The notes under the pieces: generated by a model
Seen by the model: the letters and a program-made list of their open reading frames with translations, nothing else
Databases searched by the model: none
What the model was told of the DNA's origin: nothing
Translations under genes and position numbers: made by a program
Assembly (NCBI GenBank): GCA_021325175.1
Contig: JAJPHS010000136.1
Span: 1-32,710, forward strand
Reading direction: 5' to 3'
Length of the DNA stretch: 32,710 nucleotides
Origin: Terriglobia bacterium
GTDB lineage: Bacteria; Acidobacteriota; Terriglobia; Bryobacterales; Bryobacteraceae
Shown here: piece by piece, positions 1 through 32,710 of the stretch
Layout of the letters: every line of letters starts with the position of its first letter
Numbering within the stretch: position 1 is the stretch's first letter

Positions 1-2391
1 GTTCGCAATCTGAGCCATTCGAGCGGATCGGCGGAGCACGATCCGGCCTGGTCGCCGGACGGCAAGTATATCTCGTATTTCAGCGATAAATCCGGCGAAT
101 ATCAGTTGATGATCGAGGCGCAGGACGGAATTACGCCGCCGCGCGCGATCCGGCTGGAGCATCCCAAGCACTACTACACGCCGTCCTGGTCGCCCGATTC
201 GAAAAAGATCGTGTACACCGATACGGATTTGAAAATTTGGGTGATGGATGTAGCGAGCGGAAAAGCCAAGATCGTCGGATCCGATCCGTTCATGGTGCCG
301 CAGAGGACGGAAAATCCGGTGTGGAGTCCGGATTCAAAATGGATCGCTTACGCCAGCCATCTGAAATCTTTATATCACGCGATTTTTGTTTCCAACGTCG
401 AGACCGGGGAGACGAAGCAGATCACCGACGGACTGGCGGACGCGGTCTGGCCGGCCTGGGATGCGAGCGGGAAATATTTGTGGTTTTTGGCGTCCACCGA
501 TTTCGGGCTGAGATCGCAGTGGCTCGATATGACGTCGTACGATCACGAGGAGAATTTCGGATTGTATCTGGCGGTGCTCAAGAAGGGCGAAGCCAGCCCG
601 CTGCTGCCGGAGAGCGATGAGGATAAAGGCGTCGGCGCGGCGCCGGCGGGCCGGGGCGGCCGCGGCGCGGCGGCCGAGGGCGGCGAACAGCCGGCCGCGC
701 GCGCGCCGAAAACTCCGGTGAATGTGGAGATCGATTTCGACGATATTCAATCGAGAATCATCAATGTTCAGAGCGTGCCGGAGCGGCCGTATTCGCAGCT
801 TCGCGCGGGCGCGGCGGGAACGGTTTATTATCTGCAAACGGGCGGCGGGCGCGGCCAGGGCGGCGGCGGAAACACTTTAATGCGCTATCGTCTGAGCGAC
901 CGGCGCGCGGCCACCTTCGCCAACGGCGTCGCGACCTACGATGTCAGCGCGGACGGGCACAAGCTGGTATATCGCACCGCCGGCGCCGGAGGCGGACGCG
1001 GCGGAGCGCCGACCGCTCCGGGAACGCCGCCGCCGGTTCCGCAGATTTTTCTGGTCGACGCCGACCGGCAGCCGCCGCAGGCGGGCCAGGGAAGGCTCAA
1101 CGTCAAATTGACCATGTATCTGGAGCCGAAAGAGGAGTTCAAGCAGATTTTCTACGAGGGCTGGAGAAATCAGCGCGATTATTTATACGTTCCGAACATG
1201 CACGGCGCCGACTGGCCGCGCATGAAGGAAATGTACGGGCAGTTGCTGCCGTACGTGAATCATCGCGCCGATTTGAATTATTTGATCGATATGATGGGGT
1301 CGGAGATCGCGATCGGGCATTCGTATGTGCGCGGCGGCGATATGCCTTCGGTTCCTCCGTCGCCGGGCGGCCTGCTGGGCGCGGATTTCACCATCGACAA
1401 CGGCCGATATAAAATCGCGCGGATCTACGACAACGAAAGCTGGAACCCGGATCTGCATGCTCCGCTGGCCGAGCCGGGCGTGAACGTTGCGACGGGCGAT
1501 TATATTTTGGCGATTAATGGCGAGGAATTGCGCGCGCCAGATAACATTTATCGCCTGCTTGACGGGACGGCGAATAAGCAAACCGTATTGACGGTGAACA
1601 GCCGGCCATCGATGGATGGCGCCCATCAGATTACGGTGGTGCCGGTGGCCAATGAGCAGGCGCTGCGCACGCGGGCGTGGGTCGAATCCAACCGCAGGCT
1701 GGTGGATAAATTATCGAACGGGCAGCTCGCCTACGTCTATTTGCCCAATACCGGGCAGCCCGGATATGCCAGCTTTAATCGCTACTATTTCGCGCAGCAG
1801 GATAAGCTCGGCGCGATAATCGACGAGCGGTATAACGGCGGAGGTTCCGCGGCGGATTACATTATCGACGCGCTGCAGCGGACCTTCGACGGATATTTCA
1901 ATAATGCAGCGGGCGACCGCTATCCGTTCACCAGCCCGGAGGCCGGGATCTGGGGACCGAAGGTGATGATCATCAATGAAATGGCGGGTTCCGGCGGGGA
2001 TCTGATGCCGTACATGTTCAAATACCGCAAAGTCGGCGAGCTGGTGGGCAAGCGCACCTGGGGCGGGCTGGTGCACACAGCCGATACGCCGGTGTTTGTC
2101 GATGGCGGATCGATGATCGCGCCGCGCGGCGGGTTTTTCGCCAAGGAAGGGCACTGGGCCGTGGAGAACGAAGGCGTCGCGCCGGATATCGATGTGGAGA
2201 ACTGGCCCAAGGATGTAATCGCGGGACACGATCCGCAACTGGAACGGGCCGTCGCCGAGGCGCTGCGGATGCTGAAGGAGCATCCGGTGAACCGGATGGA
2301 TCACGAGCCGCCGCCGCCGACATGGGGCAAGAGGAAGCTGCCGATCAGTCCCTCGCCGGGCACGAGCGGCAGCGGCCAGAACCAGCGCTGA
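1..2391 (+). CDS. Tricorn-like S41 peptidase (5' end outside window)
   Basis: The frame is open from base 1, so the N-terminus lies upstream; 796 residues are visible. The first ~160 residues carry TolB/PD40-type beta-propeller repeats (four copies of a W-S-P-D-like motif, e.g. near bases 46-60 and 184-198). A Tricorn core domain follows, then a PDZ-like segment (about 1470-1620) and the S41 catalytic domain. The candidate catalytic His is at 1318-1320 (GHSYV) and the nucleophile Ser at 1990-1992 (GSGGD). The conserved GVAPD tail motif is near 2173-2190. In archaeal Tricorn the His is preceded by Ser; here it is Gly. The family degrades peptides; many bacterial homologues are exported, but the signal region is not in view. 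Three Gly/Arg/Ala-rich insertions (about 631-710, 838-870, 985-1050) interrupt the propeller region. It converges on the GDPD gene with a 48-bp gap. Family assignment is firm; substrate is unknown. Confidence 0.9.
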   Translation, partial: VRNLSHSSGSAEHDPAWSPDGKYISYFSDKSGEYQLMIEAQDGITPPRAIRLEHPKHYYTPSWSPDSKKIVYTDTDLKIWVMDVASGKAKIVGSDPFMVPQRTENPVWSPDSKWIAYASHLKSLYHAIFVSNVETGETKQITDGLADAVWPAWDASGKYLWFLASTDFGLRSQWLDMTSYDHEENFGLYLAVLKKGEASPLLPESDEDKGVGAAPAGRGGRGAAAEGGEQPAARAPKTPVNVEIDFDDIQSRIINVQSVPERPYSQLRAGAAGTVYYLQTGGGRGQGGGGNTLMRYRLSDRRAATFANGVATYDVSADGHKLVYRTAGAGGGRGGAPTAPGTPPPVPQIFLVDADRQPPQAGQGRLNVKLTMYLEPKEEFKQIFYEGWRNQRDYLYVPNMHGADWPRMKEMYGQLLPYVNHRADLNYLIDMMGSEIAIGHSYVRGGDMPSVPPSPGGLLGADFTIDNGRYKIARIYDNESWNPDLHAPLAEPGVNVATGDYILAINGEELRAPDNIYRLLDGTANKQTVLTVNSRPSMDGAHQITVVPVANEQALRTRAWVESNRRLVDKLSNGQLAYVYLPNTGQPGYASFNRYYFAQQDKLGAIIDERYNGGGSAADYIIDALQRTFDGYFNNAAGDRYPFTSPEAGIWGPKVMIINEMAGSGGDLMPYMFKYRKVGELVGKRTWGGLVHTADTPVFVDGGSMIAPRGGFFAKEGHWAVENEGVAPDIDVENWPKDVIAGHDPQLERAVAEALRMLKEHPVNRMDHEPPPPTWGKRKLPISPSPGTSGSGQNQR

Positions 2392-2439
2392 AAGCGCGGC
2401 TGCCCGGCGCCCTATTCGCCCTGGCTGAAGCAAGGGGGG

Positions 2440-3282
2440 CTAGTGCAGGCCCTTGCGCTTTAGATACGCGAGCAACTCCGCTGGGTCGTCGGAGATGATC
2501 GCGTCCACTTTGGCTTCGATGAGTTTGTCCCACTGGGCGGGGGTGTTCGCGGTCCAGGGGACCACTTCGAGTCCGGCGGCGTGCGCGGCGCGCACTTTTT
2601 CCGGCGTCACCAGCGAATCATTCGGCGAAATGACGCCGGCTTCGGCGTCGCGCGCGATGGAAACGAAATCGCGATCATCGCCCTCCCACAGCGCGACGCG
2701 CTTGATCTCCGGCGCGAGCTTGTTCATCGCGCGCAGGGTCCGGAAATCGAAGGATTGAAGCAGAACGCGCTTTTCCAGGCGATGCGCGCGCACCCGTTCC
2801 AGCACCATGCGCGAAAATTCCTCGGGCGGCGGCGTCAACTCCGGATGATCGGGGAAACTTTTTGTTTCGATGTTGAACCAGAAACGGCCGCGCGGGGCAA
2901 GATCGAACACCTCATCCAGAGACGGCATGCGCGTGCCGGGGAGCGGCGTCTGCTTGGGGAATTGCGGGTTGCGAATTTTGCCGCAATCCCATTGGCGAAC
3001 TTCGGCGAACGTCAACTCACGGATCGCCGTCTTCGGCCGCGGGCCGCTACAGACCGGCGGCTGAAGGTACGGATCATGCGAGACGACGATCACGTTGTCC
3101 CTGGTCACGGCCATATCGAGTTCGAGCGCGTCGACGCCGATCGAGATCGCGTACTCGAACGCGGGAAGCGTATTTTCCGGGCGCATGGCGCGTGCCCCGC
3201 GGTGGCCATGGACCAGAATCCTTCGCGGCGCTCCCATGGCCGAAGCCGCGCCGGCGCCGAGCACAAAACCGCGGCGCGTCAT
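2440..3282 (-). CDS. Glycerophosphodiester phosphodiesterase (GDPD family), probably exported
   Basis: This 280-residue protein has the GDPD TIM-barrel signature. His27-Arg28-Gly lies in HGHRGA and is followed by RPENT. Glu54 and Asp56 in ALELD are metal ligands, and His69-Asp70 is in VSHDP. The family hydrolyses glycerophosphodiesters to glycerol-3-phosphate and an alcohol. The N-terminus (MTRRGFVLGAGAAS) has a twin Arg and a hydrophobic stretch, so it looks like a Tat-type or plain export signal. I chose the ATG at 3280-3282 because it overlaps the stop of the upstream cysteine-rich gene by one base (TGATG); an ATG at 3318 would give 12 extra residues without support. It is the last gene of a coupled three-gene minus-strand operon. 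The biochemical family is secure; the actual diester substrate is not known. Confidence 0.92.
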   Translation of the reverse strand: MTRRGFVLGAGAASAMGAPRRILVHGHRGARAMRPENTLPAFEYAISIGVDALELDMAVTRDNVIVVSHDPYLQPPVCSGPRPKTAIRELTFAEVRQWDCGKIRNPQFPKQTPLPGTRMPSLDEVFDLAPRGRFWFNIETKSFPDHPELTPPPEEFSRMVLERVRAHRLEKRVLLQSFDFRTLRAMNKLAPEIKRVALWEGDDRDFVSIARDAEAGVISPNDSLVTPEKVRAAHAAGLEVVPWTANTPAQWDKLIEAKVDAIISDDPAELLAYLKRKGLH

Positions 3283-3440
3283 CAGCCCTGGGCGCGCCGC
3301 AGCTCGCACTGGCAGCAATCGCTACAGCGGTGGCATTTTTCGCAGCGATGATTCGGACACACGTCCTTGGTGCAATAGACGCAGATGTCGGCCGAGGGCT
3401 CGCCGCAGATGTTGCAGGTGAAAGTTGCGACTTCAGTCAT
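3282..3440 (-). CDS. 52-residue cysteine-rich zinc-finger-like small protein
   Basis: This ORF encodes 52 residues, of which 11 are Cys and 2 are His. Pairs spaced C-x2-C occur at Cys9/12, Cys20/23, Cys33/36 and Cys39/42, with further Cys at 28, 43 and 45 and His at 31 and 37. The pattern resembles B-box/treble-clef zinc binding and could hold two or more Zn ions, which is inference. No signal peptide or membrane segment is visible. The ATG (3440-3438) overlaps the stop of the upstream gene by ATGA. Its own TGA shares a base with the ATG of the GDPD gene, so it is translationally coupled on both sides. That coupling and the Cys density argue that it is real. I do not recognise a named family; it may act as a regulator or metal-binding partner for the operon. 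Confidence 0.8.
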   Translation of the reverse strand: MTEVATFTCNICGEPSADICVYCTKDVCPNHRCEKCHRCSDCCQCELRRAQG

Positions 3441-3979
3441 TGTTTTTTGGGCGGAGGCTGCCGGCTCAAAATCCCGCGGCAGCGCTGTGCTTCCTTATCG
3501 ACAATTTGAAATTCCTGTTCTTTTTGCGCGGCCAGATCCGTAATGTACTGCCGCAGATTGTCGCGATTGGAGGAATTTTCGGCCAGCACGCCGAGCAGCA
3601 GGTCGCCGACCGCGGGATTCTGATACTTGCGGACGCCGTCGGCGAGCGAATGCAGGCGGTTTTCGAGCGACTGCAAGCGAAAATAGGTATCGAGCGCGAG
3701 CGTCAATCGCTCCGGCTGTTTTTCGAGGGCCTTGGCGGAGTTGACCAGATAGCCGAGTTCGTCCTCGGCGCCCTTCCACTGCTGAACATAGGTCTGCGGA
3801 GCGCCTTTGGCCACCCATTCCTGAGGCGTGAGCTGATCGAGAATGGGTTTCAGGCGCGCGGCCTGCGCGGAAAGCGCGGCGACGGATTTGCTGACGTCCC
3901 AATCGGCGGAAACGCCTTGCGCCGGAAGCGCGGCCGGAAGAAGAAGCAGCGGCAACAGACACTTCATAGTTCTACGCAT
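3437..3979 (-). CDS. Exported helical hypothetical protein
   Basis: This 180-residue protein starts with a clear signal peptide (MRRTMKCLLPLLLLPAALPAQ), probably cleaved after Ala20. The mature part is largely helical and charged, with heptad-like segments around residues 30-60 and 80-165, and no recognisable enzyme motif. A second in-frame ATG at 3967 (Met5) is an equally possible start; neither has a strong Shine-Dalgarno. It is the first gene of the minus-strand triad and overlaps the cysteine-rich gene by four bases. It faces the DUF1028 gene across a 70-bp divergent region. I do not recognise the family. Localisation is probably periplasmic or outer surface, and its role is unknown. Confidence 0.8.
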   Translation of the reverse strand: MRRTMKCLLPLLLLPAALPAQGVSADWDVSKSVAALSAQAARLKPILDQLTPQEWVAKGAPQTYVQQWKGAEDELGYLVNSAKALEKQPERLTLALDTYFRLQSLENRLHSLADGVRKYQNPAVGDLLLGVLAENSSNRDNLRQYITDLAAQKEQEFQIVDKEAQRCRGILSRQPPPKKQ

Positions 3980-4000
3980 AGTGTCGCATGCGGCATTTTG

Positions 4001-4009
4001 TTGTACAAT
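4001..4009. promoter_or_regulatory. Candidate divergent -10 region around a TTGTACAA palindrome
   Basis: The 70-bp gap between the divergent genes at 3979 and 4050 holds an 8-bp palindrome TTGTACAA (4001-4008). On the plus strand TACAAT (4004-4009) resembles a -10 box, and on the minus strand TACAAC (4005-4000) does too. The best-spaced -35 hexamers (plus 3981-3986; minus 4028-4023) match the consensus at only three of six positions. This is the only AT-rich segment in the gap, so a promoter here is likely, but the exact boxes are a guess. Confidence 0.3.
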
Positions 4010-4049
4010 CGCAAAACGGCGATGTTCGGGCGGCGTTGATCATTCTTTT

Positions 4050-4895
4050 ATGCGATCTCTCCTAATTTTGCTCTGCGCGTTTGAAGTTTCCGCGTTCGCG
4101 ACATGGTCGGTGGTGGCCGTGGACCGAAGCACGGGACGCGTGGTGATTTCGTCCTCCACATGTACCGGCAACAGCGACGATTTTCTCAAGGACGTGCAGG
4201 CCGTGGTGGTGCCGGGCAAAGGCGTCGCCGCCTGCCAGGCCGGCGCCGATTTCGATACGCACCAGAACCAGACGCTGGTGTTCGATCAGTTGCAGCGCGG
4301 CACTGACCCGGCGCGAATCATCGAGCTGCTGAGCGAGGATCCCGGCTTTCAGAGCCGCCAATACGGCATCGTCGATTTGCAGGGGCGCGCCGCCGGGCAC
4401 TCCGGGCTGGGCAACGGCTTCGTCACCCAGGACCTGCACGGCCAGGTTCCCGGCACGGAAATTTTCTATTCGATCCAGGGAAATATTTTGCGGTCGGGAC
4501 AGGTGGTCCCGAGCGCGGTGAAGGCCTTTCTGGCGGCGACCGGCGGCGTTACGGACCGGGTGATGGCGGCCATGGAAGCGGCGGACGCGGCCGGAGGCGA
4601 CAGCCGCTGCACCTGTGAGGTTCCTCCGCTGCCTCCGGAATCGAAAGGTATTCCCTGCACGCTGCGAACGTCGCTGGTGGCCTATATTCTGGCCGCGGAT
4701 CCGCACGACACCAACGGTCCGGCGGATCAGCCCAATCTGCACAATAACGGCAAATATTCGATGTACATCACCGTTTCCCAGCCGAACATGGGGCCGCAAT
4801 ATCAGATCAGGCCGGGCGAGGATCTGGACCCGGTGCAGACGCTGCGCAAACGATATGACGCGTGGCTGAAGGCGCACCCGGAGTTTCGGAGATAA
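4050..4895 (+). CDS. DUF1028 family exported protein (Ntn-hydrolase fold)
   Basis: The protein has 281 residues from the ATG at 4050; an upstream in-frame extension would read through the divergent promoter region and is not credible. Residues 1-17 form a signal peptide ending AFA. The mature protein would start Thr18-Trp-Ser-Val-Val-Ala, the conserved DUF1028 N-terminus. DUF1028 proteins are placed in the Ntn-hydrolase superfamily, where an N-terminal Thr, Ser or Cys is the nucleophile. The central part has the typical GKGVAACQAGADF and GIVDLQGRAAGHSG segments, followed by a Cys-containing insert (SRCTCE) at about residue 190. The next gene starts three bases after the stop, so the two form an operon. 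Substrate is unknown for the family. Confidence 0.85.
   Translation: MRSLLILLCAFEVSAFATWSVVAVDRSTGRVVISSSTCTGNSDDFLKDVQAVVVPGKGVAACQAGADFDTHQNQTLVFDQLQRGTDPARIIELLSEDPGFQSRQYGIVDLQGRAAGHSGLGNGFVTQDLHGQVPGTEIFYSIQGNILRSGQVVPSAVKAFLAATGGVTDRVMAAMEAADAAGGDSRCTCEVPPLPPESKGIPCTLRTSLVAYILAADPHDTNGPADQPNLHNNGKYSMYITVSQPNMGPQYQIRPGEDLDPVQTLRKRYDAWLKAHPEFRR
4888..4892 (+). promoter_or_regulatory. Ribosome binding site overlapping the DUF1028 stop
   Basis: GGAGA lies at 4888-4892, partly inside the last codons of the DUF1028 gene, six bases before the ATG at 4899. It fixes the start of the PEBP gene and ties the two genes into one transcript. Confidence 0.6.
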
Positions 4896-4898
4896 CTT

Positions 4899-5516
4899 AT
4901 GCGATCGATGGTTGTGTTGCTGATGATCACGGGAATCGCGCCGATGGAAATGGCCATGGCTCAGGCTCGCGGCGGCGGGCGCGGCCGCGGGCCGGGCGTG
5001 GTGCAAAATATGACGCTGATCACCACGGCGTGGCCCGACGGAGGAATGATTCCGGCCCGCTATACGCAGGAAGGCGCCGAAATTTCGCCGATGATTCAGT
5101 GGAGCTCTCCGCCGGCCGGAACCGTGAGCTTCGTATTAACCTTCGTCGACGCCGATACGGTGGTGAACAACTCCACCGACGGGCTGCTGCACTGGATGGT
5201 GTGGAACATCCCGGCGACCGCTACCAGCATCGCTCAGGCGCGGCCGGATGGATTCGAATTGCCGGACGGCATGCGCCAGATCAGCGTGAGCGGGTCGCGC
5301 TATCGCGGTCCGGGCGCGCCGGCGGCGGGTCCCCTGCATCACTATATTTTCGAGCTGTACGCGCTGGATACGGCCATCGATGTGAAGGTGAGCCCGCAGG
5401 GTCCGCAGCAGCCGAATCCCAACGTGCAGGCGATCCGGACACAGATCATGCAGGCGATGGCCGGCCACATCCGGGCGAAAGCCGCCTACGTCGGCTTGTT
5501 CCACCGCTCCCAGTAG
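4899..5516 (+). CDS. YbhB/YbcL family PEBP protein, exported
   Basis: This 205-residue protein matches the phosphatidylethanolamine-binding protein fold, bacterial YbhB/YbcL branch. It shows the Asp84-Ala-Asp86 motif followed by LLHWMVWNIP (about 96-105), the GSRYRGPGAPA pocket segment (about 132-142) and HHYIFELYALD (147-157). A signal peptide covers about residues 1-21 (cut near AMA-QA). It is followed directly by a Gly/Arg-rich stretch (RGGGRGRGPG, residues 24-33) that is not part of the usual fold. PEBPs bind anionic ligands or phospholipid head groups; a bacterial function is not established. It sits three bases downstream of DUF1028 and converges on manC with an 10-bp gap. Confidence 0.9.
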   Translation: MRSMVVLLMITGIAPMEMAMAQARGGGRGRGPGVVQNMTLITTAWPDGGMIPARYTQEGAEISPMIQWSSPPAGTVSFVLTFVDADTVVNNSTDGLLHWMVWNIPATATSIAQARPDGFELPDGMRQISVSGSRYRGPGAPAAGPLHHYIFELYALDTAIDVKVSPQGPQQPNPNVQAIRTQIMQAMAGHIRAKAAYVGLFHRSQ

Positions 5517-5526
5517 CATGGGCGCG

Positions 5527-6603
5527 TCACAACAAATCTTCGCGTCCCGATTTTTCGAGCCGCTTCACCATCTCGCCCACCTGCTGGGCGCGCGCGCGGT
5601 CGGCGATGAGCAGCGCGTCCGGCGTATCGACCACGATTAAATCTTTCACGCCGATCAGGGCGACAAATTTTTCGGCGTGGACGTAATTGCCGGTGCTTGA
5701 ATCCGCCAGAGCGTCGGCGCGAAGGACGTTACCGGCAGCGTCGCGGCGCTCCAGCTCGTAAACGGCGTTCCAGCTTCCCACGTCGTTCCAGCCGATATCG
5801 CCCGCGGCGATGCCGGCCACGGATTGAGCTTTTTCAAGCACCGCATAGTCGATCGAAATGTTTTCGCACTTTGGAAAAACATCCTTCAGGCGCGAGGCAA
5901 ACTGGCGATGGCCGAAGAGCGGCAGGCTGGCGAGCAGGGCCGCTGTTTTGGGAAGAAACTTGCGCAGCGCCTCTAGCAGCACGCTGGTACGCCAGAAAAA
6001 CATCCCCGCGTTCCAATAAAAATTTCCAGCCGCCAGAAATTGCGCGGCCGTTTTCTGGTCTGGTTTTTCGCGAAATCCGAGCGTTTCCACCGCAGCCGGC
6101 GCGGGGCGAACGCCTTTCGGAAACTCGATATATCCGTAGCCGGTTTCGGCCCAACGCGGCTGGATGCCGAGCACCACGATTTTCCCCTGGCGCGCGGCGC
6201 GAAACGCCGGCCGGAGCAGGCGGACGTAATCGCGCGGCCGGGCGATCACATGATCGGCCGGGAAAACACCCATCACCGATTCCGGATCGATGGAGTGAAG
6301 GATGTGCGCGGCAAGCCCGATGGCGGGCGCGGTATTGCGCTGCGCCGGCTCGGCCAGAATCTGCCGTTTGGGAATTTCCGGAAGCTGCCGCGCGATTTCG
6401 CCTCGCAGGCGATCGCTGGTAAGCACCCATAGATGATCGGGGGAAAGGACCGGCCGCAGCCGGTCGACGGTTTGTTGAATCAGGGAGCGGTCGCCGAAAA
6501 AGTTCAGAACCTGCTTGGCGCGGTCGCGGCGGCTGCGCGGCCAGAATCGCGTGCCGCGCCCGCCGGCGAGAATGAGGCCATAAAGGTGACTGTTCACGGG
6601 CAT
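5527..6603 (-). CDS. manC: Mannose-1-phosphate guanylyltransferase
   Basis: This 358-residue enzyme makes GDP-mannose from GTP and mannose-1-phosphate in the cytoplasm, for polysaccharide or glycan synthesis. It shows the nucleotidyltransferase signature ILAGGRGTRFWPRSR (residues 11-25), EPAQRNTAPAIG (85-96), the FPADH metal/nucleotide motif (114-118), FREKPD, the WNAGMFFWR block, and NDVGSWNA. The length fits the single-domain type; there is no C-terminal phosphomannose isomerase cupin domain. No strong Shine-Dalgarno precedes the ATG at 6603. It is transcribed divergently from the MoxR operon. GDP-mannose could feed the exopolysaccharide genes at the right end of the window, which is inference. 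Confidence 0.95.
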   Translation of the reverse strand: MPVNSHLYGLILAGGRGTRFWPRSRRDRAKQVLNFFGDRSLIQQTVDRLRPVLSPDHLWVLTSDRLRGEIARQLPEIPKRQILAEPAQRNTAPAIGLAAHILHSIDPESVMGVFPADHVIARPRDYVRLLRPAFRAARQGKIVVLGIQPRWAETGYGYIEFPKGVRPAPAAVETLGFREKPDQKTAAQFLAAGNFYWNAGMFFWRTSVLLEALRKFLPKTAALLASLPLFGHRQFASRLKDVFPKCENISIDYAVLEKAQSVAGIAAGDIGWNDVGSWNAVYELERRDAAGNVLRADALADSSTGNYVHAEKFVALIGVKDLIVVDTPDALLIADRARAQQVGEMVKRLEKSGREDLL

Positions 6604-6689
6604 TTTTGATTGCGGCGCCGGCCGGGGATCGTCGGCCGCGATTCCTTACAGGATAACGGAACAGAGAGGGGCAGCAGAGCCATTTGGCT

Positions 6690-6709
6690 TTGAAGCCTTT
6701 CGGCTTTAA
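6690..6709. other. Hairpin in the manC / MoxR-operon divergent region
   Basis: TTGAAGCC (6690-6697) pairs with GGCTTTAA (6702-6709) across a 4-base loop, giving an 8-bp stem with one G-U or A-C step. Read on the minus strand the loop is GAAA, a GNRA tetraloop closed by C-G, so the hairpin would be stable in a manC leader transcript. The remainder of the 144-bp gap (6604-6747) holds no gene. A weak plus-strand promoter (TTGAAG at 6690, TATGTT at 6715, spacer 19) overlaps the hairpin. Confidence 0.4.
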
Positions 6710-6747
6710 ATCCATATGTTATTCTGAAGCCAACTGCGAAGCTTGAA

Positions 6748-7557
6748 ATGCGCGTCCGCTCGGTTTTTTTGCTGGTAGTTGCGGGATTTGCCACCTGGGG
6801 CGTGTTACGCGCGCAACGGCCGTTCCAGCAATATCAAACCGCCGAGGAACACGCCGAATACTCGATTCCTTCCGACGCCTACGAAACTCACGAATGGACT
6901 CGCGCGCGGCTCGCCTATCCGTCGATTATGGCGCCGCACGGCTACCCTGACGGCTACAAACGCTGGACCATCGATTATCCGCGCTCGGACCGGCTGCTGC
7001 TTAAGGGGATTAAACGGTTGACGCGCATCGACGCCCGATCGGTGGAGCAGGTGGTGTTTCTGGACGGCTCCGACGACGTCTATAACTGGCCGCTGATGTA
7101 CGCGGTAGAGGTTGGCTACTGGAATCTCACCGATGAAATGGCGGCGCAGCTTCGCGAATATCTGCTGCGGGGCGGATTTTTCATGTGCGACGACTTTCAC
7201 GGCACCATCGAGTGGGAGAACTTCATGAACAGCATGAGGAAGGTTTTTCCCGACCGTCCGGTGGTGGATATTGACAACAAAGATCCCATCTTCCACGTCA
7301 TATATGATCTGGACGATCGTTTCCAGGTGGCCGGGGCGCAGTACCTGATGACCGGAAGGCGTTATGAATACGACGGTTACGAGGCCAAGTGGCGCGGGAT
7401 CTATGATGACAAGGGCCGGCTGATGGTGGTGATCTGCCACAATATGGACCTGGGTGACGCCTGGGAATGGTCCGATGATCCGCGGTATCCGGAAAAGTGG
7501 GCTTCACTCGCCTACCGGATTGCCTGTAACTATTTCATGTACGATTTATCTCACTGA
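6748..7557 (+). CDS. DUF4159 domain protein, exported or membrane-anchored
   Basis: This is a 269-residue protein with an N-terminal signal peptide or anchor (residues 1-22, hydrophobic up to VLRAQ). The rest matches DUF4159, a family with a class I glutamine-amidotransferase-like fold. Visible family blocks are YPRSDRLLLKGIKRLTRI (about 76-93), YAVEVGYWNL (about 115-124), and LRGGFFMCDDFHGTIEW (about 135-152), with Cys at the elbow. DUF4159 genes are commonly found next to MoxR/DUF58/VWA genes, and here it leads that operon. Its stop overlaps the next start by one base (TGATG). The enzymatic status of DUF4159 is not established. Confidence 0.85.
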   Translation: MRVRSVFLLVVAGFATWGVLRAQRPFQQYQTAEEHAEYSIPSDAYETHEWTRARLAYPSIMAPHGYPDGYKRWTIDYPRSDRLLLKGIKRLTRIDARSVEQVVFLDGSDDVYNWPLMYAVEVGYWNLTDEMAAQLREYLLRGGFFMCDDFHGTIEWENFMNSMRKVFPDRPVVDIDNKDPIFHVIYDLDDRFQVAGAQYLMTGRRYEYDGYEAKWRGIYDDKGRLMVVICHNMDLGDAWEWSDDPRYPEKWASLAYRIACNYFMYDLSH

Positions 7558-9824
7558 TGTTCGAGCTATTTTTCAAGTATCCGATGGCCGTGTTCTCACG
7601 CGGCACCTTCGTCTTTCTCGGCGGCTGGCCGAAATGGGCGCTGATTGCGGCGATCCTGGTGGCCGCGGCGGGGTTCGGATTGCTCGTGCGGCGGATGACG
7701 GCGGAACGGGGACGGGTGCACGGGGCGCGATCCGTCGCGGTGTGGCTGCTGCAAACCGCGCTCGCCTCCATCCTGCTGTTGATGCTTTGGCACCCGGCTT
7801 TGAGCGTCGCCACCTTACGCCCACAGCAGAATATCGTCGCGGTGGTGGTGGACGATTCGGCCAGCATGGCGACCCGGGACGCCGATGGCTCCTCGCGCCG
7901 CGAGGCGGCCGAGCGGGTGCTTAACTCCGGTCTTATCGACTCCTTGCAGAAAAAGTTTCAAGTTCGGCTTTATCGCTTGTCCGATCATCTGGAACGCATT
8001 CAGAAGCTCGATCAGCTTAACTCCTCCGGACAATCGACGCACATCGGCGATTCGCTCAAGGAAGTTTTGGCCGACGCCTCCAGCCTGCCGATCGGCGCGG
8101 TGGTTTTGTTGTCGGATGGCGCGGACAATTCCGGCGGAATCGATCTGGAGACCATTTCCGAGATTCGCCGCCAGCGCATTCCCATCCACACGATCGGGTT
8201 CGGGCGCGAAAAGATGGCACGCGATGTCGAATTGACCGACGTTCAGGCGCCGCAGCGGGCGCTCCCCGATTCGCGATTGGCCGTGCAGGTGAGCTTTCAT
8301 CAGCACGGCTACGCCGGTCAGACCGCGAAGATCACCTTGAAAGACGGCAACAAGGTTCTGGCCACGCGATCGGTGGTGATGAAGGCTGATGGGGTGGAAC
8401 AAACCGAATCGATTTTGTTTAATGCCGGAACGGCAGGCGTGAAGACGATTGAAGCCTCGATCGATCCGCTGCCGAACGAAGAGAATGTGAAAAACAACCA
8501 GTTGATCCGGCTGGTGAACGTGGACAAGCGAACTGCGCTGGTTCTTTATATGGAAGGCGAGCCTCGCTGGGAGTTTAAGTTCCTCAAGCGCGCCGTCGAG
8601 GACGACCGCAATCTGCACCTGCTCACGATTTTGCGGACCACGCAAAACAAGATCTACGTCCAGGACGAGCACAACGACGTCCCCAAGCTGAAAGACGGCT
8701 TCCCGACGCGGGTCGAGGACCTGTTCCAGTTCGATGGATTGATCATCGGATCGAGCGAAGCGGCCTATTTCACCAGCAATCAGCAGCAGTTCATTCACGA
8801 TTTTGTCGACCGGCGCGGCGGCGGCCTGCTGTTTCTGGGCGGCAAGGATGCGCTGGCCGACGGCGGATATAAGCAATCCGCGCTGAACGACCTGCTACCG
8901 GTGATTCTGCCCGATAGAAAGGGCACTTTCGTGCGTGCGCCGGCCAATGTCGAGCTCACCAACGCGGGCCGCGACAGCCTGATTACGCGAATTGAGGAAG
9001 ATCCGCAGAAAAACGCCGAAAAATGGCGCAAAATGCCGTACATTTTGAACTTTCAGGATCCGGGGCAGCCCAAGCCCGGCGCGGTGGTGTTAATGGACGG
9101 CCTGCCGCTGCAAGGCGGGCGTTTTCCGCTGCTGATCACGGAAAATTACGGGCGCGGGCGCACCGCCGTGTTCGCCACCGGAGGAAGCTGGCGCGGCTGG
9201 CAGATGCAGATGCCGGTTTCCGACATGACTCATGAGATGTTCTACACCCAGCTTCTGCGCTGGCTGGTGAACGATACGCCGCGGCGCGTGGTGGCCTCGA
9301 CTCCGCGCCAGGTTTTAGAAGACGAAGCCAAGGTGAAGCTTCGCGCGCAAGTTTTTGGCGCGACTTATCTGCCGGCGAGCGACGCGACCGTGGAGGCGCA
9401 CATTCTCGGTCCGGAAGGAATCGCCGAAACGGTCGAAATGCGGCCCGATCCTGTCGAACCGGGAGTGTTTACATCGGAATATACGACGCCGAAGGCCGGA
9501 TCTTATTTAGTCGAGATGACGGCCAAGCGCGCGGGCGAAGATCTGGGCCGCGATACGCTGACGTTCCGGCGCGAGGATGGCGTGGCGGAAAATTTCAAGG
9601 TTGAACAGAATCGCGAACTGCTCGAGAAACTGGCGCAGGAAACCGGCGGCCGGTATTACACGCCGGCGGAGGCGCGGAAGCTCGGCGAGGATATCAGCTA
9701 TTCGGACGCGGGCATCACGGTGCGCGAAACGCGCGATTTGTGGGACATGCCGGCGGTGTTCTTGCTGCTGCTGATGCTGCGGTCCGGCGAGTGGCTGTTG
9801 CGACGGAAATGGGGCGTGATATGA
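7557..9824 (+). CDS. VWA and GATase1-like membrane protein
   Basis: The 755-residue protein has two N-terminal membrane helices (about 25-45 and 60-82). A von Willebrand A domain follows, with an intact MIDAS start (Asp99-x-Ser101-x-Ser103) and LLSDG at Asp187. After a beta-sandwich stretch there is a GATase1-like domain (about 340-450; DGLIIGSSEAAYF, then GGGLLFLGG) and a further beta-rich region. The protein ends in a hydrophobic helix (MPAVFLLLLMLRS) and a basic tail. VWA domains with a MIDAS bind divalent metal and partner proteins. The GATase-like domain has no obvious nucleophilic Cys at the elbow, so it may be structural. The start overlaps the DUF4159 stop and the end overlaps the next gene by ATGA. 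Confidence 0.88.
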   Translation: MFELFFKYPMAVFSRGTFVFLGGWPKWALIAAILVAAAGFGLLVRRMTAERGRVHGARSVAVWLLQTALASILLLMLWHPALSVATLRPQQNIVAVVVDDSASMATRDADGSSRREAAERVLNSGLIDSLQKKFQVRLYRLSDHLERIQKLDQLNSSGQSTHIGDSLKEVLADASSLPIGAVVLLSDGADNSGGIDLETISEIRRQRIPIHTIGFGREKMARDVELTDVQAPQRALPDSRLAVQVSFHQHGYAGQTAKITLKDGNKVLATRSVVMKADGVEQTESILFNAGTAGVKTIEASIDPLPNEENVKNNQLIRLVNVDKRTALVLYMEGEPRWEFKFLKRAVEDDRNLHLLTILRTTQNKIYVQDEHNDVPKLKDGFPTRVEDLFQFDGLIIGSSEAAYFTSNQQQFIHDFVDRRGGGLLFLGGKDALADGGYKQSALNDLLPVILPDRKGTFVRAPANVELTNAGRDSLITRIEEDPQKNAEKWRKMPYILNFQDPGQPKPGAVVLMDGLPLQGGRFPLLITENYGRGRTAVFATGGSWRGWQMQMPVSDMTHEMFYTQLLRWLVNDTPRRVVASTPRQVLEDEAKVKLRAQVFGATYLPASDATVEAHILGPEGIAETVEMRPDPVEPGVFTSEYTTPKAGSYLVEMTAKRAGEDLGRDTLTFRREDGVAENFKVEQNRELLEKLAQETGGRYYTPAEARKLGEDISYSDAGITVRETRDLWDMPAVFLLLLMLRSGEWLLRRKWGVI

Positions 9825-10768
9825 GAATTTGTGGCCGGGCCATTACGGGCGGGGCTTTTCTCGTTCTGCTCGCGGCGCCGCTGATGCGGGCGGAGACGTT
9901 TTATCTGACCATCGCCGGGCTGGGCGGGGAGCCGGAATACGAGCAGCGCTTCGAGGGCTGGGCCAAGGATCTGGACAAGCTCCTCAAGCAAGCCGAGCCG
10001 AACGCCAAGATCGCGACCATGTTCGGCGACGGCGCGACGAAAAACGCGATCCAGGCGAAATTTCAGGAGATTGCGCGGCAGGCTAAGCCTGACGATTCGG
10101 TCATCGTGATGCTGATCGGCCACGGCAGCTTCGACGAGTCCGACTACAAGTTCAACATCCCGGGCCCGGATCTGACCGGAACCGAGCTGGCCAACATGCT
10201 GGATACAATTCCGGCAAAACACCAGCTTGTCGTGAATATGACGAGCTCGAGCGGCGCATCGATTGTATCGCTTGAAAAGCCGGGACGCGTGGTGATCACG
10301 GCGACCAAGGCCGGCACGGAAAAGAACGCGACCTATTTCGCGCGCTACTGGATCGAGGCGCTGCGCGATCCCGCGGCCGACGCGGACAAAAACCAGGTGA
10401 TCAGCGCGCTTGAGGCGTTTCGCTACGCGGAAGAGAAAACGGCGAAATTTTTCGAGACGCAGAATCGGCTCGCCACCGAGCATGCGCTGATCGAGGACAC
10501 CGGCAAGGGCGATGGCGTCAAAGCGCCCGGTCCGGATAATGGCGAAGGGCTGGCGGCGGGCCGCTTTGCGGTTCTCCATCTGGGCGCGGTTTCGGCGCAA
10601 ATCAACGATCCGGAAAAATTGAAGCTGCTGAAGCACAAAGAAGAACTGGAGCAGGCCATCGACGAATTGAAGTATAAGAAAGCCTCGATGGATTTCAACG
10701 AATACCGGCGGCAACTGCAGGGATACTTGATCGAGCTCGCCAGAACGCAGGAGGCGCTCGATAAGTGA
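9821..10768 (+). CDS. Caspase/legumain-fold (C13-like) protein, exported, catalytic Cys apparently absent
   Basis: From the ATG at 9821 (ATGA overlap with the previous stop) the protein has 315 residues, with a signal peptide to about residue 24. The fold call rests on a strand ending in the IGHGS motif with His101, then a second strand VVNMTSSSGAS (137-147). In C13/C14 peptidases that second position carries the catalytic Cys (x-C-x-S-G); here Ser142 stands there. A 12-residue EF-hand-like loop, Asp187 to Glu198, has D, D, N, S and E in the expected ligand positions and is followed by a helix, a layout I recall from bacterial legumain-like proteins. The C-terminus (about 265-315) is a predicted coiled coil. 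It may be a pseudo-enzyme or a partner-binding scaffold. An unrelated alpha/beta fold is possible. Confidence 0.65.
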   Translation: MRICGRAITGGAFLVLLAAPLMRAETFYLTIAGLGGEPEYEQRFEGWAKDLDKLLKQAEPNAKIATMFGDGATKNAIQAKFQEIARQAKPDDSVIVMLIGHGSFDESDYKFNIPGPDLTGTELANMLDTIPAKHQLVVNMTSSSGASIVSLEKPGRVVITATKAGTEKNATYFARYWIEALRDPAADADKNQVISALEAFRYAEEKTAKFFETQNRLATEHALIEDTGKGDGVKAPGPDNGEGLAAGRFAVLHLGAVSAQINDPEKLKLLKHKEELEQAIDELKYKKASMDFNEYRRQLQGYLIELARTQEALDK

Positions 10769-12996
10769 AGCTCACGGTAGTTTCGGTTCTCATCGCGGCT
10801 CTGCCGGCCGCGGCGCAGACGGTGGACCCGGCTCGCTGCGCGGCGCTGAAACATCACGGCGATCCGCAGACGGCGGCGTGCTTTCAGCAACTCACCCGAT
10901 CCGGCGATCCGGGAATCGCGGCCGAAGGCTATTGGGGGCTGCGCGATTACCAGCGCGCCAACGATCTGTTTCGCGCCGCCGTGAAAGCGCATGATAAAGA
11001 TCCCAATTTACGCGTGCGCTGGGGCCGCATGTACCTGGAACACTGGCAGCCCGGCGACGCCAGCGATCTTTTCCGCGAGGCGCTGGAACTAAAAAAGGAT
11101 TATGCTCCCGCGCTGCTCGGCCTGGCGCTGGTCGCCGCGGACGGGTTCGAGGGGAAAGCGACGGAGCTGGCGCAGCAGGCGCTGAAGAGCGATCCCAAAC
11201 TGGTGGAAGCTCAGGAACTGCTGGCGCGCGTGGCGCTGGAGGACAACAATCCGGAAAAGGCGGCGAGCGAGGCGAACAAGGCGCTGGCGATCTCTCCGGA
11301 AGCGCTGGACGCCATGTCGGTGCTGGCGGCTATCGACTGGTTGAACGATAAGAAGACCACTCCGTGGCTCGACCGGATTTTGCAGATCAATCCGCATTAC
11401 GGCGAGGTGTACGAAACCGCCGGGCATTTTTTCATCATCAATCGCCGCTACGATGAAGGCATTCTGGCGTATCGCAAAGCGCTTCAATTGAAGCCGGATC
11501 TGTGGAGCGCGCGCAGCGAGCTCGGCATCAACCTGATGCGGCTGGGCGATGAGACGGAAGCGCGGCAGCAGCTTGAAGAGTGCTGGCGTAACGGATACCA
11601 GAGCACGTCAACGAAAAATTCGCTCACGCTGCTCGACAGTTATAAGAACTTCGTCACCTACCGGACTCCGACGACCATCATCCGGCTGCACAAAAAGGAA
11701 GCCGAACTGCTGCGGCCGTACGTTGAAAGCGAGATGCAGCGCGCGCTCGCCACGTATGAAAAGAAATACAAGTTCAAGCTGAACGGGCCGGTGGAGCTGG
11801 AAGTTTATCCGGATCACGAAGATTTCGCGGTGCGCACCATGGGCATGCCCGGCCTCGGCGCGCTGGGGGTGACGTTCGTCGCCACGCAGGCGTTCACCGA
11901 AGGCGAGCACGGCGCGAAGTTCACGGCGTCGGTGGCCATGGATTCTCCAAGCGCGCGGCCTCCGGGGCAGTTTCATTGGGACAGCACGATGTGGCACGAG
12001 TTGAGCCACGTCTACGTGCTGGCGATGACCAACAGCCGCGTCCCGCGCTGGTTCACTGAAGGACTGGCGGTGTATGAGGAGACGGCCAACGGCAACCCCG
12101 ATTGGGGCGACCGGCTCGATCCGGAGGCGATCAACGCCATAAAAAATCACAAGCTGCTGCCGATCTCGGAGCTGGATCGCGGCTTCATTCATCCCACTTA
12201 TCCTGCGCAGGTCGTCGTGTCGTATTTTCAGGGCGGCAAGATCTGCAACTTTATCGATCAGAAGTGGGGCTATGGGAAGCTGCTGGCGATGATCGAGGAT
12301 TTCAAGAATCTGACGCCGACGGTGGACGTGATTCAGAAAGAATTCAATCTGAAGCCGGAGGAGTTCGATAAGCAATTCCTGGCCTGGCTGGATGATTCGA
12401 CCAAAGTCAGCGTAAACGGATTCGAGGAGTGGAAAAAGCAGCTTCTCGAAGTCTCCAAGGCGGCCAAGCAGAAGGATTGGGACAAAGTGATCCAGCTCGG
12501 CGCGCCGATTCGTGACGTCTATTCCGATTATGTCGAAGCGGGCAGCGTCTACGAATTTTTATCCGACGCCTATCTGGCGAAAAACGACAAGGCGGGCGCG
12601 ATGAAGCAGCTCGCGCGTTACGCCGATGTCGGCGGGCGGGATCCGGCGCTGCTCAAGAAGCTTTCCGATCTTGAAGCCGAAGCCGGAGACAAACGCGCCG
12701 CGGCGCGCACGCTGGAGCGGCTGGATCTGATTTATTTGAAGGACGAGGAAGCGCACCGCAAGCTGGGCCAGCTCGATATGGATTTGAAAAATTACGAGGG
12801 CGCGATTCGCGAATGGGGCGCCGCGCTGGCCGGCGGCACGGTCGATCCGGCGGGCGCGCATTATGAACGGGCGGTCGCGCTGAACGCGCTGCATCGCAGC
12901 GCCGAAGCCAAGGATGAAGTTCTGTCGGCGCTCGAAGTGGCGCCGGAGTACAAGCCCGCCCAAAAACTACTGCTTGAATTAAGCGACAAGGAATAA
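10765..12996 (+). CDS. TPR protein with gluzincin (MA-type) metallopeptidase domain
   Basis: The start is GTG at 10765, overlapping the previous stop as GTGA, and gives 743 residues with a signal peptide to about residue 18. TPR-like helical repeats occupy about residues 50-280. A peptidase domain (about 300-530) follows, with zinc-binding His411-Glu412-x-x-His415 (HELSH) and the third ligand Glu432 in WFTEGLAVYE. A second TPR-like block covers about 560-740. The HExxH plus TEGLA pattern is that of the peptidase MA-like family. Zinc ligands and catalytic Glu are all present, so activity is plausible, probably in the periplasm. The position inside the MoxR operon suggests it processes or remodels a partner handled by that system, which is inference. 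Confidence 0.88.
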   Translation: MKLTVVSVLIAALPAAAQTVDPARCAALKHHGDPQTAACFQQLTRSGDPGIAAEGYWGLRDYQRANDLFRAAVKAHDKDPNLRVRWGRMYLEHWQPGDASDLFREALELKKDYAPALLGLALVAADGFEGKATELAQQALKSDPKLVEAQELLARVALEDNNPEKAASEANKALAISPEALDAMSVLAAIDWLNDKKTTPWLDRILQINPHYGEVYETAGHFFIINRRYDEGILAYRKALQLKPDLWSARSELGINLMRLGDETEARQQLEECWRNGYQSTSTKNSLTLLDSYKNFVTYRTPTTIIRLHKKEAELLRPYVESEMQRALATYEKKYKFKLNGPVELEVYPDHEDFAVRTMGMPGLGALGVTFVATQAFTEGEHGAKFTASVAMDSPSARPPGQFHWDSTMWHELSHVYVLAMTNSRVPRWFTEGLAVYEETANGNPDWGDRLDPEAINAIKNHKLLPISELDRGFIHPTYPAQVVVSYFQGGKICNFIDQKWGYGKLLAMIEDFKNLTPTVDVIQKEFNLKPEEFDKQFLAWLDDSTKVSVNGFEEWKKQLLEVSKAAKQKDWDKVIQLGAPIRDVYSDYVEAGSVYEFLSDAYLAKNDKAGAMKQLARYADVGGRDPALLKKLSDLEAEAGDKRAAARTLERLDLIYLKDEEAHRKLGQLDMDLKNYEGAIREWGAALAGGTVDPAGAHYERAVALNALHRSAEAKDEVLSALEVAPEYKPAQKLLLELSDKE

Positions 12997-13010
12997 GACA
13001 GAATAATTAA

Positions 13011-14036
<1,026 letters not shown>

Positions 14037-14062
14037 ACGCGGCGGCCGGCTCCGGCTGATGC

Positions 14063-14069
14063 AGGAAAG
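14063..14069 (+). promoter_or_regulatory. Ribosome binding site for the DUF58 gene
   Basis: AGGAAAG (14063-14069) immediately precedes the ATG at 14070 and supports that start in a 33-bp gap after MoxR. Confidence 0.5.
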
Positions 14070-14957
14070 ATGTTGCAACGATTTCTAGATCCGAGTGTTC
14101 TCGCCGGCATTTCCGGACTGGATCTGATCGCCAAAACGGTCGTCGACGGATTCATCGCCGGTCTGCACCGCTCGCCCGATTTCGGATTCAGCCAGGAGTT
14201 TGCCGAATATCGCGCCTACACGCCCGGCGACGATCTGCGGCACATCGATTGGAACGTCTTTGCGCGCACCGAGCGCGCCTTTCTCAAACGCTATCGGGGC
14301 GAAACCAACTCGCAGTTGACCATCCTGCTCGACGCCAGCCGGTCGATGAAGTTCGGCTCGCATCCCACTGATAAGCTCGAATACGCGAAGTTTTTAGCCG
14401 CATCGCTGGCCTATCTGGCCAATATGCAGCGCGACGCGGCGGGGCTGATCGTTTTCGACGACGAGGTTCGCCGCTACGTGCGGGCGTCGTCGCGGCAGGG
14501 CCAGCTTGCGCGGATTCTGCACGCCATCGAGAACGCGGAGGCCGGCGCGCGGACCAATTTTGCCCATCCGTTCCTGACGCTTCAGGAATTTTTGCGCCGC
14601 CGGGGAATCGTGGTCGCCATCTCGGATTTCTGGGAACAGCCGGCGAAAATCATCCAGACGGTCGAGCCGCTGCGCTATCGCGGCAACGAGCTGATTCTGT
14701 TTCACGTGCTTGATCCCGAAGAGATTCATCCCAAGCTGCGCTATCCGGTGCTGCTGGAGGATCTGGAAACGGGCGAGGCGATGGAGGTGTCGCCCGATTA
14801 CGCCTCGCACGAATATCGCGACAAAATGGACGCGCATCTGGAGGACCTGCGCACTCGCGCCAGGGGCGCGGGCATCGATTATTTTTTGATTGACACCAGC
14901 CGCCCGCTGGACGCCGCGCTGCGCGAGTACCTGGCGATCCGGAAAGGAAAAATGTGA
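14070..14957 (+). CDS. DUF58 domain protein (MoxR partner, VWA-like)
   Basis: This 295-residue protein carries the DUF58 signature EFAEYRAYTPGDDLRHIDWN (about 48-67), followed by a VWA-like start with Asp-Ala-Ser-Arg-Ser (LLDASRSM, about 89-96) that resembles a MIDAS. It lacks the N-terminal membrane helices found in many DUF58 proteins, so it is probably soluble and cytoplasmic. DUF58 proteins are the usual direct neighbours of MoxR and are thought to couple the ATPase to membrane VWA proteins. The next gene starts 40 bases downstream. Confidence 0.94.
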   Translation: MLQRFLDPSVLAGISGLDLIAKTVVDGFIAGLHRSPDFGFSQEFAEYRAYTPGDDLRHIDWNVFARTERAFLKRYRGETNSQLTILLDASRSMKFGSHPTDKLEYAKFLAASLAYLANMQRDAAGLIVFDDEVRRYVRASSRQGQLARILHAIENAEAGARTNFAHPFLTLQEFLRRRGIVVAISDFWEQPAKIIQTVEPLRYRGNELILFHVLDPEEIHPKLRYPVLLEDLETGEAMEVSPDYASHEYRDKMDAHLEDLRTRARGAGIDYFLIDTSRPLDAALREYLAIRKGKM

Positions 14958-14997
14958 CGGCGTTGACGGATTCCCGCACGGGCCACTAGAGAGTTTT

Positions 14998-17031
14998 ATG
15001 GGCTTCCTCGCACCATGGTTTTTAGCCGGGATCGCGGCCGTCGGGCTGCCGGTCTGGCTTCATCTGCTCAAAAAGCATCGCTCCGATCCGCGTTATTTTC
15101 CGTCGCTGATGCTGTTTGAAAAGCGCGAGGTAAGCTCGGTGAAGCACCGCCGCCTGGAGCACCTGTTGTTGTTCGCTCTGCGGGCGGCGATGCTGATCCT
15201 GCTCGCGCTGCTGTTCGCCAATCCGTTTATCCGGCGCGCCATTCCGATCGGGGGGCAGAAGCATCTTACGCTGATCGCGATCGACGATTCGTTCAGCATG
15301 AGGGCGGGGAATCGCTTGCAGCAGGCCAAGGATCAGGCGCAGAGCATTCTTTCCTCGGTGCGCCCCGGCGATCCGGTGCAGGTGGTCGCGCTGGGAGCCC
15401 AGATCCAGACGCTGACGCAGCCCACGACGGATCCTGGCGAGGCTCGCGCCGCGATCAACTCGATCCAGCCGACTGATAGCCGCGCCTCGTTCGGTGAGCT
15501 GGCGCGCTATTCGCGGACGCTCGCCGAATCGATCAAATCGCCGATCGAGCTGAATCTGGTGAGCGATCTGCAAAGATCGGCGATGCCGCCGGGATTCGCC
15601 GATCTGCGGCTCGAGCCGGGAACAAATCTGGTGCTGCATCAGGTGGGCGACGCGGCGCCGAACTGGACGGTGGAAAGCGTCACGGCGCCGCGGCGGGTTT
15701 ACGATCCCAAAAAAGTTCGCATTCAGGCCATCATTGCGGGGTTCGGCGCCCCGGCCGCCAAGCGCACCGTATCGCTGCTGCTCAACGGAAAATCGCTGCA
15801 GACCAAAACGGTGGATGTCGCCGAAAACGGCCGCGCGCAGGTCGAATTTCTGGGACTTGACGCGCCCTACGGATTCAGCCGGGGCGAAGTGCGCATCGAT
15901 TCGGCCGACATTCTGGCCGCCGACGATCATTACGATTTCGCGGTGGAGCGCGCCGATCCGAAAAAAATTCTGTTCGTCGACGACGGCCGGCATCCGCGCG
16001 CGGAACTGTACTACAAAGCCGCGCTCGACGCCTCGCCCGATTCGGCGTTCACGCTCGAAACCCTGCGGCCGGATCAGGCCGCCAACGCGAAGCTTGGAAA
16101 TTACGCTCTGATCGTTCTTTCGGATCTGGGCGCTTTGCCCGGCGGCTTTGAAGATTCGCTCAAAGCCTACGTTGCCGCCGGCGGATCGCTGCTCATCGCG
16201 CTGGGACCGGCATCGGCCGCTTCGCCGCGCGTTCCGGTGCTTGATGAAGCGATCCAAAGCTCCTCGTACGCGCATCCGGAGGGCCAGATGTTTCTGAGCG
16301 TCTCCGATCTGGACACCGGCGATCCGGTGATGCGTGATCTGGAGCGCTTCGACGGCGTCAAGTTTTACCAGGCGATCCGCGTCACCAGCGCGAAATCGCG
16401 GGTTCTGGCGCGGCTCAACGACGGGACGCCGCTGGTGCTGGAGCAGGCGATCGGCGAAGGCAAAGTGATGGCCTTCGCTTCGACATTCGACAACACGGCT
16501 AACGATCTGCCGCTGCACGCGGCCTGGGTTCCTTTCGTGCAGCGATCGGCGGAGTATCTCGGCGGCGAGGGCGGCGATCAGCCGGTGAACGTTACTGCGG
16601 ATTCCTATATCGAGTTGCGCGCCTCCGGCGATAAGACAGGCGCGGCCGAAGTTCTGCTCGACGGGCGCCGCCTGCTATCGCTTGAGGAGGCCGCCGCGGC
16701 GAGAAATTTCGCGGTTCACAAGGAAGGTTTCTACGAAGTGAAAACGGCCAGCGGCCGGCGCAGTCTGATCGCCGTTCACGCCGACCGGCGCGAGTCGGAC
16801 CTCGCCGTCATTCCCAAGGAAACGCTTGATTTATGGAAGGCCACCGGCAGTGACGAAAACGCGTCCGGCGCGTCAGCATCGGTAGATCAAGGGGATAAGA
16901 AACCCTGGGGCCTCTGGCCGATCTTATTATTGATATTGTTGGGTGTGGCGATTGCGGAATCGATCGTCGCGGACCGTCATTTGAAACCGCCGGCTGCGGC
17001 GGAGAAGACCAAGCGAAAGGAAGCGGCATGA
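14998..17031 (+). CDS. BatA/VWA-domain membrane protein with GATase-like region
   Basis: I take the ATG at 14998 (677 residues): it gives the canonical BatA N-terminus, MGFLAPWFLAGI...PVWLHLL, with GAGAG about ten bases upstream. An upstream in-frame start inside DUF58 would add 36 unsupported residues. Membrane helices lie at about 1-22, 57-78 and 636-658. A VWA domain begins at Asp96-x-Ser98-x-Ser100 (DDSFS). A beta-sandwich stretch follows, then a GATase-like region starting at FVDDGRHPRAE (about 325). The tail is Lys/Arg-rich. BatA-type proteins partner MoxR and DUF58 at the membrane. The end overlaps the next start by ATGA. Confidence 0.9.
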   Translation: MGFLAPWFLAGIAAVGLPVWLHLLKKHRSDPRYFPSLMLFEKREVSSVKHRRLEHLLLFALRAAMLILLALLFANPFIRRAIPIGGQKHLTLIAIDDSFSMRAGNRLQQAKDQAQSILSSVRPGDPVQVVALGAQIQTLTQPTTDPGEARAAINSIQPTDSRASFGELARYSRTLAESIKSPIELNLVSDLQRSAMPPGFADLRLEPGTNLVLHQVGDAAPNWTVESVTAPRRVYDPKKVRIQAIIAGFGAPAAKRTVSLLLNGKSLQTKTVDVAENGRAQVEFLGLDAPYGFSRGEVRIDSADILAADDHYDFAVERADPKKILFVDDGRHPRAELYYKAALDASPDSAFTLETLRPDQAANAKLGNYALIVLSDLGALPGGFEDSLKAYVAAGGSLLIALGPASAASPRVPVLDEAIQSSSYAHPEGQMFLSVSDLDTGDPVMRDLERFDGVKFYQAIRVTSAKSRVLARLNDGTPLVLEQAIGEGKVMAFASTFDNTANDLPLHAAWVPFVQRSAEYLGGEGGDQPVNVTADSYIELRASGDKTGAAEVLLDGRRLLSLEEAAAARNFAVHKEGFYEVKTASGRRSLIAVHADRRESDLAVIPKETLDLWKATGSDENASGASASVDQGDKKPWGLWPILLLILLGVAIAESIVADRHLKPPAAAEKTKRKEAA

Positions 17032-20000
17032 ACACGCGCGAACAATTGAACCAATATCTGCGCGGCCTGGAGACGCGCCTAAGATGGCTGGCCGTTTCAA
17101 AGGGTGCGGCAATTGCGGCCGGCGTTGCGCTCGGCGTCACGCTGGCGATGGTGCTGGTCACAAATGCCCTGGCGTTTTCTTCGAGCAGCCTCACGGTGGC
17201 GCGAGTGGTGTTGTTCCTCGCGCTCGCGATTGCCATCGCGTTCGGGATGGTGCTGCCGTTGCTGCGGCTGAATCAGCGCCGGGCCGCGCGGCGGGCGGAG
17301 CGGACCTTTCCCGAGTTTGAAGAACGCCTCCTGACTTTCGTCGAGCGCCGCGAGCACGGCGATCCGATGCTCGATCTATTGGCGGAAGATACGGCGACGG
17401 TCGCGCAGCGCACGGAAACGGCTCGCGTGGCGCCGCCGAAATCGATTTTTGCGTTTGCGACGTCGGCCGGAGCGGCGGCGGCCGCGCTGGCGTGGCTGAT
17501 TGTCGCGGGTCCCGGGTTCCTCGGCTACGGCGCATCGCTGTTGTGGGCCGGACTGCCCAAGGGAACGACGGGCGCGTTCTATGACATAAAGATCGAACCC
17601 GGCAACAAACTTATCCGCCGTAAAGCGGACCAGATGGTCACCGCGACGCTGGTCGGGTTCCAGGCGCCGCAGGTGAAGGTCTACGCGCGTTATCAGAGCG
17701 CGCTCAAGTGGGAAGAAGCTCCCATGCTGCCGCGCGATAGCGGATCGGCATATGAATTTTTGTTCGCCGCGGTGCCGGAGCCGGTCGAGTATTACGTCGA
17801 AGCGGCGGGCGTGCGATCGAAAACCTATAAGCTCGACGTGGTGGACATGCCGGCGATCAAAAAAGTAAAGGTGACCTACCATTTCCCGAGCTGGCTGCAT
17901 CTGTCCGACGCGACTGAAGATCCGGGCGGCGATTTGCGGGCCGTCGCGGGAACCGTCGCCGAGCTGCGCGTCGAAACGGATCGCCCGCTTAGAACCGGAA
18001 CCATCGAGCTCGATAACGGCCAGCACATTTCGCTCGATCCTGACGCGAGCGGAACCGTGCTCACCGCCAAGGTGCCGATCAACAAGGACGGCATGTATCA
18101 CTTCGCCGCCAATGAGCAGGGCCAGAGCGTTCGCTTGAGCGAGGATTTCTTCATCGAAGCCCGCGAAGACAACGCACCGAACGTGAAGATTACGCGTCCC
18201 GGCGCCGACGCCAGGGTCAGCCCCATCGAGGAGGTGCCGGTTGAGGTCGCAGGCGACGACGATTTCGCGCTGGAATCCATGGATCTGCACTATTCCGTCA
18301 ACGGCGGCGCGGAAAAGACCGTTTCCATGCTGCCGCAAAGAGGCGTGAAGCAGGCGAGCGGCCGCACGACGATTTATCTTGAAGACTACAAGCTGACGCC
18401 GGGCGACGTGGTCGCGATTTACGCGACGGCGCGCGACGCGCGCACCACCTCGCGCACCGATATCATGTTCATCGAGACCCAGCCCTATGAGCGCAACTAC
18501 TCGCAATCGCAGCAGATGGGCGGCGGCGGGGGCGGCGGCGATCAGGATCAGAACCGGATTTCGGAGCGCGAAAAAGAAATCATCGCGGCCACCTGGAATG
18601 AAATTCGCGGCGGCGCGAAGGAAAAGGTCAACGCGGCCGATAACGCGAAATTCCTCTCCGAAGTGCAAAGCAAGTTGAAGGAGCAGGCGATGTCGCTGGC
18701 GCAGCGCACGCGCAGCCGGGAGCTCGCCGGGCAGAATCAGGAGTTTCAATCCTTCACCAAGGAAATGGAAGCCGCGGCGGCGGAAATGGGTCCGGCATCG
18801 GACAAATTGAAAGGTCAGGGCTGGAAAGACGCGCTTGAGCCGGAGCAGCGGGCGCTGCAGCATCTGCTGCGCGCCGAAGCCACGATGCGCGACATTCAGG
18901 TCGCTTTCGGGGCAAACGGCGGCGGCGGTGGCGGCGGAGCGGGCCGCGATCTGGCGAACCTCTTCGATCTCGAGCTCGACACGGAAAAAAATCAGTACGA
19001 AACGGGCCAGCAGCAGGGCTCCTCGCAGGAACAGCGACAGAAAGAGATCGATGAGGCGCTGCAAAAACTACAGCAGCTCGCGCAACGCCAGCAGGAGCTG
19101 GTGCAACAACAGCAGAACAAACAAAGCTTCGAGCAGCGCTGGCAGCAGGAAATGCTGCGCCGGGAAGCCGAAGAGCTGAAAAAGCAGTTGGAACAGCTCC
19201 AGCAGCAGGGCCAGCAATCCGCCCAGGGCCAGCAGTCGCAATCGGGCCAGCAGGGCCAGAGCGGATCGCAATCGTCGTCTTCGCGCGGATCGCAGAGCGG
19301 CATGAGCGGCCGGCAGAGCGATCAGCGCTTGCAGCGCGCGCTCGATCAGCTTCGCCAGGCGGAAAACGATATGCGCTCGGCGCAATCCTCGGCGGCGCAA
19401 GGCCAGCAAGGGCAGGCGGCAAGTCAGGCAGATGCGCGCCGCGCGGCGGAGCGGTTAAAAGAAGCGCAGGATCAATTGGGCGGAATGCGCCAGCAGCAGG
19501 CCGCGGCGCAATTGAACGATCTGGCGCAGCGCGCGCGGAAGCTCGCCGATCAGCAGCGGGATTTTGAAAATCGCCTGCGCAAAGCTTACGGCGAGGATTA
19601 TCTGAACGGGGGCGGCCCGCGCTTCGGACAGCAATCGAACATGTCGCGCCAGCAGGCCGCGCAGCTCGCCGATGAAAAAGACAAGATGACCAACGACGCC
19701 GGCCAGCTCGAGCAGGACATGCAGAAAGCGGCTCGCGATATGGCGGGTACGCAGCCGCGCGCCTCCTCCGCGGTGCGCGAGGCGCTTTCCGAGATGCAGC
19801 AGAACGAAGCTCGCGGGCGGATGAAGTACGCGGCCGATAATATCCGGCGCGGCCTTGGCGGATACATGGTGCCGCGCGAAGCGCCGATCACGCAGACGAT
19901 GGACAAGGTCGCCGACGATTTGCAGCGCGCGCAGGCCGCCCTCGATCCCAACGCGCCGGGCCAGCAGGGCCCGCGGGACGGGCAGACGCAGCGGTCCCTC

Positions 20001-20594
20001 GCCGAAGTCGAGCGGCTGCGCGATCAGTTGGAGCGCATGGCGAGCCAGAACGGCAACCGCCAGGGCAACCAGCAGGGCCAGTCCGGCCAGCAAGGGCAGA
20101 ACGGGCAGCAGGGCAATGCCGCCAACGGTGGCCAGCGCGGCGGCGGCAGCAACGGACGCCTCAACGGCGGCGATCGCGGATACGGCAATCGCTTCGACGG
20201 TCCGGGAACGTATTACGGCCGCTTCGCTCCGGAAGGAATGTACCAGTATCCGAATGGCGACGTATGGGATCCGAGTCGCATGATGCAGGATGCCACGCGC
20301 GCGCTGAACCAGATGCGCCAGGAGTATAAAGATAATCCCGATATGGCGCGGCAGATCGGCGATTTGCAGCAGGAGCTTTCGCGGATGCAGGTGGGCGACA
20401 TCAGCTCGCAGGAGCTGACCAATCGCCTGAACCGCGTAGTGCTGCCGAATCTGGAATCGCTGGAGGTGCAACTGCGCCGCGAAGCCGATAAATCCAGCGG
20501 CGATCAGGTGCGCAGCGCCACCACCGATCGCGTGCCGGCGGGGTACATGGACGCGGTCGCGGAGTATTTCCGCAAACTCAGCAAGGGCAAGTAG
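17028..20594 (+). CDS. DUF4175-like giant membrane protein with Gln-rich coiled-coil tail
   Basis: This 1188-residue protein has three N-terminal membrane helices (about 26-47, 58-80, 141-166). Beta-rich, Ig-like segments span about 185-490. A Gly run (about 496-504) then opens a long helical region. Residues about 655-1060 are extremely rich in Gln, Arg, Glu, Ala and Ser, with coiled-coil stretches (about 670-725, 770-860) separated by low-complexity Gln/Gly/Ser blocks (about 725-765, 1015-1055). A conserved-looking C-terminal helical domain follows the Tyr/Gly-rich segment near 1065. This order matches DUF4175-type proteins found next to MoxR operons. It overlaps the BatA gene by ATGA and appears to be the last operon member. 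The size suggests a scaffold. Topology and ligand are unknown. Confidence 0.85.
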   Translation: MNTREQLNQYLRGLETRLRWLAVSKGAAIAAGVALGVTLAMVLVTNALAFSSSSLTVARVVLFLALAIAIAFGMVLPLLRLNQRRAARRAERTFPEFEERLLTFVERREHGDPMLDLLAEDTATVAQRTETARVAPPKSIFAFATSAGAAAAALAWLIVAGPGFLGYGASLLWAGLPKGTTGAFYDIKIEPGNKLIRRKADQMVTATLVGFQAPQVKVYARYQSALKWEEAPMLPRDSGSAYEFLFAAVPEPVEYYVEAAGVRSKTYKLDVVDMPAIKKVKVTYHFPSWLHLSDATEDPGGDLRAVAGTVAELRVETDRPLRTGTIELDNGQHISLDPDASGTVLTAKVPINKDGMYHFAANEQGQSVRLSEDFFIEAREDNAPNVKITRPGADARVSPIEEVPVEVAGDDDFALESMDLHYSVNGGAEKTVSMLPQRGVKQASGRTTIYLEDYKLTPGDVVAIYATARDARTTSRTDIMFIETQPYERNYSQSQQMGGGGGGGDQDQNRISEREKEIIAATWNEIRGGAKEKVNAADNAKFLSEVQSKLKEQAMSLAQRTRSRELAGQNQEFQSFTKEMEAAAAEMGPASDKLKGQGWKDALEPEQRALQHLLRAEATMRDIQVAFGANGGGGGGGAGRDLANLFDLELDTEKNQYETGQQQGSSQEQRQKEIDEALQKLQQLAQRQQELVQQQQNKQSFEQRWQQEMLRREAEELKKQLEQLQQQGQQSAQGQQSQSGQQGQSGSQSSSSRGSQSGMSGRQSDQRLQRALDQLRQAENDMRSAQSSAAQGQQGQAASQADARRAAERLKEAQDQLGGMRQQQAAAQLNDLAQRARKLADQQRDFENRLRKAYGEDYLNGGGPRFGQQSNMSRQQAAQLADEKDKMTNDAGQLEQDMQKAARDMAGTQPRASSAVREALSEMQQNEARGRMKYAADNIRRGLGGYMVPREAPITQTMDKVADDLQRAQAALDPNAPGQQGPRDGQTQRSLAEVERLRDQLERMASQNGNRQGNQQGQSGQQGQNGQQGNAANGGQRGGGSNGRLNGGDRGYGNRFDGPGTYYGRFAPEGMYQYPNGDVWDPSRMMQDATRALNQMRQEYKDNPDMARQIGDLQQELSRMQVGDISSQELTNRLNRVVLPNLESLEVQLRREADKSSGDQVRSATTDRVPAGYMDAVAEYFRKLSKGK

Positions 20595-20600
20595 TGAATG

Positions 20601-20615
20601 GCCAGCCTTGCTGGC
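20601..20615. terminator. Hairpin just after the MoxR operon
   Basis: GCCAGC (20601-20606) and GCTGGC (20610-20615) form a perfect 6-bp stem with a 3-base loop, starting six bases after the DUF4175 stop. No T-run follows, so it may be an operon-end hairpin rather than a classical intrinsic terminator. The 121-bp gap up to cobQ shows no other clear signal, including no B12-box-like cobalamin riboswitch. Confidence 0.3.
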
Positions 20616-20715
20616 GCGAAGTTTGCCGGAGCGGATTCCGCCGGAGGTGCTCGGCCGCGACCAGCAGGGCTCGCCTGAGCTGTTGGCCGCGCCTGCCGGA
20701 AACGGGACAGTGCAA

Positions 20716-22272
20716 ATGAGCGCACGCGCCCTCATGGTGCTCGGCACTGCTTCGCATGCCGGCAAGTCGATTTTGACAACCGCGTTGTGCCGCATTCTCT
20801 CGAATGAAGGCTTTCGCGTGGCGCCATTCAAAGCACAGAATATGTCGCTCAACTCCGCTGCAACACCGGACGGACGCGAGATCGGCCGCGCGCAGGCGCT
20901 GCAAGCCGAGGCGTGCCGGATTCCGCCCTCGGCCGCGATGAATCCGATTCTCATCAAGCCCTCGTGTGACAGAGCGGCGCAGATCGTTGTGCTGGGAAAG
21001 GTGTGGGGCCAGATGACGGCGGCGGATTATCACGAATGCCGGGTGGAGGAACTGTTTCCTACCGTTGTGGAGGCGTATCAACAACTGGCGGCGGAGTATG
21101 ACGTGGTGGTTCTCGAAGGCGCGGGCTCGCCGGCTGAGATCAATCTGAAGGCGCACGACATCGTAAACATGCGGATGGCGAAAGCCGCTGGCGCGGCCTG
21201 TTTGCTGGCCGCTGATATCGACCGGGGTGGAGTGTTCGCGTCGCTGCTGGGAACGGTCGAGCTTTTGGATGCAGAGGAGCGCGCCCTTTTGCGCGGTTTC
21301 ATCATCAACAAATTTCGCGGCGACGTGAGCCTGTTGCGGCCGGGAGTGGAAATGATCGCCGAGCGCGTCCGGATTCCCTGCGCCGGCATCGTGCCGTGGC
21401 TTCCGAATCTCGGCCTCGATGAAGAGGACAGTGTCGCAATGGAAGAGCGCCGCACCGCGAGTCGCGCGTGGGCCGAGCGTTCAAACGGTCCGGATCGCGC
21501 ATTGCGCATCGGCGTCATCGCCTTTCCCTACATGGCCAACTTCACCGATTTCGATGAGTTGTCCGCCGAGCCTTCCGTCGCACTCGCATTTCTCGAACAT
21601 CCCTCCGACGTGCGCGATGCCGACCTTTTGATCCTGCCGGGGTCGAAGCAGACTCTCGACGATCTGGCGTGGCTGCGGCGCCGCGGCTGGGAGCCGGAGA
21701 TCCACAACTTCGCGGGCCGTGCGGGCGTCCTCGGGATTTGTGGCGGCATGCAAATGATGGGGCACGGCATAGAAGATCCGGAAGGTGTGGAAAGCCACGG
21801 ATCCGCGCGATCGGCGCACGGACTCGGACTGCTGCCGATCACAACGGTGCTCCGGCACAAGAAGGTTACGCGCCCGGTACAGGGCCGAGTGGCGCCGAGC
21901 GCGCTGTTCGGAGCGCGGCTGGAAGCACCCTGCTTTCGTGGCTATGAAATCCACATGGGCGAAACGGTATACACCGAAGGCGCGCAACCATTCGCCGAAA
22001 TTCAGCGCGCCGGCGTAGCAGGCTCGATTCTGGATGGCGCGATTGCCGGGCATGTCCGCGCATACGGTACGTACGTTCACGGCCTGTTTCATGAAGACGT
22101 GTTCCGGCACTCCTTCCTGGCCGCGGCCCGGAGCGCGTGCGGGCTTGCTCCGATTGAAAGCCGCGCCTTCGTTACGGCAGAACGCGAAGGACGCATCGAC
22201 CGGCTGGCCGAACACGTGCGCCAATCGCTCGATATGGAGTTGATTCATGAATGTCTGGGAGTCCGGAGATGA
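20716..22272 (+). CDS. cobQ: Cobyric acid synthase
   Basis: From the ATG at 20716 this is 518 residues, the usual family length. It uses glutamine and ATP to amidate the b, d, e and g side chains of (adenosyl)cobyrinic acid a,c-diamide. The N-terminal synthetase domain has the modified P-loop GTASHAGKS (10-18) and the FKAQNMSLNS block (about 37-46). The C-terminal glutaminase domain carries nucleophile Cys342 in GICGGMQMMG and the catalytic His455 in TYVHGLF. A TTG 36 codons upstream is in frame, but family members start at the chosen Met. It overlaps cbiB by four bases, heading a three-gene cobalamin cassette. Confidence 0.95.
   Translation: MSARALMVLGTASHAGKSILTTALCRILSNEGFRVAPFKAQNMSLNSAATPDGREIGRAQALQAEACRIPPSAAMNPILIKPSCDRAAQIVVLGKVWGQMTAADYHECRVEELFPTVVEAYQQLAAEYDVVVLEGAGSPAEINLKAHDIVNMRMAKAAGAACLLAADIDRGGVFASLLGTVELLDAEERALLRGFIINKFRGDVSLLRPGVEMIAERVRIPCAGIVPWLPNLGLDEEDSVAMEERRTASRAWAERSNGPDRALRIGVIAFPYMANFTDFDELSAEPSVALAFLEHPSDVRDADLLILPGSKQTLDDLAWLRRRGWEPEIHNFAGRAGVLGICGGMQMMGHGIEDPEGVESHGSARSAHGLGLLPITTVLRHKKVTRPVQGRVAPSALFGARLEAPCFRGYEIHMGETVYTEGAQPFAEIQRAGVAGSILDGAIAGHVRAYGTYVHGLFHEDVFRHSFLAAARSACGLAPIESRAFVTAEREGRIDRLAEHVRQSLDMELIHECLGVRR
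22257..22261 (+). promoter_or_regulatory. Ribosome binding site deciding the cbiB start
   Basis: GGGAG at 22257-22261 lies seven bases before the ATG at 22269 and falls inside the alternative ORF start at 22251. This favours 22269, which also makes the ATGA overlap with cobQ. Confidence 0.6.
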
Positions 22273-23210
22273 CCGCGCCCATGCTGCCAAGCCGCTTTCT
22301 CGCCGCGTATGCGCTCGATTGGATCGCGGGTGATCCGCCGTCGATGCCGCATCCGGTCCGGCTGATCGGGGCCGCCATTTCGCATGGCGAACGCCTGCTG
22401 CGCCGCCCGGCAAAACCCGAAATAGAACTGGTGCAAGGCGCATTTCTGACCGCGGGAGTCGTCTTCGGCGCATGGGTAGTCGCACGATGGGTTCGGAACG
22501 CGAGTCCCATGGCCGAGATTCTGCTCGGCTGGACCACGCTGGCAACCCGCAGCCTGCTGGATGAGTCTGCCGCTGTGGTCCGGGCAGTCGAGGCGGGCGA
22601 CCTGCTGCGGGCGCGTCTGCTGCTCTCACGAATCGTGGGCCGCGACACGGAGTCGCTGGATGAGCCGGAAATCCTGCGCGCCGTTATCGAGACCTTGGCG
22701 GAGGGCCTTTGCGACGGGGTTGTCGCTCCGTTGATCTATCTCGCGCTCGGCGGCGTGCCGGCGGCGTTCGCTTACAAGGCCATCAACACGCTCGATTCGA
22801 TGATCGGCCATCCTGAGCCTCCCTATCGCTACTTCGGCCGTGTCGCCGCGCGCCTGGATGACGTCGCGAATTTCATTCCCGCGCGGGTGGCCGCGGCCAC
22901 GATTTGCGCTGCCGCGCTTCTGACGAAATACGACGCCCGCCAGGCCTGGCGCATCCTCCTGCGCGACGGCAGCAATCATCCAAGCCCGAACGCCGGGCGA
23001 CCCGAAGCCGCGATGGCCGGCGCGCTCGGCGTGCGATTGGGAGGCATGAATTACTACGGCGGGGAGCCTTCGCCCAAGCCGGTTTTGGGCGTCGAAGGAC
23101 ATTGCGCAACAGTCCGCGACGCGCGGAAGGCGTTATTCATTACCGCAGTCGCTTCGGTCGCCGCTTTCTCAGTGGCATGGATCTGCCTCGCAATCGGGAG
23201 GCGAAGGTGA
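22269..23210 (+). CDS. cbiB: Adenosylcobinamide-phosphate synthase (CbiB / CobD type)
   Basis: This 313-residue membrane protein joins the aminopropanol (or aminopropanol-phosphate) arm to cobyric acid. Family marks are the N-terminal LDWIAGDPPSMPHPVRLIG block (about 16-34), AYKAINTLDSMIGH (about 172-185) and the Gly-rich LGGMNYYGG with following EGHCATVRDARKA near the C-terminus. Several hydrophobic segments are present (about 57-75, 145-165, 210-222, 288-310). An in-frame ATG at 22251 would add six residues; the Shine-Dalgarno and the 4-base overlap with cobQ favour 22269. Its stop overlaps the next GTG start (GTGA). The name cobD is used for this protein in some organisms. Confidence 0.95.
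   Translation: MTAPMLPSRFLAAYALDWIAGDPPSMPHPVRLIGAAISHGERLLRRPAKPEIELVQGAFLTAGVVFGAWVVARWVRNASPMAEILLGWTTLATRSLLDESAAVVRAVEAGDLLRARLLLSRIVGRDTESLDEPEILRAVIETLAEGLCDGVVAPLIYLALGGVPAAFAYKAINTLDSMIGHPEPPYRYFGRVAARLDDVANFIPARVAAATICAAALLTKYDARQAWRILLRDGSNHPSPNAGRPEAAMAGALGVRLGGMNYYGGEPSPKPVLGVEGHCATVRDARKALFITAVASVAAFSVAWICLAIGRRR
23196..23200 (+). promoter_or_regulatory. Ribosome binding site for the GTG-started decarboxylase
   Basis: GGGAG at 23196-23200 sits six bases before the GTG at 23207. It supports that start over longer in-frame readings into cbiB. Confidence 0.6.
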
Positions 23211-24310
23211 GTGCGCCGTATCTTCACGGCGGCGATATCGAGCGAGCCGCGCGCGAGGCGGGCGTTCCGCCGGATCGCATTCTTGACTTCAGCTCCAACA
23301 TCAATCCCATGGGTCTTCCACCGAGGGCTGCCGAACGGCTGGCCCGCGAAGCACAAAACCCGCGCACCTGGACCAGCTACCCGGATCATGAATATACTGA
23401 GCTGCGCTCCTTGCTGAGCCGTTATGCGGCCGTTCCGCGCGAGTCTATCGTGATCGCCGCAGGCGCCGATTCGCTGATTTACGCAGCGGTCCGGGCGCTA
23501 GCGCCGAAGCGTTGTGTCATCCCCATCCCGGCGTTCTCGGAATACGAGCGCGCGTGCAGCGCGTTCGGATGCGAGACGGTCTCTCTGATGCTGAATTCGG
23601 AGTTCCGGCTGACGCCCGTGTTTTCGCAACTACTGCGGGCAGGCGACGTGCTCATCCTCAACAATCCCCACAATCCCTCCGGAGCGTGTGCGAGTCGAAC
23701 CGAAATGCTCGATCACATCGCGGTCGCGCGCGGGGCTGGAGCCGTTGTGCTCGCCGATGAAGCCTTCATCGACTACATACCGGATGCAGCCGTCACGGAG
23801 CACGCTGCCATGACAGGCGGCATTGTCTCGATTCGGTCGCTTACCAAGTTCTTTGGCTGTCCAGGGCTGCGCGCCGGCTACGCTGTCGCCAGACCCGATA
23901 TCGCGCGCAAAATCACGGCGCAGATCCCGCCTTGGCCCGTCACTACATTGGCCGCGAACGCTCTTGCCGAAGCCCTACAGGACACCGAGTATGCCACGCA
24001 TGCGCGCGAAGAAAACCGCAACGCACGCGCGATATTGTCCGCCGCGCTTTCCTCACTCGGTTTCCTGGTGCTTCCGGGCGCCGCCAATTTCCTGTTCGTA
24101 CGCGTCCCGCGCGGCTGTGACGCGGTGCAAGTCCATCGCGCCCTTATTCGCGGCCACGCGATTCTCGTCCGCGAATGCGATTCGTTCTCAGGCCTGGAAC
24201 CGGGTTGCTACCTGCGCATCGCGGTCCGCAGCGAAGGCCAAAACCAACAGTTGGTCGACGCCTTGTCCCAAGTTCTCCGAGAAGACTCCTGTCTGAAGGC
24301 GCACGCCTGA
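23207..24310 (+). CDS. cobD: L-threonine-O-3-phosphate decarboxylase (PLP enzyme)
   Basis: From the GTG at 23207 the protein has 367 residues. It is a fold-type I PLP aminotransferase-like enzyme that decarboxylates L-threonine phosphate to aminopropanol phosphate, the arm used by CbiB. The N-terminal HGGD and the DFSSNINPMGLP block (about 25-36) are typical of this branch. The cofactor site is visible: Asn152-Asn-Pro-His-Asn156-Pro (PLP contact), Asp184 in LADEAFIDY, and the Schiff-base Lys214 in SLTKFFG, followed by GLRAGYAVA. The symbol follows the Salmonella usage; the same protein is called CobC in the aerobic-pathway naming. It is the last gene of the cassette, fused to cbiB by a GTGA overlap. 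Confidence 0.93.
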   Translation: MSAPYLHGGDIERAAREAGVPPDRILDFSSNINPMGLPPRAAERLAREAQNPRTWTSYPDHEYTELRSLLSRYAAVPRESIVIAAGADSLIYAAVRALAPKRCVIPIPAFSEYERACSAFGCETVSLMLNSEFRLTPVFSQLLRAGDVLILNNPHNPSGACASRTEMLDHIAVARGAGAVVLADEAFIDYIPDAAVTEHAAMTGGIVSIRSLTKFFGCPGLRAGYAVARPDIARKITAQIPPWPVTTLAANALAEALQDTEYATHAREENRNARAILSAALSSLGFLVLPGAANFLFVRVPRGCDAVQVHRALIRGHAILVRECDSFSGLEPGCYLRIAVRSEGQNQQLVDALSQVLREDSCLKAHA

Positions 24311-24435
24311 GGAAAACCTTGAACAGCATGCCGAACCCATATCTTGTAGCGAGGCGCAAGGCCACAGCAAGATCCTCCTGATTGAGCCGGCCAAGATGGA
24401 CGACGAGCCGTGCATCCGGGAAATACGGATTACTG

Positions 24436-24600
24436 TCATGACGTGCTTGACGATCTCGCTTCCGGCATGACCTCGACCTTGTCCTGATCCTGTCCGCGGG
24501 CCGAGAGCACAATAATTGGGGTCTGGCTGACTTGGCGCACGCTGCGGATCACCTCGAGGCCGTCCCGGTCCGGGCGCCCGAGATCCAGCAAGATCAAGGA
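24436..24600 (-). pseudogene. Decayed KdpE-like response-regulator receiver fragment
   Basis: On the minus strand, 24600 to about 24467 encodes about 43 residues that read like the middle of a KdpE-type receiver domain. LILLDLG with the phospho-acceptor Asp is followed by PDRDGLEVIRSVR, then TPIIVLSARGQDQDKVE. The expected continuation (DAGADDY...TKPF and the DNA-binding domain) is missing: the frame drifts and stops at 24436. The upstream part of the receiver domain is also not recognisable. This is therefore a remnant with both ends lost, not a functional gene. The KdpE subtype call rests on the LSARGQ-x-QDK wording, characteristic of that family. Confidence 0.7.
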
Positions 24601-24683
24601 TCGCAGAACTGGAACATAGTCAAAGCGAGGGAAGTGATGGACTGCTGGTTTAGTATTAAGCGGACGCAAGATCAAAGTGCGAC

Positions 24684-24700
24684 CCCGCAATTGGTGCGGG
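24684..24700. terminator. Weak hairpin downstream of the DUF218 gene
   Basis: CCCGCA (24684-24689) and TGCGGG (24695-24700) form a 6-bp stem with a 5-base loop, about 43 bases beyond the stop of the minus-strand DUF218 gene. There is no clear U-tract, so termination is only possible. Confidence 0.25.
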
Positions 24701-24742
24701 TGTGGGAGCAAGCTTGAGTGTTCGGCCTCGGTCCATGGCTTT

Positions 24743-25363
24743 TTAAATCCAGCCATGCAAACGATAATAGGTGATCTTGATGCTCTCGATGACGAGGTCC
24801 TGAAAGACGGACCAGCGGAGGTTCCAGGAGACGGCGCGCTTGAGGGCGTCGGGAATGGGGCGGGGGGCGAACTCGATGCCGGCTTTGCGAAAAACGCCCG
24901 CGGCGCGGTACATGTGATAGTCACTGGTCATCAGCACCTTGATTCCCGGCAGAGAGTCCAAAAGAGGCCTGGCGCGAATGGCGCTTTCCCGGGTGCTGCT
25001 TGATTCGGTTTCGGTGACGATGGCGGAGCCGGGCACTCCGGCGGCTTCAAGGAAAGTCTTCATGGCCGAGGATGCCGGAGGATCCCCGCCGCCGAGCAGG
25101 ACGATTTTTTTCCAGTGGCCCTCGCGCCAGGCCAGCGCGGCGTAGAAGGCGCGCCAGTAGGAGCTTTCGCCGAGCATGCCTTGATCCGATCCGCTGCCGG
25201 AAAGCACGACCAGAATTGCGCCCTGCGGATCGTTCCAGGGGCCGGCGAGGCGGGCCGAGGCCCAGGAGGTCACCGGCGTCAAGGTGACAATCAACACCGC
25301 GGCCCCGAGCGCGGCGCAGCCCATTCGAATCCAACGCCACAGGCGTCCCGCGGTTTTGCGCAT
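24743..25363 (-). CDS. DUF218 (YdcF/SanA-like) membrane-anchored protein
   Basis: This protein of about 206 residues has an N-terminal membrane anchor (about residues 12-32, MGCAALGAAVLIVTLTPV). It then carries the DUF218 domain: AILVVLSGSGSD, the IVLLGGG strand, a T-E-x-x-S-S-S-T-x-E-S-A block (normally S/T-x-N-A-type), and LMTSDYHMYRAAGVFRKAG. DUF218 proteins such as SanA and YdcF act at the envelope, but their chemistry is not settled. Start choice is uncertain: AGGA lies five bases before the ATG at 25363, while ATGs at 25366 and 25402 are also in frame. It is transcribed divergently from the toroid-protein operon, with 84 bp between them. Confidence 0.87.
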   Translation of the reverse strand: MRKTAGRLWRWIRMGCAALGAAVLIVTLTPVTSWASARLAGPWNDPQGAILVVLSGSGSDQGMLGESSYWRAFYAALAWREGHWKKIVLLGGGDPPASSAMKTFLEAAGVPGSAIVTETESSSTRESAIRARPLLDSLPGIKVLMTSDYHMYRAAGVFRKAGIEFAPRPIPDALKRAVSWNLRWSVFQDLVIESIKITYYRLHGWI

Positions 25364-25433
25364 CATCTTCCTCATCATTGCCGGATGGGCGAATCGTAAC
25401 ATGCCCGGCGAAGAAGCCGCATTATATGATGAC

Positions 25434-25439
25434 GGGAGG
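25434..25439 (+). promoter_or_regulatory. Strong ribosome binding site for a TTG start
   Basis: GGGAGG at 25434-25439 is spaced eight bases from the TTG at 25448. It justifies this rare start codon, because no in-frame ATG lies ahead of the signal peptide. Confidence 0.65.
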
Positions 25440-25447
25440 TACTCAGG

Positions 25448-28168
25448 TTGCGGACCACGAAGTATCGCCCGGTTTTATTTTTGTTGTGCGTGGGGGGAAT
25501 TCCGTCCCCGGCGCAGTCGCTTCATTGTCCGGGAGGAGCGGCGGCGTACACCACGCTGCCGGCTTCGCCGGCTGATTCGCAGCTCAACTCCTATCGTTGG
25601 GAAGGCCGTTTTTTCGGAGCCTCGTGGGCCGCCGGATACCAGGATCTGCTGGACGCGCCTACGGTCGGCCTGCAAGTGCTGTCCTCCGACGGGGTCAACG
25701 GCACGTTGTACGTGGCAGGCGAAGGCTACGGATTTCAGATCGACATCACGACGCTTCCCTCCGACTGGATGTGGAGACTGCAACGCAATCAGGCGACGAA
25801 CAGTTTCAGTTTCGAGCTGTGGAGCGCAGACGGCAGCGGATATCGGGTTTTTAAAAGCCCGCTCACCAATCCTAGCGTGTCTTTCGCCGGGACGATCAGC
25901 ATCTGCGGGCGGGTGGAATACGGCGTCTATAACAGCGCGAACATCAACGCCGGGTTTTTAAGGCTCTATTCGGATCCGACGCCGCCGGGCTCCGCGCCGC
26001 CGCATGCGCGAGCGGCCCCGCCGGGGAATCTCCTGGATTGGGAGTTTCAAGGGACGCTCGCCGATTCGAGTGGTAATGGATTTGATTTGAATTGGCGGGG
26101 AGCACAAGCCGTATCGTTCGCCATCGCGCCGGTTTATCCGCCGGTCGCCTCGGCCGGAATGTTCCGGGTGATCCGCGCCGGAGCGCCGGCCGCGCTGGAT
26201 GGGTCGGGCAGCTTCGGTTTTGCCGGCGACGGCAGCGTGAGCTACCAATGGCAGCAGATTGCGGGTCCCAACCAGGTGGTCCTGACGGGAGCAAACACGG
26301 CGACTCCGGTGATCAGCGGGACCGTCTTCGGCAGCTACACGTTTCAACTGACGGTGACGGACGCGAACGGAATCGCTTCCCATTCCACAGTTACGATCGG
26401 GTCGGCGCCGGCGGATGTCGACGGCCGCGTGGCCATTTCCGATCCGGCGATTTCCGCGATCATCGGACCGCTGATCATGTGGGGCCAGAATCCATGGCCG
26501 TGGCAGGACGATCGGCACAAGGCGTTCGCTGATTATTTTGGCCCGCGAATCCCGCCGGACGATTGGATGAATCCGCTGGCGGGGACCATCGCCGTGTCGA
26601 ACGGATCGCGGACGATAACGGGGACGGGAACGACATTTCGCGCCGATTTTTGCGCGGGCGGGTCCACGCCGAGCGGGCAGGATCAGTTCGTTATCTGGAC
26701 GAGCGATGGTACGAATATTCCGCGCAAAGCTCCGTATGGAATCGCCTCCTGCGACAGCGACACGAGCCTGACGCTGAACGGAGCATACAGCGGTGCGTCG
26801 TCAAACGGCCTCACGTATTCGAAGATGGCGAATTACGGCACCTGGATCAACGGGTCCAGCAACGTCAATTACTATGACGCGGTCCTGGCGTTCTATTCGC
26901 TTTATTACCGGACCGGGCTGAGCCAGTATCAAAGCTACGCGCGCACGCTCGCCGATCGTTGGATGTCGATGCCGTTCATCGACTATTTTCGCGCGACCGG
27001 AGGCGCCGCGCTCGTGCCCAGGGAAAAGGCGATGGCGGGACTGATGATCCGCTACTTCGATGGGCAGCCGGCGTGGATGCAGGCGTTCGAGCGAAACTGC
27101 GACGCGGTCTCGGCGGACGTGCCCGGAAATGTCCCGCCATACGATGGCCGGGAAATGCACTACGACCTTTGGCAGGTTTCGCTGTGCGCGATGTATGATC
27201 CCGATCCGGTGAAAGCGGCGGCGTATCAGGCGTGGATCAATCAGTCGATCGCGCAGAGTTGGCTGCCGCAGCAGATCGCGCAGCGGACGATATGGGGCGC
27301 CGCTGGCGCGTGGGGAAGCTTCGGTTACAACGATTGCCGCACCGGTTGGCACGCCTGGACCGGAACCGTTTCGCTGATCAACGGGTCGGCTACGGTGACC
27401 TGGGATGGAAGCGGATCGCCCACCAATTGGACCGCTGCTGATTGTTTCGGCACGGATGCAAATGAGCTGAACGAGCAGCGATGGATCCGCTTCGACAACG
27501 ATTCGCGGATTTACTATCCCGTCTTCGTTTCGCCAACCCAGCTTACGCTGAAACAGGCGGACGGTGTTACTGATGCTCCGTATGAAGGAATAACCCGCTC
27601 CGGCGGCTCCTACGATTTCAGCGATACCAATACGGGCAACAGCGGAACTCCGGATGGAGACGCCGGACCGGGGCCGGGAGTCGCGCCGTTTCTGCAAGGA
27701 ATCGTGATGACGGCGTGGTATTACGCTTATCTGGCGACGGGGAATCCGCAGGCCAGGCAGTTTGTGGAGGACAATGCGGACTGGCTGGTAAACTACGGTA
27801 TCCGGAAACCGGCCAGCGGGCTTTATTATGCTCGTCTGGCGCCGCATTGCGAGCCGATTCGGGAGGGAATTCCGGGATGCTCGGCCGACGACGTGGCGGG
27901 CAGCCGCTTCCTGAGTTTGCAGACCTTCGGCGGGCTGGCGCGGGCGGCGTTGCTGTTCCCGGGCCGCTACGACGATGCGGGAGAACTGCTGTACGCGGCG
28001 GCGTACGGGGCTATGGGCGGTCCGGGAACGGACGCGAACTGGGCCACGGAACTGCAAGACGACGTTGCGCTGGCGGAATCGAAATGGAAGGATTTCGGCT
28101 TCGCGTTCGGGGTGGGCGGAGGCAGTTGCTGGCCAGCCGCGCGGATGATCACGCGGCAGAGGCGGTGA
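25448..28168 (+). CDS. Large exported protein: PKD-like domain plus toroid-like region with two beta inserts
   Basis: The TTG start with a strong Shine-Dalgarno gives 906 residues and a signal peptide ending near Ala22 (PSPAQ). Residues about 45-175 are beta-rich and unassigned. Residues about 230-320 look like a PKD/Ig-type domain (AALDGSGSFGF, then SYQWQQIAGP, then TFQLTVTDANG). The rest has helix pairs typical of alpha/alpha-toroid carbohydrate-active proteins, such as SLYYRTGLSQYQSYARTLAD and AYLATGNPQARQFVEDNADW. It is interrupted by two beta modules at about 377-455 and 637-720, each opening with a G-T-x-x-x-x-N-G-S pattern. No catalytic residues can be assigned. The next gene begins eight bases after the stop and is also toroid-like. 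Association with polysaccharide is inferred from the neighbours. Confidence 0.8.
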   Translation: MRTTKYRPVLFLLCVGGIPSPAQSLHCPGGAAAYTTLPASPADSQLNSYRWEGRFFGASWAAGYQDLLDAPTVGLQVLSSDGVNGTLYVAGEGYGFQIDITTLPSDWMWRLQRNQATNSFSFELWSADGSGYRVFKSPLTNPSVSFAGTISICGRVEYGVYNSANINAGFLRLYSDPTPPGSAPPHARAAPPGNLLDWEFQGTLADSSGNGFDLNWRGAQAVSFAIAPVYPPVASAGMFRVIRAGAPAALDGSGSFGFAGDGSVSYQWQQIAGPNQVVLTGANTATPVISGTVFGSYTFQLTVTDANGIASHSTVTIGSAPADVDGRVAISDPAISAIIGPLIMWGQNPWPWQDDRHKAFADYFGPRIPPDDWMNPLAGTIAVSNGSRTITGTGTTFRADFCAGGSTPSGQDQFVIWTSDGTNIPRKAPYGIASCDSDTSLTLNGAYSGASSNGLTYSKMANYGTWINGSSNVNYYDAVLAFYSLYYRTGLSQYQSYARTLADRWMSMPFIDYFRATGGAALVPREKAMAGLMIRYFDGQPAWMQAFERNCDAVSADVPGNVPPYDGREMHYDLWQVSLCAMYDPDPVKAAAYQAWINQSIAQSWLPQQIAQRTIWGAAGAWGSFGYNDCRTGWHAWTGTVSLINGSATVTWDGSGSPTNWTAADCFGTDANELNEQRWIRFDNDSRIYYPVFVSPTQLTLKQADGVTDAPYEGITRSGGSYDFSDTNTGNSGTPDGDAGPGPGVAPFLQGIVMTAWYYAYLATGNPQARQFVEDNADWLVNYGIRKPASGLYYARLAPHCEPIREGIPGCSADDVAGSRFLSLQTFGGLARAALLFPGRYDDAGELLYAAAYGAMGGPGTDANWATELQDDVALAESKWKDFGFAFGVGGGSCWPAARMITRQRR

Positions 28169-28182
28169 GGAGGCGGTGAGGA
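28161..28182 (+). repeat. Perfect 11-bp tandem duplication at a gene junction
   Basis: GGCGGTGAGGA is present twice in a row (28161-28171 and 28172-28182). The first copy supplies the TGA stop of the upstream gene (28166-28168) and the GGAGG ahead of the next start. The second supplies the GTG start (28176-28178). It looks like a recent slippage duplication that shaped the junction. Confidence 0.9.
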
Positions 28183-29564
28183 AAGTTGCGCGGTTGTTCC
28201 GGCAACGCTACTCTGAGGGGGTGCGCTTTGGTTGGGCTGCCGCCGCTATGCTCGCGATCATTCCAGCACCGGGAGCCCCGGCCGCCTATCAACTGAAGCT
28301 CGCCGGGCCGCGCGAGGTTTATCAGGGGTTCGATACGGTCGTACAGTTCTGGGCCGAGTTCGCGGGCACGCCTTCGAACCTGTATTTTACGCGGGTGACC
28401 GTTCCGCCGGGGCTGTCCTACCACCTGATCTGCAATCCCTATATGCCGGAATGTTTTCGCGACGCGAAGGGCTGGTTCCAGTATGGTGGCGTCGCGCGTG
28501 TTGAGATGTGGATCAAAGCCGGCCCTGAGAGCGCGCCGGGCGATTATTCCATCGTGGTGGAGACGCAGGCGGCGGGCGAGCTGCAAACGCTCGCGATCCC
28601 GCTGCGGGTGATCGCGATTCCGCCCGCGCCGCCGCCCGAAAAACGCGCCGCGCCGCCGATTCCGAAGCTGGCGCAATGGAAGTACACCATGCGCGAGCTC
28701 GCCTCGCGCTGGTGCAATCCCAAGCATGCCGACGACGCGCTGGCCTTCGGGGTCGAAAGCCAGGTGTGGTACTACGATGGAGCGCGTGTGTATTTCCAGA
28801 TCGCGGACTACACCGGCGATCGTAAATGGGAAAACTGCGCCTTCAACGTGGCCCGGCAATACCGGGATTACGTGACGGCGGCGGACGGCAAAATTCCCGG
28901 CTACCGCGTCTTTCCTCATGGGCTTCGCATGGCGTACGAGCGGAGCAAGGATGAAAGCTATCGCAACGCGGTGATGCTGCTCGAGAAGAATTCGCCGTAT
29001 GCGGGGCAGGGCGGAGTGTTCGGATCGGAAGCCGTTCGCGAAAACGCCTACGCGGCGGAAACCTACATCAATGCGGAAAAGCTGGGGGCTCCGCGCAATC
29101 CGAAACTGGCGCGCGTGGTCGATTTTCTTTTGGCCTATTTCGAAATGTCGTTCGTTTCGCGGGCCACTCCCGGGCACCAGACGTTCATGGACGGGCTGGC
29201 GGCGGAGGCGTTGATCGAGGATTACGATCTCACAAAAGATCCCCGCGTGCTCCCCACGCTGGAGATCATGTGCGACTGGATGTGGCGCGACGGCTGGGAT
29301 CACAAACGCAAGCAGTTGGTCTACAATCCTGAGCCGAAGGGCCCCAATTGCACGGACGCGTGCCAGACGTACGCGACCGACCTGGTGAACCTGGTGGCCC
29401 CGGCGTTCGCCTGGGTGTGGCGGCAGACCGGCGAGGAAAAATACCGCACCGAAGGGGACGAGCTGTTCGCGCACGCGCTCGACAGCGACATCAGCTATTC
29501 CGGCAAGATTTTCAGCCAGAATTATCGCTGGAGCTTCGATTACGTGCGGTGGCGAAGCAATTAA
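28176..29564 (+). CDS. Exported protein: beta domain plus toroid-like domain
   Basis: The protein has 462 residues from the GTG at 28176, two bases after GGAGG. A GTG at 28221, preceded by GAGGGG, would give a more compact signal peptide starting at VRFGWAAAAM and is a real alternative. Export signal to about residue 37 (GAPAA). Residues 38-140 form a beta-sandwich-like domain, and a Pro-rich linker (about 146-162) leads to a helical C-terminal half (about 165-460) with toroid-like helix pairs: NCAFNVARQYRDYV, VVDFLLAYFEMSF, LPTLEIMCDWMW, APAFAWVWRQTGEEKYRTEG. The helical wording resembles the preceding protein, so the pair probably acts on the same material. No family is named with confidence. 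A glycosyltransferase gene follows 20 bases downstream. Confidence 0.8.
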   Translation: MRKVARLFRQRYSEGVRFGWAAAAMLAIIPAPGAPAAYQLKLAGPREVYQGFDTVVQFWAEFAGTPSNLYFTRVTVPPGLSYHLICNPYMPECFRDAKGWFQYGGVARVEMWIKAGPESAPGDYSIVVETQAAGELQTLAIPLRVIAIPPAPPPEKRAAPPIPKLAQWKYTMRELASRWCNPKHADDALAFGVESQVWYYDGARVYFQIADYTGDRKWENCAFNVARQYRDYVTAADGKIPGYRVFPHGLRMAYERSKDESYRNAVMLLEKNSPYAGQGGVFGSEAVRENAYAAETYINAEKLGAPRNPKLARVVDFLLAYFEMSFVSRATPGHQTFMDGLAAEALIEDYDLTKDPRVLPTLEIMCDWMWRDGWDHKRKQLVYNPEPKGPNCTDACQTYATDLVNLVAPAFAWVWRQTGEEKYRTEGDELFAHALDSDISYSGKIFSQNYRWSFDYVRWRSN

Positions 29565-29584
29565 GGATCCGGCCATTCATCCGC

Positions 29585-30730
29585 ATGAGCGCGACGCTGA
29601 CCGTTTTTTTCGCGATCGCCGGCGCCGCGGCTTATCTCATCGGCGGGTATCCGCTGCTGTTGCTGTTGCGGCGGAAGCGGCCGGTCCGGAAGAATTTCGC
29701 TCCACGGACGGTGAGCGTCATCCTGGCGGTGAGGAATGGCGAAAAGTGGTTGGAGGCGAAGCTTGAAAATCTCAGCGGGCTCGATTATCCGCCGGGATTG
29801 ATGGAAATTCTGGTGGTCTCCGATGGATCGACCGACTCCACCGCCGCGATCGCCCGGCGATGGGCTGAACGCGGCGTGATCCTGCTGGAGCGGCCAGCCG
29901 AGGGCAAATCCGCCGCGCTGAACGCGGCCCTCAAGCGCGCCCGCGGTGAAATCCTGCTGTTCACCGATGTGCGCCAGCCGCTGGCGGAAAACAGCCTGCG
30001 CGAGCTGGTAGCCTGTTTCGACGACCCGCTGGTGGGAGTGGTCAGCGGCGAGCTGATCCTCGCCGACGGCGATTCGCGGGAGGAAGCCGCGGTGGGACTG
30101 TATTGGAAATACGAAAAATGGATTCGCAAACGCCTCAGCGCGATCGATTCGTTTTTCGGGGCCACCGGCTGCATTTACGCGATGCGCCGCGATCTGGCGC
30201 CGCAGATCCCCAAGGGAATTCTCAATGATGACATGTTTCTCCCGTTGGGCGCGTTTTTTAAAGGATTCCGCCTGATTCTCGATCCGGCGGCCAGGGCTTT
30301 TGATTCGCCGGCTTCGCTGGACGTCGAGTTCCGCCGCAAGGTCCGAACGCAGGCGGGGGTGTATCAGCTTTTGCGGTATTATCCGCAACTGCTCGGACCC
30401 GGTAACCGGCAGTGGATCGACTTCGTTTCCCATAAGCTCGGGCGATTGCTGCTGCCGTGGTTGCTGGCGGCACTGCTTGGCGTCAGTTTTTTTCTGCCGG
30501 GCCGGTGGCGAGCCGCCGCCGCTGCTCAGCTTTTCGTTTACACGCTGGCGATAATCGATCGCTTCCTGCCCGGCGGTTCCGCGGTAAAGCGGCTGAGCTC
30601 GCCGCTGCGCGCATTCGTAACGTTAATGGCCGCTGCGGCATGCGCTGTAGGAATCCTGATCATCCCGGCGGAGCGGTTCTGGCCGCCATCGCCCGCGCCG
30701 AAACAGGTCACGGAAGCGACTAAAAGGTGA
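29585..30730 (+). CDS. Glycosyltransferase family 2, membrane-bound
   Basis: From the ATG at 29585 the protein has 381 residues. A first membrane helix (about 5-28) and a GT-A catalytic domain are followed by C-terminal hydrophobic helices (about 290-310, 315-332, 345-362). Family 2 motifs are present: VSDGST with Asp80, FTDVR with Asp128 (the D-x-D equivalent), GATGCIYAMRRDL near 197, LNDDMFLP (general-base position), and RRKVRTQAG in place of the Q-x-x-R-W region. This resembles processive or chain-extending exopolysaccharide synthases. It sits between the toroid proteins and the sugar phosphotransferase, so an exopolysaccharide role is likely. The donor sugar cannot be read from the sequence; GDP-mannose from ManC is one possibility. 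The longer reading from 29348 overlaps the previous gene and is rejected. Confidence 0.9.
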   Translation: MSATLTVFFAIAGAAAYLIGGYPLLLLLRRKRPVRKNFAPRTVSVILAVRNGEKWLEAKLENLSGLDYPPGLMEILVVSDGSTDSTAAIARRWAERGVILLERPAEGKSAALNAALKRARGEILLFTDVRQPLAENSLRELVACFDDPLVGVVSGELILADGDSREEAAVGLYWKYEKWIRKRLSAIDSFFGATGCIYAMRRDLAPQIPKGILNDDMFLPLGAFFKGFRLILDPAARAFDSPASLDVEFRRKVRTQAGVYQLLRYYPQLLGPGNRQWIDFVSHKLGRLLLPWLLAALLGVSFFLPGRWRAAAAAQLFVYTLAIIDRFLPGGSAVKRLSSPLRAFVTLMAAAACAVGILIIPAERFWPPSPAPKQVTEATKR

Positions 30731-30773
30731 GCGAGACTTTCGCGCCACGCCTGCCGCCCGGGTTTTGTCTATC

Positions 30774-30803
30774 ATGTTAACATCGAAAGGTTTGTTGGTT
30801 AAC
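30774..30803. promoter_or_regulatory. Two GTTAAC palindromes upstream of the sugar phosphotransferase gene
   Basis: GTTAAC occurs at 30776-30781, within the perfect 10-bp palindrome ATGTTAACAT (30774-30783), and again at 30798-30803. The 22-bp separation is about two helical turns. Both lie in the 137-bp gap ahead of the gene starting at 30868, 65-95 bases from it. This is a plausible operator for a dimeric regulator; the promoter boxes themselves are not clear. Confidence 0.35.
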
Positions 30804-30867
30804 GTTTGGTCCGCTCCGTTGCGGTTATCCTGATTGGCGAAACCTGACGCTTTCGTTTGATTCATTT

Positions 30868-32259
30868 GTGATCCGGCTTTTCAAAGTCTCGGTTCCGGGG
30901 AGCATCCTCGCTCTTATAGCTTCCGAAACGGTGCTTCTTTTCTGCTGTTATGTCCTCGCGGTTTCCTTGACCGTGGAAGCTCCCGATGTTTACCTGATGG
31001 ACGAAAACGGCCTCTGGACGGTTACCTTCGTCGTGCTTTCGGTGCTGATAGGCATGTATTTGGCGGACTTCTACGAGGATTACCGGTTTAGATCGCGTCT
31101 GGAGCTGGTCCAGCGTCTTTGCATGGTGCTGGGCAGCACTTTTCTGCTGCAGGCGCTGTTCAATTACAGCCGCAGCGGGATTCTGGTGCTGCCGAAGTGG
31201 TCAATGCTCTATGGCAGCGCCTTCACCATGGTTTCGGTCACCGCCTGGAGGATGTTTTTTTCCGGCGCGGTCTCTAAAGCGATGGGCGGGCGGAAGCTGC
31301 TGTTCCTGGGATCGAGCGAGGCGGTGGCCGAAATGATTCACGCCATCCGCCAGAAGCCGGAGCTCGGTTTGCGGCCGCTCGGGTTTCTCGACGGCAGCCC
31401 CGATGCCGTGGACAAGCTTTCCGGTTCTCCGCGGCTGGGATCGATTGGAGACCTGGACAGGGTGGTGACCGAGCTTCGCCCCGATTCAATCATCGTGGGC
31501 CTCACCGACCGGCGAGGACGCCTCCCGCTCGATCGCCTGCTGGACTTGCGCTTATCCGGTATTCACGTCGAGGACGCGGCCTTCACGTATCAGAATATTT
31601 TTCATCGCGTTTCCACTCGCGATCTGCGGCCTTCGGAGCTGATTTTTTCGGCGGAGTTGGGTCCCAACCGGCAGAAAATGGCGCTTCAATCGGTGTACTC
31701 CCTGCTAATTGCCGTGGTGGGCATTGTGGTGACGCTGCCGCTGATGGCCGTGCTGGCGATTCTGGTGAAGATTACGTCGCGAGGTCCGGTGCTGTTCCGG
31801 CAAACGCGCGTCGGCTTTAAAGGACAGTTGTTCGCGGTCTATAAATTTCGTTCGATGCGGCAGAACGCGGAGATGAAAACGGGTCCGATCTGGGCGACCA
31901 AGGACGACCCTCGGGTTACCCCGCTCGGCCGCTGGCTCCGGAAGCTGCGCCTGGACGAGCTGCCGCAGCTTTTTAATGTGCTGCGGGGGGAGATGTCGGT
32001 GGTGGGACCGCGGCCGGAGCGCCCTGAATTCGTGACCGTGCTTGAAGAGAAAATCCCGTATTACCGGCTGCGGCATTGCGTAAAGCCCGGCATCACCGGG
32101 TGGGCGCAGATCAATTACCGCTATAGCGACACCATCGAGGATTCGATCATCAAGCTCGAATACGATTTGTACTACATCAAAAATCTGGCCTGGTCGCTGG
32201 ACGCCTATATTATGTTCCACACCGCAAAAACGATGATCTTCGGCCGGGGCGCGCAGTAG
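30868..32259 (+). CDS. Polyprenyl-phosphate sugar phosphotransferase (exopolysaccharide priming enzyme)
   Basis: This 463-residue protein starts at GTG 30868; no in-frame ATG or better Shine-Dalgarno lies upstream. Four N-terminal membrane helices (about 12-33, 50-70, 84-102, 108-126) lead to a CoA-binding-like Rossmann segment starting KLLFLGSSEAV (about 143). A fifth helix (about 276-301) precedes the bacterial sugar transferase domain, with KFRSM (about 327), TKDDPRVTPLGRWLRKLRLD, GPRPERPEF and KPGITGWAQINYRYS. The enzyme transfers a sugar-1-phosphate to undecaprenyl phosphate at the inner membrane, starting a repeat unit. The architecture fits the WbaP/EpsB-like group, including members linked to exosortase systems, but no exosortase gene is in this window. 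Confidence 0.94.
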   Translation: MIRLFKVSVPGSILALIASETVLLFCCYVLAVSLTVEAPDVYLMDENGLWTVTFVVLSVLIGMYLADFYEDYRFRSRLELVQRLCMVLGSTFLLQALFNYSRSGILVLPKWSMLYGSAFTMVSVTAWRMFFSGAVSKAMGGRKLLFLGSSEAVAEMIHAIRQKPELGLRPLGFLDGSPDAVDKLSGSPRLGSIGDLDRVVTELRPDSIIVGLTDRRGRLPLDRLLDLRLSGIHVEDAAFTYQNIFHRVSTRDLRPSELIFSAELGPNRQKMALQSVYSLLIAVVGIVVTLPLMAVLAILVKITSRGPVLFRQTRVGFKGQLFAVYKFRSMRQNAEMKTGPIWATKDDPRVTPLGRWLRKLRLDELPQLFNVLRGEMSVVGPRPERPEFVTVLEEKIPYYRLRHCVKPGITGWAQINYRYSDTIEDSIIKLEYDLYYIKNLAWSLDAYIMFHTAKTMIFGRGAQ

Positions 32260-32377
32260 CCGCTCCAGCGGGCGCCGCTTCCGCACCGACGTCTTCGAGC
32301 GGCCGCGAAAAAGCGCTGGCCACGCGCTCAATGAGACATATCTGTGCGAAACGGCCGAAAGAGTGTTTCAAAACGAG

Positions 32378-32403
32378 AGCCGGGCTGTTTTCGAAGCCCG
32401 GCT
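32378..32403. terminator. Intrinsic-terminator-like hairpin between convergent genes
   Basis: AGCCGGGCT (32378-32386) and AGCCCGGCT (32395-32403) form a perfect 9-bp GC-rich stem with an 8-base loop. Read on the minus strand it lies about 30 bases after the ydcH-like stop and is followed by CTCGTTTTG, a partial U-tract. On the plus strand it is about 120 bases past the sugar phosphotransferase stop. It probably serves both convergent transcripts. Confidence 0.65.
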
Positions 32404-32431
32404 GGATTCAAAAACTGTCGCGCACCTGACG

Positions 32432-32668
32432 TCAGGCAACGTGCTGCGCGCGGTAGCGGGCCAGAATCTCATTCATCTGGTCCTTGAGCCGCAGCTTTTG
32501 CTTCTTCAGGCGAACCTCTTCCATCTGCTCTTCTTCCGTCAGATGATGCTTGTTTTCCAGCTCTTCTAATTGCTTATGAAAATGGGCGTGCTGGGAAGCA
32601 AGAGTGCGAAACTCTTCGCTGGTCGCCATCAGGTGCGCTTTCAGTTCATCTTGCGTGTTCGTCTCCAT
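32432..32668 (-). CDS. YdcH/DUF465 family small protein
   Basis: This 78-residue, highly charged, all-helical protein matches DUF465. It has a helical hairpin with EEFRTLASQHAHFHKQLEELE in the first half and the diagnostic LKKQKLRLKDQMNEIL in the second. The ATG at 32668 is preceded by AAAGGAGA with a seven-base spacer. A TTG one codon upstream is less likely. No signal peptide is present, so it is cytoplasmic. The family's function is unknown. It is monocistronic as far as visible and converges on the exopolysaccharide gene, with a strong hairpin between. Confidence 0.9.
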   Translation of the reverse strand: METNTQDELKAHLMATSEEFRTLASQHAHFHKQLEELENKHHLTEEEQMEEVRLKKQKLRLKDQMNEILARYRAQHVA

Positions 32669-32675
32669 CAAACAC

Positions 32676-32683
32676 TCTCCTTT
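32676..32683 (-). promoter_or_regulatory. Strong ribosome binding site for the DUF465 gene
   Basis: On the minus strand AAAGGAGA lies seven bases before the ATG at 32668. It is one of the clearest Shine-Dalgarno sites in the window. Confidence 0.65.
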
Positions 32684-32710
32684 GGTTTGTGAGAGCCACG
32701 CCGAGTCTGA

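What the first reader, a model, noticed from the sequence alone, without database searches (positions are those of the whole stretch)
6748..20594. An expanded MoxR/DUF58/BatA operon with two protease-fold members and a giant Gln-rich scaffold
Seen: eight same-strand genes, four junctions overlapping by 1-4 bases (7557, 9821, 10765, 17028) and the other three gaps 14-40 bp. Known: MoxR, DUF58 and VWA/BatA genes travel together and are thought to be chaperone-like. Inference: a caspase-fold exported protein and a TPR-metallopeptidase embedded between the VWA protein and MoxR suggest a proteolytic or maturation branch, and the DUF4175 protein may be the membrane scaffold. I know of no defined function for this combination.
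Basis: partly seen in the sequence, partly recalled or inferred. Interest (0 to 1): 0.7.

Follow-up and report, generated by a model that had tools for sequence, protein, structure and literature searches.

The report
Conserved envelope operon with a pseudo-caspase
Eight neighbouring genes that recur together in many bacteria of one phylum appear to build an ATP-driven cell-envelope machine, with one metal protease whose active site looks intact and one caspase-shaped protein that has lost its cutting residue.

Summary
In detail: eight same-strand genes at 6748-20594, four junctions overlapping by 1-4 bases, three gaps of 14-40 bases. They encode DUF4159, a VWA/GATase-like membrane protein (V), a caspase-fold protein (C), a TPR gluzincin (T), MoxR, DUF58, a BatA/VWA protein and a DUF4175-like protein. 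In 396 Acidobacteriota genomes, C and V occur together in 114, apart in 5, and are both absent from 277. A Gemmatimonadota replicon carries the whole set.

One correction: C keeps the caspase His (88 of 88 readable relatives), but the catalytic Cys column is Ser in 79 of 89 and Cys in none, so C is probably a pseudo-peptidase. T keeps HExxH...E (79 of 79 readable).

The core is homologous to an R. leguminosarum four-gene locus with the layout of RL3499-RL3502 (cmdA-D), whose mutants are reported to have morphology and envelope defects. That stretch lacks C, T and the DUF4175-like gene. Best reading: a MoxR-driven envelope-maintenance machine with a translationally coupled periplasmic processing branch. 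Localisation, complex, ATP coupling and substrate are inferred. New variant of a known kind.

The parts
6748..7557 (+). d: DUF4159 protein, 269 aa, N-terminal hydrophobic leader
   Evidence: PF13709 135.1 bits; in relatives a d gene lies before V, between T and MoxR, or at both places
7557..9824 (+). V: VWA plus GATase-like membrane protein, 755 aa
   Evidence: PF00092 27.5 bits, PF07090 22.6 bits (below cut-off); DxSxS and the later Asp of the metal site kept in 91 of 91 readable
9821..10768 (+). C: exported caspase-fold protein, 315 aa, probable pseudo-peptidase
   Evidence: PF01650 22.4 bits; caspase-fold matches of the model; metacaspase-4 profile hit
10121..10123 (+). Codon of the caspase-type His (His101) of C
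   Evidence: codon checked; His in 88 of 88 readable relatives
10244..10246 (+). Codon of Ser142 of C, at the column of the catalytic Cys
   Evidence: alignment with metacaspase-4; column is Ser 79, Thr 2, Pro 2, Ala 2, Asn 2, Gly 1, Glu 1, Cys 0 of 89; codon checked
10765..12996 (+). T: TPR - gluzincin - TPR protein, 743 aa, N-terminal leader
   Evidence: PF13485 33.9 bits and TPR models; model helices on both sides of a mixed region
11995..12009 (+). HExxH motif of T (HELSH); third ligand Glu432 at 12058-12060
   Evidence: codons checked; both kept in 79 of 79 readable relatives
13011..14036 (+). M: MoxR AAA+ ATPase, 341 aa
   Evidence: PF07726 200.8 bits; Walker A and B conserved
14070..14957 (+). 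F: DUF58 protein with VWA-type site, 295 aa
   Evidence: PF01882 148.8 bits; DxSxS in 81 of 81
14998..17031 (+). B: BatA-type membrane protein with VWA, 677 aa
   Evidence: PF07584 55.6 bits, PF13519 46.7 bits; TIGR02226 56.2 bits; DxSxS in 79 of 79
17028..20594 (+). S: DUF4175-like, Gln-rich membrane protein, 1188 aa
   Evidence: PF13779 21.2 bits, below cut-off; three hydrophobic segments in the window protein and in 66 of 73 relatives

Best explanation
The eight genes encode one inner-membrane-centred machine for envelope maintenance, an elaboration, seen here in Acidobacteriota and one Gemmatimonadota replicon, of the cmdA-D (RL3499-RL3502) kind of MoxR system. MoxR and the DUF58 protein would be the cytosolic ATP-driven part. 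Three membrane proteins (V, B, S) would carry force or signal across the membrane, with their VWA and GATase-like domains in the periplasm. There DUF4159, the caspase-fold pseudo-peptidase C and the gluzincin T act. V, C and T are translationally coupled and co-inherited, so C most likely works as a binding or gating subunit between V and T, and T cuts or trims an envelope protein. Shown here: gene set, conservation, gene coupling, active-site state, homology to the Rhizobium layout. Inferred: localisation (hydropathy only), complex formation, ATP coupling, substrate.
For: V, C and T mark the same genomes: 36 of 149 for C and T, 37 for V, the extra one a fragment; in 396 genomes C and V together in 114, apart in 5. 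V-C overlap of 4 bases in 68 of 86 and C-T in 53 of 71. In G014 and G134, C and T left the core cluster together (loci L074, L075). T active site kept in 79 of 79; C Cys column without Cys in 89 of 89. Rhizobium record NZ_CP022567.1: MoxR (46% over 316 aa), DUF58 (profile 84 bits), BatA-DUF4159 fusion, V homologue (E 3e-18) in one run. RL3499-RL3502 mutants are reported to have morphology and envelope defects (passages). A BatA-type protein of Borrelia was found in the inner membrane with its VWA domain towards the periplasm. NorQ/NorD: a MoxR-VWA pair said to exert a twisting and stretching force (abstract).
Against: No expression, localisation, interaction or phenotype data for any of these proteins. 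The Rhizobium envelope phenotype comes from a locus without C or T, so it says nothing of them. The DUF4159 protein alone does not match the Rhizobium fusion by BLASTP (E 0.37); the link rests on Pfam. Seven of 85 C loci have no T in the stretch, though each of those genomes has T elsewhere. V loci without C exist (6 of 90), and three genomes have a distant DUF58-BatA-V set without C and without a MoxR hit in the stretch. Most sampled genomes of the phylum lack the set (277 of 396 lack both C and V). In 5 of 89 C proteins there is a Cys one residue after the catalytic column.
Confidence: 0.45

Rival explanations
1. A chaperone-only system: MoxR and the VWA proteins mature or metallate a dedicated envelope enzyme, as NorQD does for nitric oxide reductase; T and C assist folding or assembly, and proteolysis is minor.
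For: MoxR/VWA precedent (abstract); three proteins with VWA metal-site motifs kept; C lacks the catalytic Cys.
Against: No client gene is conserved with the cluster: the two upstream neighbours tested recur only in the 93%-identical relative, and cobQ/cobD give no hit at 1e-10 (60 of the 76 S-bearing loci reach more than 1500 bases beyond S). T keeps its metal-protease motif in 79 of 79.
Confidence: 0.2
2. C is itself an active hydrolase that uses Ser in place of Cys, so both protease-fold members cut.
For: His kept in 88 of 88 readable; Ser in 79 of 89 at the Cys column and in 85 of 89 two residues on.
Against: The Cys-column residue is Thr, Pro, Ala, Asn, Gly or Glu in 10 of 89. Published surveys treat prokaryotic caspase homologues without the dyad as presumably inactive (abstract and passages).
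Confidence: 0.1
3. A Bat-type oxidative-stress or aerotolerance system.
For: BatA-type protein, MoxR and DUF58 are shared with the Bacteroides and spirochaete Bat regions (passages and Discussion).
Against: V, C, T and S are not among the Bat components listed in the passages read; the same Discussion says the oxidative-stress idea was not directly proven in Bacteroides or Leptospira.
Confidence: 0.1
4. A conflict or defence system of the MoxR-vWA ternary type.
For: MoxR matches Pfam bpMoxR above its cut-off (47.1 against 27 bits); those systems include caspase-like domains, many inactive (passages).
Against: Gene content is stable over the loci read rather than variable; C, T and d carry leaders; PADLOC gives only weak hits, 17-20 bits.
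Confidence: 0.05

Closest known systems
R. leguminosarum RL3499-RL3502 (cmdA-cmdD) operon; the 2011 paper itself was not held, seen only through citing passages
   Same: MoxR, DUF58, BatA-type and V-type genes in one run, with DUF4159
   Different: In the Rhizobium record read, DUF4159 is fused to the BatA-type protein, and the 25.4 kb stretch has no C or DUF4175-like hit and only a 22-bit TPR match to T. That this record is RL3499-RL3502 is inferred from gene content
Bat (Bacteroides aerotolerance) operons of Bacteroides and spirochaetes
   Same: MoxR, DUF58, BatA-type VWA proteins
   Different: V, C, T, DUF4159 and DUF4175-like genes are not named in the Bat passages read
MoxR-vWA ternary conflict systems (PMC7159879, passages)
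   Same: MoxR with VWA; caspase-like domains, a large part inactive
   Different: There the peptidase domains are mostly fused to other components and vary between systems; here they are separate, leader-bearing, conserved genes
Pseudo-orthocaspases (PMC6426788, abstract and passages)
   Same: Caspase p20-like fold with the catalytic dyad lost
   Different: There the dyad is mostly Tyr-Ser; here it is His-Ser, in an operon with MoxR and VWA genes. Main groups there are Cyanobacteria and Alphaproteobacteria
NorQ/NorD (PMC13036017, abstract)
   Same: MoxR AAA+ with a VWA partner
   Different: Serves one metalloenzyme; no membrane VWA proteins or peptidases are named in the abstract

Membership tests
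cmdA-D / RL3499-RL3502-type MoxR operon | MoxR, DUF58, BatA-type, DUF4159 and V-type components together | tested here: met
   DUF4159 by Pfam only, BLASTP E 0.37
cmdA-D / RL3499-RL3502-type MoxR operon | Loss causes envelope and morphology defects | not testable with these tools
   Reported for Rhizobium; no data for this organism
Bat aerotolerance operon | MoxR, DUF58 and BatA-type gene in one run | tested here: met
Bat aerotolerance operon | Role in oxygen or oxidative-stress tolerance | not testable with these tools
   no phenotype data
MoxR-vWA ternary conflict system | MoxR of the bpMoxR type | tested here: met
   PF20030 47.1 bits, cut-off 27; weaker than AAA_3 and not specific by itself
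MoxR-vWA ternary conflict system | Variable effector domains fused to the VWA or third component | tested here: not met
   No such fusion in the Pfam scan of the eight window proteins; stable gene content in the loci read. Fusions in relatives were not scanned
Clan CD cysteine peptidases (C13/C14) | Caspase-type fold | tested here: met
   Model matches MALT1, Dronc, metacaspase, caspase-9, CED-3, but mean pLDDT is 59 and TM-scores are 0.23-0.53 in ranks 1-36, where two PurE entries also appear; profile hit to metacaspase-4 E 1e-4; Peptidase_C13 in 8 of 22 relatives at E 0.01
Clan CD cysteine peptidases (C13/C14) | Catalytic His-Cys dyad | tested here: not met
   His 88 of 88; Cys 0 of 89 at the aligned column, 5 of 89 one residue on
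Gluzincin metallopeptidases (Peptidase_MA) | HExxH plus a later Glu ligand | tested here: met
   PF13485 33.9 bits, cut-off 32.4; 79 of 79 readable relatives; activity not tested
DUF4175 (PF13779) | Score above Pfam's curated cut-off | tested here: not met
   21.2 against 27.3 bits; nothing at E 0.01 in the genome-wide search. I therefore write DUF4175-like

The most novel reading that the evidence does not exclude
A dedicated ATP-powered envelope protein-processing system in which a cytosolic MoxR/DUF58 motor, acting through membrane VWA proteins, gates a periplasmic gluzincin by way of an obligatory pseudo-caspase subunit: motor and protease on opposite sides of the inner membrane.
Probability: 0.2. 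Interest if true: 0.75.

Novelty: new variant of a known kind. Interest (0 to 1): 0.55.

Why it matters
[quoted passage not shown] This version adds two parts with readable biochemistry, a gluzincin with an intact motif and a conserved caspase-fold pseudo-enzyme, tied to the V protein by conserved gene overlap and shared presence. That makes the open question testable: find what the gluzincin cuts and whether the pseudo-caspase is needed for it. It also points to a conserved, leader-bearing family of caspase homologues without the catalytic Cys in Acidobacteriota, with one Gemmatimonadota member that has Ser at that column too.

Tried and rejected
Mirror-tree correlations among seven genes over 64 loci (includes three duplicate loci): 0.92-0.97, but with no outside control gene, so not used as evidence. 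Promoter and terminator scan: 1 promoter-like site against 3.3 expected and 18 terminator-like sites against 17.0 expected; no conclusion. Foldseek of the T model: the 50 rows listed of 1677 are TPR or other helical-repeat scaffolds as far as the titles tell, so nothing on the peptidase part. phmmer of C against PDB sequences: one irrelevant hit; a 22-row profile was needed. Defence reading: weak PADLOC hits only. That the following cobQ/cobD genes belong to the unit: not supported; no hit at 1e-10 in 116 loci, though one search shows a partial cobQ in the near relative L031 and 16 of 76 S-bearing loci end within 1500 bases of S. That C is a cysteine peptidase: rejected. That the GATase-like domains of V and B are active: unlikely; a Cys in the checked elbow columns in 1 of 92 V and 1 of 79 B proteins.

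Literature: 0 held papers with MoxR, DUF58 and DUF4159; 0 with two of DUF4159, DUF4175, DUF58; 0 with caspase, Acidobacteria, MoxR and von Willebrand. The library is open-licence PMC only.

Rows dropped: 11 genomes with weak caspase-like matches (27-40 bits), dropped by hand; 2 V loci at contig ends; C loci at contig ends (number not printed).

Full report
WHAT IS THERE. The nearest named relatives of the caspase-fold gene are Terriglobia, Bryobacteraceae and Bryobacterales MAGs (6 loci), so I take the window to be a Bryobacteraceae-type Acidobacteriota genome. Searches confirm eight + strand genes at 6748-20594. I call them d (DUF4159), V (VWA/GATase-like), C (caspase-fold), T (TPR gluzincin), M (MoxR), F (DUF58), B (BatA/VWA), S (DUF4175-like). 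Two labels are weak: Peptidase_C13 (22.4 bits, cut-off 22.8) and DUF4175 (21.2 bits, cut-off 27.3; no genome-wide match at E 0.01).

CONSERVATION. In 149 Acidobacteriota genomes single-sequence searches find C in 36, V in 37 and T in 36; the C and T sets are identical and V adds only G080, a fragment. In 81 relatives (own genus to class) C is in 70 and V in 70, both in 69, neither in 10; the two discordant genomes, G175 and G186, have the cluster on contigs of 5694 and 3880 bases. With profiles over 396 genomes, C is in 115 after I dropped 11 genomes with weak caspase-like matches, V in 118, both in 114, neither in 277. The four V-only genomes are G080 (fragment) and G276, G449, G297, with low V scores (182-227 bits); the last three have DUF58, BatA-type and V-type genes, no C hit and no MoxR hit in the stretches fetched. 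The one C-only genome, G431, has a frame with two stops near a contig start. G235 counts as having both, but its C is only an 85-bit fragment and its V lies elsewhere.

So the set is a minority trait of the phylum. Wherever V is found, C nearly always is too. The system-type DUF58 follows the same pattern: matches of 227 bits or more are in 35 of those 36 genomes (not in G104, whose cluster is split over contigs) plus G131 and G080; the next match is 198 bits.

LAYOUT. Over 103 non-redundant loci (window and L031-L136 less four duplicates), V has C directly downstream in 84 of 90 testable cases. The six exceptions are L050, L058, L059, L117, L119 and L120. C has T downstream in 69 of 85; in 9 more T is elsewhere in the locus (seven with the permuted order TdMFBSVC, two as a T-C pair); seven have no T in the stretch, and all seven genomes have T elsewhere. 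These loci were picked for having V, C or system-type DUF58, so the fractions are not from a random sample. In G014 and G134 the core has neither C nor T (L050, L059), and the two sit together elsewhere (L075, L074). V-C overlaps by exactly 4 bases in 68 of 86, C-T in 53 of 71, B-S in 31 of 76 (duplicates included). The upstream neighbours recur only in the 93%-identical relative.

THE CASPASE-FOLD PROTEIN. 315 aa with a leader. The model from six close sequences is modest (mean pLDDT 59, block means up to 92 in the core). Its PDB matches at E 0.001 or better are mostly caspase-fold entries (GSU0716, MALT1, Dronc, metacaspase, caspase-9, CED-3), with TM-scores of 0.23-0.53 and two PurE entries among the 36. 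A 22-row profile hits metacaspase-4 at E 1e-4, and the alignment sets its Cys on the first Ser of the window's TSSSG. Over 89 distinct relatives His is kept in 88 of 88 readable; the Cys column reads Ser 79, Thr 2, Pro 2, Ala 2, Asn 2, Gly 1, Glu 1, Cys 0; five have Cys one residue on. The Gemmatirosa member has GHG and Ser there. It is very unlikely to be a cysteine peptidase; a Ser-based activity is not excluded. Such losses are known: a survey passage says Ser is the commonest replacement of Cys in prokaryotic caspase homologues (PMC3501461, passages).

THE GLUZINCIN. HExxH and the later Glu are kept in 79 of 79 readable relatives. The model (mean pLDDT 72.7) has helical-repeat regions on both sides of a mixed region with the motif.

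TOPOLOGY. A hydropathy script only: F none; M one marginal segment inside the AAA part; V two N-terminal segments (two in 52, three in 34 of 94 relatives); B three (64 of 79); S three (66 of 73); C and T one at the N-terminus; d a leader by eye only. Positive residues between the first two segments of V and B suggest that their VWA domains face the periplasm. Borrelia BB0173, a BatA-type protein, was reported in the inner membrane with its VWA domain towards the periplasm (PMC5700661, abstract and passages; Discussion).

BEYOND THE PHYLUM. A 1.1 Mb replicon of Gemmatirosa kalamazoonensis has V, C, T, d, M, F, B and S in that order. It was the only plasmid record hit by C; V hit five. Planctomyces plasmid pPL62-3 has M (cut by the record start), F, B, V and a 56-bit S hit, and no C or T hit. 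R. leguminosarum NZ_CP022567.1 has MoxR, DUF58, a 937-aa BatA-DUF4159 fusion and a V homologue, with no C or S hit and a 22-bit TPR match in 25.4 kb. The fusion suggests that d and B work together. The layout is that of RL3499-RL3502 (identity inferred). The 2011 paper was not held; its title and citing passages report morphology and envelope defects (PMC3893208, passages; PMC5118466, passages; PMC5700661).

HOW IT LIKELY WORKS. Best reading: an envelope-maintenance machine with a cytosolic MoxR/DUF58 motor, membrane VWA proteins and a periplasmic branch of gluzincin plus pseudo-caspase. Shown: gene set, conservation, gene coupling, active-site state, homology of the core. Inferred: place, complex, ATP coupling, substrate. 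The weak point is that the envelope phenotype is known only from a locus without C and T. NorQD is a published case of a MoxR-VWA pair exerting force (PMC13036017, abstract).

NOVELTY. The core is known; the combination with a conserved pseudo-caspase and gluzincin was not found by the searches in an open-licence library. MoxR-vWA conflict systems also hold inactive caspase-like domains (PMC7159879, passages), so the pairing of the two is not new in kind. I rate it a new variant of a known kind, interest 0.55.

Noticed in passing
L066-L072: The same genes in a circularly permuted order (TdMFBSVC) in seven genomes' loci; four of these genomes (G028, G041, G077, G116) also have a second cluster with V and C first.
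   Followed up: partly
L117-L120: Second, MoxR-less V-BatA clusters in genomes of the window's own genus (G157, G152, G159, G155), three of the four without a C hit.
   Followed up: partly
L142-L144: Distant DUF58-BatA-V sets without C and without a MoxR hit in the stretch.
   Followed up: partly
G000:C146, G000:C151, G000:C44, G000:C71: The own genome has a second DUF58 plus BatA-type locus on C146 and four more DUF4159 matches on C151, C44 and C71.
   Followed up: no
L141 8847-11660: Rhizobium fusion of a BatA-type N-terminus with DUF4159, a hint that these two proteins act together.
   Followed up: partly
window 106-2391 +: Tricorn-like protease ORF (PD40, Tricorn C1 and PDZ, Peptidase_S41).
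   Followed up: no
window 20608-24310 +: cobQ, cobD and an aminotransferase ORF follow the operon, a cobalamin-type run by Pfam and NCBIfam.
   Followed up: partly
window 25448-28168 +: 906-aa ORF whose only Pfam match is a K319L-like PKD domain, beside a 462-aa ORF at 28176-29564 without Pfam match.
   Followed up: no
L145, L146: G235, a single-contig genome, has T-d-M-F-B-S together, but only a C fragment beside it and a shortened V far away.
   Followed up: no
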